Below are positions 1 through 64,000 of a stretch of 64,000 nt of DNA, in pieces; positions within the stretch are counted from its first letter, which is position 1; the number at the start of each line of letters is the position of its first letter. The position numbers and the translations under genes are program-made. The DNA comes from Mycolicibacterium parafortuitum (lineage in GTDB: Bacteria; Actinomycetota; Actinomycetes; Mycobacteriales; Mycobacteriaceae). A model generated the notes under the pieces. It saw only the letters and a list, made by a program, of their open reading frames with translations, was not told the origin of the DNA and did not search any database. Where the stretch lies: assembly GCF_010725485.1 (NCBI RefSeq), contig NZ_AP022598.1:372001-436000 (forward strand). Reading direction: 5' to 3'.

Positions 1-2256
1 CACAGCTGCCACGGGGCGGCCCGCCAGGTCGACGTGCTGCGCGAGGTGCTGCTCGGGATGCTGGAGGACGACGCGACCCTGGAGCCGCGCGACATCCTCG
101 TCATGTGCCCCGACATCGAGACCTACGCGCCGCTGATCGTGGCGGGTTTCGGACTCGGCGACGTGGTCGCGGGCGCGCATCCGGCCCACCGGTTGCGGGT
201 CAAACTCGCCGATCGTGCGCTCACCCAGACGAATCCATTGCTCGGCGTCGCCCGTCAACTGCTCGAGTTGTGCGGGGGCCGGGCCACCGCGAGCGAGGTG
301 CTCAACCTCGCCGAGGCGCCGCCGGTGCGGTACCGGTTCAACTTCTCCGACGACGATCTCGACGCGATCGGCGCCTGGGTCCGCGAGGCCAACATCCGGT
401 GGGGTTTCGACCGTGAGCACCGTCGCCCGTTCGGGGTGGACTTCGTGCAGAACACCTGGCGCTTCGGCATCGACCGGGTGCTGGCCGGCGTCGCGATGTC
501 CGACGACTCCCGCGCGTGGCTGGACACCACACTGCCGCTCGACGACGTCAGCAGCAACCGGGTCGAACTGGCCGGGCGGCTCGCCGATTTCGTCGAGAAG
601 CTCTCCGCCGCAGTCGGTTCGCTGACCGGCACCGCGCCGCTGGACAGCTGGCTGAGCAGGGTGCTGACCGGTGTCTGTGAGCTGACCGATGTGCCCGAGG
701 GCGAACTGTGGCAGCGCAGCCAGATGGAGCGCGAACTCAACGACATCCGCGCCGACGCCGGGGTGCACGCACGTACCGAGATGCGACTGCCCGACGTGCG
801 CGCGCTGCTGGACCGCCACCTCGCGGGCCGCCCGACCCGTGCCAACTTCCGCACCGGCACCCTGACGGTGTGCACGATGGTGCCGATGCGCTCGGTGCCG
901 CACCGGGTGGTGTGCCTGGTGGGCCTCGACGACGGCGTCTTCCCCCGGATCGGGGTCGTCGACGGCGACGACGCGCTGGCGCGCGAGCCCAGGACCGGTG
1001 AGCGCGACATCCGTTCGGAGGACCGGCAGTTACTGCTCGACGCGATCGGTGCGGCGACCGAGACGTTGGTGATCACCTACACCGGCGCCAACGAGTACAG
1101 CGGGCAGCGCAGACCGCCCGCGGTGCCGGTCGTCGAACTGCTCGACACCCTGGACGTGACCACACCGGCCCCGGTACGCGAGCACGTGCACATCGCACAT
1201 CCGTTGCAGCCGTTCGACATCGACAACGTCACCCCCGGAAAGCTCGGCATGCCCGCCGGTACACCGTTCACGTTCGACCCGACCGCCAAGACCGCCGCGC
1301 GCGCGGCGACGGGGAAGCGCGAACCACGGCCGTCGCTGCTGGGTGCGCCGCTGCCGGCCCCCGCACCCGCCGATGTCGCCCTCGACGATCTGATCGGCTT
1401 CTTCAAGGATCCGGTGAAGGGCTTCTTCCGCGCGCTCGACTACACGCTGCCGTGGGACGTCGACGGGGTCGAGGACGCGATACCGGTGGACATCGATGCG
1501 TTGCAGGAGTGGAAGATCGGCCAGCGCATGCTCGACGACATGCAGCGCGGCATGACACCGGCGGATGCCCAGCAGGCGGAGTGGCGGCGCGGGTCGCTCC
1601 CGCCGGGGCGGCTGGGCTGGCGCCGGGCCCAGGAGATCACCGGACGTTCGGCGGCGCTGGCCGCGGCCGCGCAGCAGTACCGCACCCCGGACCCGAGGGC
1701 CGTCGACGTGGACGTCGAGATCGGCCCCGGCCGCCGGCTCGTCGGTACCGTGCCGCGGCTGTACGGGCAGCGGTCGGTGTCGGTCACCTACTCCAAGCTC
1801 GACGGCAGGCACCTGCTGGAGTCGTGGATCCGGTTGGTGGCGTTGACCGCTCAGCACCCGGGCACCGACTGGGGTGCGGTGTGCATCGGCAGGGGCGGCC
1901 GGCCCAAGGGCAAGGGGGGCGACATCCGCGTGCGGGTGCTCGGCGCACCCGACTCCGCGGCCGAGGTGCTCGGCGACCTCGTCGCGATGTACGACGCGGG
2001 CCGGCGGGCCCCGATCCCGTTGCCGCTCAAGACCTCCTATGCGTGGGCGGAGACGGACTTCCACCGTGGCACGCCGATGCGGGAAGCCGGCTGGAAGTGG
2101 CGGACCGGCCGCTACCCCGGTGAGGACGCCGAACCCGCGCACGTTCGGGTGTGGGGGCCGCACCTGCCGCTGGAGGACCTGGTGGCCGCCGGACTGCCCG
2201 ACTACGCCGCCCGGCTGTGGCTGCCGATACTTCGCGCCGAGAGGGACGTGCGCTGA
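1..2256 (+). CDS. recC: RecC, exodeoxyribonuclease V gamma subunit (5' end outside window)
   Basis: The RecC subunit of the RecBCD helicase-nuclease, which processes double-strand DNA ends. The frame is open from base 1, so the N-terminus lies upstream and about 751 residues are visible. The first visible residues (HSCHGAARQVDVLRE) and the following DILVMCPDIETYAPLI are typical of RecC; a middle segment carries VPHRVVCLVGLDDGVFPR, also typical. The stop codon shares one base with the recB ATG, so translation is coupled. The order recC-recB-recD is that of mycobacteria. In mycobacteria RecBCD is known to serve single-strand annealing, while AdnAB does most end resection; that is family knowledge, not visible here. 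Confidence 0.95.
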   Translation, partial: HSCHGAARQVDVLREVLLGMLEDDATLEPRDILVMCPDIETYAPLIVAGFGLGDVVAGAHPAHRLRVKLADRALTQTNPLLGVARQLLELCGGRATASEVLNLAEAPPVRYRFNFSDDDLDAIGAWVREANIRWGFDREHRRPFGVDFVQNTWRFGIDRVLAGVAMSDDSRAWLDTTLPLDDVSSNRVELAGRLADFVEKLSAAVGSLTGTAPLDSWLSRVLTGVCELTDVPEGELWQRSQMERELNDIRADAGVHARTEMRLPDVRALLDRHLAGRPTRANFRTGTLTVCTMVPMRSVPHRVVCLVGLDDGVFPRIGVVDGDDALAREPRTGERDIRSEDRQLLLDAIGAATETLVITYTGANEYSGQRRPPAVPVVELLDTLDVTTPAPVREHVHIAHPLQPFDIDNVTPGKLGMPAGTPFTFDPTAKTAARAATGKREPRPSLLGAPLPAPAPADVALDDLIGFFKDPVKGFFRALDYTLPWDVDGVEDAIPVDIDALQEWKIGQRMLDDMQRGMTPADAQQAEWRRGSLPPGRLGWRRAQEITGRSAALAAAAQQYRTPDPRAVDVDVEIGPGRRLVGTVPRLYGQRSVSVTYSKLDGRHLLESWIRLVALTAQHPGTDWGAVCIGRGGRPKGKGGDIRVRVLGAPDSAAEVLGDLVAMYDAGRRAPIPLPLKTSYAWAETDFHRGTPMREAGWKWRTGRYPGEDAEPAHVRVWGPHLPLEDLVAAGLPDYAARLWLPILRAERDVR

Positions 2257-5200
2257 TGGAGCCGTTCGACCTGCTCGGCCCACTGCCCGCCGAGCGCAGC
2301 ACCACCGTGCTGGAGGCCAGCGCGGGCACCGGCAAGACGTTCGCGCTGGCCGGCCTGGTCACCCGGTACGTCGCCGAGGGCGTCGCGACGCTGGACCAGA
2401 TGCTGCTCATCACGTTCGGCCGGGCGGCGAGCCAGGAACTGCGGGAACGGGTGCGCGGCCAGATCCTGGACGCGCTCACCGCCTTCGACGAACCGGACGA
2501 CACCGGCGACAACGAGATCGTCCGTCATCTTCTCGACTGCCCCGCCGACGAGCGCGCGCGTCGCAGACAGCGGCTGCGCGACGCACTGGCGGGTTTCGAC
2601 GCGGCGACGATCGCGACCACCCATCAGTTCTGCCAGCTGGTGCTGCGCTCGCTGGGGGTGGCCGGCGACTCCGATTCCGGTGTCGAGCTCGTCGAGAGCC
2701 TCGACGACGTGGTCACCGAGATCGTCGACGATCTCTACCTGGCGCACTTCGGGCAGGACCGCGAGGAGCCCTTGCTGTCCTACGACGCGGCGCTGCGCCT
2801 GGCCCACGACGTGGTCGGCAACGCGCACACCGAGCTGCGTCCCGCCGACCCCGCCCCGGGGTTCGACCCTGAGATCCGGGTGCGGTTCGCGACGGCGGTC
2901 TGCGCCGAATTGGAGACGCGCAAAAGAAGACTCGGGATCCTGCACTACGACGACCTGCTCTCCCGGCTGGCCGCCGCGCTCGAAGCGCCGGACTCCCCCG
3001 CCCGGGCGCGGATGCGGCACCGGTGGTCGATCGTGATGGTCGACGAGTTCCAGGACACCGACCCGGTGCAGTGGCAGGTGATCGACCGGGCGTTCAGCGG
3101 CCACAGCACGGTGATCCTGATCGGCGACCCGAAACAGGCGATCTACGCGTTCCGCGGCGGCGACATCGTGACCTACCTGCACGCCGCGTCGACGGCGGGC
3201 ACGCAGAAGACGCTGGGCACCAACTACCGCAGCGACGGCCCGCTCGTCGAGAGCCTGCAGGCGGTGATGCGCGACGCACAGCTCGGCGACCCCCGCATCG
3301 TGGTGCGCCCGGTGGCCGCGCATCACCGCGAACACCGATTAAAGGGCGCCCCGCACAACGCGCCGTTCCGGCTGCGGGTCGCCACCCGCGACCAGTTCGG
3401 CACCCGGCCCGACAAGGTCGTCCCGATCGACGTTCTGCGCCGCCACATCCCGGCGGATATGGCCTCCGACATCGCGACCCTGCTGGCGAGCGGGGCGACG
3501 TTCTGCGGCGAGAAACTGCAACCAGGGCAGATCGCGGTCATCGTGGAAAGTCATCGCGACGGCACCGCATGCTTCGCCGCGCTGGCCGAGGCCGGCATCC
3601 CCGCGGTCTACACCGGGGACTCCGACGTGTTCGCCTCCCCGGCCGCCGAGGACTGGATGTGCCTGCTCGAAGCGTTCGACCAACCGCACCGCTCGGGGCT
3701 GGTGCGGGCGGCGGCCACCACGATGTTCTTCGGCGAGACCGCCGAAACCCTTGCCACCCAGGGTGATGCGCTGACCGACCGGATCGCCGAGACGCTGCGC
3801 CAGTGGGCCGACTTCGCCAGGGAGCGCGGGGTGGCCGCGGTGTTCGAGGCCGCGCAGCTGGCGGGCATGGGCGAGCGGGTGCTCGGCTGGGACGACGGCG
3901 AACGGCACATGACCGACCTCGCGCACCTGACCCAGCTGCTGCACGACATCGCGCACCGCGAGCATTTCAGCCTGCCCGCGCTGCGCGACTGGCTGCGCAC
4001 CCAGCGCGACGAACGCGGCGGCACCGTCGAACGCAACCGCCGTCTCGACAGCGACGCGGCCGCGGTGCAGATCATGACAGTGTGGGTCAGCAAGGGCCTG
4101 CAGTTTCCGGTGGTCTACCTGCCGTTCGCGTTCAACCGCAACATCCAGAGCCGCGACGTGGTGCTGTTCCACGACGGCGACACCCGCTGCCTGCACATCG
4201 GCGGCGAGCAGAGCCCGGACTTCACCGCGGCCCAGCAGCAGGGCAGGCGTGAGGCGGCCGGCGACTACGTCCGGCTCACCTACGTCGCACTGACCCGCGC
4301 CCAATCCCAGGTGGTGGCGTGGTGGGCGCCGTCGTCCGACGAGCCCAACGGCGGCCTGTCGCGGCTGCTGCGCGGCCGCGGCCCCGGTGAGCCGGCGGTC
4401 CCCGATGCCTGCGATCCGCCCCGCATCGACGATGCGGACGCGATGGCGCTGCTGCGTGCGTGGTCCGACGCCGGCGGCCCGGTGCTCGAGGAGTCGGTCA
4501 TCGCGCCGACGGTCGACGTGCCACTGCCCGCCCCGCCGGACCACCTCGACATCCGCCACTTCCACCGCCGCATCGACCCGGCGTGGCGGCGCACCTCCTA
4601 CTCCGGTTTGATCCGCGCCGCCGAACAGGAGTCCGGCGTGACCAGCGAACCCGAGGTGGTCGAACTCGACGACGAGGCGGGCGAGCTGCCGCTGCCCGAA
4701 ACCGGCCCGCCCGCACCGGAAACCGCGCAGATGCCGTCACCGATGGCCTCGCTGCCGATGGGCGCGAAGTTCGGCACCCTGGTGCACGCGGTCCTGGAGA
4801 CCGCCGACCCGTTCGCCGCCGACCTGGCCGCCGAACTGGAAGCCAGGATCGTCGAGAACTCGCTGTGGTGGCCCGTCGACGTTCCGCCCGCCGAGCTGGC
4901 CGCGGCGCTGGTGCCGATGCACGACACCCCGCTCGGGCCGCTGGCGCCCGGGCTCACGCTGCGCGACATCGGTCTGCGAGACCGGCTGCGCGAGTTGGAG
5001 TTCGAGTTCCCGCTGGCCGGCGGCGACCTACGCCGGGAGGCCCCGCGGATCACGCTGGCCGACGTCGGGCGGCTGTTGCGCAGTCACCTGCCCGCCGGGG
5101 ACCCGCTGGCCCCGTACGCCGAGCGGCTGACCGCGGGCGCGCTGGCGGCGCAACCACTGAAGGGTTACCTGAACGGGTCGCTGGATGCGGTGCTGCGCGT

Positions 5201-5555
5201 CGGAGAGCGCTACCTGGTCGTCGACTACAAGACCAACTGGCTCGGCGACCCGGCCGGCGCGCTGACCGCCGCCGACTACGCCCCGGACCGGCTGACCGAG
5301 GCGATGCTGCACTCCGACTACCCGCTGCAGGCATTGCTGTATTGCGTGGTGCTGCACCGGTTCCTGCGCTGGCGCCTGCCGGGGTACGACGCGGGGCGGC
5401 ACATCGGCGGGGTGCTGTATCTGTTCGTGCGCGGAATGTGCGGGCCCGACACCCCGCTCGTCGACGGGCATCCGGCCGGCGTGTTCAGCTGGCAGCCGCC
5501 CGCCGCATTGGTCGAGGAGCTGTCGGATCTGCTGGACGCGGGGGTGCCCGCATGA
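2256..5555 (+). CDS. recB: RecB, exodeoxyribonuclease V beta subunit (helicase and nuclease)
   Basis: UvrD-like superfamily 1 helicase joined to a C-terminal nuclease, 1099 residues, about the usual length for actinobacterial RecB. Visible motifs are Walker A AGTGKT at residues 23-28, the Walker B/DEFQDTD box around residues 262-269, and helicase motif VSKGLQFPVVYLP near residue 610. The nuclease domain is near the C-terminus: GTLVHAVLE with His844, and VVDYKTN with Asp990 and Lys992, the RecB-nuclease signature. The nuclease therefore looks intact. The start ATG at 2256 shares its A with the recC stop. The stop overlaps the recD start by 4 bases (ATGA). One operon with recC and recD. Confidence 0.97.
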   Translation: MEPFDLLGPLPAERSTTVLEASAGTGKTFALAGLVTRYVAEGVATLDQMLLITFGRAASQELRERVRGQILDALTAFDEPDDTGDNEIVRHLLDCPADERARRRQRLRDALAGFDAATIATTHQFCQLVLRSLGVAGDSDSGVELVESLDDVVTEIVDDLYLAHFGQDREEPLLSYDAALRLAHDVVGNAHTELRPADPAPGFDPEIRVRFATAVCAELETRKRRLGILHYDDLLSRLAAALEAPDSPARARMRHRWSIVMVDEFQDTDPVQWQVIDRAFSGHSTVILIGDPKQAIYAFRGGDIVTYLHAASTAGTQKTLGTNYRSDGPLVESLQAVMRDAQLGDPRIVVRPVAAHHREHRLKGAPHNAPFRLRVATRDQFGTRPDKVVPIDVLRRHIPADMASDIATLLASGATFCGEKLQPGQIAVIVESHRDGTACFAALAEAGIPAVYTGDSDVFASPAAEDWMCLLEAFDQPHRSGLVRAAATTMFFGETAETLATQGDALTDRIAETLRQWADFARERGVAAVFEAAQLAGMGERVLGWDDGERHMTDLAHLTQLLHDIAHREHFSLPALRDWLRTQRDERGGTVERNRRLDSDAAAVQIMTVWVSKGLQFPVVYLPFAFNRNIQSRDVVLFHDGDTRCLHIGGEQSPDFTAAQQQGRREAAGDYVRLTYVALTRAQSQVVAWWAPSSDEPNGGLSRLLRGRGPGEPAVPDACDPPRIDDADAMALLRAWSDAGGPVLEESVIAPTVDVPLPAPPDHLDIRHFHRRIDPAWRRTSYSGLIRAAEQESGVTSEPEVVELDDEAGELPLPETGPPAPETAQMPSPMASLPMGAKFGTLVHAVLETADPFAADLAAELEARIVENSLWWPVDVPPAELAAALVPMHDTPLGPLAPGLTLRDIGLRDRLRELEFEFPLAGGDLRREAPRITLADVGRLLRSHLPAGDPLAPYAERLTAGALAAQPLKGYLNGSLDAVLRVGERYLVVDYKTNWLGDPAGALTAADYAPDRLTEAMLHSDYPLQALLYCVVLHRFLRWRLPGYDAGRHIGGVLYLFVRGMCGPDTPLVDGHPAGVFSWQPPAALVEELSDLLDAGVPA

Positions 5556-7228
5556 GCATCGACGCGTTCACCGAACTGTTCGAACCGGCCGACATCCATG
5601 TCGCGCACCGGCTCACCGCGCTGGGCAAGGACGACGACGCCCGCGTCGCGCTCGCGGTCGCGCTGGCGGTGCGCGCGCTGCGCAGCGGATCGGTGTGCGT
5701 GGACCTGCGCGCGGTCGCCGACCAGATCGCCGTGCCCGGCCTGCCGTGGCCGGATCCGCGGGAGTGGCTCGCCGCGGTGGCGGCCAGCCCGCTGACCGAC
5801 GCGAAGGTGCTGCGGTTGTACTCGGACTCCTCGGCGGATCTGCTCTACCTCGACCGCTACTGGCGCGAAGAGGAACAGGTGTGTGACGACGTCACGGCGC
5901 TGCTGGCGGCGCCGCCGCGCACCGCGGTGCCGAACATCGCGCGGCTGTTCCCGGCCGGCTGGGAGGAGCAGCGGGCCGCCGCCGAGGCCGCGCTGACGCA
6001 GTCGCTGACCGTACTGACCGGCGGCCCCGGCACCGGCAAGACCACCACCGTCGCGCGGCTGCTGGCGGCGATCGCCGAGCAGGCCGACGTGGCCGGCCGG
6101 CCCGCGCCCCGGATGGCGCTGGCCGCACCGACCGGCAAGGCCGCCGCGCGGCTGCAGGACGCGGTCGCGGCCGAGGTCGCCAAGCTCACCGACGTCGATC
6201 GGGGCCGGCTGTCCGGGCTGCGCGCCACCACGCTGCACCGGCTGCTCGGAAGCCGGGCCGGCACGTCGTCGCGGTTCCGCCACCATCGCGGTAACCGGTT
6301 GCCGCACGACGTGATCGTCGTCGACGAGACCTCGATGGTGTCGCTGACGATGATGGCGCGGCTTCTCGAGGCCGTCCGTCCGGATGCCCGGCTGCTGTTC
6401 GTCGGCGACCCCGACCAGCTGGCGTCGGTGGACGCCGGGGCGGTGCTCGCCGATCTGGTGGACGGACTCGGCAGCGCCGGGGTGGTGGAGCTCAAGACGT
6501 CGCACCGGTTCGGCGAGACGATCGGCGCGCTGGCCGTCGCGATCCGCGGCGGCGACGCCGACGCGGTGATCGAGGTGCTGCGCGGCGGCGGTGACGCGAT
6601 CGGGTGGCTGGACACCGATGATGCTTCAGGCGCGTTGCGCACCCCGCTGGTGGACCGGGCCGCCGACCTGCGGCAGGCGGCTCTGCTCGGCGACGTGGCC
6701 GCCGCGCTCGACGTCCTCGACGGGCACCGGCTGCTGTGCGCGCACCGGCGCGGGCCGTTCGGGGTCACGCACTGGAACCGGCAGATCGAACGCTGGCTGG
6801 CCGAGCGCACCGGGCAGTCGGTCTGGTCACCCTGGTATCCGGGCCGCCCGCTGCTGGTGACGGCCAACGACTACGGGCTCGGGGTGTACAACGGCGACAC
6901 CGGCGTCGTCGTCGCGGCGCCGGACGGGCTGCGCGCCCACATCGGGTCGGCCTCGGCGTCGCGGCAGCTGGCGCCGGGCCGGCTCGGCGAGGTCGAGACG
7001 ATGTTCGCGATGACCATCCACAAGAGCCAGGGCAGCCAGGCCGACGAGGTCACCGTGCTGATGCCGCCGGAGGACTCGCGGCTGCTGACCCGTGAGCTGT
7101 TCTACACCGCCGTCACCCGCGCGAAGAAGCGCGTCCTCGTCGCCGGGACGGAGGCCTCGGTGCGCGCCGCGGTGGACCGGCGCGCGGTCCGCGCCTCCGG
7201 GCTGGCCCGCCGGCTCACCAGCCGCTGA
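5552..7228 (+). CDS. recD: RecD, exodeoxyribonuclease V alpha subunit (5'-3' helicase)
   Basis: Superfamily 1B helicase of 558 residues, the second motor of RecBCD. Walker A GGPGTGKTT lies near residues 157-165, and Walker B VIVVDETSMV near residues 250-259. The motif MTIHKSQGSQADEV close to the C-terminus, followed by LFYTAVTRAKKRVLV, matches the final helicase motifs of the RecD family. The ATG overlaps the recB stop (ATGA), which fixes the start. This is the last gene of the recCBD operon, followed by a 205-base gap with no clear hairpin terminator. Confidence 0.96.
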   Translation: MSIDAFTELFEPADIHVAHRLTALGKDDDARVALAVALAVRALRSGSVCVDLRAVADQIAVPGLPWPDPREWLAAVAASPLTDAKVLRLYSDSSADLLYLDRYWREEEQVCDDVTALLAAPPRTAVPNIARLFPAGWEEQRAAAEAALTQSLTVLTGGPGTGKTTTVARLLAAIAEQADVAGRPAPRMALAAPTGKAAARLQDAVAAEVAKLTDVDRGRLSGLRATTLHRLLGSRAGTSSRFRHHRGNRLPHDVIVVDETSMVSLTMMARLLEAVRPDARLLFVGDPDQLASVDAGAVLADLVDGLGSAGVVELKTSHRFGETIGALAVAIRGGDADAVIEVLRGGGDAIGWLDTDDASGALRTPLVDRAADLRQAALLGDVAAALDVLDGHRLLCAHRRGPFGVTHWNRQIERWLAERTGQSVWSPWYPGRPLLVTANDYGLGVYNGDTGVVVAAPDGLRAHIGSASASRQLAPGRLGEVETMFAMTIHKSQGSQADEVTVLMPPEDSRLLTRELFYTAVTRAKKRVLVAGTEASVRAAVDRRAVRASGLARRLTSR

Positions 7229-7433
7229 CGGGACACCCGGGCCGCGCCGAAATGGCATTCCGGCAGAATTCCACTCGACCTTTCCCTGCGTAGAGGCAAT
7301 CTCGCGGTGAGGTCGGGCACCGGTTCACCTGAAATTAATTCGCGGACTTGACCGTTTAACACACTGTCTGAACAGAACCCGCGAGATCCGCTCCACGGCT
7401 TCGACCCGCATCCAGGGAAGAGCAGGAACCCCG

Positions 7434-7733
7434 ATGAAGTATCTGAAGGTTGCCCTCGGCGTGGCCACCGGTGTGGCCATCGGTCTGGGCTCGGCCACGC
7501 TCGGGCTGGCCGCCCCGTCGGCGGCCGCGCCGGCCGGCCCGGGCAACGCGAACGACACGATCAGCCAGCTGGTGTCACTCGGCAAGCAGGTCATCGTCGA
7601 CCGGCTCTCCGACGCCCCGCTGTCGGAGGCGTCGGTGGTGTCCGTGCGTCCGGGCACCGCGACCCGGCAGATGGCCTGGGATCCGGACCAGACCCGTGGT
7701 GGGGAGCAGGTGGTCTACGTCGCGGTCCGGTAG
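7434..7733 (+). CDS. Small secreted protein, unknown function
   Basis: A 99-residue protein beginning MKYLKVALGVATGVAIGLG, a clear Sec signal peptide with a likely cleavage after an Ala-rich stretch (APSAAAPA, about residues 27-34). The mature part is only about 65 residues and contains ISQLVSLGKQVIVDRLSDAPLS, then a C-terminal beta-like tail ending VVYVAVR. It resembles small exported proteins common in mycobacteria, but I do not recognise a named family. An AGGA ribosome binding site precedes the ATG at normal spacing. It stands alone between recD and the large membrane protein downstream. Confidence 0.75.
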   Translation: MKYLKVALGVATGVAIGLGSATLGLAAPSAAAPAGPGNANDTISQLVSLGKQVIVDRLSDAPLSEASVVSVRPGTATRQMAWDPDQTRGGEQVVYVAVR

Positions 7734-7850
7734 TCGGCGACCGCCACGCCACCCCCTCCCGTCCCGCCTTTACCGATCGTCACCGAGAAGTCGCTATTTT
7801 GTCGGTGAGCCGAGTGCGGTTCCCCAAGCAATCGGAGAGATCGTTGACCT

Positions 7851-10238
7851 ATGCGAGTTGACGGGCGGGACGTGGCTGTCTCGGGCAGCCTGCTCCAGCC
7901 GCTGACCCGGCGCACCAATGACATCGTCCGGCTGTCCATCGCCGGGGTGCTCCTGGTCGTCGTCGTCACCAGCTCGCTGATCACCCGCTACGAGTGGGAA
8001 GCCCTGGAGAAGTCCATCTCGGGGATCGTCGGGGTGCTCAGCCCCGCACAGTCCAACACCGTCTATCTGATCTACGGCGTCGCGATCCTGGCGCTGCCGT
8101 TCGTCATCCTGATCGGGCTGATCGCGGCCCGGCAGTGGAAGCTGTTCGGCGCGTACGCGGCCGCAGGGGTGATCGCGATCCTGGCGCTGTCGATCACCGG
8201 CAACGGTATCGCGGCACCGCGCTGGCACTTCGACCTGTCCGAGCGGCTGGACACCGTGCTGTCGCAGTTCCTCGACGATCCGCGCTGGATCGCGATGCTC
8301 GCCGCGGTGCTGACCGTGTCCGGGCCGTGGCTGCCCGCGCGGTGGCGGCGCTGGTGGTGGGCGCTGCTGCTGGCGTTCGTCCCGATCCACCTGGTGGTGT
8401 CGGCGGTGGTGCCGGCCCGCTCACTGCTCGGGCTGTCCGTCGGCTGGTTCGTCGGCGCGCTGGTGGTGCTGGTCAGCGGCACCCCGGCGCTGGAGGTCCC
8501 GCTCGACGGCGCGGTGCGCGCGCTGATCCGGCGCGGTTTCGAGCCGGCGGCGCTGCGCGTGGTGCGCCCGGCGGGCCGGGGCCCGCTGGTGCTGGACGCG
8601 GCCGCGGCCGCGGCCGCGGGCGCCGAACCCGAGATCGCGATCGTCGAGCTGTACGGCCCGCACCAGCGCGGCGGCGGCTTCCTGCGGCAGTTCTGGGTCA
8701 AGCTGCGGCTGCGCGACGACGAGACCGCGCCGATCCAGACCTCGATGCGCCGCGCCGTCGAGCACCGCGCGCTGATGGCGCTGGCCGTCGGCAACCTCGG
8801 CATGGCGAACACGTCGCCGATCGCGGTGGCCACGCTCGAGCGCGGCTGGACGATCTACGCGCACAAACCCGCCCACGGCACCCCGCTGGCGCTGTGCGCC
8901 GAGGAGACCCCGGTCGCACGGGTGTGGGATTCCCTCGGCGTGTTGCACAGCCAGCAGATCTCGCACGGCGATCTGCGCCGCAACAAGATCACCGTCGTCG
9001 ACGGCACCCCGGTGTTCGGCGGCTTCGCCTACGCCGAGTACGGCGCCTCGGAAGCCCATCTGCACACCGACATCGCCCAGCTGCTCGTCACCACCGCCGA
9101 CCTGTACGGCGCCCCGAAGGCCGTCGCCGCCGCGATCACCGTGTTCGGCAACGACGTGGTGCTGGCCGCGTCGCGGCGGCTCACCAAGGCCGCCGTACCC
9201 AAACGGGTGCGGGATTCGGTGTGGGACGCCAGTTCGGCGATGGCCAAGCTGCGCGACGAGGTGAAGTTCCAGACCGGCGCCGACCAGATCAAGACCGCGA
9301 CGATCACCCGCTTCACCCGCAATCAGGTGATCCAGATGGTGCTGCTGGTCGCGCTGGTCTACGTCGCGTACCCGTTCATCAGCTCGGCGCCGGTGTTCTT
9401 CTCCGAGCTGCGGTCGGCCAACTGGTGGTGGGCGCTGCTCGGGCTCGCGGTGTCGGCGCTGAAGTACGTCGGCGCGGCCGCCGCACTGTGGGCGTGTGCC
9501 GACGGCATGGTGAAGTTCCGGTCGCTGACCGTGATGCAGGTGGCGAACACGTTCGCCGCGACGACGACGCCCGCCGGGGTCGGCGGGCTCGCGCTGAGCA
9601 CCCGGTTCCTGCAGAAGGGCGGGCTCGGCGCGCTGCGCGCCACCACCGCGGTGGCACTGCAGCAGTCGGTGCAGGTGATCACTCACATCACGCTGCTGAT
9701 CCTGTTCTCCGCGGTGGCGGGGGCGTCGGCGAACCTGTCCCGGTTCGTGCCGAGCGCGACGGTGCTGTACCTGATCGCCGGTGTGGTGCTCGGCGCGGTC
9801 GGGGTGTCGCTGTTCGTGCCCAAGTTGCGGCACTGGCTGGCCACCGCGGTGCGCCCGAAGCTCAAAGAGGTGATGGACGACCTCGCGCTGCTGGCGCGGG
9901 AACCCAAGCGGCTCGCGCTGATCGTGTTGGGTTGCGCGGCAACCACCCTCGGTGCGGCGCTGGCGCTGTGGGCCAGTATCGAGGCGTTCGGCGGCGACGC
10001 CAGCTTCGTCACCGTCACGATCGTGACGATGGTCGGCGGCACACTGGCGTCGGCGGCCCCGACTCCCGGCGGTGTCGGGGCGGTGGAGGCCGCGCTGATC
10101 GGCGGTCTGGCCGCGTTCGGCGTCCCGGCCGCCGTCGCGGTGCCCGCGGTGCTGCTGTACCGGATCCTGACCTGCTGGCTGCCGGTGTTCGTCGGCTGGC
10201 CGATCATGCGGTGGCTGACCAAAAACGACATGGTGTGA
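7851..10238 (+). CDS. YbhN/AglD-type membrane protein with an internal pseudokinase-like domain
   Basis: A 795-residue membrane protein. The N-terminal third has several membrane helices (from about residue 24 to 205). A soluble middle region (about 210-480) contains HGDLRRN at residues 372-378, resembling the catalytic loop of aminoglycoside-phosphotransferase/ABC1-type kinases. The usual DFG/DWG Asp downstream is replaced (VFGGFAYAEYG), so catalysis is doubtful. The C-terminal third carries the helices of the lysylphosphatidylglycerol synthase/YbhN flippase-like family, including TTTPAGVGGLALSTRFLQ and TPGGVGAVEAALIGG, which are hallmark sequences of that family. The role may be lipid or glycolipid translocation; the substrate cannot be read from sequence. 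Start ATG preceded by GGAGA at long spacing, so the exact start is uncertain. Confidence 0.8.
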   Translation: MRVDGRDVAVSGSLLQPLTRRTNDIVRLSIAGVLLVVVVTSSLITRYEWEALEKSISGIVGVLSPAQSNTVYLIYGVAILALPFVILIGLIAARQWKLFGAYAAAGVIAILALSITGNGIAAPRWHFDLSERLDTVLSQFLDDPRWIAMLAAVLTVSGPWLPARWRRWWWALLLAFVPIHLVVSAVVPARSLLGLSVGWFVGALVVLVSGTPALEVPLDGAVRALIRRGFEPAALRVVRPAGRGPLVLDAAAAAAAGAEPEIAIVELYGPHQRGGGFLRQFWVKLRLRDDETAPIQTSMRRAVEHRALMALAVGNLGMANTSPIAVATLERGWTIYAHKPAHGTPLALCAEETPVARVWDSLGVLHSQQISHGDLRRNKITVVDGTPVFGGFAYAEYGASEAHLHTDIAQLLVTTADLYGAPKAVAAAITVFGNDVVLAASRRLTKAAVPKRVRDSVWDASSAMAKLRDEVKFQTGADQIKTATITRFTRNQVIQMVLLVALVYVAYPFISSAPVFFSELRSANWWWALLGLAVSALKYVGAAAALWACADGMVKFRSLTVMQVANTFAATTTPAGVGGLALSTRFLQKGGLGALRATTAVALQQSVQVITHITLLILFSAVAGASANLSRFVPSATVLYLIAGVVLGAVGVSLFVPKLRHWLATAVRPKLKEVMDDLALLAREPKRLALIVLGCAATTLGAALALWASIEAFGGDASFVTVTIVTMVGGTLASAAPTPGGVGAVEAALIGGLAAFGVPAAVAVPAVLLYRILTCWLPVFVGWPIMRWLTKNDMV

Positions 10239-10257
10239 CCGGCCGCGCCTAACCTGC

Positions 10258-10315
10258 CGAGCGCGCGTGTCTGCCCGCCGACACGCCGCAACATCTGGCA
10301 CTCCGCGCGCGCTCG
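10258..10315. repeat. Intergenic palindrome, family B copy 1
   Basis: A perfect 10-base inverted repeat, CGAGCGCGCG at 10258-10267 and CGCGCGCTCG at 10306-10315. A second hairpin is nested inside (CGTGTC at 10266-10271 pairs with GACACG at 10280-10285, 8-base loop). The left arm shares GAGCGCGCGTGTCTGCCCG with the element at 58202. It lies 20 bases after a stop codon and before the cupin-tdm-tmm operon, so it may act as a terminator or be a dispersed intergenic repeat. Confidence 0.7.
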
Positions 10316-10422
10316 TCGCCAATTCACCGGCAAGAGAAACGCCGCAGTAATCTCACCGAAACCCACGCATGGTTTCCTCTCAACAGACGAAGTTTCCCTC
10401 AATGAGATTTCCTGGAGGCTCC

Positions 10423-10797
10423 ATGACGAGTATCGCCGCCCCGACGTTCCTGGTGACATCCGGCTTCTGGCAGAAGCTTCCGCAGATGTCACTCGAAAAG
10501 TACCCTGCCACAGAAGGATTCATCGACGATGTGTACGTCAACCCGGGCGGGGTGCCGATGTCGTCGGGCTACTTCGAACTTCGCCACACCGACGCACCGC
10601 TGGACTACTACTACGACTACGACGAGATGAAGGTCGTCCTCGAAGGCGAGTTCCGGCTGGAGAATCCGGACACCGGACAGGTGCAGATCGCCAAGGAGAA
10701 GGACGCGATCTTCTTCCCGAAGGGTTCCCGCATCCTGTTCTCGACCCCGTCCCGGGCCCTGGCGTTCTACGTCGGCTACCGCTCTTTCGCGCCCTGA
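10423..10797 (+). CDS. EutQ-like cupin protein heading the tdm-tmm operon
   Basis: A 124-residue single-domain cupin of the EutQ/DUF861 type. The segment DEMKVVLEGEFRLENPDTGQ is the first cupin motif and KEKDAIFFPKGSRILFSTPS the second. The His residues that bind metal in many cupins are not obvious, so it may bind a ligand rather than catalyse. I chose ATG 10423 because GGAGG at 10414-10418 sits just upstream; in-frame starts further up (10369, 10402) lack that support. The stop is 8 bases before tdm, so it is very likely co-transcribed with TMAO demethylase and TMA monooxygenase. Its role in that pathway is unknown to me; a helper or ligand-sensing role is a guess. Confidence 0.8.
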   Translation: MTSIAAPTFLVTSGFWQKLPQMSLEKYPATEGFIDDVYVNPGGVPMSSGYFELRHTDAPLDYYYDYDEMKVVLEGEFRLENPDTGQVQIAKEKDAIFFPKGSRILFSTPSRALAFYVGYRSFAP

Positions 10798-10805
10798 AAA
10801 GTCCT

Positions 10806-13109
10806 GTGGTCGAACGCTTCCGGGTGGGACCGGGATCGGTCACCGCCGTCACGGTGTTCGCCGGAGACCGACTTGAGGTCGTCGACCAGTACGGCCGCCA
10901 ACCCGCCGAACTGACGGTGCTGGCCGCCGATCCGCGCGCAGTCGCTGACGCGGTCCCGGATGCCGTGCCCGACACGGCCGCGTCCGTGTTGCGCCGCCTC
11001 GAGCCCGGCCCCGACGAGAACGGTTACGCCGCAGCGCGGATCCTGACCCTGCTGGCCCGCCACCGGGTCGATCAGCAGCGGTCGACGGCGACGCGGTTGT
11101 TCGGCGAGCACTCCCCCGCCGGGTCGCGCGCGGCGTTCCGCGTCGACGCCGACGCCGTCGCGCTGATCGCCGCTCCCGCCGTCCCGATGCTGCTGAGCGC
11201 CGACGATCCGAACCCGCCGTCGGAGGTGCGGGTCGAGGTGCACCGCGCCGACCCCCGTCGCGTCGAGGTGCCGGAATTGCCGCCGCCGCTGGCCGAACCG
11301 CTGTTCGACCTGCGGATCGACGCCGCGACCGCGTCGTCCTACCAGGTGCGTGAGGGTCAGTTCATCCAGGTCATCGACGTGGCCGGACGGCAGTGTTCGG
11401 ACTTCCTCGCCTTCGACGCGCGCGCGCTCGGCGACGGCGGCGAGTTCGGGCTCGACGCCACCACCACCCGCACCATCGGCGGCGGCGCGTACCCGCAACC
11501 CGGGCTGGCCGGCAAGTTCTTCGACTCCCGGGCACGCCCGCTGGTGGAGGTGGTCCGCGACACCGTCGGCCGCCACGACACGTTCGCGCTCGCGTGCACC
11601 GCGAAGTACTACGCCGACATGGGCTATCCAGGCCACGTCAACTGCACCGACAACTTCAACGCGGAGCTGTCCCGTTTCGGCGTCGCGCCCCGGCAGGGCT
11701 GGCCGGCGTTGAACCTGTTCTACAACACCGTGTTCGACGCCGCGCATCAGCTGATCAGCGACGAACCGTGGTCGCGTCCCGGCGATTACGTGCTGTTCCG
11801 GGCGTCGACGGATCTGGTGTGCGCGTCCTCGGCGTGCCCGGACGACATCGATCCGGCCAACGGCTGGGTGCCGACCGACATCCACGTCCGCGTCTACGAC
11901 TCCACGAGGAGGTTCTCTGTGGCGGTGGGTCACCGGCTGACACCGGATTCCGAGCCCGTGCTGACCAAACCCACCGCGTTCGCGGCCCGCACCGGCGCAC
12001 TGACGACCAACGTCACCGAGTACAACGGCTTTTGGCTGCCCAACAGCTTCGACAACCACGGTCCGCACCAGGAGTACTGGGCGTGCCGGGAACGCGTCGC
12101 GGTGATGGATCTGTCGGCGCTGCGCAAGTTCGAGGTGCTCGGCCCCGACGCCGAGGCACTGCTGCAGGCCACGCTGACCCGCGACATCCGCCGCCTCTCC
12201 CGGGGCCAGGTCGTCTACTCGGCGATGTGCACCGAGTCCGGCGGCGTCGTCGACGACTGCACGGTGCTTCGCCTCGGCGACAACAACTTCCGCTTCATCG
12301 GCGGCGACCCGTACGACGGGATCTGGCTGCGCACCCAGGCCGAGCGCCTCGGCCTGCACCAGGTGTGGATCAAGGACTCGACCGATCACATGCACAACCT
12401 CGCGGTGCAGGGTCCGTCGAGCCGCGACCTGCTCGCCGAGCTGATCTGGAGCCCGCCGGGACAACCCGCGCTGCGCGACCTCGGCTGGTTCCGCTTCCTG
12501 ATCGGGCGCCTCGACGGCCCGGACGGGCCGGCGCTGGTGGTCTCGCGCACCGGCTACACCGGAGAGCTCGGCTACGAGCTGTGGGTGAATCCCACTGACG
12601 CCGAGACGGTGTGGGACCGAGTCGCAGATGCCGGCCTGCGCTACGGGCTGGCACCGCTGGGACTCGAGGCGCTGGAGATGCTGCGCGTCGAGGCCGGATT
12701 GGTCGCCGCGGGCCACGAATTCGACGACCAGACCGACCCGTTCGAGGCCGGCATCGGGTTCACCGTGCCACTGAAGACCAAGGCCGACGACTTCCTCGGC
12801 CGCGACGCACTCGTCGAACGCAAGGCGCACCCGCAGCGTGTCCTGGTGGGGTTGCGGCTGGACGGTAACGACACCGCCGCACACGGGGACTGCGTGCACC
12901 TCGGCCGTACGCAGGTCGGGGTCGTCACGAGCGCGGTCCGCTCGCCGGTCCTGCGGGCCAGCATCGCCCTGTGCCGCATCGCCGTCACGCACGCCCAGCC
13001 GGGAACCCGTGTCGAGATCGGCAAGCTCGACGGCCACCGCAAACGAATCCCGGCCACCGTCACCACGATTCCGTTCTACGACCCCGACAAGACCCGCCCG
13101 CGGTCATGA
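10806..13109 (+). CDS. tdm: Trimethylamine N-oxide demethylase (DUF1989 plus GcvT domains)
   Basis: Predicted to convert TMAO to dimethylamine and formaldehyde. The protein has 767 residues. An N-terminal DUF1989 domain covers about residues 1-375, and a C-terminal GcvT-like tetrahydrofolate-binding domain about 385-767 (EYWACRERVAVMDLSALRKFEVLG; LGLEALEMLRVEAGL). This fusion is characteristic of Tdm. Cysteines at 197, 264, 280, 339 and 344 lie in the DUF1989 part. From memory, three Cys at nearly the same numbers (264, 280 and 344 here) bind the zinc in Methylocella silvestris Tdm, and an Asp next to the first Cys (Asp199 here) is important. The GTG start follows the cupin by 8 bases, and tmm begins 16 bases after the stop. 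The alternative is a DUF1989-GcvT protein of other specificity, but adjacency to tmm argues strongly for Tdm. Confidence 0.88.
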   Translation: MVERFRVGPGSVTAVTVFAGDRLEVVDQYGRQPAELTVLAADPRAVADAVPDAVPDTAASVLRRLEPGPDENGYAAARILTLLARHRVDQQRSTATRLFGEHSPAGSRAAFRVDADAVALIAAPAVPMLLSADDPNPPSEVRVEVHRADPRRVEVPELPPPLAEPLFDLRIDAATASSYQVREGQFIQVIDVAGRQCSDFLAFDARALGDGGEFGLDATTTRTIGGGAYPQPGLAGKFFDSRARPLVEVVRDTVGRHDTFALACTAKYYADMGYPGHVNCTDNFNAELSRFGVAPRQGWPALNLFYNTVFDAAHQLISDEPWSRPGDYVLFRASTDLVCASSACPDDIDPANGWVPTDIHVRVYDSTRRFSVAVGHRLTPDSEPVLTKPTAFAARTGALTTNVTEYNGFWLPNSFDNHGPHQEYWACRERVAVMDLSALRKFEVLGPDAEALLQATLTRDIRRLSRGQVVYSAMCTESGGVVDDCTVLRLGDNNFRFIGGDPYDGIWLRTQAERLGLHQVWIKDSTDHMHNLAVQGPSSRDLLAELIWSPPGQPALRDLGWFRFLIGRLDGPDGPALVVSRTGYTGELGYELWVNPTDAETVWDRVADAGLRYGLAPLGLEALEMLRVEAGLVAAGHEFDDQTDPFEAGIGFTVPLKTKADDFLGRDALVERKAHPQRVLVGLRLDGNDTAAHGDCVHLGRTQVGVVTSAVRSPVLRASIALCRIAVTHAQPGTRVEIGKLDGHRKRIPATVTTIPFYDPDKTRPRS

Positions 13110-13125
13110 CGCCCCGAGGAGAGAG

Positions 13126-14475
13126 ATGATGTCCCGTATCGCCGTGATCGGTGCAGGCCCGTGCGGCCTGGCGCAGCTGCACGCGTTCGAACAGGCTCGC
13201 CAGGACGGCATCGACGTCGGCGAGGTGGTGTGCTTCGAGAAGCAGAGCGACTGGGGTGGGCTGTGGAACTACACGTGGCGCACCGGAGTCGACGCGCACG
13301 GAGATCCGGTGCACGGCAGCATGTACCGCTATCTGTGGTCCAACGGCCCGAAGGAGTGCCTGGAGTTCTCCGACTACACCTTCGACGAACATTTCGGCGG
13401 GCCGATCCCGTCGTTCCCCCCGCGCGAGGTGTTGTTCGACTACATCGCCGGGCGTGCGAAGAAGAGCAACGTGCGCCAGTTCATCCGGTTCGACACCGCG
13501 GTGCGTGAGGTGACGTTCGACGACGCCGCCCAGACCTTCACGCTCACCGTCGAATCGTGGCAGGACGCCGAAACCACGGTCAGCACCGAGGTTTTCGACC
13601 ACGTGATCGTCGCGACGGGACACTTCTCCACCCCGAACGTGCCGGAGTACCCGGGCTTCGCGACGTTCCCGGGACGGATCCTGCACTCCCACGACTTCCG
13701 CGACGCGGTCGAGTTCGCCGGCAAGAACCTGTTGATCCTGGGCAGCAGCTATTCGGCCGAGGACATCGCGCTGCAGTCGCGCAAGTATGGCGCCGCGTCG
13801 GTGACGATCTGCTACCGCAACGCGCCGATGGGGTTCGGCTGGCCGGACGGGATCAGCGAGGTGCCCGCGCTGTCGCACGTCGAGGGTCGCACCGCGCATT
13901 TCTGCGACGGCACCAGCCGCGACGTCGACGCGATCATCCTGTGCACCGGCTACCAGCACAACTTCCCGTTCCTGGATCCGGAGTTGCGGCTGGTCACCCC
14001 GAACAACCTCTACCCGGGCGGGCTGTACAAGGGCGTGGTGTGGACCGCGAACCCGAAGCTGCTCTACCTCGGGATGCAGGACCAGTTCTACACGTTCAAC
14101 ATGTTCGACGCGCAGGCCTTCGTGGCGCGCGACGTGGTGCTGGGCCGACTCGCGCTGCCGGACGCCGACGCGATGGCCGCCGACGTCGACGGGTGGCTGG
14201 CCAGGTACGCCGCGGTCGACAGCGTCGAGGGCCAGATCGACTTCCAGACCGACTACGTGCGCGACCTGATGGCGCTCACCGACTACCCGGACTTCGACCT
14301 GGACCTGGTCCGGCAGCACTTCGTCACCTGGGAGCACGACAAGGAGGAGAGCATCACCGGCTACCGGGACAAGTCGTTCGCATCGCCGTGCACCGGCACC
14401 GTCGGGCCGACGCCGCGCACCACCTGGTGGGACGAACTCGACGACAGCCTGGCCCGCTTCCTGAGCCGGGGCTAG
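13126..14475 (+). CDS. tmm: Trimethylamine monooxygenase (flavin-containing monooxygenase)
   Basis: Class B flavin monooxygenase of 449 residues that uses FAD and NADPH to oxidise TMA to TMAO; bacterial Tmm enzymes also oxidise dimethyl sulfide to DMSO. FAD-binding GAGPCG is at residues 9-14. The FMO fingerprint variant FPGRILHSHDF and NADPH-binding GSSYSAEDIA are in the middle. The stretches KQSDWGGLWNYTWRTG, GSMYRYLWSNGPKECLEF and YPGFATFPGRILH closely resemble the Methylocella-type Tmm I know, more so than generic Baeyer-Villiger enzymes. A GAGGAGAGAG ribosome binding site precedes two adjacent ATGs (13126 and 13129); either could be used. It is the third gene of the cupin-tdm-tmm operon. 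No dimethylamine monooxygenase genes follow. Confidence 0.9.
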   Translation: MMSRIAVIGAGPCGLAQLHAFEQARQDGIDVGEVVCFEKQSDWGGLWNYTWRTGVDAHGDPVHGSMYRYLWSNGPKECLEFSDYTFDEHFGGPIPSFPPREVLFDYIAGRAKKSNVRQFIRFDTAVREVTFDDAAQTFTLTVESWQDAETTVSTEVFDHVIVATGHFSTPNVPEYPGFATFPGRILHSHDFRDAVEFAGKNLLILGSSYSAEDIALQSRKYGAASVTICYRNAPMGFGWPDGISEVPALSHVEGRTAHFCDGTSRDVDAIILCTGYQHNFPFLDPELRLVTPNNLYPGGLYKGVVWTANPKLLYLGMQDQFYTFNMFDAQAFVARDVVLGRLALPDADAMAADVDGWLARYAAVDSVEGQIDFQTDYVRDLMALTDYPDFDLDLVRQHFVTWEHDKEESITGYRDKSFASPCTGTVGPTPRTTWWDELDDSLARFLSRG

Positions 14476-14518
14476 CGGGCGGGTTGCGCCGCGGGCGGCA
14501 CGGCGACAGCATCGGAGC

Positions 14519-17242
14519 ATGACGCGCGAGGGAAACGTCTCCGAAGCCCGGCCGTCAAGCTCCGGGGACGGTGATTTCGCCGGCCTCGCCCACGCGCGCA
14601 GCCGGGTCGACATCCTCGCGGCGCTGCAGACCAGTGCGGACGGGCTCTCCTCTGCCGAGGCCGCCGCCCGGCTGGCCAGGACGGGCCCCAACCGGCTGCC
14701 CGCACCGCCGCACCGCTCACCGGTGAGGCTGTTCCTCGCGCAGTTCAACAACGTGTTGATCTACATCCTCGTCGCGGCCGCCGTCCTGAAGGCGATCCTC
14801 GGCGACTGGATCGACGCCGCGGTCATCGGTGCGGTCGCGATCATCAACAGCGTCGTCGGCTACCTGCAGGAGGGCAAGGCCGAGAGGGCACTCGACAGCA
14901 TCCGCGAGATGCTGTCGGTGTCGGCCCGGGTGCTGCGCGACGGCCAGTGGACCAACGTCGACGCCGAAACCCTGGTACCCGGGGATGTGGTGCGGATCGG
15001 CTCCGGTGACCGTGTGCCGGCCGACCTGCGGCTGCTGGAGGTCAACAACCTGCGGGTCGAGGAATCGGCGCTGACCGGTGAGTCGGTGCCGACGGCCAAG
15101 GACGTCACCCATGTCGAATCCGACGCCGGCCTGGGCGACCGCACGTCGATGGTCTACTCGGGCACCATCGTGGCCGCGGGCACCGGCGTCGGTGTCGTCA
15201 CCGCCACCGGCACCGCCACCGAGATCGGCCGCATCCAGACGATGATCTCCGAGGTCGAGAGGATCGACACGCCACTGACCCGCAAGCTGGAGCAGTTCGG
15301 CCGCCAGCTGTCGGTGCTGATCCTGGCGATGGCCGCGGCGATGCTGATCATCGGCAGGCTCATCCACCAGTTCACCATCGAGGAGCTCATCTCGGCGGCG
15401 ATCGGATTCGCGGTGGCCGCGATCCCGGAGGGTCTGCCCGCCGTGGTGACCGTGACGCTGGCGCTCGGCGTGCAGCAGATGGCGCGGCGCAACGCGATCA
15501 CCCGCAAACTGCCCGCCGTCGAGGCGCTGGGGTCGGTCACCGTGATCTGTTCGGACAAGACGGGGACGCTGACCCGCAACGAGATGACGGCCCGCACCGT
15601 GGTCACCGCCCGCCACGTCTACGACGTCACCGGCGCCGGCTACGCCCCGCACGGCGACATCGAGATCGACGGCGTCGCCGTCTCGCTGACCGACCACCCG
15701 GACCTGGGCGCACTCGTTCACGTGATGGCGCTGTGCAACGACGCCCGGCTCACCGAGGTCGACGGGCACTGGCGGGTGGTCGGGGAACCCACCGAGGGCG
15801 CGCTGCGCGCGCTGGCCCATAAGGCCGGGCTGGACACACCGATGCGCCGCGTCGCCGAGATCCCGTTCGATTCGGCGCACAAGTTCATGGTCACCCTCGA
15901 CGAGGACCCCGACGGCGGGCGGTGGCTGCACGTGAAGGGCGCGCCGGACCGGCTGCTCGACCGGTCGGCCACCCAGCTGCGCGGCGGGGTCACCGAACCG
16001 CTGGACGCCACCTTCTGGCGCGCGCGCATCGACGAGCTCAGCCACCGGGGTCTGCGGGTGCTGGCCGCGGCGCGCCGCGCGCACCACGGCGGTGACGAGG
16101 TCGGCTTCGGCGAGGTCGAGGACGGCCTCGAGTTCCTCGGCGTGGTCGGCATCGTCGACCCACCCCGCCCCGAGGCGGTCGACGCGATCGCGAACTGCCA
16201 CAGCGCCGGTATCCGGGTGAAGATGATCACCGGCGATCACGTCGGCACCGCGAAGGCCATCGCGCACGAGATGGGCATCGTCGAGAGCACCGAAGTTCGG
16301 GCCCTTACCGGCGCCGAGCTGCAGGCGATGAGTCAACCTCGACTGCGGGAGGCCGTCGGCGAGGTGGACGTCTACGCGCGGACCAGCCCGGAGCACAAGA
16401 TCCGCATCGTCAGCGCGCTACAGGCCGAAGGCCAGGTGGTGGCGATGACGGGGGACGGTGTCAACGACGCACCGGCCCTGACCCGCGCCGACATCGGGGT
16501 GGCGATGGGGGTCAAGGGCACCGAGGCCACCAAAGAGGCGGCGGGCATCGTGCTGGCCGACGACAACTTCGCGACCATCGAACGAGCGGTCGAGGAGGGC
16601 CGCCGGATCTACGACAACATCCGCAAGTCGGTGTTGTTCCTGTTGCCCGCCAACGGTTCTCAGTCGCTGGTCATCCTCGTGGCGGTGTTGTTCGGGTTCG
16701 CGCTACCGCTGCAGCCCGTGCAGATCCTGTGGGTCAACCTGGTGACGGGCGTGACCCTGGCGCTGGCCCTGGTCTTCGAGAACGCCGAGGACGGGCTGAT
16801 GTCGCGGCCGCCGCGACCGGCTGGCCAACCGGTGGTGCGTCTGGCGGACGTATCGATGATCGCGCTGGTGTCGGTGCTGGTCGCCGGTGCGGCGCTGGCC
16901 GTGTACTTCCTCGGGCTGACCGCCGGCTATTCGCTCCCGGTGGCGCAGACCGCGGCGGTGAACATGCTCGCGCTGGGGCAGCTGGCCTACCTGTTCAACT
17001 GCCGGTTCGTCAGCTCGACGAGCCTGCGCCCGGCGGTGCTGCGCGGCAATCCGTGGGTGTGGCGGATGGCTGCGGCGCTGGTGGTTCTGCAGCTGGTCTT
17101 CATCTACACGCCGTTCATGCACGCGTGGTTCCACTCCGCGCCGATCCCGATGCTGGGCTGGCTGGTCGGGCTGGCGTTCTCGGTGGTGATCTTCCTGGTG
17201 GTCGAGGCCGCCAAGGCCGTCGGGTTGCGTCTCGGCTTCTAG
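14519..17242 (+). CDS. CtpF-like cation-transporting P-type ATPase
   Basis: P2-type ATPase of 907 residues. It has a cation-ATPase N-terminal domain (LAHARSRVDILAAL), an actuator motif LTGESVPTAKD near residues 186-196 and membrane motif PEGLP at 303-307. The phosphorylation site is DKTGTLT with Asp346, and the hinge is MTGDGVNDAPALTRADIGVAMG. PEGLP plus overall length match the calcium/sodium P2A-P2B type and the mycobacterial CtpF (about 905 residues), rather than copper CPC or potassium KdpB types. The metal cannot be read with certainty. CtpF in M. tuberculosis belongs to the dormancy regulon; I saw no clear DosR box here. It starts 43 bases after tmm and may or may not be part of that operon. 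Confidence 0.88.
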   Translation: MTREGNVSEARPSSSGDGDFAGLAHARSRVDILAALQTSADGLSSAEAAARLARTGPNRLPAPPHRSPVRLFLAQFNNVLIYILVAAAVLKAILGDWIDAAVIGAVAIINSVVGYLQEGKAERALDSIREMLSVSARVLRDGQWTNVDAETLVPGDVVRIGSGDRVPADLRLLEVNNLRVEESALTGESVPTAKDVTHVESDAGLGDRTSMVYSGTIVAAGTGVGVVTATGTATEIGRIQTMISEVERIDTPLTRKLEQFGRQLSVLILAMAAAMLIIGRLIHQFTIEELISAAIGFAVAAIPEGLPAVVTVTLALGVQQMARRNAITRKLPAVEALGSVTVICSDKTGTLTRNEMTARTVVTARHVYDVTGAGYAPHGDIEIDGVAVSLTDHPDLGALVHVMALCNDARLTEVDGHWRVVGEPTEGALRALAHKAGLDTPMRRVAEIPFDSAHKFMVTLDEDPDGGRWLHVKGAPDRLLDRSATQLRGGVTEPLDATFWRARIDELSHRGLRVLAAARRAHHGGDEVGFGEVEDGLEFLGVVGIVDPPRPEAVDAIANCHSAGIRVKMITGDHVGTAKAIAHEMGIVESTEVRALTGAELQAMSQPRLREAVGEVDVYARTSPEHKIRIVSALQAEGQVVAMTGDGVNDAPALTRADIGVAMGVKGTEATKEAAGIVLADDNFATIERAVEEGRRIYDNIRKSVLFLLPANGSQSLVILVAVLFGFALPLQPVQILWVNLVTGVTLALALVFENAEDGLMSRPPRPAGQPVVRLADVSMIALVSVLVAGAALAVYFLGLTAGYSLPVAQTAAVNMLALGQLAYLFNCRFVSSTSLRPAVLRGNPWVWRMAAALVVLQLVFIYTPFMHAWFHSAPIPMLGWLVGLAFSVVIFLVVEAAKAVGLRLGF

Positions 17243-17316
17243 CCGCCACCTCGCGAGAAAAAGTCGCCGTGAGGTAAACCCGTGACTTGGCCGCCGGTGG
17301 GGGGCACTATCCCGCG

Positions 17317-18492
17317 GTGACCCACGCGATCAAGCTGCACTGGTTCCTTCCGACCTACGGCGACAGCCGGCTCATCGTCGGAGGCGGGCACGGCACCCCG
17401 GTCGGCGCGGCGCACGGCGATCGGGACGCGTCCATCGACTACCTCGCCTCGATCGTGCGGGCCGCCGAGACATTCGGCTTCACCGGTGCGCTGATCCCGA
17501 CCGGGGCCTGGTGCGAGGACGCGTTCATCACCGCGGCGCTGCTGGCGCGGGAGACGACGTCGCTCGGGTTCCTGGTCGCATTCCGTCCCGGCCTGGTCAG
17601 CCCGACACTGTCGGCGCAGATGGCCGCGACGTTCGCCCGACACGCGCCGGGGCGGATCCTGCTCAACGTCGTGGTCGGCGGCGAGGCGCACGAGCAGCGC
17701 GCGTTCGGCGATCATCTCGACAAGGACGGCCGCTACGCGCGCGCCGACGAATTCCTCGACGTGGTGCGCCGGCTGTGGGACGGGCAGACGGTGTCGTTGG
17801 ACGGCGAGCACATCCAGGTCGAGGACGCCTCGCTGGCGACGCTGCCGAATCCGGTGCCGCCGTTGTACTTCGGCGGCAGTTCGGCCGCCGCGGGTCCGGT
17901 CGCGGCGCGCCACGCCGACGTGTACCTCACCTGGGGGGAGCCACCGGCCGCGGTGGCCGAGAAGGTGGACTGGATCCGGCGGGCGGCGGCCGCGGAGGGC
18001 AGGCAGGTGCGGTTCGGTATCCGGCTGCACGTGATCACCCGCGACACCGCCGACGCGGCGTGGGCCGAGGCCGACCGGCTCGTCGGCGCGCTCGACGAGC
18101 AGACCGTACGCACGGCGCAGGAAGGCTTGAGCCGCAGCCAATCCGAGGGTCAGAAGCGGATGCTCGCGCTGCACGAGGCGCACCGCGAGAACGGCAGCTG
18201 GCACGACGCCCGCTCACTGGAGGTCGCACCGAACCTGTGGGCCGGGGTCGGCCTGGTGCGCGGCGGCGCGGGCACCGCGCTGGTGGGCAGTCACACCGAG
18301 GTCGCCGAGCGGATCGCCGAGTACGTCGAGGTCGGCATCGACGAGTTCATCTTCTCCGGCTATCCACATCTGGAGGAGCTCTACTGGCTCGGCGAGGGTG
18401 TGGTCCCGCTGCTGCGCGAGCGCGGGCTGTTCGACGCTGATGTGAGATCCGGTGCGCCGGCGTCGATCCCGTTTGTCGGAGCACCCCGGTGA
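17317..18492 (+). CDS. ssuD: FMNH2-dependent alkanesulfonate monooxygenase SsuD
   Basis: Cleaves alkanesulfonates to aldehyde and sulfite with reduced flavin supplied by a separate reductase. The 391-residue TIM-barrel protein keeps the family landmarks: KLHWFLPTYGDSR at the start, LIPTGAWCEDA, FLVAFRPGLVSPT, PPLYFGGSS, YLTWGEPP, FGIRLHVITR and NLWAGVGLVRGGAGTALVG, and closely parallels E. coli SsuD. GTG 17317 gives the expected N-terminus. The stop overlaps the start of the following SfnB-like gene (GTGA), so the two are translationally coupled. No ssuE or ssuABC is adjacent; the transporter at 60.8-63.5 kb is far away and under different control. Confidence 0.93.
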   Translation: MTHAIKLHWFLPTYGDSRLIVGGGHGTPVGAAHGDRDASIDYLASIVRAAETFGFTGALIPTGAWCEDAFITAALLARETTSLGFLVAFRPGLVSPTLSAQMAATFARHAPGRILLNVVVGGEAHEQRAFGDHLDKDGRYARADEFLDVVRRLWDGQTVSLDGEHIQVEDASLATLPNPVPPLYFGGSSAAAGPVAARHADVYLTWGEPPAAVAEKVDWIRRAAAAEGRQVRFGIRLHVITRDTADAAWAEADRLVGALDEQTVRTAQEGLSRSQSEGQKRMLALHEAHRENGSWHDARSLEVAPNLWAGVGLVRGGAGTALVGSHTEVAERIAEYVEVGIDEFIFSGYPHLEELYWLGEGVVPLLRERGLFDADVRSGAPASIPFVGAPR

Positions 18493-19685
18493 CACCGGCG
18501 TCGGCGGACGAGGCACTCGCCGTCGCCCGTGATCTGGCCGCTGGATTCGCCGTCGACGCCGCGACCCGCGACGCCGACCGCGAGTTGCCGCACGATCAGA
18601 TCAAGGCGCTCAAGGAATCCGGACTGCTGGCGCTGTCGGTGCCGCGCGAGTACGGCGGTCTCGACGTGTCCGCGACGGTGCTGGCCGAGGTGTTCCGATT
18701 GTTCGCGCACGCCGACCCGTCGTTGTCACAGATTCCGCACTCGCACTTCGTTTTTCTGGAGGCGCTGCGGCTGCAGGGCTCCCCCGACCAGCAGCGGATC
18801 TTCTATCGGCGGGTAATCGACGGCGCGCTGCTGGCCAACGCGCAGTCCGAACGTGGGCCGCACACCGTCGACGTCGACACCACCAGGCTGGTCCGCGGCG
18901 CCGACGGCTACACGCTGACGGGCCGCAAGTTCTACTCGACGGGCGCGTTGTTCGCCGACTGGGTGGTGGTGCGCGCCTCCCTGTGTGACGGATCCGGTGC
19001 GGTGCCGACGAACAAGACACCGAAGGCCGTCGCGTTCGTGCCGCGCGAGGCGGCCGGCCTCGACATCGTCGACGACTGGGACGGCATGGGGCAGCGCACC
19101 ACTGCGTCCGGGACGGTGACCCTCGACGGTGTCGCGGTAGCCGCCGAGCAGGTGGTGCCGTTCTCGCCGATCTTCACGGTGCCGACCACCTACGGGGCGC
19201 GGGCGCAGCTGTGGCATGCCGCGATCGACGTCGGTATCGCGACCGGCGCGCTGGAGGCCGGTGTCGCGCAGGTCGCGAAGGCCCGGCCGCACTTCGAGGC
19301 GGCGGTGACGGCGGCGGTCGACGACCCGACGCTGATCTCGGTCGCCGGGGAGCTGACGGTCACGGTGCGCGCAGCGCAGGCCCTGCTGGCCGAGGCGGCG
19401 CGCACGCTGGACGCGGCCACGGCGGAACTGACGGAGGATTCGGCGGCCGAGGCCTCGATCGCGGTCGCGGCGGCCAAGGTCGCGGCGGTGCGGGCGTGCC
19501 TGGAGGCCTCGACGTCGCTGTTCGAGTTGGGCGGCACCCGCAGCGCGGGCGCCTCGGCCAACCTGTCGCGGTACTGGCGGGACGCGCGGACGCACACGCT
19601 GCACGACCCGACGCGGTGGAAGGTGCAGCACATCGGCCGGTACACGCTCTCCGGTACCCGGCCGCCCCGGCACGGCCAGATCTAG
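18489..19685 (+). CDS. SfnB/DszC-like acyl-CoA dehydrogenase-fold flavin monooxygenase
   Basis: A 398-residue protein with the acyl-CoA dehydrogenase fold. It has an N-terminal helical domain (HDQIKALKESGLLALSVPREYGGL), a beta domain (GRKFYSTGALFADWVVV) and C-terminal helices (FELGGTRSAGASANLSRYWRDARTHTLHDP). The ending and the FYSTGALFADW segment are typical of the SfnB/DszC group, which oxidises sulfur compounds with reduced flavin, rather than of true acyl-CoA dehydrogenases. Coupling to ssuD by a 4-base overlap supports sulfur acquisition. The precise substrate (sulfone, sulfide or sulfonate) is unknown. Its stop codon overlaps that of the convergent small membrane gene. Confidence 0.85.
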   Translation: MTPASADEALAVARDLAAGFAVDAATRDADRELPHDQIKALKESGLLALSVPREYGGLDVSATVLAEVFRLFAHADPSLSQIPHSHFVFLEALRLQGSPDQQRIFYRRVIDGALLANAQSERGPHTVDVDTTRLVRGADGYTLTGRKFYSTGALFADWVVVRASLCDGSGAVPTNKTPKAVAFVPREAAGLDIVDDWDGMGQRTTASGTVTLDGVAVAAEQVVPFSPIFTVPTTYGARAQLWHAAIDVGIATGALEAGVAQVAKARPHFEAAVTAAVDDPTLISVAGELTVTVRAAQALLAEAARTLDAATAELTEDSAAEASIAVAAAKVAAVRACLEASTSLFELGGTRSAGASANLSRYWRDARTHTLHDPTRWKVQHIGRYTLSGTRPPRHGQI

Positions 19686-19903
19686 CAGGCGACCCCGGCG
19701 AAGACGGCGCCGGTGACCAGCGCGATCACCAGCGCGAGCGTGGGCATACCGCTGAACAGCGCGACCACCACACCGGCGATCGCGGCGATCAGCAGCATCA
19801 TCATCAAGAACGCCAGCGCCCAGTTGACCTGCCCGGACGGGTGCCCGGCGCGGGGCGAGTCGACAGGCTGCGGGACCATTGCGCTGTCACCGATTCCAAC
19901 CAT
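19682..19903 (-). CDS. Small two-helix membrane protein, unknown function
   Basis: A 73-residue protein with a Pro-rich N-terminal part of about 25 residues followed by two hydrophobic segments (WALAFLMMMLLIAAIAGVVV and a second one, about residues 28-49 and 54-72). I chose the ATG at 19903 because GAGAGG lies 7 bases upstream, and earlier in-frame starts have no such site and give no added domain. It probably sits in the cytoplasmic membrane. It converges on the SfnB-like gene, with the two stop codons overlapping. No family recognised. Confidence 0.6.
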   Translation of the reverse strand: MVGIGDSAMVPQPVDSPRAGHPSGQVNWALAFLMMMLLIAAIAGVVVALFSGMPTLALVIALVTGAVFAGVAC

Positions 19904-19931
19904 GACACGTCCTCTCTGTGATGACGGACAC

Positions 19932-19959
19932 AATATAACCTGACGATGGCGTAAGTCAC
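19932..19959 (-). promoter_or_regulatory. Candidate promoter of the small membrane protein gene
   Basis: Reading the minus strand, GTGACT (19959-19954) and TATATT (19937-19932) are separated by 16 bases, with the start codon 28 bases beyond. The -10 is close to the sigma-A consensus and the -35 is weaker. Visual match only. Confidence 0.35.
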
Positions 19960-20065
19960 ACCGAGGATCGCCATGTTGTGATGTAACCGTCAATTTCGAA
20001 AGCCCAACTAACAGAATCGATTAGGGCCACTAACCACGAATCCGGGCGTTGGTAGCTTGGCGACC

Positions 20066-20821
20066 GTGAGGATCGGACGCCCCTTCGCGTCGGTGCCGGC
20101 GGCGGCACTCGCGGCGGCCCTGCTGGTGTCGTGCACGCCGGCGCCCGAGTCGCCCCGCCCGGCTCAACCGGCCTCCCGATCCGCCGCCGAACCCGCCCCG
20201 CTCCCGCCGGAGACGATCCGCCGCCTCACCCCAGTGCCGGACAAAACAGTGCCGGACCCCGCCCCGCGGCCCGCGGTCCATCCGGTCACCGCCGCCGAAC
20301 TCGGGGACACCTGGCGGCCTGGCTGCCCGGCCGGCCCGGACGAGCTTCGGCGCGTCGAACTCGACTACTGGGGTTTCGACGGCCAGACCCACCGCGGCGA
20401 GCTGGTGGTACACCGCGACCTCACCGACGAGGTCATCGAGGTGTTCGCGGCGCTGCACGAGCTGCGCTATCCGATCGAACGGATGCGCACCGTCGCGGCC
20501 TATCCGGGCGGTGACGACGAGTTGTCGATGCGCGACAACAACACCTCGGCGTTCAACTGCCGCGGCATCCCGGGCTCGAGCAGCTGGTCGTGGCATGCGT
20601 ACGGCCGCGCGATCGACGTCAACCCGAAACTCAACCCGTATGTCCCGGCCGGCGGCGCCTACGAACCGGCCAACGCCGGTCCGTGGGTCGACCGCGCCCG
20701 CACCGACCCCGGCATGCTGCGCGACGGGGACCCCGCGGTGACGGCGTTCACCGACCGCGGCTGGGGTTGGGGCGGGCACTGGCGCAGCCCGCTGGACTAT
20801 CAGCACTTCGAAATGCCCTAG
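20066..20821 (+). CDS. M15 family D,D-carboxypeptidase-like lipoprotein
   Basis: An exported lipoprotein of 251 residues. The signal peptide ends with lipobox LVSC, Cys23 being the lipid anchor, followed by a Pro/Ala-rich linker to about residue 75. The zinc-peptidase motif WHAYGRAIDVNP is present (His177 and Asp184), and a second metal ligand in DYQHFEM (His247). These are the ligands of the VanY/D-Ala-D-Ala carboxypeptidase (M15) fold, so it probably trims cell-wall peptides. I chose GTG 20066, giving a short basic N-region (MRIGRPF); TTG 20057 is an alternative. It is divergent from the small membrane gene. Confidence 0.82.
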   Translation: MRIGRPFASVPAAALAAALLVSCTPAPESPRPAQPASRSAAEPAPLPPETIRRLTPVPDKTVPDPAPRPAVHPVTAAELGDTWRPGCPAGPDELRRVELDYWGFDGQTHRGELVVHRDLTDEVIEVFAALHELRYPIERMRTVAAYPGGDDELSMRDNNTSAFNCRGIPGSSSWSWHAYGRAIDVNPKLNPYVPAGGAYEPANAGPWVDRARTDPGMLRDGDPAVTAFTDRGWGWGGHWRSPLDYQHFEMP

Positions 20822-20941
20822 ATCCGCGCCCCATATCGACGATCATGTCAATAGACGGCCCCGTGCCGTCGCCATGAAGGACGCCACGACGGCGCGACCG
20901 CGCGTCAGCGCGCGAAGGTGAACCTCCGCGGGAGGTACTCC

Positions 20942-23245
20942 GTGTCGTTCAATAAAGCATCCTTCTCTCGGACGGAGACTGCGCTGCTCGATCGGATCGC
21001 CCTCTGGGCCCTCTCCGCGCCACGGCGCATCCTTCTCGCCGCGGCGATACTGACCGCCGCGATGGCGGTCTTCGGCCTGCCCGTCGCCAAGGACCTGTCG
21101 CCGAGCGGATTCTCCGACCCGGGTTCACAGTCCGCGCACGCCGCGAGTCTGCTGACCGACAAGTTCGGCCAGGGCGACGTCCAGATGCTGATCGTGGTGT
21201 CGTCCCCCGACGGGATCGACGCTCCCGCGGTGCACGACGTCGGCACCGGCATCGTCGAGGACCTCAAGGCCGACCCGCACGTCGCAGAGGTGTCCTCGCC
21301 GTGGTCGGCGCCGCCGGCCGGAGCCGCCGACCTGGTCAGCCGCGACCGCACCGCGGCCCTGATCGTCGCCGGGATCACCGGCACCGAAGCCCAGCAACAG
21401 ACCTACGCCAAGGAGATCTCCGACCGGGTCACCCGCGACCGGGACGGCATCGTGGTGCGCACCGGCGGAACCGCGATGGTCAACGTGCAGATCACCGAAC
21501 AGTCCCAGCGCGATCTGCTGGTGATGGAGGGGTTGGCCATCCCGCTGAGCTTCCTGGTGCTGGTCTGGGTGTTCGGCGGCCTGGTCGCGGCCGCGCTACC
21601 GGTCGCCATCGGCGGGATGGCGATCGTCGGCGCCATGGCGGTGCTGCGGCTGGTCACCTACGCCACCGACGTGTCGATCTTCGCGCTGAACCTGGCCACC
21701 GCGATGGGGCTGGCGCTGGCCATCGACTACACCCTGCTGATCCTGTCGCGCTACCGCGACGAACTGGCCGCCGGCGCGGCGCGCCCGGAGGCGATCCGGC
21801 GCACGATGACGACCGCGGGCCGCACGGTGATCTTCTCGGCGACGACGGTCGCGCTGTCGATGTCGGCCATGGTGCTGTTCCCGATGCACTTCCTCAAATC
21901 GTTCGCCTACGCCGGGGTGGCCACGGTCGCGTTCGCGGCCGCCTCGGCGGTCATCGTCACCCCCGCCGCGCTCGCGCTGCTCGGTGACCGGGTGAACTCC
22001 CTCGACGTGCACAAGCTGGCCCGCCGCGTGCTGCGCAGGCCCGACCCGCGACCGGTGCCGGTCGAGCAGCGGTTCTGGTACCGCTGCGCCAGGTCGGTGA
22101 TGCGCCGCGCGTTGCCGCTCGGCCTCGCCGTGGTGACCCTGCTGCTGGTGCTCGGCGTCCCGTTCCTGGGGGTGAAATGGGGCTTCCCCGACGACCGGGT
22201 GTTGCCCGCGTCGGCGTCGGCACATCAGGTCGGCGATCAGCTGCGCACCGAATTCGCCGACAACACCGACACCAATGTCACCGTCGTGGTGCCCGACGCG
22301 GCCGGGCTGACCCCGGAGGACCTGTCCACCTACGCCGCCGAACTGTCCCGGGTGCCCGACGTTCCGGCGGTGTCGGCGCCGACGGGCACGTTCGTCGACG
22401 GCGCCCAGGCCGGGCCGCCGTCCGCGCCGGCCGGTGAACGCGACGGCAGCGTGTTCCTGACCGTCACGAGCTCGGCACCGCTGTTCTCCGACGCGTCGGA
22501 GGTCCAGCTCGACCGATTGCATGCCGTACCGGGCCCGGGTGGGCGCGACGTCCAGATGACCGGCACCGCGCAGATCAATCGCGACAGCGTCGACGCGATC
22601 ACCTCGAAGATGCCGCTGGTGCTCGGGCTGATCGCGGTGATCATGTTCGTGCTGCTGTTCCTGCTCACCGGTAGCGTCGTCGTACCGATCAAAGCCCTTG
22701 TGCTGAACATGCTTTCGCTGACCGCCGCGTTCGGCGCGCTGGTGTGGATCTTCCAGGACGGCCACCTGGCCGGGCTCGGGACCACCTCCACCGGCACGCT
22801 GGTGGCCAACATGCCGGTGCTGTTGTTCTGCATCGCGTTCGGCTTGTCGATGGACTACGAGGTCTTCCTGGTGGCGCGCATCCGCGAGTTCCGTAACTAC
22901 GGCCACGACAACGACGAGGCGGTGGCCCTCGGCATCGCCCACACCGGACGCATCATCACCGCCGCGGCACTGATCATGTCGATCAGTTTCGCCGCGTTGA
23001 TCGCCGCCCACGTGTCGTTCATGCGGATGTTCGGCCTCGGTCTGACCCTGGCCGTCCTCGTCGACGCGACGCTGGTGCGGATGGTGCTCGTCCCGGCGTT
23101 CATGCACCTGATGGGCGGCGTGAACTGGTGGGCGCCAGCATTTCTCAAACGTGTGCACGAACGCCTCGGCTTCACCGAAGAGCCCAGCCTCAAGACTCCC
23201 GCCAACACCGCCACAACTGAACAGACAGAGCAGGTCGTCACATGA
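20942..23245 (+). CDS. MmpL-family RND transporter coupled to a type III PKS operon
   Basis: MmpL-type lipid exporter of about 767 residues with about a dozen membrane helices and two large periplasmic loops (about residues 50-195 and 415-555). The Asp-Tyr proton-relay pairs known from MmpL3 are visible: Asp262-Tyr263 in [17 protein letters not shown], and Asp638-Tyr639 in [19 protein letters not shown] chose GTG 20942 because GGGAGG sits 6 bases upstream; GTG 20918 would add eight residues. The stop overlaps the type III PKS ATG (ATGA), so transporter and synthase are made together. It is therefore likely to move the polyketide product or a derivative. Confidence 0.9.
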
Positions 23246-24309
23246 GCACCAGTGTCATCGCGGGCGTCCAAGGCGCCCTGCCCCCGCACAGATACACCCA
23301 GGTCGAGGTCACCGAGGCCTTCCTCGCCGTGCCCGCGTTCGCCGGTGTCGGCGACGTGCTGCGCAGCCTGCACACCAACGCCAAGGTCGACGCCCGCCAT
23401 CTGGTGCTGCCGCTGGAGCAGTATCCCGACCTGCTCGATTTCGGCGCGGCGAACGACCTGTACATCGAGCACGCCGTCGAACTCGGCTGCGCGGCACTGA
23501 CCGCCGCGCTCGACGAGGCCGGCCTGGCGCCGGCCGATCTCGACATGATCATGACGACGACGGTCACCGGGATCGCGGTGCCGTCGCTGGACGCCCGCAT
23601 CGCCGGCCGGCTCGGGCTGCGGCCCGACATCAAACGGATCCCGTTGTTCGGTCTCGGATGTGTGGCGGGTGCGGCGGGCATCGCCCGCATGCACGACTAC
23701 CTGCGCGGTGCACCCGGTCAGGTGGCCGCGCTGGTCTCGGTCGAGCTGTGCTCGCTGACCCGCCCGGCACTGGAGCCGACGATCGGCAGCCTGGTCGGCA
23801 GCGCGCTGTTCGGCGATGGCGCGGCAGCGGTGATCGCGGTCGGGCAGCAGCGGGCGGACACCCTGGGCGCGGAAGGTCCCGAGGTGCTCGACACGCGCAG
23901 CCGGATGTATCCCGATTCCCTCGACATCATGGGCTGGTCGGTGAACCACAACGGCTTCCAGCTGATCCTGTCACCGGATCTGCCCGAGCTGATCGAACGC
24001 TATCTCCCCGACGACATGGCCGGTTTTCTCGGCGACCATGACCTCGCCGTCGGCGACATCGCGACCTGGATCTCGCATCCGGGCGGCCCGAAGGTGATGG
24101 AGGCGATCACCGCGGCACTGCATCTCGGCGACGACGCGCTGGAACTGTCCTGGCGCTCGCTCGCCGAGGTCGGCAACCTCTCGTCGTCGTCGGTGCTGCA
24201 CATCCTGCGCGACACCCGCGCCAAGAATCCCCCGCCCGGTGGGCCCGGGCTGCTGATGGCGATGGGGCCGGGCTTCTGCTCCGAGCTGGTCCTGCTGCGG
24301 TGGCGGTGA
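23242..24309 (+). CDS. Type III polyketide synthase (chalcone synthase-like)
   Basis: A homodimeric condensing enzyme of 355 residues that extends an acyl-CoA starter with malonyl-CoA. The catalytic triad is complete: Cys140 in [10 protein letters not shown], His279 in [11 protein letters not shown] and Asn312 in [12 protein letters not shown]. The C-terminal [11 protein letters not shown] is the family signature. The family in mycobacteria includes Pks10, Pks11 and Pks18, which make long-chain pyrones or resorcinols. The next two genes encode a membrane methyltransferase and an FAD hydroxylase, the same trio as the srsABC phenolic-lipid operon of Streptomyces griseus, so an alkylresorcinol or alkylquinone product is more likely than a simple pyrone. 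Confidence 0.95.
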
Positions 24310-24319
24310 GGAACCGGCC

Positions 24320-24826
24320 ATGCTCGCTTACACCCTGCTGATCGCCGCGGTCGCGGTCGAACGCGTCGCCGAACTCGTCGTCTCGCAACGCAACCTGAAG
24401 TGGAGCCGGGCGCACGGCGGCGTCGAGTTCGGCGCGGGCCACTACCCCGTCATGGTGGTGCTGCACACCGGGCTGCTGGTCGGTTGCCTCGTCGAGGCCG
24501 CGCACCGCGAGTTCATCCCGGCATTGGGCTGGTCGATGTTCGCCGTCGCGGTGGCCGCCCAGATCCTGCGCTGGTGGTGCATCACGACGCTCGGGCACCA
24601 GTGGAACACCCGCGTCGTCGTGGTCCCGAACGCCGGGCGCGTCACCCGCGGGCCGTACCGCTTGTTCTCGCACCCGAACTACGTCGCGGTCGTCGCCGAG
24701 GGCATCGCGCTGCCGCTGGTGCACTCCGCGTGGATCACCGCGCTGGTGTTCACCGCCGCGAACGCGGTGCTGCTGTGGGTGCGGATCTCGGTGGAGAACA
24801 AGGCGCTCGAATCGCTGACGCCATGA
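24320..24826 (+). CDS. Isoprenylcysteine methyltransferase-type membrane O-methyltransferase
   Basis: A membrane methyltransferase of 168 residues with several helices. The C-terminal motif GRVTRGPYRLFSHPNYVAV is the SAM-binding RHPxY-like signature of the ICMT/PEMT superfamily, and VENKAL near the end is also typical. Bacteria do not have prenylated CaaX proteins to modify; next to a type III PKS such enzymes (SrsB type) methylate the phenolic polyketide. A GAGGAA site precedes the ATG by 7 bases. The stop overlaps the next gene by 4 bases (ATGA). Confidence 0.88.
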   Translation: MLAYTLLIAAVAVERVAELVVSQRNLKWSRAHGGVEFGAGHYPVMVVLHTGLLVGCLVEAAHREFIPALGWSMFAVAVAAQILRWWCITTLGHQWNTRVVVVPNAGRVTRGPYRLFSHPNYVAVVAEGIALPLVHSAWITALVFTAANAVLLWVRISVENKALESLTP

Positions 24827-25845
24827 TCGACCTGGTGGTGGCCGGGGGCGGACCCGCGGGTCTGGCCACCGCGGTGCACGCCGCCAGGGCCGGTCTGCAG
24901 ACCGTCGTCATCGAGAAGCGCACCGGCCCGATCGACAAGGCGTGCGGGGAGGGGTTGATGCCGCACGCGGTGCGCCACCTCGACGCGCTCGGCGCGCAGC
25001 CGTCCGGGCGGGCGCTGCGCGGCATCTCCTACTTCGACCGCGGCCACGCCGTCACCGCGCCGTTCGCCGCGGGCGGCGGGCTCGGGGTACGTCGCACGAC
25101 GCTGCACGCGGCGCTGCTCACCGAGGCCGAACGCGCGGGCGTGAAACTCGTGCACGCCAAGGCGGGCCCGGTGACCCAGGACGCGGACTCGGTGAGCGTC
25201 AACGGGATCCGCGCCCGCTACCTGGCCGCCGCCGACGGCCTGCACTCCCCGATCCGGTCCGCGCTGGGACTGGAGCTGCCCGCGTCCGGGCCCCGGCGCT
25301 GGGGGTTGAAGCGCCATTTCGCGGTCGCGCCGTGGAGCGACTTCGTCGAGGTGTACTGGTCCGATGTGCCCGGCGCCGGGGAGGCGTACGTGACCCCGGT
25401 GGCCGACGACTGCGTCGGCATCGCGATCCTGACCTCGCGGCGCGGCGGGTTCGACCAGCACCTCGACGCATTCCCGGCGCTGCGGGAGCGGCTCGCCGGG
25501 CTGGCCCACGAAGCCGACCACGCTGCGGGTCCGCTGCGGCAGCGGGTGCGCGGCCGCGTCGCGGGCCGGGTGCTGCTGGTCGGCGATGCGGCCGGCTACG
25601 TCGACGCGCTGACCGGCGAGGGGCTCGGGTTGTCGTTCGCCGCGGCCCGGCTGCTCGTCGACTGTGTGACCGCCGACCGGCCCGCCGACTACGAGGCGCA
25701 GTGGCGCCGCGCCACCCGGCGCTACCGGTTGATCACCGCGGCGATGCTGGGCGTCTGCACCTCGCCGCTGCGGTCATTCGTCGTACCCGCGGCCAGCGGC
25801 CTCCCGCGGGTGTTCGCCGGCGTGGTCAACCTGATCGGCGACTGA
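24823..25845 (+). CDS. FAD-dependent hydroxylase of the polyketide operon
   Basis: Group A flavoprotein monooxygenase-like protein of 340 residues. FAD-binding GGGPAG is at residues 8-13, followed by the EKR end of the first beta-alpha-beta unit. The second flavin motif GDAAGYVDALTGEGLGLSF is in the C-terminal half. It resembles geranylgeranyl reductase and aromatic hydroxylase relatives; with the PKS and methyltransferase it parallels SrsC, which hydroxylates alkylresorcinols on the way to quinones. The last 72 bases overlap the 3' end of the opposite-strand diguanylate cyclase gene. Confidence 0.88.
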   Translation: MIDLVVAGGGPAGLATAVHAARAGLQTVVIEKRTGPIDKACGEGLMPHAVRHLDALGAQPSGRALRGISYFDRGHAVTAPFAAGGGLGVRRTTLHAALLTEAERAGVKLVHAKAGPVTQDADSVSVNGIRARYLAAADGLHSPIRSALGLELPASGPRRWGLKRHFAVAPWSDFVEVYWSDVPGAGEAYVTPVADDCVGIAILTSRRGGFDQHLDAFPALRERLAGLAHEADHAAGPLRQRVRGRVAGRVLLVGDAAGYVDALTGEGLGLSFAAARLLVDCVTADRPADYEAQWRRATRRYRLITAAMLGVCTSPLRSFVVPAASGLPRVFAGVVNLIGD

Positions 25846-27663
25846 CCGGTCGGCGTAGATCGAGATCGCGTTGCGGCCCCGCGCCTTGGCGGCGTACAGC
25901 GCCCGGTCGGCACGGTCGAGCAGGTCGGCCACCACCGCCTCCGGGTCGGTGTCCGCGGTGCGCCACGGCCGCAGCGTCGCGACGCCGACACTGATGGTCA
26001 CCCTCCCAGAGTCCGAACCCAGGTGCGGGATGTTGAGCGCCCGGATCGCGGCGGCCAGCCCGTCGGCGAACTCGTGCGGCGCATCGCAGCCGGACAGCAC
26101 CACCGCGAACTCCTCACCGCCGTAGCGCGCGGGCACGCACACCTCGGGGTCGGCGAGGTTCTGCAGCACGTCGGCGACGCGGCGCAGGCAGACGTCGCCG
26201 GCCTGGTGGCCGTAGAGGTCGTTGAACGACTTGAAGTGGTCCAGGTCGACGAACAGCGCGGTGACCTGTTCACCGTCCGCGCGGGCACGCGACCAGATCT
26301 CGGCGGCCCGCTGCGCCAGGCCGCGCCGGTTGGCCAGCCCGGTCAGCGGGTCGGTGTTGGCCATGTCGGTCAGCGAGTCCTGCACCTCGCGTTCCAGGGT
26401 CACATCGCGCAGCACCGCGACGGTCAGCCCGTCGGGAGTGCGCCTGCTGTGCACGACGTACCAGCCCCACTCGCCGTCGCGCTTGCGGATCCGGAACGGC
26501 GCCGACGGCCCCGTCTCGGCGGTCTCGGGGAAACCGGCGCGGCTGGCCTGGTCGTCGGGATGCACCTGCGCCAGCCACGCCTCCTTGGTCAGGGGACCGT
26601 CCGGCAGGTCGAGGATTTCGTGACCGGGTGAGGCGCGGCGCAACACGTTGCCGTCGCCGTCGACCACGATCACCACGTCACCGGTCAGCTCGGCGACCAG
26701 TTCGTAGGCCTGGTAGCTGGCGTTGTCGAGCACGGCCAGCCGCGTCCGGTCCTCCAGCGCGGCCGCGACCAGCACCACCATCGTGAACGCGCCGAGCACG
26801 AACACCTGGGCCGAGATCATCGCCTGGCCGGGGGTGTCCAACGACTCGGCGAACGGACCGTAGCCGGCGAACGTGGTGCCCAGCACCAGCGACGCGCCGA
26901 CGGCCATCTCGGCGAACGCCGCCGCGATCCCGGACCGGATCAGCACCAGCAGCGCGGGCAGCCCGGTCAGGAACACCAGCACGAAGCTGGTCTCGGTGGC
27001 CGAGGCCACGCACATCCCGACGGTCGCGGCGGTCATCGCCGCGAACCACAGCACCTCGCTCCAGCTGTGCCTGCGCAGGTAGTGGTCCCAGCGCAGCAGC
27101 AGCGGCACCAGGAACGCGACGCCGACGGCCTCGGTCAGGTACCACGCCGTCGCCGCATGGAGCAGACCGTGCGAGGTCAGCGGGATCTCGTCGTTGAGGA
27201 CCAGCCCGGCGATCCCGATCGGGGCGGCTAGCAACGGCGCCAGCAGCACCCCGAACACCAGGAACCGTTGCCAGCCGCCCAGCGAGTCGGTGCGCCCGCT
27301 GACCCAGTCCTGGTCGCGGTGCAACAGTGCCGCGGCGAACACCGCCGTCGCCATCGTCGACAGCACGCCGAGCTCGGGGGTCAGGTCGAACACGGCGCGC
27401 GCCGGGATGATCTGGACGGCGGCGAGCGCGGCCAGGTACACCGGCCACTGCCTGCGCGGTGCGGTCAGCAGCGCGACCAGTTGCGGTGCGACCGCCGGCC
27501 ATGCCATCGCATACGACCAGTGCTCGGTGTAGACGAGGCCGCGCACCAGCAGGCACAGCGCGCCGACGGCGAGCGTCCAGCCGATCAGCCGCCACAGGGG
27601 CGGGACGGCACCACCGGGGTCGTCCGCGCTGCGCGCGTCCCCTCGGTCCGCTCCCCTACCCAC
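25774..27663 (-). CDS. Membrane diguanylate cyclase (MASE1-like sensor, PAS, GGDEF)
   Basis: Predicted to synthesise cyclic di-GMP. The N-terminal half (about residues 30-330) has about eight membrane helices resembling the MASE1 sensor. A PAS-like segment follows (VIVVDGDGNVLRRASPGHEILDLP, about 350-460), then a GGDEF domain with active-site GGEEF at 515-519 and DLDHFKSFNDLYGH upstream. The active site looks intact; the inhibitory RxxD site is absent, so product inhibition may be weak. The start is uncertain: GTG 27663 leaves room for the divergent glgP promoter, while starts further upstream would run into glgP. The C-terminus overlaps the FAD hydroxylase gene tail to tail by 72 bases. Confidence 0.85.
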   Translation of the reverse strand: MGRGADRGDARSADDPGGAVPPLWRLIGWTLAVGALCLLVRGLVYTEHWSYAMAWPAVAPQLVALLTAPRRQWPVYLAALAAVQIIPARAVFDLTPELGVLSTMATAVFAAALLHRDQDWVSGRTDSLGGWQRFLVFGVLLAPLLAAPIGIAGLVLNDEIPLTSHGLLHAATAWYLTEAVGVAFLVPLLLRWDHYLRRHSWSEVLWFAAMTAATVGMCVASATETSFVLVFLTGLPALLVLIRSGIAAAFAEMAVGASLVLGTTFAGYGPFAESLDTPGQAMISAQVFVLGAFTMVVLVAAALEDRTRLAVLDNASYQAYELVAELTGDVVIVVDGDGNVLRRASPGHEILDLPDGPLTKEAWLAQVHPDDQASRAGFPETAETGPSAPFRIRKRDGEWGWYVVHSRRTPDGLTVAVLRDVTLEREVQDSLTDMANTDPLTGLANRRGLAQRAAEIWSRARADGEQVTALFVDLDHFKSFNDLYGHQAGDVCLRRVADVLQNLADPEVCVPARYGGEEFAVVLSGCDAPHEFADGLAAAIRALNIPHLGSDSGRVTISVGVATLRPWRTADTDPEAVVADLLDRADRALYAAKARGRNAISIYADRSVADQVDHAGEHPREAAGRGYDE

Positions 27664-27823
27664 CCCGACAGTCAACCGCGTCAATATTCGACTCGGCAAC
27701 CGCACCACGCCGGGCCGGGCCTCGCGCCGTTCACATTCCTGACGCGGTACGGAAACGCTGGGACGCCACAATGACGCGTCCGTACTAGTTTCGACAGTCC
27801 AGGCCGCCGACAAAGGAGAACCC

Positions 27824-30361
<2,538 letters not shown>

Positions 30362-30373
30362 TTCACCGTTGAT

Positions 30374-30814
30374 TCAACGGTAGAGGCCGCGCTCCAGCGC
30401 GTTGAGCAGTCGTAACGCCGCGTCGATGTCGTGCTTCTCGCCGGAGGCCGCCAGGGCGTCGTCCAGCAGTCGCGCCCAGATCGCCCGCACGCGTTGCAGA
30501 TTCGCCGCGGCCAGGTCGGTCGAGCGCAGCACCGCCTGCCGGTTGTCGGCGGGGTCCGAGGTTCGTCGCACCAGCCCTTTGGCCTCCAGATCGCGCAGCG
30601 CGCGGCTGAGGTTGCTGCGCTGCAACCCGGTGCCTGCGGCCACCACACTGGGGCTGACGCCGGGATGGTGGTCGATGTAGCGCAGCACGGTCACCTCGGT
30701 GACCGACAGGTCCAGCACGGCCGGATCCGCGGACGCCTGGAGCTTCACCGCGCGGGCCACGGCCGTCACGAGGTCGGCGAGATCGGCCAACTGTTCCGCG
30801 CGGGGGGCTTGCAC
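30374..30814 (-). CDS. MarR-family transcriptional regulator
   Basis: A 146-residue winged-helix protein. The DNA-binding part covers about residues 37-100: LSVTEVTVLRYIDHHPGVSPSVVAAGTGLQRSNLSRALRDLEAKGLVRR with the wing RTSDPADNRQAVLR. Both ends are helical, as expected for dimerisation. No Cys sensor was seen. It starts 9 bases after the stop of the upstream hypothetical gene on the same strand, so the two probably form an operon. Target and ligand unknown. Confidence 0.88.
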   Translation of the reverse strand: MQAPRAEQLADLADLVTAVARAVKLQASADPAVLDLSVTEVTVLRYIDHHPGVSPSVVAAGTGLQRSNLSRALRDLEAKGLVRRTSDPADNRQAVLRSTDLAAANLQRVRAIWARLLDDALAASGEKHDIDAALRLLNALERGLYR

Positions 30815-30823
30815 ACGCCCACG

Positions 30824-31222
30824 CTAGCGCTTGGGTTTCGGGTCCGGCTTCTGCGTGCCGGCGGGCTCGTCGCCGCCGCGACCGGTGAAGCGGCTCAGCG
30901 TCGAGACCCCCGGCACCGACGACACCGCCCGGTAGACGTCGTTGCCGGTCGCGACCAGCGCTTCGAGCTGGGGCAGGATCAAGTCCATGGTGCGCAGCAT
31001 CGGTGCGGCCAGCGCCAGATAGCGCTCCATCCGGTCGACGGCCTGGTTCAGCCGTTCGGTCGCGGTGGCCAGATTGTCGATCAGGTCGGGGATCTCGGCC
31101 GCGAGTTTGAGCGATGCGGGCGGGATCCGCAGCGCGCTGGTGGCGGCGGCCTGCGCGGCCTCGGCCGCCTCCTGCGCGGCGGCCACCAGGTCACCGGGCC
31201 TGGGTACTTTCTGTTTCGCCAT
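30824..31222 (-). CDS. Hypothetical protein with helical core
   Basis: A 132-residue protein of no recognised family. The core (about residues 10-85) is Ala- and Leu-rich and heptad-like (AAQEAAEAAQAAATSAL, then IDNLATATERLNQAVDRMER), suggesting an amphipathic helix or coiled coil. The last 20 residues are basic and Pro-rich (KPDPKPKR). No signal peptide. I chose ATG 31222 because GGTGGA lies just upstream. It is followed by, and probably co-transcribed with, the MarR regulator. Confidence 0.65.
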   Translation of the reverse strand: MAKQKVPRPGDLVAAAQEAAEAAQAAATSALRIPPASLKLAAEIPDLIDNLATATERLNQAVDRMERYLALAAPMLRTMDLILPQLEALVATGNDVYRAVSSVPGVSTLSRFTGRGGDEPAGTQKPDPKPKR

Positions 31223-31322
31223 GTGTCCACCATGACGCACGGCGGGCGTCCGCGCGTCCGGTACGCGCGGCGCGCCCGAAAAGCATTGGCCCGCAGCGCC
31301 GCGGCCGTGCCACCCTCGGACC

Positions 31323-32030
31323 GTGGTCGATACGTTCGTCGCCGACGGTTTCGTCAGGATTCCCGCGGCCGTTCCGCGCGGGGTCGCCGACGCGGCGCGG
31401 GCGCTGCTGTGGGCGCGCCTGCACCGGGATCACGGGCTCGACCCCGACGATCGCGGTTCATGGACGCAGCCGGTGGTGTGGACGGCCGACATGACCGGGC
31501 AGGGCCCGTTCGGCGAGTTCTGCCGCAGCCCGGCACTTGCCGCCGCACTGGACGACGTGTGCGGGGCCGGTGCGTGGATACCGCGCGGCGCGCTCGGCAA
31601 CATTCCGGTCCGGTTCCCGGTGGCCCCGCCCGCCGAGGACCGCGGCTGGCATCTCGACCTGAACACGCAGCAGCCGGACGGGACCTGGACGGTCAGTGCG
31701 CGCCCGCACACGGTGCTGCTGTTGACGCTGCTGTCCGACGTCGGCGCCGACGATGCGCCGACCCGGATCCGCGTGGGTTCGCACCGCGACGCGGCCGCGG
31801 CTCTCGGCGACCGCGGGCTCGACGCGGTCGCCGCGGCCGAACTGGTCGAACCGGCCAGCCGGCGACGGCCCGTCGCGCACGCGACCGGGTCCGCCGGCGA
31901 CATGTACGTCGTGCATCCACTGACCGTGCACGCCGCCGACGAGCACCGCGGCGCCACCCCGCGGTTCATGGCCCAGGCGCCGGTGCTGCTGCGGGACCCG
32001 CACCGGATCCACGAGGCGGCGTCTCGATGA
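31323..32030 (+). CDS. Phytanoyl-CoA dioxygenase-like Fe(II)/2-oxoglutarate oxygenase
   Basis: A 235-residue protein of the PhyH-like family. The iron ligands HxD are seen in GWHLDLN (about residue 108), and the distal His in MYVVHPLTVHAA (about residue 197-203), with downstream Arg in ATPRFM that could bind 2-oxoglutarate. The fold therefore seems complete. The substrate is unknown; many actinobacterial relatives hydroxylate lipids or small metabolites. GTG start at 31323 with no strong ribosome binding site. It lies 80 bases before the mycolyltransferase gene in the same direction. Confidence 0.78.
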   Translation: MVDTFVADGFVRIPAAVPRGVADAARALLWARLHRDHGLDPDDRGSWTQPVVWTADMTGQGPFGEFCRSPALAAALDDVCGAGAWIPRGALGNIPVRFPVAPPAEDRGWHLDLNTQQPDGTWTVSARPHTVLLLTLLSDVGADDAPTRIRVGSHRDAAAALGDRGLDAVAAAELVEPASRRRPVAHATGSAGDMYVVHPLTVHAADEHRGATPRFMAQAPVLLRDPHRIHEAASR

Positions 32031-32047
32031 CCACAACGTCTCGATAA

Positions 32048-33124
<1,077 letters not shown>

Positions 33125-33125
33125 C

Positions 33126-33187
33126 CGCGAAATATCGTTCCGGGTCGCTTTTCGGGCCCCGGGCACAGCCCTGGGTGATATCTCGCG
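33126..33187. repeat. Intergenic palindrome, family A copy 1
   Basis: An imperfect inverted repeat. CGCGAAATATCGTTCCGGG (33126-33144) faces CCCTGGGTGATATCTCGCG (33169-33187) across a 24-base centre that contains its own GC palindrome (CGGGCCCCGGG). The outer arm shares CGCGAAATATC and TTCCGGG with the element at 34620. It sits between convergent genes, a position that suits a bidirectional terminator. Confidence 0.6.
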
Positions 33188-33207
33188 ACGTGAAGGTGTC
33201 GCGGCAG

Positions 33208-34092
33208 CTACTTGAAGTACGGGTCCAGCAGTGTCGACCACGCCTGGTCGAGTTGCTGCCATTCCTCCTGGCAGCCCGCCGCCCGGTCCTCGGGGAGGGC
33301 CCCTCGGGTGACCAGGTCGGCGTTGGCGTCGGGGTTGGAGCCGTAGATCCAGCACACGAGGTTGTAGACGCGCTGCATGTCCAGTGAGTGCACGTCGGCC
33401 ATCGCACCGTCGTCGACGTCAGGATTGGCCGCACCGGTGGCGGCGAACACCCGCGCGAAGTCCTTGACCGCCTGCACCGACTCCGGGTCGATCTGGCCGT
33501 CGTCGCCGGGGGTCAGCAGGATGTAGGCGGCCAGCTGGTCGGCGACGTCCTCCTCGCGTCCGGTGACCGGCAGGTCGTAGACGGTGATCGCCATGTGCCC
33601 GACCTCGTGATAGAACGTCGCCCATTCGGCGTTGATGGCCGACTCGATCGCGTCCGCGTCACCGACTTCGGTGAAGATCCGCTCGCTGTTGGAGGTGTCC
33701 TCGTAACAGATGGTGATGGTCTTGTCGCTCGGGCTCCAGAACGCGTTGGCCTGGTCGCACTGCGCCCCCAGCAGCGGGATGTCGTAGGGCAGGTTCAGCG
33801 TCTGGTTGATGTCGTCGGCCATGTCCTCCAGCGCATGGTCGTCCTCCAGGAGTTCCTTGCCCCGGGCCGCGTCCGGGCTCTGGGTGTCCTGGTAGGTCGC
33901 GATCATCGTGCCGCCTGCCTCCGGCGGCGCCTCGGGAACCTGCTCCGGGTCGACCTTGCCCTTCGCGGGTTCGGCCTCGACCGACTCCGAAGCGTCCGCG
34001 GTGTCCGAGGTATCTGCTTGCTGCTGCTCGGCGTTTGCGCATGCAACGACGAGAAGACCGGCCGCCAGCAGCGGCAATATCCGTGTGCGCAT
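33208..34092 (-). CDS. Lipoprotein with HExxH metallopeptidase motif (DUF4344-like)
   Basis: An exported lipoprotein of 294 residues with lipobox VVAC (Cys18), an acidic low-complexity linker to about residue 55, and a globular domain. The motif FYHEVGHMAI (His162, Glu163, His166) is a zinc-peptidase HExxH, with a downstream EEDVADQLAAY helix that could supply the third ligand. Four Cys beyond the lipid Cys may form disulfides (AQCDQANAF, ITICYED, LVCWIYG, AGCQEEW). It resembles proteins annotated as putative metallopeptidases of unknown substrate. It converges on the antigen 85 gene. Confidence 0.8.
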   Translation of the reverse strand: MRTRILPLLAAGLLVVACANAEQQQADTSDTADASESVEAEPAKGKVDPEQVPEAPPEAGGTMIATYQDTQSPDAARGKELLEDDHALEDMADDINQTLNLPYDIPLLGAQCDQANAFWSPSDKTITICYEDTSNSERIFTEVGDADAIESAINAEWATFYHEVGHMAITVYDLPVTGREEDVADQLAAYILLTPGDDGQIDPESVQAVKDFARVFAATGAANPDVDDGAMADVHSLDMQRVYNLVCWIYGSNPDANADLVTRGALPEDRAAGCQEEWQQLDQAWSTLLDPYFK

Positions 34093-34173
34093 AGGCTCTG
34101 CCCCTTAGCTGCGAACGTCTATTGACACGCAAGCAGATTTTTGCGGCGGGCGGCGCGACTTTGCAGTATTCGA

Positions 34174-34605
34174 TCAGGACAGCACGAGCTCGAAGACCGG
34201 GATGACGCGGTCGGTGCGCTTCTCGTACTCACCGAACCCCGGCGCCCGCTCGACGATGCGCGGGTAGACGCTGTCCCGCTCGTCGCGGGGCAACTCCCGC
34301 GCGGTCGCGGTTCTCGGCGGATCCGCGCCGATCTCGACGGTGACCTCCGGGTGCGCGCGAATGTTGAACGCCCACGCGGGGTCCCGGTCCCGCCCGGCCG
34401 ATGAGCCCACGATGTAGACGTGGCCGTCGATGTCGAAGTACCCGGTCGGCGTGGTTCGTGGCTGCCCGCTCTTGGCGCCGACGGCGGTCAGCAGCAGCAG
34501 CGGGAATCCTTCGAACTGGCCGCCGACCTTGCCGCCGTTGGACCGGAACTCGTCGATGGTGCGCTGGTTGAAATCCCGTTCACCGGCGCCCGCCTCGTCA
34601 GCCAT
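34174..34605 (-). CDS. Deazaflavin (F420)-dependent nitroreductase family protein
   Basis: A 143-residue protein of the Ddn/FDOR-A split-barrel family. The segments PLLLLTAVGAKSGQPRTTPTGYF and [31 protein letters not shown] are the family's F420-binding signature. It probably reduces quinones or other substrates with F420H2. ATG 34605 gives the usual short N-terminal helix (MADEAGAGERDFNQRTIDEFR). It is divergent from the acetamidase gene, separated by a long palindrome. Confidence 0.9.
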   Translation of the reverse strand: MADEAGAGERDFNQRTIDEFRSNGGKVGGQFEGFPLLLLTAVGAKSGQPRTTPTGYFDIDGHVYIVGSSAGRDRDPAWAFNIRAHPEVTVEIGADPPRTATARELPRDERDSVYPRIVERAPGFGEYEKRTDRVIPVFELVLS

Positions 34606-34619
34606 AGGCCTAATATTCC

Positions 34620-34681
34620 CGCGAAATATCATTCCGGGCTGCACTTAGACCCAAATCTGCAACCCGGAATGATATTTCGCG
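34620..34681. repeat. Long near-perfect intergenic palindrome, family A copy 2
   Basis: Two 24-base arms (34620-34643 and 34658-34681) are complementary at 23 positions, with a 14-base loop. The outer arm reads CGCGAAATATCATTCCGGG, nearly identical to the copy at 33126. It lies between divergent genes, 14 bases from the start of the F420-type gene, so a terminator role is less obvious. A dispersed repeat or a regulatory cruciform is possible. Confidence 0.85.
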
Positions 34682-34749
34682 AGCAATCCCCCACCCCCGA
34701 ATTTCCCAACCGCGCTGCGCGCCCGCCGGGTCCGGACAAGGATGGCGGG

Positions 34750-35763
34750 ATGGAGCACGTCACCTTCATCCCGACGCCCGACCAATTCCGGTACACGTTC
34801 GGCGGGGCCGAGCCGGTGATGCGGATCAAACCGCAGACGGTGCTGACGCTGTGGGCCGAGGACGCCTACGGCGGGCGGATCACCAGCGCGGCCGACGTTG
34901 CGTCCGCGGTGCTCGACACCCCGGATCTGAACCCGCAGACCGGTCCGTTCTACGTCGAGGGCGCCGAGCCCGGCGACACCCTGGCCATCCACCTGGTCGA
35001 TCTGACACCGGCGCGCACATGGGGAGCGTCCACGCTGATCCCGTTCTTCGGCGGGCTGACCAGCGTGCCGGTCAGCCCCACGTTGCAGGACGCACTGCCG
35101 GAACGCACCTGGATCTACGAATACGATTCCGCGGCAAAAACGTTGGCGTTCAACGCGCACGGCAGCGAATTCAGCGTCGCGCTGCCGTCCAACCCGATGC
35201 TCGGCACGATCGGCGTCGCACCCGACCGGCGGGAGGTCCGGACCTCGCTGGTGCCCGACATCTTCGGCGGAAACATGGACACCCCCGAGATGGCCGCGGG
35301 TGCAACGTGTTATCTGCACGTCAACGTCCCGGGGGCGCTGTTCTCGCTCGGCGACGGCCATTACCGCCAGGGTGAGGGCGAGTCGTGCGGAACCGCGGTC
35401 GAGGGCGCGATGCACGTCACCGCGATCGTCGACCTGATCAAGGGCGGCACATCGGCCTGGCCCCGACTGGAGACCGACACCCACCTGATGTGTGTCGGCT
35501 CGGGCCGCCCGATGGAGGAGGCGTGGCGCGCGAGTCAGGTCGAGATGATCACCTGGCTCGGCGAACTGTACGGCCTCGACCGGTACGACGCGTACCAGTT
35601 GCTCACCCAGATCTCGCTGTGCCCGATCGCCAACGTCGTCGACACCAACTACAGCACCCTCACCAAGATCGACAAACGGCTGCTGCCGCCCGCACCCGCC
35701 TACGGCGGAATCCACGCCGAGTTGCGCTCGGCGGCAGCGTCTTTGGGCTCTGTCAACTACTAG
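34750..35763 (+). CDS. Acetamidase / formamidase family hydrolase
   Basis: Hydrolyses short amides to acid and ammonia. The 337-residue protein shows family landmarks: TGPFYVEGAEPGDTLAIHL near residues 57-75, ALPSNPMLGTIGVAP, FGGNMDTPEMAAG and FSLGDGHYRQGEGESCGTAVE (metal-binding region), ending with VDTNYSTLTKIDKRLL. ATG 34750 gives the expected N-terminus; the frame is open further upstream but runs into the palindrome. The stop codon overlaps the TAGGAGG ribosome binding site of the SDR gene 10 bases on, so the pair is an operon. Confidence 0.9.
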   Translation: MEHVTFIPTPDQFRYTFGGAEPVMRIKPQTVLTLWAEDAYGGRITSAADVASAVLDTPDLNPQTGPFYVEGAEPGDTLAIHLVDLTPARTWGASTLIPFFGGLTSVPVSPTLQDALPERTWIYEYDSAAKTLAFNAHGSEFSVALPSNPMLGTIGVAPDRREVRTSLVPDIFGGNMDTPEMAAGATCYLHVNVPGALFSLGDGHYRQGEGESCGTAVEGAMHVTAIVDLIKGGTSAWPRLETDTHLMCVGSGRPMEEAWRASQVEMITWLGELYGLDRYDAYQLLTQISLCPIANVVDTNYSTLTKIDKRLLPPAPAYGGIHAELRSAAASLGSVNY

Positions 35764-35773
35764 GAGGATTGTC

Positions 35774-36535
35774 ATGGATCTCGGACTCGCGGGCCGGCGC
35801 TTCGCCGTCAGCGGAGGTACCCGCGGCATCGGCCGCGCCGTCGTCGAAGGGCTGCTGGCCGAGGGCGCATCGGTCGCGTTCTGTGCCCGCACCCCGGAGG
35901 CGGTGGAGCAGGCAGAGGCGGAACTGACCGCAGGCGGGGGCACCGCGATCGGCGCCGCGGTCGACGTCGGTGACGCTGCGGCGGTGTCCGCGTGGCTGAA
36001 CGCGGCGGCCGGCATGTTCAGCGGCCTCGACGGCGTGGTCGCCAACGTCAGCGCGCTGGCGATCCCGGAGTCGCACGAGAACTGGCGCACCACCTTCGAG
36101 GTCGACCTGATGGGCACGGTCAGCATGGTCGACGCGGCACTGCCCTACCTCCTGGAATCCGACGCCGGATCGATCGTGACGATCGCGAGCGTGTCGGGAC
36201 GCGAGATCGATTTCGCCGCCGGGCCGTACGGCGCGATGAAGGCCGCGATCATCCACTACACGCAGGGGCTGGCGTTCAAACTCGCCGCGCAGGGCCTGCG
36301 CGCCAACACCGTCAGCCCCGGCAACACGTACTTCCCCGGCGGGGTGTGGCCGTCGATCGAGCAGAACGACCCGGAACTGTTCGCCGAGGCGCTGGCCCTC
36401 AACCCGACCGGCCGGATGGCGACCCCGCGCGAGGTCGCCAACGCGGTGGTGTTCCTGTCCAGCCCGGCCGCCGCGTTCGTCACCGGCACCAACCTGCTCG
36501 TCGACGGCGCGCTGACCCGTGGCGTGCAGCTGTAG
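35774..36535 (+). CDS. Short-chain dehydrogenase/reductase
   Basis: Classical SDR of 253 residues. The cofactor motif GGTRGIG is at residues 14-20, catalytic Ser is in IASVSG (about 139-141), and Tyr152 and Lys156 are in YGAMK. The Arg at CART after the second strand favours NADP(H). The C-terminal FVTGTNLLVDGALT is standard. A strong TAGGAGG site overlapping the upstream stop drives its translation. Substrate unknown; coupling to the amide hydrolase suggests a shared catabolic route. It converges on the MocR gene with 5 bases between stops. Confidence 0.9.
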   Translation: MDLGLAGRRFAVSGGTRGIGRAVVEGLLAEGASVAFCARTPEAVEQAEAELTAGGGTAIGAAVDVGDAAAVSAWLNAAAGMFSGLDGVVANVSALAIPESHENWRTTFEVDLMGTVSMVDAALPYLLESDAGSIVTIASVSGREIDFAAGPYGAMKAAIIHYTQGLAFKLAAQGLRANTVSPGNTYFPGGVWPSIEQNDPELFAEALALNPTGRMATPREVANAVVFLSSPAAAFVTGTNLLVDGALTRGVQL

Positions 36536-36540
36536 CGGAT

Positions 36541-37884
36541 TCAGTCGAAGTACTCGCGGTCGGCGGAATGCACCGCCGCGCGTACCGCGGTGGCAAGATC
36601 GGCGACCCGGGCGGGTTCCTCGGGCAGTTGCAGGATCGAGAAGCGCAGCAGCCCTTCGGTGTCGTTGACGAACGATCGGGCACCGGCGGCGGCGACGATC
36701 CCCTGCCGGGCGAGGTTGATCAGCGCCGAGGTCTCGTCGGGCACCCGGACCCAGACGACGAAGCCGTCCGGGCTGGCGGTGGCGCGCAGTCCGACGGCGG
36801 TGAACGCGTCGAGCGCGGACTGCCGCCGCAGCCGGTAGCGGCTGCGGGCGCGGGCCATCGCGAGCCCGATGTCCGGGTCGTCGATCAGGTGGGCCAGCGC
36901 GTTCTGCAGGATGCGGCTGTTGGACGCCATCCCGAAGCTGCGCAGCCGGACGGTGCGTTCGATCAGCTCGGCGCTGCCGCCCAGCACGGCGGTGCGCAGG
37001 TCGATGCCGAACGCCTTGCAGTAGCTGCGGATCCGCAGCACCCGGTCGGGCAGGTGGTGTCCCAGCGAGGCTGGTTCACCGGACGCCAGCGGGCCGGCGC
37101 TGTCGTCTTCGACCACCCAGGCTCCGGTGCCGACGATGTCGGAAAGCTCTTGGGCGCGGGCCGCGGTCAGCGCGCCGGTCATCGCGTAAGCGCCGCTGGG
37201 TTGCAGCACCAGCGCGGTGGCGCCGCGGCGGACAGCGGCCGAGACGGTTTCCACCGTGGGGCCCTGATCGTCGGCGCGGATACCGAACGCCTCGATGCCG
37301 AGCTGGCGCAGGATGTCGAGATAGCCCGGGCTGACCGGTTCTTCGACGCCGACGGGCCCGCCGGACGCCGCCGCGGCGGTCGCGAGCACTACCGCCTCGG
37401 TGCCTCCGCCCACGCAGTTCCATCCCTGCGCGGGAAACGGCCAGCCGCCCTCCACGGCACGCCGCAAGCGGTCGGTGATGTAGGCACGCTCCGGGTTGTG
37501 CAGATCAGTTGTCGCAACGAGACTCTCGGACACCGCGGCGGTCAGGTCGGGCTGCAGCGCCGGATCGGGGGTCACCAGGGCGAGCTCAACGGCGGGCCAG
37601 TCCACGGGCTCGCGGCTGGGCAGCGGCCGGTTCGGGTCGGCGACGACGGTGCCGCCGCGGCGACGGGTGTGCAGCCGCCCGCTGTCTCGGACCCGGCTCC
37701 ACGCGGTCATCACGGTGCCGGGGCTGACCCCGGCGGCGCGGGCGAAGTCCCGGATCGTCGGCAGGTGGGATCCGGGGCGCAGCTCACCGCCGTCGATGAG
37801 CCGGGTCAGCCTGTGCCCCAGGTCTTTCGACGACGTCGCCTGCAGTCGCTGCGCCAGCCAGACGGCGTCGACCTGCTCGGGCAT
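36541..37884 (-). CDS. MocR-type regulator (GntR DNA-binding plus aminotransferase domain)
   Basis: A 447-residue PLP-dependent transcription factor. The N-terminal winged helix covers about residues 15-80 (SHLPTIRDFARAAGVSPGTVMTAWSRVRDSGRLHTRRRGGT) and is followed by a fold-type I aminotransferase domain. The PLP lysine is Lys290 in RIRSYCKAFGIDLR, and PSGAYAMTGALTAARA and VVEDDSAG give the other cofactor contacts. It starts one base after the stop of the last monooxygenase gene, so it is the distal gene of the minus-strand sulfur operon and probably controls it or an adjoining one. The ligand is likely an amino acid or PLP derivative. Confidence 0.9.
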   Translation of the reverse strand: MPEQVDAVWLAQRLQATSSKDLGHRLTRLIDGGELRPGSHLPTIRDFARAAGVSPGTVMTAWSRVRDSGRLHTRRRGGTVVADPNRPLPSREPVDWPAVELALVTPDPALQPDLTAAVSESLVATTDLHNPERAYITDRLRRAVEGGWPFPAQGWNCVGGGTEAVVLATAAAASGGPVGVEEPVSPGYLDILRQLGIEAFGIRADDQGPTVETVSAAVRRGATALVLQPSGAYAMTGALTAARAQELSDIVGTGAWVVEDDSAGPLASGEPASLGHHLPDRVLRIRSYCKAFGIDLRTAVLGGSAELIERTVRLRSFGMASNSRILQNALAHLIDDPDIGLAMARARSRYRLRRQSALDAFTAVGLRATASPDGFVVWVRVPDETSALINLARQGIVAAAGARSFVNDTEGLLRFSILQLPEEPARVADLATAVRAAVHSADREYFD

Positions 37885-37885
37885 G

Positions 37886-39181
37886 TCAGATCCGCTCCGG
37901 CAGACCGAGCCTGCTGCGCAGGTCGTGGTCGGTGGGCGGTTTCCACAGTCCGCGCTCGGCGAGCAGCGGCATCACCTGGTCGGCGAACTGTGCGATCCCC
38001 GATCCGTAGCCGATCATGAATCCGTCGGCGGCGCCGGCGAGGAACCACCGCTCAAGTTCGTCGGCGACGGCCCGCGGTGACGCGGTCAGCGCGAAGTGGC
38101 CGTGCTCCAACGCGATCCGTTCCAGCACCTCGCGCAGCGTGACACCGGGTTCGCGGGCCCAGTTCAGATAGATCTGGGCCCGGCTGCGCCGCCCGGCCGC
38201 GGCCGCCAGTTGCTCGTCGGTCGGCAGGTGCGACGGCGGGATGGGTTCGTCCAGCGGCAGATCGGTGAGCTGGAAGTGCTCGGACTCGCGCAGCACCACC
38301 CGCCGCGCTTTCTCCAGCGCATCCGGGGTGACGTGCCGGGACCGAACCCGGCGGGCGTCGGCGGCGTCGCGGCCCAGGAACGTCCGGAAGCCGGGCATGA
38401 TCAGCACCTCGTCGGGGGCGCGCCCGGTCGCTGCGACCTCCGCGCGCAGCCGGCCCGCGTAGTCGAGCGCCTGCTCGAAGTCGGGTACGGCCACGAACAC
38501 GACGTCGGCGTTGCGGGCGGCGAACGCGATGCCCTCCGGTGATGACCCGGCCTGCACCAGCACCGGCCGCTGCGCCGGACCCGGTTTGTCCAGGGGTCCG
38601 CTGACCGAGAAGCACTCCCCCACATGATCGATGGCCTGCACCCGGGACACGTCGACGTAGCGGCCACCGGCCTTGTCGTCGACGACGGCGGACTCGGGAT
38701 AGCTGGCCCACAGCGCGTCGACGACGTCGAGGAACTCCTGGGCCCGGGCATACCGTTCGGTCGGGGCAGGCAGTTCGCGGAGCCCGAAGTTGCCCTCCCC
38801 GGTGAACGACGTGACGACGTTCCAGGCCACCCGCCCGCCGCTGAGCCGGTCCAGCGACGCCAGCGTGCGGGCCTGGTGGAACGGCGTGCCGAACGTCGTC
38901 GACGCGGTGGTGATGAAACCGAGGTGGCGGGTACGCGCGACCAGCGCGCTGACCAGGGTCGTCGGATCGAACGGCAACCGCGGGTTGAGCTGTTTGACCG
39001 GATCGAAGCCGAGGAAGTCGGTGTAGAACAGCGCATCGAACCCGGCGTCCTCGACCCAGTTCGCGTATGTCGCGTGCTGGTCGAGATCGGTGATGTCGGC
39101 CGGGGTGACGTCCGGTTCGCGCCAGCGGGCAATCGGTCCGAATGCGTGTTCGGACGCCACCAACCGCAGACTGCGCGTCAT
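37886..39181 (-). CDS. NtaA/SnaA/DszA-type FMN-dependent monooxygenase
   Basis: A 431-residue bacterial-luciferase-like enzyme using reduced FMN from a partner reductase. Family landmarks include ATYANWVEDAGFDALFYTDF, SLDRLSGGRVAWNVVTSF, ERYARAQEFLDVVDALW, RPVLVQAGSSPEGIAFAARNADVVF and the C-terminal WFLAGAADGFMIGY. Members act on sulfones (DszA), nitrilotriacetate (NtaA) or N-acetyl-S-(2-succino)cysteine (YxeK); the substrate here is unknown. ATG 39181 overlaps the stop of the upstream paralogue (ATGA). Confidence 0.9.
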   Translation of the reverse strand: MTRSLRLVASEHAFGPIARWREPDVTPADITDLDQHATYANWVEDAGFDALFYTDFLGFDPVKQLNPRLPFDPTTLVSALVARTRHLGFITTASTTFGTPFHQARTLASLDRLSGGRVAWNVVTSFTGEGNFGLRELPAPTERYARAQEFLDVVDALWASYPESAVVDDKAGGRYVDVSRVQAIDHVGECFSVSGPLDKPGPAQRPVLVQAGSSPEGIAFAARNADVVFVAVPDFEQALDYAGRLRAEVAATGRAPDEVLIMPGFRTFLGRDAADARRVRSRHVTPDALEKARRVVLRESEHFQLTDLPLDEPIPPSHLPTDEQLAAAAGRRSRAQIYLNWAREPGVTLREVLERIALEHGHFALTASPRAVADELERWFLAGAADGFMIGYGSGIAQFADQVMPLLAERGLWKPPTDHDLRSRLGLPERI

Positions 39182-40536
39182 CGGCTCAACACACCCGCTC
39201 CCAGTCGGTGCGGCGCCAGGCCGTAGTGCTCGCGCAGCGTGGTGCCCTCGTAGTCCTCGTGGAACACCCCGCGGGTCTGCAGCAGCGGCACCACGTGGTC
39301 GACGAAGTCGGCGAGCACACCGGGTGAACTGGCCACGTGGAGGTTGAACCCGTCGGCGGCGCCGGCCAGGTACCACTCGGTGATCGTATCGGCCGCCTGC
39401 TCAGGGGTGCCGATCACCGACACATGCTGGGTTCCGTTGCGGCGCAGCGCCAGGACCTCGCGGGCGGTCAGGTTGTCGCGGGCCGCGGCATCGAGCAGCC
39501 GGTCCAGCTCGCTGGCAGCGCTGCGGCTGATCTCGGCGCCGGCGATCAGGTGCAACGGCAGCGGACGATCCATGTGGAACTCCGACACCGGGATACCGAG
39601 TTGGCGGGCGAAGAACGACAGCCGCGTCGCGTCCGGGGTCGCCTCGGTCAGCTCATGATGCCGGCGCTGGGCGGCCGCTTCGGTGTCGCCGAGCACGACG
39701 AAGAAGCCGGGCAGCACCTTCATCGTGTCCGGATCACGGCCGGCGTCGGCGGCCCTGCCGCGCAACAGGTTCCGGTAGGTGACACCGCCGTCGAGCTCGG
39801 TCTGGTGGGTATAGACCGCGTCGGCGGTGCGGGCCGCCAGCGCGATCCCGCGTTCCGATGCGCCCGCCTGTACCAGCAGCGGCCTGCCCTGCCGCGACGG
39901 CGGCACCAGCGGCTCCCCGGCGACCTGGAGGCGTGCACCGGCGAACGCGGCGGGCCGGATCGCGCCCGGCCGCAGGTAATCCCCGGTGGCCTTGTCCCCG
40001 GCGATCGGATCCGGTTCCCACGCCTCCCACAGTGTCAGCACCGCGTCGACGAACTCCTCGGCGCGCGCGTAGCGCTCGTCCTTCGGATCCGCCTGCGCGG
40101 CAGAGAAGTTGCGGGCGGGCCGGTCCCCGGCGGTGACGACGTAGTTCCACGCCGCCCGGCCGTCGCTGACAAGGTCCAGCGACGCGACCTGGCGGGCCAG
40201 GTTATAGGGGTCGTTGTAGGACGTCGACGCGGTCCCGATCAGGCCGATCCGCTCGGTGCGCCCGGCGATCGCGGTCAGCGCGATGAACGGGGCCAGCGCC
40301 CGCCACGGGTGGTGCCAGTACGCGTCGTCCCACACCGGGGTGTCGGCGAGGAACACCGCCTGGAACTTGCCGCGCTCGGCGAGTTGGGCGGCCTCCACGT
40401 AGTGGTGATGCGATACGAACCACGATGGGTCGCGCTCGTCGAGCCGCCATGATCCCTTCGCCGTCCCGCCGGGAAGCAGGTTCAGGTTCAGGATCAGGCC
40501 CTGATTGTCGAGGGCACGGTCACGAGATCCGGGCAT
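39178..40536 (-). CDS. NtaA/SnaA/DszA-type FMN-dependent monooxygenase
   Basis: A 452-residue flavin monooxygenase paralogous to its two neighbours. Landmarks are LILNLNLLPGGTAKGSWR, AAQLAERGKFQAVFLADTPVW, SLDLVSDGRAAWNYVVTAG, RPLLVQAGASERGIALAARTADAVYTHQ and WYLAGAADGFNLH. It is closer to the copy at 46798 (shared LNLNLxPGG start and LADTPVW) than to the one at 37886. ATG 40536 is preferred over GTG 40542 because GGAGGG lies 8 bases upstream of the former. The start lies 17 bases inside the preceding gene, so translation is coupled. Confidence 0.9.
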   Translation of the reverse strand: MPGSRDRALDNQGLILNLNLLPGGTAKGSWRLDERDPSWFVSHHHYVEAAQLAERGKFQAVFLADTPVWDDAYWHHPWRALAPFIALTAIAGRTERIGLIGTASTSYNDPYNLARQVASLDLVSDGRAAWNYVVTAGDRPARNFSAAQADPKDERYARAEEFVDAVLTLWEAWEPDPIAGDKATGDYLRPGAIRPAAFAGARLQVAGEPLVPPSRQGRPLLVQAGASERGIALAARTADAVYTHQTELDGGVTYRNLLRGRAADAGRDPDTMKVLPGFFVVLGDTEAAAQRRHHELTEATPDATRLSFFARQLGIPVSEFHMDRPLPLHLIAGAEISRSAASELDRLLDAAARDNLTAREVLALRRNGTQHVSVIGTPEQAADTITEWYLAGAADGFNLHVASSPGVLADFVDHVVPLLQTRGVFHEDYEGTTLREHYGLAPHRLGAGVLSR

Positions 40537-41491
40537 AAGCACGTCCCTCCTTACGGACCGGATCGAGCACTTCCGACACCGTCAGCGACAGACTCGACTT
40601 CCACTGCTCCAGCGTCAGCTTCGCCGGCGCGACCTGCAGCAGCACCTCGTCGACGTAGTCGAGTTCGGGATCGTTGCGCAGCCGTTCGCGCACCAGTTCA
40701 GGGTCGCCGAACCATGGCTCGCCGTCACCGTTGCGGACGTGTGTGTCGATGGCGGTCTGCCCGGCCAGCTTCCGTGCCTCCTCGGTCGTCTCGGCGACGA
40801 TGACCGACCGCGACGCCGCGATCCGCTGGTGTGCACCGGCCTCCGACCGGAACGCGTCGATCGCCTCGCTGTGCCGAGCCAGGTTGCCGTGGTAGTTCAG
40901 CGCTTTCGACGAGCGCAGCAGCAGGTTGTCGCCGACCCGGCCGATCTCGCGGGCGTGCTCCGGATCGCTGGCCACCCGCCACAACCGCTGCGGCAACGTG
41001 CCGGCCGGCGGATACAGCCGGCGTCCGCCACCGAGGTCAGCCCCGTCGAGGATCGTGCGTAGGTGCGCCACCTTGTCGGCGTACACCCGCAACCGGTCGT
41101 CCCAGTCGACGCCGAACGGCCCGAACGCCCAGTCCTCCAGTCCTGAACCGAGACCCAGCTGCAACCGGCCCTGCGACAGCGCATCGGCGATCACCGCATC
41201 CTCGGCGACCCGGATCGGGTTCTCCAGCGTGATCACCACGACACCGGCGCCGAGCTTGATGGTGCGTGTGCGCTGGCTCGCCGCGGCGAGGAACACCAGC
41301 GGCGACGCGATGGTGCCCTTGTCGGAGCGGAAGTGGTGCGAGGTGATCCACGCCGTCGACAACCCCAGCTGCTCGGCGTGCTCGATCAGGTCGAGCCCGT
41401 CGTGGTACTGCCGGACCGGGTCGGCGTGGGTGTCGTTGAGCCGGAAGAAGATCCCGAAATCGGGCAACCCTTCGCTACGACGCGGTGTCAT
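40520..41491 (-). CDS. LLM-class flavin-dependent oxidoreductase
   Basis: A 323-residue luciferase-like protein, shorter than the NtaA-type neighbours and from a different branch. Landmarks are HAEQLGLSTAWITSHHF, LGAGVVVITLENPIRVAEDAVIADALSQGRLQLGLGSG and RLWRVASDPEHAREIGRVGDNLLL. It probably oxidises a sulfur- or nitrogen-containing substrate with reduced flavin. Its start lies within the last 17 bases of the substrate-binding protein gene, the same overlap length as with the next gene, showing tight translational coupling. Confidence 0.87.
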   Translation of the reverse strand: MTPRRSEGLPDFGIFFRLNDTHADPVRQYHDGLDLIEHAEQLGLSTAWITSHHFRSDKGTIASPLVFLAAASQRTRTIKLGAGVVVITLENPIRVAEDAVIADALSQGRLQLGLGSGLEDWAFGPFGVDWDDRLRVYADKVAHLRTILDGADLGGGRRLYPPAGTLPQRLWRVASDPEHAREIGRVGDNLLLRSSKALNYHGNLARHSEAIDAFRSEAGAHQRIAASRSVIVAETTEEARKLAGQTAIDTHVRNGDGEPWFGDPELVRERLRNDPELDYVDEVLLQVAPAKLTLEQWKSSLSLTVSEVLDPVRKEGRAYARIS

Positions 41492-43148
41492 CGCCCAGCC
41501 AGGTGTCGTAGGCGTAGAAGTTCACCATGCCGCGCGGCGCGTCCAGCCACCGCTCGATCTCGTGCACCCGGCTGGTCGCCGCCGCGTTGTAGCGCTCGGT
41601 GTACAGCGGCAGCGTGGTGACCTGGTCGATCAGCGCGTACTGGGCGACCTTGTCGTAGGCGGCCTTGCGGTCGTCCTGTTCGAGGGCGGTGCGTCCGTCG
41701 GCCAGCCAGCCGTCGACCTGCGGGTCCTCCAGCTTCGGGCCGTTGATCGCGCCGCCGGTCTCGTAGATCTTTTCCAGCACCACGCCGATGTCGACGCCGC
41801 CGACCGCGCGCGGGAACGCCTCGTAGGCATTGGTCTCGCGGACCACGTCGACGGTGCCCTCGTCGCGGAACTGCAGATCCACCTCGACGCCGGCGTTGGT
41901 GCGCAGCTCGGCCTGGTAGGCCTCCAGCACGGTGGACAGCGGCGGCTTCGGCTCGGTCGCGATCACCCGCACGGTGAGGCGCTGCCCGGCGGCGTTGGTG
42001 CGGTAGCCGTCGCTGTCACGACCGGTCCAGCCGGCCTCGTCGAGCAGCTTGTTGGCCTCCTCGATGTTGCCGCCGTAGGCGTTCTCGAACTTGGCGTCGT
42101 AGAACGGGCTCTGCGGGCCGACGATGCTCCACGCGCGGTCGGAGCTGCCCTGCAGCACGGTATCGATGATCGGGTTCAGGTCCACGGCCTCGCGCAGCGC
42201 CCGCCGGACCCGCACATCCTTGGTGTTGTCGCCGGTGACGTTGAAGTACAGCGAGTACGGTGACACGTTGGACGGCTTCCACTCGAACTGGAATCCGTCG
42301 ACACCGTCGAACTGGTCGATGTCGGCGGGCGCAACCTGCGCGATCGCATCGACCTCACGCGAACTCAGCAGGCCCGCACGCACATTCGGCTCAGGAACGA
42401 TCTTGACGACGATCTCGTCGAGGTAGGCCGGGCCCTCGTGCTTGGCCAGCGCCGACGGCCACGCGTAGTCGTCGTTGCGGGTGAATCGCAGCTCGGCGCC
42501 CTCGACCACCTCGGAGAGGATGAACGGCCCGGTGCCGGCGATGCCGACACCACCGGCGGCCGCGTCCGGGTTCTGAAGCGACTTCGGCGAGATCTGCGCG
42601 CCCTGGATCGAGGCCAGCGTGTTCAGCCAGTTGGCGGTCGGCTCCGAGAGCACGGTGCGCACGGTGTACTCGTCGACGACCTCGGTGGCCACCAGGTTCT
42701 GGAAGGTGCTCTTCGCCGTCGACGGCGCATATTCCTTATCGGTGATGATCTTGTCGAAGTTCGCCTTCACCGCCGCGGCGTTGAACGGCTCACCGTCGTG
42801 GAACTTCACGTCTTTGCGGAGCGTGAACGTGTAGACCAGCCCGTCGGGCGAGCGCTCCCACTTCTCGGCCAGCCACGGGTGGATCGACTCGTCGTAGTCG
42901 ATCGCGACCAGGCTGTCGAACGCGTTGCGCAGCACCTGCACCTCGACGCAGCAGCCGCGCACGTGCGGATTGAGCCCTTCTTCGGGATAGTCGGCCTGCG
43001 CGACGGTCAGGGTGCCGCCGTGCACGGGCTCGCCGTTTCCGCCGCCACTGGTGGTCTCGCTGCCACAGGCGGTCAGCGCCAGCAGCGCGGCCACGGCAAG
43101 TACGACCCAGCGCAACACCGGGTTCACAGGGTTTCTCCAACGGGACAT
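41475..43148 (-). CDS. Substrate-binding lipoprotein of a peptide/nickel-type ABC importer
   Basis: Family 5 extracellular solute-binding protein of about 557 residues. The signal peptide carries lipobox LTAC, Cys28 as anchor, then a Gly/Ser-rich linker. The domain starts GGTLTVAQADYPEEGLNPH and contains PWLAEKWERSPDGLVYTFTLRKDVKFHDGEPFNA, the hallmark of DppA/OppA-like proteins. ATG 43148 is used; ATG 43160 would add four residues. A 113-base gap separates it from the ATPase gene upstream, the largest gap in the operon. Ligand unknown; the surrounding monooxygenases suggest an organosulfur or amino-acid-derived compound rather than peptides. Confidence 0.9.
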   Translation of the reverse strand: MSRWRNPVNPVLRWVVLAVAALLALTACGSETTSGGGNGEPVHGGTLTVAQADYPEEGLNPHVRGCCVEVQVLRNAFDSLVAIDYDESIHPWLAEKWERSPDGLVYTFTLRKDVKFHDGEPFNAAAVKANFDKIITDKEYAPSTAKSTFQNLVATEVVDEYTVRTVLSEPTANWLNTLASIQGAQISPKSLQNPDAAAGGVGIAGTGPFILSEVVEGAELRFTRNDDYAWPSALAKHEGPAYLDEIVVKIVPEPNVRAGLLSSREVDAIAQVAPADIDQFDGVDGFQFEWKPSNVSPYSLYFNVTGDNTKDVRVRRALREAVDLNPIIDTVLQGSSDRAWSIVGPQSPFYDAKFENAYGGNIEEANKLLDEAGWTGRDSDGYRTNAAGQRLTVRVIATEPKPPLSTVLEAYQAELRTNAGVEVDLQFRDEGTVDVVRETNAYEAFPRAVGGVDIGVVLEKIYETGGAINGPKLEDPQVDGWLADGRTALEQDDRKAAYDKVAQYALIDQVTTLPLYTERYNAAATSRVHEIERWLDAPRGMVNFYAYDTWLGDDTAS

Positions 43149-43261
43149 GTCCAGTTCCATTTCTGAAGGGGGCAGCACGCCGTGTGCCGCCGGGTGGGCG
43201 AAGGGGTTTCTGGCGGGGCTAAATTGTGCTCAGGCGCAACAGGAACAGAGGCGCAAACACG

Positions 43262-44878
43262 TCATAGTGTCGGCACCGCCTTCAGCAGGGCCTGCGTGTA
43301 CGGGTCACGCGGGCTGTCGAAAACCTCGTCGGCGGTGCCCTCCTCGACGACACGGCCTCGGTGCATCACCAGCACCCGGTCGGCGACGTGGTGCACCACA
43401 CCGATGTCGTGCGAAATGAACAGCAGCGCGGTTTTTCGCGCGGCACGGATCTCCAGCAGCAGGTCGAGGATCTGCGCCTGGATGGACACGTCCAGCGCGG
43501 ACACCGCCTCATCGCAGACCAGCAGGTCGGGGTCCGAGCCCAGCGCCCGGGCGATCGACACCCGTTGGCGCTGGCCACCGGACAGCGAGCGCGGATGCCG
43601 GTCGATGACGCCGGCAGGCAGATGCACCAGGTCGAGCAGCTCGCGGATCCGGGCGTCGCGTTCGGCGCGCGCGCGGTGCCCGAGAGCGACTGTCTCGGCG
43701 ATGATCTCGCGCACCGTGTAGCGCGGGTCGAACGATCCGACGGAGTCCTGCGCGACGAGTTGCACGGCGCCCAGCCTGGAGTCGCCGAGCTCGACGTGGC
43801 CGGCGTCGGGGGCGAGCAACCCGGTGACGATCCGCGCGACGGTGGACTTGCCGGATCCGGATTCGCCGACCAGGCCCACGATCTCGGCGCGGTGGATCGC
43901 GAAGGTCACGTTCTCGGCGGCGGTGAACTGCTGCCTGCGGCCCTGCCGATAGAACTTGCCCACGGCGGCCACCTCGGCGACGATCTCTGGTCCTGTCGGG
44001 ACCGGTTGCGGCGCGGGCGCTTCCGGGTCACTGAGCCGGCGGCCCCGGGTGTCGCGGCCGGGGACGGCGGCGACCAGTCGGCGGGTGTAGTCGTGCTGCG
44101 GATTGCCGATCACGTCGGTGACCGGGCCGCGTTCGACGACGCGGCCGTTGTGCATGACGATCACGTCGTCGGCGACCCGGGAGACGACGGCCAGGTCGTG
44201 GCTGATCAACAGCACCGCGCGACCGTCGTCGGCCAGGGTGCCCAGTAGCGCGAGGATGCGGGCCTGCACGGTCACGTCCAGCGCGGTGGTCGGTTCGTCG
44301 GCGATCAGCACGTCGGGGTGCCCGGCCAGCGCCGACGCGATCAGCGCGCGCTGGCGTAGCCCGCCGGAGAGCTGATGCGGATAGTTCTTGCGCCGGTACG
44401 GCGGGTCCGGGATGCCGACCGAGTCGAGCAGTTCCTCGACGGCGGCGACGCGTTCGCGGCGCGGCACCCGCAGCGCCTCGGCCACTTCGGCCTGCACGGT
44501 GCGCAGCGGGTCCAGTGAGGTGAGCGCGTCCTGCAGGACGAACCCGATCTGCGCGCCGCGCACCCTGCGCCAGTCCTTGTCGCGGTATCCGCGGGCGTCG
44601 ACGCCGTGGATGTCGAGTGTGGTGGCCTCGATGCGGCTTCCCTCGCCGGCCAGCCCGACCAGGGTGCGCGCGGTCACCGACTTACCGGAGCCGGACTCGC
44701 CGACGATCGCGAGCACCCGGCCGCGGCGCAGCGTGAAGTCGACGCCGGACACCACCGGCACCGCGGTGCCGTCGGCGGCGCGCACACCGTCGAACGACAC
44801 CGTGAGGCCGGCGACCTCGACGAGCACGTCCCCGGTGCGGTCCTGCGGCGCGGTGAAGATCTCGGACGTGACGGTCAT
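43262..44878 (-). CDS. Fused double ABC ATPase (DppD-DppF type)
   Basis: Both ATPase subunits of a peptide/nickel-type importer in one 538-residue chain. The first domain has Walker A GESGSGKS at about residues 60-67, signature LSGGLRQR and Walker [13 protein letters not shown]. The second has Walker [10 protein letters not shown], signature LSGGQRQR and Walker [13 protein letters not shown], then the terminal [14 protein letters not shown]. Each domain ends with the oligopeptide-transporter C-terminal extension ([16 protein letters not shown]). All catalytic motifs look intact. The ATG overlaps the stop of the DppC gene (ATGA). Confidence 0.95.
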
Positions 44879-45747
44879 GACTGGGCCCTCCGCTCGAAGC
44901 GGCGCTGCAGGTTGCGTCCGGCGATCGACACGCTGACCACGGTGATGGTGATGAACAGCCCTGGGAAGAAGCCGACCCACCACGCGATACGCAGGTCCTG
45001 CCGGGCGTCCGAGAGCATCGAACCCCATTCCGGCAGTGGAGGTGTCGGCCCGAACCCGAGGAAGCTCAGCCCGGCCGCGCCGATGATCGCGGTCCCGATC
45101 CCGAGGGTGGCCAGCACCGGCACCGTTCCCAGCGCGTTGGGCAGCACGTGCCGGAGGGTGCGCCGGGTCGCCGACGCGATCGCCAGCCGCGACTGTGCGA
45201 CGTAGTCCGATTCGCGGACCCGCAAGGTCTCGGCGCGCACCACACGCCCGTAGCGCGGCGCCGACGCGATCGCGATGGCCGCGATGACGTTTCCGGTGCC
45301 GGGGCCGATCAGCGTGATCAGCATCAGTGCGAACAGCAGGTCCGGGAATGCGCCCACGGCGTCGAACACCCGCGAGATCGCTTCGTCGACGCGGCGGTGC
45401 GAGACCCCGGCGATCAGGCCGAGCAGCACACCGATCACCACGGCCAGTGCGGTGGAGGCCACCCCGATCAGGATCGAGTAGCGGGCGCCGTGCACGACGC
45501 GTGACCACACGTCGCGGCCCAGGTGGTCGGTGCCGAAGATGTGCTCGAAGCTGGGTGCGGCCAACGCGTTCGACATGTTGCTGGCCAGCGGGTCGCGCCC
45601 GGTGAACAGCCCGGGGAACAGCACCGCGATCACCAGCAGCGCCAGGATCGACGCGGCGATCAGCAGGCCGGCGTTGCGGAATCCGGTCAGCCCCGAGGAC
45701 AGGGAGCGCCCCGGGAACGCGGAAGTCGTTCTGGGAATCGAGGCCAT
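44875..45747 (-). CDS. ABC importer permease, DppC type
   Basis: A 290-residue inner-membrane permease. The N-terminal helix is followed by the DPLASNMSNALAAPSFEHIFGTDHLGRDVWSRVVHGAR segment diagnostic of DppC/OppC, then five helices with the ATPase-coupling loop ESDYVAQSRLAIASATRRTLRHVLPN and the tail SFLGFGPTPPLPEWGSML. It is coupled on both sides: its start shares a base with the DppB stop and its stop overlaps the ATPase start. Confidence 0.95.
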   Translation of the reverse strand: MASIPRTTSAFPGRSLSSGLTGFRNAGLLIAASILALLVIAVLFPGLFTGRDPLASNMSNALAAPSFEHIFGTDHLGRDVWSRVVHGARYSILIGVASTALAVVIGVLLGLIAGVSHRRVDEAISRVFDAVGAFPDLLFALMLITLIGPGTGNVIAAIAIASAPRYGRVVRAETLRVRESDYVAQSRLAIASATRRTLRHVLPNALGTVPVLATLGIGTAIIGAAGLSFLGFGPTPPLPEWGSMLSDARQDLRIAWWVGFFPGLFITITVVSVSIAGRNLQRRFERRAQS

Positions 45748-46778
45748 CAGCGCACCCTCAGCCTCGGGTCGATCCACAGGTACACGATGTCGACGACGGT
45801 GTTGACCGCGACGTACAGCGCGACGGCCAGCAGCGTGATGCCCAGCACCACCGGCACGTCCTGCCGGGTCACCGCGACGACGGTGGCCTGCCCGATCCCG
45901 GGCCTGCCGAACACCTGCTCGACGATGACGGTTCCGGTGAGCATGCCGCCGACCGACCAGCCGGCCAGCGTGGCCGCCGGGATCAGCGCGTGCCGCAGCC
46001 CGTGCCGGATCTTGAGCTGCCACGGGGAGATCCCGCGCGCCAAAGCGGTGACGGCATAAGGCTGTTCGAGAGACTTCTCGATACCCTCGCGCAGCACCTG
46101 GGACAGCACCGCGGCCAGCGGCAGCCCGAGTGTCAGGCTGGGCAGGATCAGGTTCTCCAGCTTCGACCCGCCGACCACGGGCAGCAGCCCCAGCTGGAAC
46201 GACAGCACGGTGATGAACACGATGCCGAGCCAGAAGGTCGGGATCGACGCGAAGGTGAGCTCACCGAGGAACGCGATGCGCCGCCCGACACCCTTGCGGC
46301 CCGCCGTGGTCACCGACAGCACCAGCGCCACCACGACGGCGATCAGCGTCGCGGCCCCGGTGAGTTGGGCGCTGGCGACCAGCCGGTGGCTGAACAGGAT
46401 GTCGGCGACCGGGACGCGCTGGACATAGGACATGCCGAAGTCGCCCTGCACCAGCCGGGTCAGGAAGTCGAAGTACTGCACCAGCAGCGACTTGTCCAGG
46501 CCCCATTGCGCTTCGATGGTGGCCCGCAGCTCCGGGGTGTCGAATTCGCCCATCAGCAGCGTGACCGGATCGCCCGGGGACAGGTGCACCGCGACGAACG
46601 CCGTGGTGGCCGCGAGCCACAGCACCACGACCGCCGCGAACAGCTTCTCCGCGATGTAGCGGAGCTGGTAGGCGGCACCGGCCCAGCGGCCGGCGTCGCG
46701 GGGCGGCGGGACGCGCCCGGCGTCCTGCGCCACCGCGGCGTCGGGCGGGCTGGTGGGTGAGGTCTCCAGGACGGTCAT
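45747..46778 (-). CDS. ABC importer permease, DppB type
   Basis: A 343-residue permease with six predicted membrane helices. VHLSPGDPVTLLMGEFDTPELRATIEAQWGLDKSLLVQYF after the first helix and the C-terminal VEQVFGRPGIGQATVVAVTRQDVPVVLG are diagnostic of DppB/OppB. The cytoplasmic N-terminus is extended by about 40 Pro/Ala-rich residues before the first helix. Starts 19 bases after the stop of the NtaA/DszA-type gene; stop shares one base with the DppC ATG. Confidence 0.94.
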   Translation of the reverse strand: MTVLETSPTSPPDAAVAQDAGRVPPPRDAGRWAGAAYQLRYIAEKLFAAVVVLWLAATTAFVAVHLSPGDPVTLLMGEFDTPELRATIEAQWGLDKSLLVQYFDFLTRLVQGDFGMSYVQRVPVADILFSHRLVASAQLTGAATLIAVVVALVLSVTTAGRKGVGRRIAFLGELTFASIPTFWLGIVFITVLSFQLGLLPVVGGSKLENLILPSLTLGLPLAAVLSQVLREGIEKSLEQPYAVTALARGISPWQLKIRHGLRHALIPAATLAGWSVGGMLTGTVIVEQVFGRPGIGQATVVAVTRQDVPVVLGITLLAVALYVAVNTVVDIVYLWIDPRLRVR

Positions 46779-46797
46779 CAGACGGTGTGCGCCGGCG

Positions 46798-48177
46798 TCA
46801 GCCGAACGCTGCCTCCCCTACCGTGTGGAGCCGCTTGACCGGCACATGGTTCTCGAACCCGTCGCCCGGGCGCTCCAGGCCGAGGGTGTCGCGCAGCGTG
46901 GTGCCCGGGTACTCGGTGCGGAACAGGCCCTTGCGCTGCAGCAGCGGCACCACGTGGTCGACGAATTCGACGGCGACGTCGGGCAGTTGGGCGGACATCA
47001 CGTTGAAGCCGTCGGCGGCACCGGCGCGTACCCAGGTCTCGATCTGGTCGGCGATCTGCTCGGGGGTTCCGACCGCGGTGACGTGGGTCAGGCCGCCGCC
47101 CTGGCGGGCCAGGATCTGGCGCACCGTGTACTTCTCCCGGCGGGCGGTACTGATCAGCGCCGCGAAATGCCCGCCCTGCGCGCCGAGTTCACCGTCGGCG
47201 GGCACCAGGTCCCACGGCAGTTCCTTGTCCAGCTCCAGTGCCTCGACCGGAACGCCGACCTGCAGCGCCAGCGCGTTGATCGCGAAGCGTTCGGTGTGCA
47301 GTTCGCGCAGCTCGATCTCCCGCTTGCGGGCCTCGGCCTCGGTGGGCGCGACCAGGGTGATCAGGCCGGGCAGCACCCGGACGGTGTCGGGATCGCGGCC
47401 CCAGCCCGCTGCGCGGTCGCGCACGGTGTTGCGGAACGCGATCGCGCCCTCGATGGTCGGCTGCACGGTGTAGACGGCATCGGCGAACCGGGAGGCCAGT
47501 CCGATGCCGTCCGGTGAGGATCCGGCCTGCACCAGCACGGGATGTCCCTGTGGTGAACGCGGAAGGGGCAAGGGCCCAGCGGTGTTGACGTACTCGCCGA
47601 CGTAGTCGACAGCCCGGATCCGCGCCTCGTCGACGTAGGTTCCGGTCTCGCGGTCGGCCACCCACGCGTCGTCGGCCCAGCCGTCCCACAACGCGATGAC
47701 GGCCTCGACGAACTCGTGGGCGCGCTGGTAGCGGGTGTCGTGGTCGAGCCCGTGCTCGCGGCCGAAGTTCCGGGCGACGTCGTCGCCGTTGGTGGCCACG
47801 ATGTTCCACGCGGCACGGCCGTTGGAGATGTGGTCGAGGGTGGAGATCCGCCGGGCCAGGTTGTAGGCCGAGTTGTACGAGCTGGATCCGGTTGCGACCA
47901 GCCCGATGTGGCTGGTGTGTTGCGCGACGGCGGCGAACGCCAGCGTCGGGTCCAGGCCGCGGAACGGCCGGTACTCGCCGCGGTAGCGCCACACCGGGGT
48001 GTCGGCCAGGAACACCGCGTCGAACTTTCCGCGCTCGGCGATCTTGGCGCACTCGATGTAGTGCTCGAGGCTGCTGTATTGGCGGGCGTCACCGCTGCCG
48101 GCGCGCCAGGCGCCGGGGAACACGCCACCGGGAATCAGGTTGAGATTCAGGGTGATCGAGTCGTGGGGGAATGTCAT
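46798..48177 (-). CDS. NtaA/SnaA/DszA-type FMN-dependent monooxygenase
   Basis: A 459-residue flavin monooxygenase. Landmarks: LNLNLIPGGVFPGAWR, CAKIAERGKFDAVFLADTPVW, STLDHISNGRAAWNIVATNG, HPVLVQAGSSPDGIGLASRFADAVYTVQ and WVRAGAADGFNVMSAQL. It is a paralogue of the genes at 37886 and 39178. Placed between a rhodanese and the importer, it is likely to be the first enzyme acting on the imported compound. ATG 48177 follows an AGAAAGG site at slightly long spacing. Confidence 0.9.
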   Translation of the reverse strand: MTFPHDSITLNLNLIPGGVFPGAWRAGSGDARQYSSLEHYIECAKIAERGKFDAVFLADTPVWRYRGEYRPFRGLDPTLAFAAVAQHTSHIGLVATGSSSYNSAYNLARRISTLDHISNGRAAWNIVATNGDDVARNFGREHGLDHDTRYQRAHEFVEAVIALWDGWADDAWVADRETGTYVDEARIRAVDYVGEYVNTAGPLPLPRSPQGHPVLVQAGSSPDGIGLASRFADAVYTVQPTIEGAIAFRNTVRDRAAGWGRDPDTVRVLPGLITLVAPTEAEARKREIELRELHTERFAINALALQVGVPVEALELDKELPWDLVPADGELGAQGGHFAALISTARREKYTVRQILARQGGGLTHVTAVGTPEQIADQIETWVRAGAADGFNVMSAQLPDVAVEFVDHVVPLLQRKGLFRTEYPGTTLRDTLGLERPGDGFENHVPVKRLHTVGEAAFG

Positions 48178-48185
48178 CTGCGGTT

Positions 48186-49028
48186 TTACCTTTCTACCGG
48201 GAAGCCGACGATGCTTCCCCATTCGGTCCAGGAGCCGTCGTACACGCGCACGTTGTCGTAGCCGAGCACCTCCGACAACGCGATCCAGCCCAGCGTGGAC
48301 CGGTGTGACAGCCGGCAGTAGTTGACGATCAAAGAGGTTTCCCCACCGACCTTTTCGTCGACGAGGCGTTGCAGCTCGGCGCGGTCGCGCAGTCGGCCGT
48401 GCTCGTCGAGCAGGTCCCGGAAGAACAGGTGTTTGGCCCCCGGGATGCGGCCGTGCCGCTCGGCACCGTGGTCGATCGGCGCGTTCGGGCCGCTGACCCG
48501 GGCGCCGCTGTACTCCTCGGGGGTGCGGTAGTCGAGCAGTACGACGTCGTCGCGGCCGAGCAGCGCGCGCACGTCGTCACGGCCGATGCGTAGCCGCTGT
48601 TGCTCCTCGGTCGGTTCGGGCACCGGTAGCGGCACGGTCGGCGCGGTGCGCTCGACCGCGGTGTCGGTGCTCAGCCCGGCGGCGCGCCAGGCTTCCAGAC
48701 CACCGTCGAGGTAGGCGATGTCGGTATAGCCGCGCACCCGCAGCGTCCACAGCACGTACGCGGCGAACTGGGTCGGTTCTCCGGCGAGCACGATCCGGGA
48801 GCCCCGGCCGGCGCCGAGTTCGAACAGCCGCCGGGACAGTTCTTCTCCGGTGGCCAGTTCGCGTTCCAGCGGATGCCAGGCGAGGTCCTTCCAGAACACG
48901 GCGGCCGCGCCGGGGATCACGGGTTCGCCTGGGGTGTCGGCGTACACCTCGATCACCGCGAGGTCGGGGTCGTGCAGGCTCGCGTGGAGATCCTCGACGG
49001 AGACCACACTGGTGGTGATCAGGGGCAT
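48186..49028 (-). CDS. Tandem-domain rhodanese (sulfurtransferase)
   Basis: A 280-residue protein with two rhodanese domains; the second is catalytic, with Cys238 in VNYCRLSHRS. The loop CRLSHR fits a thiosulfate sulfurtransferase. The first domain lacks a Cys and is structural, as usual. ATG 49028 is preceded by AAAGGACG. It heads the minus-strand operon, 8 bases from the first monooxygenase, and probably moves sulfane sulfur or detoxifies sulfite/thiosulfate released by the monooxygenases. It is divergent from a second rhodanese at 49251. Confidence 0.92.
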   Translation of the reverse strand: MPLITTSVVSVEDLHASLHDPDLAVIEVYADTPGEPVIPGAAAVFWKDLAWHPLERELATGEELSRRLFELGAGRGSRIVLAGEPTQFAAYVLWTLRVRGYTDIAYLDGGLEAWRAAGLSTDTAVERTAPTVPLPVPEPTEEQQRLRIGRDDVRALLGRDDVVLLDYRTPEEYSGARVSGPNAPIDHGAERHGRIPGAKHLFFRDLLDEHGRLRDRAELQRLVDEKVGGETSLIVNYCRLSHRSTLGWIALSEVLGYDNVRVYDGSWTEWGSIVGFPVER

Positions 49029-49038
49029 GTTCGTCCTT

Positions 49039-49062
49039 TTGTTACAACGCGCTTTGATACAA
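49039..49062. promoter_or_regulatory. Candidate operator: paired TTGNTACAA sites upstream of the rhodanese operon
   Basis: TTGTTACAA (49039-49047) and TTGATACAA (49054-49062) form a direct repeat with a 15-base period, each a near-palindrome. They lie 11-34 bases upstream of the start codon of the minus-strand operon in an AT-rich stretch unusual for this genome, so they may bind the operon's regulator or overlap its promoter. Visual inference only. Confidence 0.35.
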
Positions 49063-49202
49063 AATTCGTTGGGGTGCAAGCACATTAAATGGGCTGCTCA
49101 GCACGAAGTCCATAATTTCTCTTGCCGCGAGAATAATTACGGCCGCGCGATATCCGAGGGTTTTCCTCAGCCGTAGTTTTACCCACGGCACCGCCGTATC
49201 CC

Positions 49203-49218
49203 TATGTTATGAAACATA
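49203..49218. promoter_or_regulatory. Candidate operator / -10 region upstream of the plus-strand rhodanese
   Basis: TATGTT (49203-49208) and AACATA (49213-49218) form a perfect 6-base inverted repeat around ATGA, 33 bases before the ATG at 49251. TATGTT itself matches a -10 hexamer, so a bound repressor would block the promoter. Confidence 0.4.
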
Positions 49219-49250
49219 TTCCGTGAACCAACGACACAAGGGAGCACACC

Positions 49251-50081
49251 ATGAGTGAGGCGGACCGCTCCGCCCACCTGATCGGGCCCGCGGAGTTGCA
49301 GTCGTGGCTTGCCGACCGGCCCGAGACGGTTGTGCTCGACGTCCGGCATGTGATGCCCGCAGACCACGCCGACCGCGACGCGTACCTCGCCGGGCACCTG
49401 CCCGGCGCGCAGTTCGTCGACGTCGACACCGACCTGGCCGGCGCGAGCACCGGCCGCAACGGCAGGCGGCCACTGCCCGGCGCGGCCGAGTTCGAGAAGA
49501 CGGTGCGGCAGTGGGGCATCGGTGCCGACACCCCGGTCGTCGTCTACGGCGCACCGCGCTCCCCCGCCCCGGCGCGGGCATGGTGGCTGTTGACGTGGGC
49601 GGGCGTGGCCGGCGTGCGCCTGCTCGACGGCGGCGTCGACGCATGGCCCGGCGAGCTGCAGACGGGGCCGGTGGACGCGCCGGTGGAGGGGGACTTCGTC
49701 ATCCGCCCGGGCGGGCTGCCGGTCGTCGAGGTCGGCGACGTGCCGTCGTTCGCCGAACGCGGCTTGCTGCTCGACGCGCGGCCGGCGGCGAAGTTCTCCC
49801 ACCCGACCGACCCTGGCGCCGGGCACATCCCCGGCGCGCGCAGTGTCCCGGTGGCCGAATTCTTCGATACCGCAGGGTTTCTGCTCCCTGACGACCGGTT
49901 GCGGGAGCATTTCGCCGCGCTCGGCATCCCGGCCGGCGCCGAACCCGCGGCCTACTGCGGCACCGGGGTGGCCGCCGCGCTCGAGGTGTTCGTGCTCGCG
50001 GTTCTGGGGATCCGGGCGCGCCTCTACGTCGGGTCCGCGTCGGAGTGGACCGCCGATCCGTCCCGTGTGCTCGTTCGGTGA
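49251..50081 (+). CDS. Tandem-domain sulfurtransferase (SseA-like)
   Basis: A 276-residue two-domain rhodanese. The inactive first domain has VLDVRHVMPADHADRDAYLAGHLPGAQFVDVD and the catalytic domain has Cys236 in AYCGTGVAAAL. The CGTGV loop resembles 3-mercaptopyruvate sulfurtransferases (CGSGVTA) and differs from the CRLSHR loop of the divergent copy, so the pair probably has different donors. AGGGAG lies 7 bases before the ATG. The stop overlaps the next gene (GTGA). Confidence 0.9.
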   Translation: MSEADRSAHLIGPAELQSWLADRPETVVLDVRHVMPADHADRDAYLAGHLPGAQFVDVDTDLAGASTGRNGRRPLPGAAEFEKTVRQWGIGADTPVVVYGAPRSPAPARAWWLLTWAGVAGVRLLDGGVDAWPGELQTGPVDAPVEGDFVIRPGGLPVVEVGDVPSFAERGLLLDARPAAKFSHPTDPGAGHIPGARSVPVAEFFDTAGFLLPDDRLREHFAALGIPAGAEPAAYCGTGVAAALEVFVLAVLGIRARLYVGSASEWTADPSRVLVR

Positions 50082-51376
50082 CGCCGCCCACCGAACGTAA
50101 GCGCCGCCTGCTTCTCGATGTCACACCGTTTCGGACCAGCCGCGCGTTCACCCGGCTGTGGATCGGCACGGCGCTGGGCAGCATCGGGCAGGAGATGACG
50201 GTGGTCACCGTCGCGCTGCAGGTCTACGCGATCACGTCGTCGACGTTCGCGGTGTCGTTGATCGCCGGTATCGGGCTCGGCCCGATCATCATCACCGGTC
50301 TCTACGGCGGCACCCTGGCCGACCGCTTCGACCGGCGCCGCGTCGCGTGGATCGCGTCGGTGATCTCGTGGGTCGCGATCGCGGTGCTGGCGGTCCATGC
50401 GCTGGTGGGCGGCACCTCGCTGTGGCTGCTGTATGCCGCCGCGACGGTCAACGCGGCCGCGGGCACCGTCGGCGGCATCACCCGCCGAGCTGTCATCCCG
50501 CGGCTGCTGCCGGCTCACCTGCTGCCCGCGGCCGGCGCGCTGAACGGGATCAACCTCGGGCTGATGGCGACCGTCGGCCCGATGCTGGCCGCCGGTGCGG
50601 TCAACGCCGGCGGCTTCCACACCGCCTACCTGATCGACGTGGTGCTGCACTGTGCGGCGTTCCTCGGCGTGTTCACGCTGCCCGCGTTGCGTCCTGTCGA
50701 AGCGACACAGGCGAATCCGGTGCGCGCGGTCCTCGACGGCGCCGCGTTCCTGCGGCGTGCCCGCAACGTGCGGTTCAGCCTGACCCTCGATGCGATCGCG
50801 ATGGCGCTGGCGCAGCCGCGGGTGCTGTTCCCGGCGCTGGGTGCGGTGACGATGGGCGGCGGGGTCACGACGGTCGGCGTGCTGTCGGCGGCCGGCGCGG
50901 CCGGGTCGGCGCTGCTGGCCTTCTTCTCCGGCTGGACGGGCTCGGTGCGCAGGCAGGGGCAGGCGATCCTGATCGTCACCTACGTCTATGCGGTGATGGT
51001 CGTGCTGGCGGGCGTCATGGTCGCCGTCGCGGCGCTGCGGCCGCATCCCGGCGGGACCAACGTCGCCGCGATCGCCGCGCTGGCGGTGGTGCTGGCGATC
51101 GCCGGTGCGGTCGACAACGTCGGTGCGATCTTCCGGATGGCGATGCTGCAGGCCGCGGTGCCCGACCACATCCGCGGCCGGGTGCAGAGCATGTACACGC
51201 TGATCGTCACCGGCGGGCCACGTCTGGGCGACGTCGTCACCGGTGCGGTGGCCAGCGCGTTCTTCATCTGGAGCCCGCTGCTGGCCGGCGGTCTGCTGAT
51301 GATCGTCGCGATCTGGGTGCTGGCCCGGCGGACCCCGACATTCAAGCACTACGACAGCGACAACCCGACGCCGTGA
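50078..51376 (+). CDS. MFS transporter, EntS-like exporter family
   Basis: Major facilitator of 432 residues with about twelve membrane helices. The loop after helix 2-3, GGTLADRFDRRRVAWIASV, is the MFS motif A. The sequence GGITRRAVIPRLLPAHLLPAAGALNGINLGLMATVGP and the late RGRVQSMYTLIVTGGPRLGDVVTG are typical of the EntS/macrolide-exporter group. It is translationally coupled to the sulfurtransferase by a GTGA overlap, so it could export a sulfur compound produced or tolerated by this locus. The substrate is not deducible. Confidence 0.86.
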   Translation: MTPPTERKRRLLLDVTPFRTSRAFTRLWIGTALGSIGQEMTVVTVALQVYAITSSTFAVSLIAGIGLGPIIITGLYGGTLADRFDRRRVAWIASVISWVAIAVLAVHALVGGTSLWLLYAAATVNAAAGTVGGITRRAVIPRLLPAHLLPAAGALNGINLGLMATVGPMLAAGAVNAGGFHTAYLIDVVLHCAAFLGVFTLPALRPVEATQANPVRAVLDGAAFLRRARNVRFSLTLDAIAMALAQPRVLFPALGAVTMGGGVTTVGVLSAAGAAGSALLAFFSGWTGSVRRQGQAILIVTYVYAVMVVLAGVMVAVAALRPHPGGTNVAAIAALAVVLAIAGAVDNVGAIFRMAMLQAAVPDHIRGRVQSMYTLIVTGGPRLGDVVTGAVASAFFIWSPLLAGGLLMIVAIWVLARRTPTFKHYDSDNPTP

Positions 51377-51410
51377 GTTCGGGCGCCGGTAGGGCAGGAT
51401 TGCGCTCGAC

Positions 51411-52142
51411 ATGTCTGAGTCCACCGGCGCGCCGGAACCCTCGAAGCGGCGTGCGCTGGCACAGCTGGCGCTGGTCGTCGGGGTGCTCGGGCTGTTGTTC
51501 TACCTCAGCGCCGTCGCACGGGTCATCGACGTGGAGGCCGCGCGAAATGTCATCGAGTCGACCGGGCCGCTGGCGCCACTGACCTACGTGGTGGCCTCGG
51601 CGGTGCTGGGCGCGCTGCTGGTGCCCGGGCCTCTGCTCGCGGCGGCCAGCGGGTTCCTGTTCGGCCCGGTGCTGGGCACGTTCGTGACGCTCGGGGCGAC
51701 CGTCGGCAACGCGCTGATCTCCGCGTTCATCGGCAGGCGCGCGGGCAGGCAGAGCGCGCGGACGCTGCTGGGCGCCGAACGCTCCGATCGCCTCGACCGG
51801 CTCATCGACCGCGGCGGGCTGTGGGCGGTCGTCGGGCAGCGGTTCGTGCCGGGGATCTCCGACGCGCTGGCGTCGTATGCGTTCGGCGCGTTCGGTGTCC
51901 CGCTGTGGCAGATGGCCGCGGGCGCGTTCATCGGGTCCATGCCGCGCGCGTTCGTGTACACCGTGGTGGGTTCGTCGATCGGGGAGTTCTCCGCGCCGCT
52001 GGCGGTCGCGGCCGCGGTGGTGTGGTGTGCGACGGCGGTGGCCGGCGCGTTCGCCGCGCACCGCGGCTGGCGCCGGTGGCGGGCCGGGCGCGACCAACCG
52101 GAGCGCACTGAGACCGGAGACGACCACCAGTCGCAGATCTAG
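51411..52142 (+). CDS. DedA/TVP38 (VTT-domain) membrane protein
   Basis: A 243-residue membrane protein of the SNARE-associated/VTT family. LLVPGPLLAAASGFLFGPVLGTFVTLGATVGNALISAFIGRRAGR and the following RGGLWAVVGQRFVPGISDALASYAFGAFGVPLWQMAAGAFIGSMPRAFVYTVVG are the hallmark re-entrant loop and Arg/Pro motifs. Members are linked to lipid scrambling or undecaprenyl-phosphate recycling. The C-terminal tail is basic and then acidic. Starts 34 bases after the MFS gene. Confidence 0.88.
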   Translation: MSESTGAPEPSKRRALAQLALVVGVLGLLFYLSAVARVIDVEAARNVIESTGPLAPLTYVVASAVLGALLVPGPLLAAASGFLFGPVLGTFVTLGATVGNALISAFIGRRAGRQSARTLLGAERSDRLDRLIDRGGLWAVVGQRFVPGISDALASYAFGAFGVPLWQMAAGAFIGSMPRAFVYTVVGSSIGEFSAPLAVAAAVVWCATAVAGAFAAHRGWRRWRAGRDQPERTETGDDHQSQI

Positions 52143-52220
52143 GTAGCGCACTACGCTAGCGCCGGCCGGCCGGCGGTGCGAGCGTCGCGGGACATCCCCC
52201 CGTGGAAGGTCGCCCCGGTC

Positions 52221-54740
52221 ATGGTTTCGCTCCCCCACCAGATCCCGGACGAGGTCGTGCGTCCGTACTCGTTTGCCGCGAAGGCGGCCCATCAGCGGTC
52301 GGTGAGCGTCCGCAGGCGGGCGGGCGCGGTACACGTCGAGGGTGCCGGGTCCGCACCGGAACTGTTCGTCGAGAACGAGTTGCTGATCAGCTCCGACTAC
52401 CCCGACGGGGTCGAATACCTGGTGCGCGAGCTGGGCGGGACGCGGGTGCCGGACCGCCCGCTGCCGCACCCGCCCGCCGAGCTGGGCCGTCGGCACCGGT
52501 CCCGCCTCGAGGACGGGGTGGCGACACGCAGCGTCAAGGTGGTGTTCGGGGAGCCGCCGCAGGTCTCGGACGCGGCCGCGGCCCTGGAGCAGATCGCGCC
52601 GGCGTCCGGTCGGTTGACGTTCTCGTCCCCGATGGCCGCGGCCGTCGCCGCCGCAGCGGCGTCGCTGGAAGTGCCCCAGGGGTCGGTCGGGCTGAACCGG
52701 ATGACCGATCTGTCCTGCGCGCTGCCGCTGTCGGGCACGTTCGCGAGGCGCTCACGTATCGCCGACGCGGGCCGGCTCGTGGACGCCTACCGGCTCGCCG
52801 GGCGCGATCCCGCGGTCACGACGCTGGCGATCATGGATCGCGGATTCCGGGTCGGCACGTCCGACGCCGGCGTGCTGGCGGTCAACGCCGCCGACGACAG
52901 CCGCGACGTCGGCGGACGCGACGAGAACGGCGGCTGGCACGGCCACCACACGGCCGGTGTCGCGGCCTCGGGCGGTTCGGCGGCCCGACCGCTGCTGATG
53001 CGTTTCGACGACATCGCGTCGCTGATGCGCGGCATCCGGATCTGTGCCGCGTGGGGTGTGGATGTGGTGAACATGAGCTTCACGATCACCACCAGCGAAT
53101 GGTCGGAGTTCTGGTCGTTCCCGGACACCGACTGGGTGAACACCTTCCGGTTCGCCGAACGCAGCGGCGTCGTGATGGTCGCCGCGGCGGGCAACGACGG
53201 CCGCAAACTCCCCGACGCACGGATCCGGCCCGCCACCCGCACCCCCGGCGTCATCACCGTCGGCGCGCTGGACTCCGATGAGGAGTCGGCCGCGGATTGG
53301 TCGAATCATGGTTCTTCGGTGGCGATCTGGGCTCCGGGCACCGCGGTCGCTGTGGGCCGCGACGGGGCGACAGCCGACGGCACGTCGTTCTCGGCACCGT
53401 TGGTGGCAGCGACCGCGGCCATGATGCGCGCGGTGGCGCCGGAGCTGTCGAGCACCGAGGTGCGCACGCAGCTGCTGCGCACCGGGTGGCGCGGGAACGG
53501 CCGGGTCGGCACCGGACTCGACGCGTACGCCGCGGTCGAGGCCGCTCTGGCCACGCAGCCGCCCGACCTGTCTGCCGCGGGCGCCACCGCGTCCTCGGCG
53601 CGCCCGCTGGCGCAGATCCGCGCCGGTGTCTTTGCCCCACAGCCGGATACGTACCAGGTGGCGCGCAGCGACCGCGACGTCGACCACTGGTCGTTCTCGC
53701 TCGAGGACTACAGCGCCGTGGCGATCACGGTGGGTTTCCACGACCGCATCGCCGATCTGAGCCTGGACCTGCTGGACTCCCACGGGCACCCCGTCGAATT
53801 CGACGGCGCCGACACGTTGGCCATCACCCGGGGCCACGGCACCTTCCGGGCATCCGGGGTGATCCCGCAGGGCGACTACGTGATCCGGGTCAACGCGCCC
53901 GGGCCGGCCCCCTACCGCCTGGAGGTGTCGCACACCGCGGTCCCGCTGCGCTCCGATCGGTTCGAGTCGAACAGCACCTTCGACGACGCCACCGTGCTGC
54001 GGTTCGCCCGCGGACCGCAGGACCTGTCGGTCGGGCACGGGCCGGGCACCTTCGGTCTCACGTTGCACCGGCAGGTGGTCATCGCCCCCGTCTTCCCGAA
54101 CACCGCCACCTCGGTCGTCGACAGCGACCACTTCCAGTTCCACGTTCCCGCGCACGACGGCAAGCGCATCCCGACGGTGACCATCGCGTCCGACAAGCCG
54201 CTGACCGCGGCGCTGTTCGACGAGTTCCAGCGGCCGATCCAGGTGCACGAGGCCACCACGGCCGTCACGCTGACCCCGCCCGAGCGGGCGCACTGTTACC
54301 TGAGGATCTCCGGGACGGAGCAGACCCGCTACCGGCTCGGGCTGCGCATGATGGCCGATCCACGGGTCATCGTCGCGGGCCTGCCGGCCTACGAGGTGCT
54401 GCCGCCGTGGTGGGTCGACAGCGGGCCGCTGCCGTTCCCGGAACCGTTGGCGCACTTCGGTGTCGAGCTGGTCGCCGAGCCCGACCCCGCGGGTACCGTG
54501 GTCGGGGAATCCATCTCGGTCGGCGCCGCGGCCGCGGCCCACCTGCCCGTCACCGCCGAACTGCTGGGCCGTGACGGCCGCCTGGTCGGCGTCGGGGTGC
54601 ACAACGGGTTCGGCCGCCTCGACATCGCCACCGACGGGCTGCCGCCGGGCATGTACGCGGTGCGGCTCACCCGGCCCGCCGACGTCGCTGTCGACGGGTT
54701 GCGGCTGCTCGCCCCGGTGGTGCGCGCGCCGGGTAGGTAG
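52221..54740 (+). CDS. Subtilisin-family (S8) serine peptidase with C-terminal beta domains
   Basis: An 839-residue protein. After a propeptide-like N-terminal region (about 1-195) comes a subtilase domain with Asp206 (IMDRGFR), His240 (WHGHHTAGVAA), an oxyanion Asn in AAAGNDGR and Ser389 (GTSFSAPLVAA), so the catalytic triad is complete. The rest (about 440-839) is beta-rich and includes segments resembling pre-peptidase C-terminal domains (DHWSFSLEDYSAVAITV; DRFESNSTFDDATVL). Neither ATG 52221 nor the longer alternative at 52176 gives a recognisable signal peptide, which is odd for a subtilase. It might be cytoplasmic or leave by another route. Substrate unknown. Confidence 0.85.
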   Translation: MVSLPHQIPDEVVRPYSFAAKAAHQRSVSVRRRAGAVHVEGAGSAPELFVENELLISSDYPDGVEYLVRELGGTRVPDRPLPHPPAELGRRHRSRLEDGVATRSVKVVFGEPPQVSDAAAALEQIAPASGRLTFSSPMAAAVAAAAASLEVPQGSVGLNRMTDLSCALPLSGTFARRSRIADAGRLVDAYRLAGRDPAVTTLAIMDRGFRVGTSDAGVLAVNAADDSRDVGGRDENGGWHGHHTAGVAASGGSAARPLLMRFDDIASLMRGIRICAAWGVDVVNMSFTITTSEWSEFWSFPDTDWVNTFRFAERSGVVMVAAAGNDGRKLPDARIRPATRTPGVITVGALDSDEESAADWSNHGSSVAIWAPGTAVAVGRDGATADGTSFSAPLVAATAAMMRAVAPELSSTEVRTQLLRTGWRGNGRVGTGLDAYAAVEAALATQPPDLSAAGATASSARPLAQIRAGVFAPQPDTYQVARSDRDVDHWSFSLEDYSAVAITVGFHDRIADLSLDLLDSHGHPVEFDGADTLAITRGHGTFRASGVIPQGDYVIRVNAPGPAPYRLEVSHTAVPLRSDRFESNSTFDDATVLRFARGPQDLSVGHGPGTFGLTLHRQVVIAPVFPNTATSVVDSDHFQFHVPAHDGKRIPTVTIASDKPLTAALFDEFQRPIQVHEATTAVTLTPPERAHCYLRISGTEQTRYRLGLRMMADPRVIVAGLPAYEVLPPWWVDSGPLPFPEPLAHFGVELVAEPDPAGTVVGESISVGAAAAAHLPVTAELLGRDGRLVGVGVHNGFGRLDIATDGLPPGMYAVRLTRPADVAVDGLRLLAPVVRAPGR

Positions 54741-54750
54741 ATTGGCGGCC

Positions 54751-57080
54751 ATGCCGATCGTCCTCACCGAGGAGTTCCGGGAGGCATTGGCTCTGCTGGC
54801 ACACGGCAGGCATGTGTTCCTCACCGGCAAGGCGGGCACCGGCAAGTCGACGCTGATCCGCCGCTTCATGGCCGACACCAACCGCAACGTGGTCGTCGTC
54901 GCGCCGACCGGTATCGCCGCGCTGAACGTCGACGGCTACACGATCCACCGGATGTTCGGGTTCCGCTCGACCACCACGCTCGACGACATCCGCCGCGGCG
55001 ACTACCGGCCGGGGCGGTTCACCAAGACGCTCGCGTCGCTGCAGACGCTGATCATCGACGAGGCCTCGATGGTGCGGGCCGACGTGTTCGACATGGTCGC
55101 CGCCGCGCTGGAGCGGTTCGGGCCCGCGCCGGGCACCCCGTTCGGCGGCGTCCAGATCGTGCTGGTCGGCGATCTCTACCAGTTGCCGCCGGTGGTGCGC
55201 GAGGACGAGGTCGGGTACTTCTCGACGGTCTACGACACCCCGTACTTCTTCTCGGCGAAATCGTTCCGCCGGAGGACTTCCCGACGGTGTCGTTGACCAC
55301 GGTGTTCCGTCAGCTCGGCGACGACCGGATGACGGCCATTCTGAACGAGATTCGTGAAGGTGTGCTGCTCGGGCACGCCCAGGAACAGCTCAACGCCCGC
55401 GCCGACAAGGATTTCGTGGCGCCCGACGACGAGTTCTGGCTGACGCTGGCCCCGACGAACCGGCTGGTCACCGCCCGCAACCGGCAGCAGCTGGAACGGC
55501 TGCCCGGCGACGAGATGGTGCACCATGCAAAGGCCTCCGGCGATCTGGCGATGTTCGAGGCGCCGGTCGAGGAGACGCTGCGGTTCAAGGTCGGCGCGCA
55601 GGTGATGATGCTCAACAACGACCAGGGCAACCGCTGGGTGAACGGCACCGTCGGGCGCGTCGCCGGGGTCGGCTACGACCGCTACGGCGCGGTCGTCGAG
55701 GTCGAATTCCCGGACGGCACAACCGCGGAGGTGTCACCGTTCACCTGGGAGGTGACCCGCCCGGTGGCCTCGGGCGCGTCGCTGAGCCGCGAGGTCGTCG
55801 GCGCCTACACCCAGTTGCCGTTCAAGTTGGCCTGGGCGATCACGATCCACAAGAGCCAGGGACAGACGCTGGAGCGGGTGGTCGTCGATCTGACCGGCGG
55901 GATGTTCTCGACCGGGCAGCTCTATGTGGCGTTGAGCCGCTGCACGTCGCTGGCCGGGCTGGTGCTCAAACGTCCTGTGCTGCCGAAAGATCTGAAGACC
56001 GACCGGCGCATCGTGCGCTATCTGCGGTCGTCGGCCGGTGATGCCGCGGCGCGGCGGTTCTGCGCGATCGGGATGCTGACCGTGGGCGACGAGGGCCGGA
56101 TGTCGCGGCCGCGGCCGGTGGAGCTGGCGGTCGCCTTCGACGACGGCACCGCGGTCACCACGCTGGTGAACCCGCAGCGGGATCTGGCCGACGCGCGCGC
56201 CGCGTACGGCATCACGGTGTCCGACGTGTTGCTGGCGCCGACGCTGCGCGAGGCGTGGGCGGTGATCGCGCCGATGCTGGCGGGGTGCACCCCCGTCGGG
56301 GCCGGGGTGGACGAACAGCTCGGCCTGCTCGACTTCGAGCTCAAACGGCTGGGTTTCGTGACGGCGATGCCGATCGGCGTCGAGCTGCGCGGGGTGCGGG
56401 TGACGGGACGCACCGCGCTGGAGCGGGCGCGGGCCGCGCTGGCGGCGCATCGGGATGGTCTCGAGGACGGGGCGTCGGCGTTCGACGATCCCGAATCCGC
56501 CGAGTGCTCAGGTCTTCTGGTGAGCCGGGACTCGTCGGTGCCGACGCCGGTCGCCGATCACCTGCCGGGACTGTCGGCGCTGCTGCGGATCAGCCGCGAC
56601 GTCGGGGCCGTGCTCTTGGGCCGCCAGGCGCCCGCCCGCGAGGATGTGACCGGACGGGAGGCCGGTGCCCGGCGCTCGGTGGCCGACCAGTTGCGTGCGG
56701 CGGCCGAGCGGGTGCAGCTCACCGACGAGGTGATCGCCCGATTGCGCGCCGCGGAGGATCTGCTCGGCGCCGACATCCTGACCGGTGCCGAACTGGTGGT
56801 CCAGCACGACGTCAGCGAGGTGCTGACCGACGGCTCCCGGATCTGCTTCACCGGGACCGCGCAGGACCCGGCCGGCCGGGTGGTCGAGCGCGACGAGATG
56901 GAGCGCCTGGCGCTCGCCGCGGGCCTGACCCCGGTGAAGTCGGTGACCAAGACCCGCTGCGATGTGCTGGTCACCGCCGAGGCGGGCACCCAGTCGGGCA
57001 AGGCCCGCAAGGCGCTCGAGTACGGCAAGCCGGTGCTGTGCGCCGACGACTTCTTCGCCTGGCTCGCCACCCGCGGCTGA
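54751..57080 (+). pseudogene. Pif1/RecD2-like DNA helicase with C-terminal BRCT domain, frameshifted
   Basis: Two frames together encode one helicase of about 776 residues. The first (54751-55296) has Walker [10 protein letters not shown] at residues 26-34, [23 protein letters not shown], Walker [10 protein letters not shown] and [12 protein letters not shown]. It then runs into a stop shortly after KSFRR. The sequence resumes in the -1 frame from about 55269 ([16 protein letters not shown]) and continues through [24 protein letters not shown] and [16 protein letters not shown] to a BRCT-like domain ([25 protein letters not shown] to the end at 57080). One missing C in CGCCGGAGG at about 55267-55275 explains the break; restoring it gives SFRPEDFPTV. 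Either a real mutation or a sequencing error. No typical slippery heptamer is seen. Confidence 0.85.
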
Positions 57081-57160
57081 GTTTCGCCGAACTGGGATTC
57101 CCGGTCGCGATCTCGGCGTCGATCACAGCCCTCAGCCGAGGTTCAGCGAGCGGTGCCATC

Positions 57161-58186
57161 ATGGGACAGGTGCCAGCTTCTGCCGCCTTTGCCTCGGACA
57201 ATGCCGCACCCGCGCACCCGGCGGTGCTCGACGCCCTGCGGCGGGTCAACGACGGCCCCGCCCCGTCGTACGGCGACGACCCGGTGACCGCGCAGGCCGC
57301 CGACGTGATCCGGGCCGCGTTCGACTCGCCCGAGGCCGACGTGCTGTTCGCGTTCACCGGCACAGCGGCCAACACCATCGCGCTCGCCGCGGCGGCAAGA
57401 CCGTGGCATGAGATCTACTGCAGCGACGTCGCGCATGTGCTGCTCGACGAGGCCGGCGGCCCGGTGCGGCTGTCGGGGGCGCAGCTGACGCGGCTGCCGA
57501 GCGTCGACGGGCTGATCGCGCCGGAGGATCTGGAGCGGCGGGTGCTGGGCCGCGGCGCGGTGCACCATTCGCGGCCGCGCATCGTGTCGATCACGCAGTC
57601 CACGGAGAACGGCCGGGTGTGGACGGCGCAGGCGGTCAAGGAGTTCGTCGAACGTGCCCACGAACTCGGCCTGCTGGTGCACGTCGACGGCGCCCGGATC
57701 GCCAACGCTGTTGTGTCGCTGGATGTACCGCCCGCCGAGGCGATCGCCGACGCCGATATCGTCAGCGTCGGCGGCACCAAGAACGGCCTGCTGTTCGGCG
57801 ACGCCGTCCTGGTGCGCCGTCCGCAGGAGTTCGACGGTATCCACTGGGTACAGAAGCAGATCGGCCAGCTGGCCAGCAAACACCGGTTCATCGCCGCACA
57901 GTTCGTCGCGCTGTTCAGCGACGACCTGTGGCTGAGCAACGCCGCGAACGCCAACGCGATGGCGCAGCGCCTCGTCACCGGTCTGCAGTCACTCGGTTTG
58001 CCGCTGGCGTCACCGGCCGAGTCGAACGAGGTGTTCGTCCGGCTCGACGCCGACCTGCACCGCCACCTGTCCGAGTCCTACGCCGTGCACCAACCCGACC
58101 ACGGCGAACCGGTGGGCCGGTTCGTGACGTCGTGGGCCACCACCGAGGCCGACGTCGACGCCGCCCTGGCCGCGCTGGCAAGGTAG
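57161..58186 (+). CDS. Threonine aldolase / beta-eliminating lyase family protein
   Basis: PLP enzyme of fold type I, 341 residues, resembling low-specificity L-threonine aldolase. Landmarks: FASDNAAPAHPAVLDAL at the start, PSYGDDPVTAQAADVI, FTGTAANTIALAA, the HVDGARIANAVV Asp-Arg segment that holds PLP, and Lys207 in SVGGTKNGLLFGDAVLV as the cofactor lysine. It would cleave L-threonine or L-allo-threonine to glycine and acetaldehyde. ATG 57161 or GTG 57170 could be the start; no strong ribosome binding site helps. It is followed by a palindrome. Confidence 0.88.
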   Translation: MGQVPASAAFASDNAAPAHPAVLDALRRVNDGPAPSYGDDPVTAQAADVIRAAFDSPEADVLFAFTGTAANTIALAAAARPWHEIYCSDVAHVLLDEAGGPVRLSGAQLTRLPSVDGLIAPEDLERRVLGRGAVHHSRPRIVSITQSTENGRVWTAQAVKEFVERAHELGLLVHVDGARIANAVVSLDVPPAEAIADADIVSVGGTKNGLLFGDAVLVRRPQEFDGIHWVQKQIGQLASKHRFIAAQFVALFSDDLWLSNAANANAMAQRLVTGLQSLGLPLASPAESNEVFVRLDADLHRHLSESYAVHQPDHGEPVGRFVTSWATTEADVDAALAALAR

Positions 58187-58201
58187 CCCGGGTCGGCACC
58201 G

Positions 58202-58259
58202 CGAGCGCGCGTGTCTGCCCGGCCCCCACCGGCGCGTCGCGGGCATTCACGCACGCTCG
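58202..58259. repeat. Intergenic palindrome, family B copy 2
   Basis: CGAGCGCGCGTGTCTGCCCG (58202-58221) pairs with CGGGCATTCACGCACGCTCG (58240-58259) at 17 of 20 positions, with an 18-base loop. The left arm is identical over 20 bases to the start of the element at 10258. It lies between two convergent genes, consistent with a bidirectional terminator. Confidence 0.75.
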
Positions 58260-58277
58260 GCGATGGCGACCGCGCCG

Positions 58278-59246
58278 TCAGCGTCCGGAATCCCACCAGT
58301 CGAGCACGCGAGTCGCGGAGAACGTCAACCATTTCGACGGCTCCCCGGGCTCGACGTCCACCGGGAACCACTCGAGTCCACGGTGACGCGTCCCCTGCGC
58401 CCAGGTGCCGTCGGGCCGGCGGGCGGCGCGCACCATATCGATCGCCGCCTGCATCCGAGGGTCGGGCGGTCGCCCTTCCATCTGATAGGACGCCCGGAAG
58501 TAATCGAGCGCGTTGAGTGCGCTGTAGCACCATCGGAACGGGTACGTGAAGTTGCCCACCCAAGGCCCGACCGGTTCACCAGTGCCCAACCGGTACAGCA
58601 GGTTCCGCGTCAGCAGGTACTCCTCCCCCGAACGCCGAGCCGCACGGACCGGCGCATCCGTGGGGCCGGCGGAGTCGAACGCCAGCAGCCCCTTGAGCGC
58701 GTTCAGCGTCGAGTGGAACGACGACCGCGCCGACCCCTCCACCCACTCGCAGTTCCAGCCGCCGTCACCGAGCCGGTGCTCAAGGAACCAGTCGGCGATG
58801 CCGGCGACGTCGGCGCCCAGCCACACCCCGTTGGCCAGCGTCCACGCATTGATGCAGCAGTCGACCTCACCACCCCAGTACGGCAGATCGTCATACTCCC
58901 AACGGCAATTGGCCGCCAGCAGTTCGACGGTGCGGCGATTCTGCAGCACCGCCGGATCCAGCCCCCACTCCCGCAGCGCGTTGAGCGACCACGTGGTCGC
59001 CGTCCACGGCTGACCGTCGGTCTCGACCGCGTCGAAGTCGAACCCGGCCGGGAAGAACGCTCCGCCGGCCCACTGCCCATCCGGATCCTGCAACTCCAGC
59101 AGCCGCGCCCCGAATCCTTCGGTGGCGACCCGCGCACGCGTCGCCTCCCAGACGCCGGGCGCGGCGCCGGCCAGGTCGCGTTCGACCTGCCAGCGCAGCG
59201 CGGGATCGGAGTCCAGGAGCCAGGAGATGACGCCGTCTGCCGCCAT
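58278..59246 (-). CDS. Squalene-cyclase-fold (alpha-alpha barrel) protein
   Basis: A 322-residue protein with repeated QW-like motifs: DGQWAGGAFF, a DGGWNCEW segment (about residue 160) and RPDGTWAQG (about 285). These are typical of the prenyltransferase/squalene-oxidase repeat fold. The DxDD or DxDDTA catalytic motifs of squalene-hopene and class II diterpene cyclases are not visible, and the protein is about half the length of a cyclase, so it is probably not a classical cyclase. The segment SFHSTLNALKGLLAF also looks barrel-like. Function unknown. Confidence 0.75.
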   Translation of the reverse strand: MAADGVISWLLDSDPALRWQVERDLAGAAPGVWEATRARVATEGFGARLLELQDPDGQWAGGAFFPAGFDFDAVETDGQPWTATTWSLNALREWGLDPAVLQNRRTVELLAANCRWEYDDLPYWGGEVDCCINAWTLANGVWLGADVAGIADWFLEHRLGDGGWNCEWVEGSARSSFHSTLNALKGLLAFDSAGPTDAPVRAARRSGEEYLLTRNLLYRLGTGEPVGPWVGNFTYPFRWCYSALNALDYFRASYQMEGRPPDPRMQAAIDMVRAARRPDGTWAQGTRHRGLEWFPVDVEPGEPSKWLTFSATRVLDWWDSGR

Positions 59247-59361
59247 GGTCAGACTGTAGCCGGTGAGGCGCTAATCCCATTGCCGCTCGGCAATTCTCGC
59301 GAAGGCCACCGCCCAGACGCACCGCGCATCCTGCGAGCCACCCGCCCAGCTGCTACGGTTT

Positions 59362-59369
59362 TGTATACA
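59362..59369. promoter_or_regulatory. Candidate GntR operator upstream of the cysteine hydrolase
   Basis: The palindrome TGTATACA lies in TTTTGTATACAGTACAC, 20 bases upstream of the GTG at 59390. The same TTGTATACA core precedes the ABC transporter genes at 60807. FadR/VanR-type GntR proteins commonly bind such TNGTATACNA sites, and a GntR gene lies between the two. Confidence 0.6.
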
Positions 59370-59389
59370 GTACACGCGGGGGAGGTCAC

Positions 59390-60058
59390 GTGGTTCGACT
59401 CAGCGAGGACGACCGCCACCTGCCGGGGCATGCGGCGCTGGTCGTCGTCGACGTGCAGAACGACTTCTGCAGCGCGCAGGGCTCCCTACCCGCGGGATAC
59501 GGGTTCGACCTGCACTTTGTCGATGCGATGGTGCCGCGCCTACAGCGCCTGATCGCCGCGGCCCGCGACAGCGGAATACCGGTGATCTTCGTCCGCACCG
59601 TGCACGACCCGTCCAACGACAGCCCCGCGTGGCTGGGCCGACTCGGCGACGGGGACGGCACCGAGCGCACCGGGGTCACCTGCCGTACCGGCAGCTGGGG
59701 CGCCGAGTTCTTCACCGTGGCACCAGAACCGGGCGACCATGTGGTCGTCAAGCATCGTTTCTCCGCGTTCGTGGGCACCAACCTGGCCATCACCTTGAGG
59801 TCACTGGGCGTGAGTTCGGTGCTGTTCACCGGCGTCGCCACCGAGGTGTGCGTCGAGTCCAGCTTGCGCGATGGCGTCTTCCACGATTTCTATGTCACGT
59901 TGGTGCAGGACTGCGCGGCGTCCTATTCTCGAACAGCCCACGACGCGTCGGTGCAGGTCGTCGGCAAGCATTTCGGACTGGTGGCAACGGCAGACGAACT
60001 CATCGCGCGGTGGTCACGGCTCCGACAGACCCAGGAGGTCGGTTATGGCGGCCAATGA
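59390..60058 (+). CDS. Isochorismatase-like cysteine hydrolase
   Basis: A 222-residue amidohydrolase of the isochorismatase/N-carbamoylsarcosine amidase superfamily. The triad is complete: Asp21 (VVVDVQNDF), Lys121 (VVVKHRFSAF) and Cys154 (GVATEVCVESS). The Cys means amide or ureido hydrolysis rather than isochorismate cleavage, for example of N-carbamoyl compounds, nicotinamide-like amides or ureidoacrylate. GGGGGAGG sits 5 bases before the GTG. The gene overlaps the GntR gene by 14 bases, so the two are coupled, and shares its predicted operator with the downstream transporter. Confidence 0.9.
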   Translation: MVRLSEDDRHLPGHAALVVVDVQNDFCSAQGSLPAGYGFDLHFVDAMVPRLQRLIAAARDSGIPVIFVRTVHDPSNDSPAWLGRLGDGDGTERTGVTCRTGSWGAEFFTVAPEPGDHVVVKHRFSAFVGTNLAITLRSLGVSSVLFTGVATEVCVESSLRDGVFHDFYVTLVQDCAASYSRTAHDASVQVVGKHFGLVATADELIARWSRLRQTQEVGYGGQ

Positions 60059-60737
60059 GACTGCTGCACAGTCGATTCCAACGCTCCAACAGGAGCCTGT
60101 GCTCCGGGAGCGGGTGTACTCCACGCTGGAGGATCTGATCGTGCGCCGGGTCCTCAAACCCGGCGAGCGACTCCTGGAGAACGAGCTCGCGGCCCAACTC
60201 GGCGTCAGCCGCAACCCCGTTCGAGAAGCGCTGACGATGCTCGCGCGCACGGGCTGGGTGGACATCCACCCGCGGACCGGCGCGTACGTGCATGCCCCGA
60301 CCGCGGACGAGATCGACGACTTCTTCGACATGCGCACCCTGTTGGAGTCCTACGCCGCCGAACGCGCCGCCACCCGGGTGACGACCGAGCAACTGGACAT
60401 TCTCGAAGCCATCTGGCGCGAAGGCGTGGCTGCCGTCGAGGCAGGTGACGTCGAGGGAATCGTCTCCGCCAACTCCTCGTTCCACGACCGCATCAGCGAG
60501 TGGTCGGGCAACGGGATGTTGCATTCCACCCTGTCGATGATGAAAAAGCGGGTTCGGTGGTACTTTTCGTCGGTCGCGGACGTCCGCGGTATGGCCTCCT
60601 GGGACGAGCACCGGCGCATCATCGACGCGCTTCGGGCCCGAGACGGTGCGCACGCATCGACGCTCATGCGCGCCCACACCATCGCCACCGCCGACATGTA
60701 CCGCAGCCGGGCGGCAGCCGACGCCGCCAGCGCCTGA
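60045..60737 (+). CDS. GntR-family regulator (FadR/VanR subfamily)
   Basis: A 230-residue regulator. The winged helix covers about residues 18-85 (VYSTLEDLIVRRVLKPGERLLENELAAQLGVSRNPVREALTMLARTGWVDIHPRTGAYV). The C-terminal all-helical FCD ligand domain contains DMRTLLESYAAERAA, the SFHDRISEWSGN motif and a later DEHRRIIDALRARDGAHASTLMRAH, whose Asp and His residues bind metal in this subfamily. CAGGAGG lies 6 bases before the ATG, inside the hydrolase gene. It probably controls both the hydrolase-gntR unit and the transporter unit through TGTATACA sites. Confidence 0.92.
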   Translation: MAANETAAQSIPTLQQEPVLRERVYSTLEDLIVRRVLKPGERLLENELAAQLGVSRNPVREALTMLARTGWVDIHPRTGAYVHAPTADEIDDFFDMRTLLESYAAERAATRVTTEQLDILEAIWREGVAAVEAGDVEGIVSANSSFHDRISEWSGNGMLHSTLSMMKKRVRWYFSSVADVRGMASWDEHRRIIDALRARDGAHASTLMRAHTIATADMYRSRAAADAASA

Positions 60738-60806
60738 CGCGGCGCACATTGACGCAAACAGTAAACCCCTAGGAAATACCCAGGAAACACACCGGTGGTC
60801 CACTCC

Positions 60807-60816
60807 TTGTATACAA
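60807..60816. promoter_or_regulatory. Candidate GntR operator upstream of the ABC importer operon
   Basis: Perfect palindrome TTGTATACAA, 19 bases before the ATG at 60836 and just before the GAGAGGAG ribosome binding site. It is the second copy of the TGTATACA site found upstream of the hydrolase gene. Confidence 0.65.
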
Positions 60817-60835
60817 CATACCGAGAGGAGTCGGC

Positions 60836-61624
60836 ATGGCACCGACCTCCGTGGAGTCTTCCGTCGCCACAGATGCCATCTCGATTGCAGGGCTCACCAA
60901 GGTCTACGAACGCATCAGCGGGCGTGAGATCGTCCGCACCTATGCGCTGAACGGCGTCGATCTCGCGGTCCGGCCTGAGGAGTTCGTCTCGCTGGTCGGG
61001 CCGTCCGGATGCGGAAAGACCACCGTGCTCAAGGTGATCGCGGGTCTGCTGCCGCCGACCGAGGGCCGCGTCGAAGTCAACGGCACGCCGGTCACCGGGA
61101 CGGGCATCGACCGTGGCGTCGTATTCCAGCAGCCATCCCTGTTGCCGTGGCGGACCGTGCGGCAGAACATCATCGAGTCTCTACGCTTCGCCGGCATACC
61201 CCGAGCGCAGCGCGGCGGCCGCGCCGACAGATACCTCGCGTTGGTCGGACTGGCCGGGTTCGTCGACCACTACCCCGGCGAACTGTCCGGAGGGATGCAG
61301 CAGCGCGTCGGCATCGCCCGCGCGCTGGCCCTGGAACCTCAGGTGCTCCTGATGGACGAGCCGTTCGGCGCACTCGACGCGATCACCCGCCAGCACATGC
61401 AGACCGAGCTCATGCGGATCTGGAGCCAGGAGAAACGTTCGGTCCTATTCGTCACACACTCGATCGAAGAGGCCATGCTGCTGTCGGACCGGGTCGTGGT
61501 GATGTCCGACGGGAAGGTCCGCGCCGACGTCTCCGTCCCGATCGAGCGCCCACGCTCTCGCGCCGAACTGATCAACGATCCGGCGGCACGCGAACTGCGC
61601 ACCCGTCTCGAAGAACTCCTCTAG
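60836..61624 (+). CDS. ATPase of a NitT/TauT-type ABC importer
   Basis: A 262-residue ABC ATPase of the nitrate/sulfonate/taurine importer family. Walker A GPSGCGKT is at about 55-62, FQQPSLLPWRTVRQNI is the Q-loop region typical of SsuB/TauB-like proteins, the signature is LSGGMQQR, Walker B is VLLMDEPFGALD and the switch is VTHSIEEA. First gene of the transporter unit. Such importers carry sulfonates, nitrate, pyrimidine precursors, riboflavin or hydantoin-like ureides, so the family alone does not name the substrate. Confidence 0.92.
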   Translation: MAPTSVESSVATDAISIAGLTKVYERISGREIVRTYALNGVDLAVRPEEFVSLVGPSGCGKTTVLKVIAGLLPPTEGRVEVNGTPVTGTGIDRGVVFQQPSLLPWRTVRQNIIESLRFAGIPRAQRGGRADRYLALVGLAGFVDHYPGELSGGMQQRVGIARALALEPQVLLMDEPFGALDAITRQHMQTELMRIWSQEKRSVLFVTHSIEEAMLLSDRVVVMSDGKVRADVSVPIERPRSRAELINDPAARELRTRLEELL

Positions 61625-61645
61625 ACCACCGAACGGATACCCCAC

Positions 61646-62458
61646 ATGCCTGCCGTCATCGAGCGCGAGCACATCAGTACCGCAACGCTGTTGCGGCGCA
61701 AACTGTTCAGCTGGGAGCGCCTGGTCCAGGTGCTGCTCATCGTGACACTGCTGACGATCTGGGAGATCACGGGACGGATCGTCGGTGACTTCTTCCTGGC
61801 TCCGCCCTCCCAGCTCCCCGGAGCGTTCTGGCAGATGTGGGAGACCGGGGAACTCTGGCGCGCACTGCTGGACAGTCTGAGCTCACTGCTCGTCGGGTTC
61901 TGCCTCGCGATCATCGTCGGCATCACGGTCGGCTTCTTCATGGGTTGGTACGGTCCCGCCGGCCGCACACTGAACCCGTTCGTCTCGGCACTCTACGTGG
62001 TGCCGACGGCCGCCCTGGTTCCGATGTTCATCATCTGGTTCGGCCTGGGCTTCACAGCACGCACCGTCACCGTATTCCTGTTCTGCGTCTTCGAGATTCT
62101 GATCAGTACCTACACCGGGGTACGCAACGTAGACCGCAACCTCGTCGACGCGGCGCGCGCCTTCGGTGCCAGCCGCTGGCAGCTGTTCAGCAGGGTGGTG
62201 TCCTACGCCTCGCTGCCCTACATCTTCGCCGGCCTCCGAATGGGAATCTCGCGCGCCGTCAAGGGCATGGTGGTAGCCGAATTGCTGTTCGCCGTCACCG
62301 GTCTCGGCGGCCTCATCAGCACTGCGGCGAACTATTACCGCACCGACAAGGTCTTCGTCGGGGTGATCGTGCTCGCCATGCTCGGCGTCGCCCTCGCCGC
62401 CGCCGTCCAACTCCTCGAACGCCGCCTCATGCCATGGCACCGCGGCATCCACGCTTAG
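61646..62458 (+). CDS. Permease of a NitT/TauT-type ABC importer
   Basis: A 270-residue permease with about six membrane helices. The coupling loop NVDRNLVDAARAFGASRWQLFSRVVSYASLPYIFAGLRMGISRAVKGMVVAELLFAVTGLGGLI is the BPD-transport inner-membrane signature of the SsuC/TauC group. Starts 21 bases after the ATPase stop. Confidence 0.93.
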   Translation: MPAVIEREHISTATLLRRKLFSWERLVQVLLIVTLLTIWEITGRIVGDFFLAPPSQLPGAFWQMWETGELWRALLDSLSSLLVGFCLAIIVGITVGFFMGWYGPAGRTLNPFVSALYVVPTAALVPMFIIWFGLGFTARTVTVFLFCVFEILISTYTGVRNVDRNLVDAARAFGASRWQLFSRVVSYASLPYIFAGLRMGISRAVKGMVVAELLFAVTGLGGLISTAANYYRTDKVFVGVIVLAMLGVALAAAVQLLERRLMPWHRGIHA

Positions 62459-62486
62459 CCGAGATCAGTCGACCGAAGGGAAGAAC

Positions 62487-63482
62487 ATGAAATTCACACG
62501 TCTGGGCGCGGTGGTGGCCGCGGCCGCCGCCGCGCTGGCCCTCGCGGGCTGTTCGTCGAGCAGTCAAGCCCCTGAAGGGGATTCGGCCGCACCGCTGCGG
62601 GTCGCGTTCGCCTCCGATCTCGACCCGGCCGACATCGCCGACTATCTCGGCGCGCAGAAGGCCGGCGCCGAGATCACCGCGCTCAACGAGGACAGCGCGG
62701 TGATCGCCGGGCTTCAGAACGGCAACTTCGACATCGGCAACATGGACGGTGCGTCGGCGATCAAGGCGGCGCAGAGCGGCATCGACGTCAAGATCGTCTA
62801 CGTCAGCCAGGTGATCCCCGAATTCGTCCTGGTCTCACAGTCTCAGTACAAGTCTGTCAGCGACCTCGCGGGGGCCCGCGTCGCGTACCACGGGCCCGGC
62901 TCCCCCACCGAGACGCTGCCCCGTGAGCTGGCACGCCAAGCCGGACCGGACCTTGAGAACCAGATCAACTGGAGTGTTCTCCCGGAATCGCCGAACCGGG
63001 CTGCGGCGATGCTGGGTAAGCAGATCGACGCCACCGCACTGGAATTCGGCGACGTGCTGACCTTGCAGGACAACGGCGAGTTCACCGTTCTCGGCGACTG
63101 GAGCGACCTCAAGGGCGAGAGCGCCAGCGCGTTCAACACCGTGTGGGTGACCTCGGGCAAGTTCCTCGACGGCAACCGCGACCGTGTCGCAGACTTCCTG
63201 ACCGACGTCCAGAGCGCCTACGACGAGTTCTACCAGGACGAGGCCGCGTGGACGGCCGCGGTGAAGGAACAACTGCCCGACGTCCGCGACGACTTCCTGC
63301 CCCAGATCTACCAGTACTACAACGAGGCGTCGTTCTACCCGAAGGCCGGTACCGCGCCGTTGACCCCCGAGAGCTGGAGCAACATGGACACCTTCTTCCA
63401 GTCGCTCGGCGAGTACAACCAGCCTGCTGACCCGTCGATGGTCGACTTCGACATGATCACCGAAGTCTCCGGCGCCGAATGA
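62487..63482 (+). CDS. Substrate-binding lipoprotein of the NitT/TauT-type importer
   Basis: A 331-residue lipoprotein with lipobox ALAGC (Cys22). The domain begins PLRVAFASDLDPADIADYLG and contains GNFDIGNMDGASAIKAAQSGIDVKIVY and SVSDLAGARVAYHGPGSPTETLPRELARQAG, typical of SsuA/NrtA/ThiY-like binding proteins. Its stop overlaps the next gene (ATGA), so the gamma-glutamyltransferase is part of the same unit. Confidence 0.9.
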   Translation: MKFTRLGAVVAAAAAALALAGCSSSSQAPEGDSAAPLRVAFASDLDPADIADYLGAQKAGAEITALNEDSAVIAGLQNGNFDIGNMDGASAIKAAQSGIDVKIVYVSQVIPEFVLVSQSQYKSVSDLAGARVAYHGPGSPTETLPRELARQAGPDLENQINWSVLPESPNRAAAMLGKQIDATALEFGDVLTLQDNGEFTVLGDWSDLKGESASAFNTVWVTSGKFLDGNRDRVADFLTDVQSAYDEFYQDEAAWTAAVKEQLPDVRDDFLPQIYQYYNEASFYPKAGTAPLTPESWSNMDTFFQSLGEYNQPADPSMVDFDMITEVSGAE

Positions 63483-64000
63483 GCCAAGCCACAGGCATGG
63501 TCGTCGCCAGTCACCCGCTGGCTGTCGACGCCGCGGTTGCCGTCCTCAAGGAGGGCGGCACCGCGGCCGACGCGGCGGTGACGGCCGCGGCGATGCTCAC
63601 CGTCGTGGACCCGCGCTCCACGGGCGTGGGCGGTGACCTGTTCGCCCTCTACTGGGAGCCGGGCGCCGACCAGCCGGTGGGCCTTGCCGCGGCCGGCGGC
63701 GCGCCGGCGGGGATGACGGTGGAGGCGTTGCGCGCGCAGGGTTTCGACCAGATGCCGCCCGACGGCCCGTGGACGGTGACCGTCCCGGGTGCGACGTGGG
63801 GATGGACCACGTTGCTCGACCGCTACGGCCGGGTCGGACGCGAGCGGATCCTGCGCCCGGCGATCGAGGCGGCCCGCGCCGGCTTCGCGGTGAGTCCCAT
63901 CGTCGCCGAGGAGTGGCATCTGGGCGCCGACAAGCTGCGTCGCAACCCGAACGCGGCGGCGGTGTTTCTGCCCGGCGGTGACGTGCCCGAAGTCGGCGAT
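63479..64000 (+). CDS. Gamma-glutamyltransferase family protein (3' end outside window)
   Basis: The first 174 residues of an Ntn-hydrolase of the gamma-glutamyltranspeptidase family. GMVVASHPLAVDAAVAVLKEGGTAADAAVTAAAMLTVVDPRSTGVGGDLFALYW is the family's N-terminal signature, followed by TVTVPGATWGWTTLLDRYGRVGRERILRPAIEAARAGFAVSP. The catalytic Thr region lies beyond the window, so activity cannot be judged. No signal peptide is visible at this start, suggesting a cytoplasmic acylase-like member rather than a secreted transpeptidase. It is coupled to the binding-protein gene by ATGA and so likely processes the imported compound together with the cysteine hydrolase. Confidence 0.9.
   Translation, partial: MSQATGMVVASHPLAVDAAVAVLKEGGTAADAAVTAAAMLTVVDPRSTGVGGDLFALYWEPGADQPVGLAAAGGAPAGMTVEALRAQGFDQMPPDGPWTVTVPGATWGWTTLLDRYGRVGRERILRPAIEAARAGFAVSPIVAEEWHLGADKLRRNPNAAAVFLPGGDVPEVGD

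Follow-up and report, generated by a model that had tools for sequence, protein, structure and literature searches.

A conserved flavoenzyme, importer and rhodanese operon of Mycolicibacterium as a candidate system for thioether sulfur acquisition

In Bacillus subtilis, the salvage of S-alkylcysteines by CmoO/CmoJ employs two flavoenzymes on thioether sulfur, one of which (YtnJ) belongs to the NtaA/DmoA family, and CmoJ cleaves alkylcysteine sulfoxides, according to the excerpts of PMC10863075 used here. The S-(2-succino)cysteine pathway (YxeK/scm), as outlined in parts of PMC9706529, combines an ABC transporter with an FMN monooxygenase cutting a C-S bond and makes use of N-acetylation and deacetylation; the word "rhodanese" is absent from that paper. 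DszA of the DszABC 4S pathway is likewise an NtaA/DmoA-family enzyme of C-S cleavage. In Pantoea sp. SO10 and Rhizobium tumorigenes, an operon unites a binding protein (TIGR04028), two permeases, one ATP-binding protein and a short LLM flavoenzyme (TIGR04027); these families are named after KPN_01854 and KPN_01858, and the operon is uncharacterised. Loci in Agrobacterium, Brucella and Burkholderia (L016, L031, L059) contain the importer family discussed below, NtaA/DmoA enzymes and a second LLM, together with a GNAT acetyltransferase and no rhodanese match.

We analysed a window of 64,000 nt from Mycolicibacterium parafortuitum (NZ_AP022598.1). As the first-pass annotation had claimed, the minus strand carries ten closely spaced genes (36541-49028), from which a rhodanese gene on the plus strand (49251-50081) diverges, and the protein families assigned then agree with the family-model matches. 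An EntS-like MFS gene at the end of the rhodanese gene had not been named.

36541-37884, minus strand: MocR-type regulator, PF00392 and PF00155 (GntR and aminotransferase-like)
37886-39181, minus strand: LLM4, accessory NtaA/DmoA-family enzyme that falls outside the operon clade
39178-40536, minus strand: LLM3, NtaA/DmoA family, accessory, LLM1 clade
40520-41491, minus strand: LLM2, short flavoenzyme of the luciferase-like kind, distantly related to TIGR04027
41475-43148, minus strand: substrate-binding lipoprotein-like protein, SBP_bac_5 (PF00496), distantly related to TIGR04028; the reading frame opens at 43178
43262-44878, minus strand: fused DppD-DppF-type ATPase, two ABC_tran stretches, 538 aa
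44875-45747, minus strand: DppC/NikC-type permease (family match)
45747-46778, minus strand: DppB/NikB-type permease (family match)
46798-48177, minus strand: LLM1, NtaA/DmoA-family FMN monooxygenase, conserved core; the reading frame opens at 48222
48186-49028, minus strand: RhoA, rhodanese with two domains (two PF00581 stretches), similar to thiosulfate sulfurtransferase, active loop CRLSHR
49029-49250, no strand: divergent control region, with repeats conserved in close relatives
49251-50081, plus strand: RhoB, 3-mercaptopyruvate-sulfurtransferase-like rhodanese, loop CGTGVA, two Rhodanese stretches
50045-51376, plus strand: EntS-like MFS transporter reading frame (MFS_3), overlapping the end of RhoB

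Likely starts were corrected to 49028 for RhoA, 48177 for LLM1 and 39181 for LLM4. Neighbouring genes of the operon overlap or lie 1-19 nt apart, the sole larger gap being that between the ATPase and binding-protein genes (83 or 113 nt, depending on the start codon). A consensus scan, which is weak evidence, detected no sigma-70-like site and, on the minus strand, nothing resembling a terminator.

Compared with CmoO/CmoJ, the operon has rhodaneses and no N-acetyltransferase or deacetylase family among its proteins, and a counterpart of DszB or DszC is likewise missing from them. It differs from the TIGR04028/TIGR04027 operon in having rhodaneses and NtaA/DmoA enzymes and no alkylhydroperoxidase/VOC genes, and both corresponding window proteins reach about half of the curated cut-offs (binding protein, 214.5 bits against 468.5 for TIGR04028; LLM2, 208.1 against 412.9 for TIGR04027), which places each of them outside its equivalog. 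The earlier statement that no named pathway has this composition thus holds for the exact set, whereas an importer with a short LLM is an already known, if uncharacterised, pairing.

The same gene order recurs in Mycolicibacterium loci, and rearranged versions were found in Rhodococcus, Nocardia and Gordonia; the arrangement is therefore not a matter of chance. All ten Mycolicibacterium loci seen end to end share the two rhodaneses, LLM1, LLM2 and the Dpp/Nik-type importer. The remaining parts vary: MocR is present in nine, LLM3 in five and LLM4 in three, with an LLM4 relic in one further locus (L023). Because LLM3 is thus missing from five loci and LLM4 from seven, four flavoenzymes are not required, contrary to the earlier suggestion that their number reflects several linked steps. 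The EntS-like MFS gene adjoins RhoB in 10/10 of these loci (the L020 homolog matches the EntS model), and its reading frame is a likely but unproven member of the system; an MFS match of this kind was not detected in the Nocardia, Gordonia or Rhodococcus loci. An FAD and ferredoxin pair adjoins the operon in 8/10 loci, and its homolog in this genome comes after an ABC transporter whose binding protein is of NMT1 type.

Outside the genus, RhoB, an LLM pair, RhoA and the importer are also united at three loci, two from Nocardia and one from Gordonia; there, the LLM2-like protein aligns with 66-69% of LLM2 and is 32-36% identical to it. The Rhodococcus loci are without RhoB and LLM2. In R. jostii and Rhodococcus sp. 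JS3073 the gene for the binding protein is followed by one for a PatB-like C-S lyase, which is limited to these two near-identical loci (97% alike). G. soli has the importer, MocR and one NtaA/DmoA enzyme, with no rhodanese. That the operon might be common in the group was rejected on low counts in family, order, phylum and class samples, which overlap and each include the window genome: LLM2 matched in 1 of 201 family genomes (E ≤ 1e-60). With the RhoA profile, four of the 397 genomes sampled from the order matched at E ≤ 1e-70 and one of the 396 from the phylum at E ≤ 1e-60; with a Pseudonocardia RhoA as query, three of the 394 from the class did.

LLM1, LLM3 and LLM4 score 469.3, 429.0 and 372.8 bits against TIGR03860 (NtaA/DmoA), all above the curated cut-off of 279.7, and LLM2 is a Bac_luciferase protein outside this set. 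In a single FastTree tree, LLM1, LLM3 and the Rhodococcus, Nocardia and Gordonia enzymes form one clade with a support of 1.0; CmoJ, DszA and NtaA all fall outside it, as does LLM4. Since LLM1 lies outside the CmoJ, DszA and NtaA clades and several other importer-linked enzymes do not cluster with CmoJ either, enzyme chemistry is not transferable. Five Flavin_Reduct matches are encoded elsewhere in the genome, and these could be the source of reduced flavin.

The binding protein is NikA/CntA-like, with NikA as its nearest solved structure. In an alignment with E. coli DppA it lacks the WTGD segment, which we take to be the holder of the peptide amino group, so that this mark of peptide binding is missing. 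We assembled 75 loci of the importer family and counted neighbours within 9 kb. An NtaA/DmoA enzyme is present in 57 of them, accompanied by a second LLM in 44, and 16 have no LLM. GNAT acetyltransferases occur in 38 loci (36 proteobacterial by title) and a RhoA-like rhodanese in nine, every one from Mycobacteriales. No locus combines the two, the nine rhodanese-bearing loci giving no match to two GNAT queries. The operon has two rhodaneses where many related importers have an acetyltransferase. Pantoea L017 and Comamonas L043 each have one NtaA/DmoA enzyme that clusters with CmoJ (0.93); the second enzyme of L043 and those of L016, L031 and L059 do not. The control for this association is weak: this genome has three other matches to the binding protein, and at one of them an NtaA/DmoA pair also lies at a distance of 6.6 kb.

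Both rhodaneses are double-domain proteins with a C-terminal cysteine loop. The closest PDB relatives of RhoA are named sulfur transferase or thiosulfate sulfurtransferase, and its CRLSHR loop is invariant in all readable operon copies, compared with CRIGER in the solved mycobacterial SseA. RhoB adjoins the flavoenzyme pair in the same orientation in Nocardia and Gordonia and is therefore a true operon member, which bears out the membership proposed for the divergent rhodanese. We rejected its being a housekeeping bystander, as close copies (at least 73%) all come from operon-bearing genomes. Matches at E ≤ 1e-50 occur in 8 of 118 genus genomes; those at least 73% alike are confined to the window genome, G566, G613 and G615, and the remaining ones are 43-49% alike. 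A tblastn search for plasmid rhodaneses returned, apart from JS3073 (49%), just 30-35% matches among the best 30 of 37 records.

The sulfur theme proposed earlier gains from the two co-conserved rhodaneses, the PatB-like lyase of two Rhodococcus loci and some importer relatives beside CmoJ-like enzymes. We put at about even the chances that the operon serves to take up a small thioether and to cleave its C-S bond oxidatively, with the rhodaneses handling the sulfur. Gene content, conservation and family assignment are the basis on which we infer substrate, reaction order, sulfur acceptor and regulation. The binding protein and the Dpp/Nik-type ABC system would take up a small organosulfur compound that is probably not a peptide; a thioether is likeliest, perhaps one resembling an S-substituted cysteine. 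LLM2 and LLM1 would oxidise it and split the C-S bond with reduced flavin from elsewhere; our working model is sulfoxidation followed by cleavage, in the manner of CmoO then CmoJ, with LLM2 as the putative sulfoxidase. The rhodaneses, of thiosulfate and mercaptopyruvate type by similarity, would hand the liberated sulfur to an acceptor on its way to assimilation. The MocR-type regulator may control the operon, perhaps by sensing an amino-group ligand, and LLM3 and LLM4 may broaden the substrate range.

Going further, we tentatively propose, while holding it somewhat doubtful, a distinct sulfur salvage of Mycobacteriales that is the counterpart of the GNAT loci: C-S cleavage by the flavoenzymes would feed directly into a pair of TST- and MST-type rhodaneses, the sulfur would move on as sulfenate or persulfide with no N-acetyl group for protection, and the LLM1/LLM3 clade would form a new subfamily of C-S monooxygenases. 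If true, this would be a second way of recovering thioether sulfur after flavin-dependent C-S cleavage. It would also provide a defined enzyme clade and the rhodanese signature CRLSHR as search markers, and a short gene list with which to test whether environmental mycobacteria and related bacteria use organosulfur compounds.

Excerpts of PMC8557817 report two other rhodaneses decreased and two NtaA-type proteins increased in dibenzothiophene-grown, sulfate-free Rhodococcus IGTS8; the rhodanese decrease counts against an organosulfur reading. A literature search on sulfur starvation and LLM flavoenzymes gave no match.

The importer might instead carry an organosulfonate or sulfone from which the flavoenzymes release sulfite, RhoA then forming thiosulfate from sulfite and persulfide. 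The top PDB match of LLM1 is a DszA-named chain (272 bits), slightly above YtnJ (267), an aliphatic-sulfonate transporter adjoins the TIGR04028/04027 operon in Rhizobium tumorigenes, and RhoA has a basic, TST-type loop; such loops suit anionic donors or acceptors. We nevertheless consider this unlikely, given that LLM1 is not inside the DszA clade, that DszB/DszC-like families are absent among the operon proteins, and that both the PatB-like lyase and the GNAT genes found in relatives suggest amino-acid thioethers.

Breakdown of a nitrogen-containing compound or a chelator by C-N cleavage, as for NTA or EDTA, with the rhodaneses serving cyanide or redox chores, would fit the NTA and EDTA monooxygenases among the PDB relatives of LLM1 and the NikA-like binding protein; it offers no evident role for two rhodaneses that are conserved together and have an invariant special loop, or for the C-S lyase in Rhodococcus, and appears improbable. 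Very improbable in our view is a sulfur-containing metallophore, exported by the EntS-like protein, imported by the Nik-like system, supplied with sulfur by the rhodaneses and tailored or dismantled by the flavoenzymes. The position of the EntS-like gene next to RhoB and the NikA/CntA-like binding protein agree with it, and iron limitation raised the KPN_01858 protein in Klebsiella, although TauC is listed alongside and may mean sulfur stress (both from excerpts of PMC7194016). No biosynthetic gene was recognised among the reading frames translated around the operon, and the EntS-like protein is unmatched in the Nocardia, Gordonia and Rhodococcus loci.

The regulator is of MocR type, with a GntR domain fused to an aminotransferase-like domain, and scores below the cut-offs of all named MocR-like models listed. 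An exact direct repeat within 49038-49063 was found in the RhoA/RhoB gap only, when that gap was compared with seven stretches of this genome (L108-L113 and L130), and its absence from the seven led us to reject a shared sulfur-regulator site. MocR as the reader of this repeat was first suggested by the M. aurum-labelled contig LT549889 (L024), which is without both; this link is weak, since in L023 and G615 (L125), in a scan that left out G362, the exact repeat is missing as well even though both keep a MocR (67% and 70% alike). The gap also contains near-inverted repeats at 49112-49137 and 49203-49218, and all these sites are kept in close relatives.

The operon is real, conserved and rare, and is best read as an organosulfur importer combined with an oxidative C–S cleavage unit and rhodanese sulfur handling, whose substrate and chemistry we infer. 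In the literature searched, which leaves out most subscription journals, we found no description of the same gene set. The window covers positions 372001–436000 of a one-contig genome of 6.04 Mb, in which the minus-strand genes are read in the order RhoA (double-domain rhodanese), LLM1, DppB, DppC, fused ATPase, binding protein, LLM2 (short flavoenzyme), LLM3, LLM4 and MocR. The tight ten-gene run and divergent rhodanese described in the first-pass annotation are present: genes overlap or are spaced by 1–19 nt, except for 83 or 113 nt ahead of the binding protein gene, and RhoB points away from the run. A scan for terminator-like sites gave none on the minus strand; its two hits, against 4.0 expected from shuffling, are both plus-strand. 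Overlapping the end of RhoB is an MFS gene that is EntS-like by its homolog in locus L020. Two named species are close at this locus: Mycolicibacterium parafortuitum, with RhoA at 91%, and M. vaccae NBRC 14118, with the binding protein at 96%. About 11 kb from RhoB, an ATPase match and an ORF that looks permease-like by eye lie at 60836–62458; genomes G613 and G566 have a comparable block close to the operon.

A core set recurs in all ten Mycolicibacterium loci seen from end to end (window, G566, G613, G615, G362 and L020 to L024): the two rhodaneses RhoA and RhoB, the flavoenzymes LLM1 and LLM2, and the whole importer with its two permeases, ATPase and binding protein. The MFS gene is always adjacent to RhoB. 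MocR occurs in nine, including G613, and is absent from L024, a contig labelled M. aurum. LLM3 (5/10) and LLM4 (3/10) are accessory on these counts, and the earlier argument from four flavoenzymes to several linked substrates or steps falls with them. A relic of LLM4 (~46 residues, 60% alike) remains between LLM2 and MocR in L023. An eleventh locus, from M. vaccae NBRC 14118, was left out of the counts because its contig ends inside DppB; MocR is present there, LLM3 and LLM4 are not. Genes for an amino-acid permease, an amidohydrolase and a CN-hydrolase follow MocR in L020:14193-18136, L124:11169-15150 and L133:4145-8079, in reverse orientation in L020 and L124; they do not follow it in the window.

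The gap between RhoA and RhoB contains the following elements, all conserved among close relatives:
49112–49137, near-inverted repeat
49203–49218, near-inverted repeat
within 49038–49063, direct repeat

The exact direct repeat is absent from L024, which lacks MocR, and also from L023 and G615; both of these have MocR, so MocR is only weakly linked to this repeat as a candidate reader.

The active-site loops of these rhodaneses would set donor preference. The RhoA loop is CRLSHR in every operon copy with a readable loop (L123 and L125 cover the gene only in part), compared with CRIGER in the mycobacterial SseA in the PDB. Among 1729 database relatives, 112 of the 120 best also have CRLSHR, which therefore marks a wider subfamily. 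RhoB is closest to 3-mercaptopyruvate sulfurtransferase, with the loop C[GS][ST]GV[AS] in Mycolicibacterium and CGSAMA in Nocardia. The best solved relatives of the binding protein are NikA-type. In an alignment with E. coli DppA and NikA, the WTGD segment, which in DppA presumably holds the peptide amino group, has no counterpart in the binding protein. An ordinary peptide is for this reason less likely as its ligand.

Nocardia coubleae, N. rosealba and Gordonia sp. ABSL11-1 share one gene order: MocR forward; an LLM2-like gene, an NtaA/DmoA enzyme and RhoB reverse; then RhoA, the importer and the binding protein forward again. In other genera, RhoB thus remains next to the flavoenzyme pair and shares the orientation of that pair. 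The LLM2-like matches are partial (66–69% of LLM2 covered, 32–36% identity). Two Rhodococcus loci, that of R. jostii NBRC 16295 and a plasmid-borne one in Rhodococcus sp. JS3073, lack RhoB and LLM2 and retain MocR, RhoA, the importer and a single NtaA/DmoA enzyme. No rhodanese was found in the Gordonia soli locus. Behind the binding protein, both Rhodococcus loci carry a PatB-like C–S lyase (JS3073: TIGR04350, 240 bits, below the cut-off of 340; R. jostii copy 97% alike). Its third-position GC (L014:10855-12099, L025:11947-13191) is 0.59 versus 0.64–0.72 in the operon neighbors; it is perhaps a later arrival.

A scan of genome contigs with an alignment of the binding protein confirmed 136 places, the best 80 of which gave 75 loci. 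At up to 9 kb from the binding protein, 57 of these loci have an NtaA/DmoA match, 46 a second LLM, 44 both and 16 no LLM, besides a GNAT match in 38, RhoA in nine and RhoB in eight; rhodanese and GNAT never occurred together (0/75). Among the three other binding-protein matches in the window genome, a control too small to prove NtaA/DmoA enrichment, two lacked a strong NtaA/DmoA match over the same 9 kb; the match at 3479567 has a pair 6.6 kb off. All nine RhoA-bearing loci belong to Mycobacteriales, and 36 of the 38 GNAT-bearing loci are proteobacterial by title. The rhodanese/GNAT split partly tracks descent. It is not simply one of actinobacteria versus proteobacteria, because many actinobacterial loci, several Nocardia and Streptomyces among them, have neither, and the two remaining GNAT loci are Luteimicrobium album and L061. 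The latter, on a contig labelled Mycobacterium sp. KBS0706, has the importer together with a GNAT that is 72% alike with its Agrobacterium counterpart; the label may be wrong or the contig contaminated. In Paracoccus denitrificans (L135:7977-10200), a flavoenzyme of the TIGR04027 type is accompanied by CMD and alkylhydroperoxidase genes; the nearby genes listed in an incomplete gene table include no TIGR04028 importer.

In a FastTree phylogeny of 55 rows from selected loci, with some own-genome paralogs entered twice through overlapping loci, LLM1 and LLM3 fell into one clade (support 1.0) with the enzymes from Rhodococcus, Nocardia and Gordonia, separate from CmoJ, DszA and NtaA; LLM4 lay outside this clade. 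The CmoJ group (0.93) took in two Paenibacillus enzymes and, from Pantoea (L017) and from Comamonas (L043), one importer-linked enzyme each. A second L043 enzyme did not group there, nor did the importer-linked enzymes from Agrobacterium, Brucella and Burkholderia (L016, L031, L059). PMC10863075 describes CmoO as making alkylcysteine sulfoxides and CmoJ as cleaving them via a flavin-dependent Pummerer rearrangement. The operon is not a member of this pathway, but may work like it, and CmoO-to-CmoJ sulfoxidation and cleavage serve as its chemical model by analogy only. Eight NtaA/DmoA-family proteins above cut-off are encoded in the window genome, including the three of the operon, and two more tandem pairs lie at G000:C1:898694-901299 and 3470337-3472915.

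According to PMC8557817, R. qingshengii IGTS8 grown on dibenzothiophene without sulfate had two NtaA-type proteins up and two rhodaneses down. A FAD_binding_2 flavoprotein and 4Fe-4S ferredoxin pair adjoins RhoB and the MFS gene in eight of the ten Mycolicibacterium loci, the window and G566 excepted. We take this pair to be reminiscent of AprAB. It was located at:
L020:83-1420
L021:89-1770
L122:5467-7298
L123:15497-17128
L130:7092-9106 (another stretch of the window genome)

In Gordonia sp. ABSL11-1, the FAD protein and the ferredoxin both lie ~8 kb past the binding protein. The window-genome homolog, at 4.54 Mb, stands behind the NMT1-type binding protein, permease and ATPase of an ABC transporter, and G613 has one more sulfurtransferase beside the pair.
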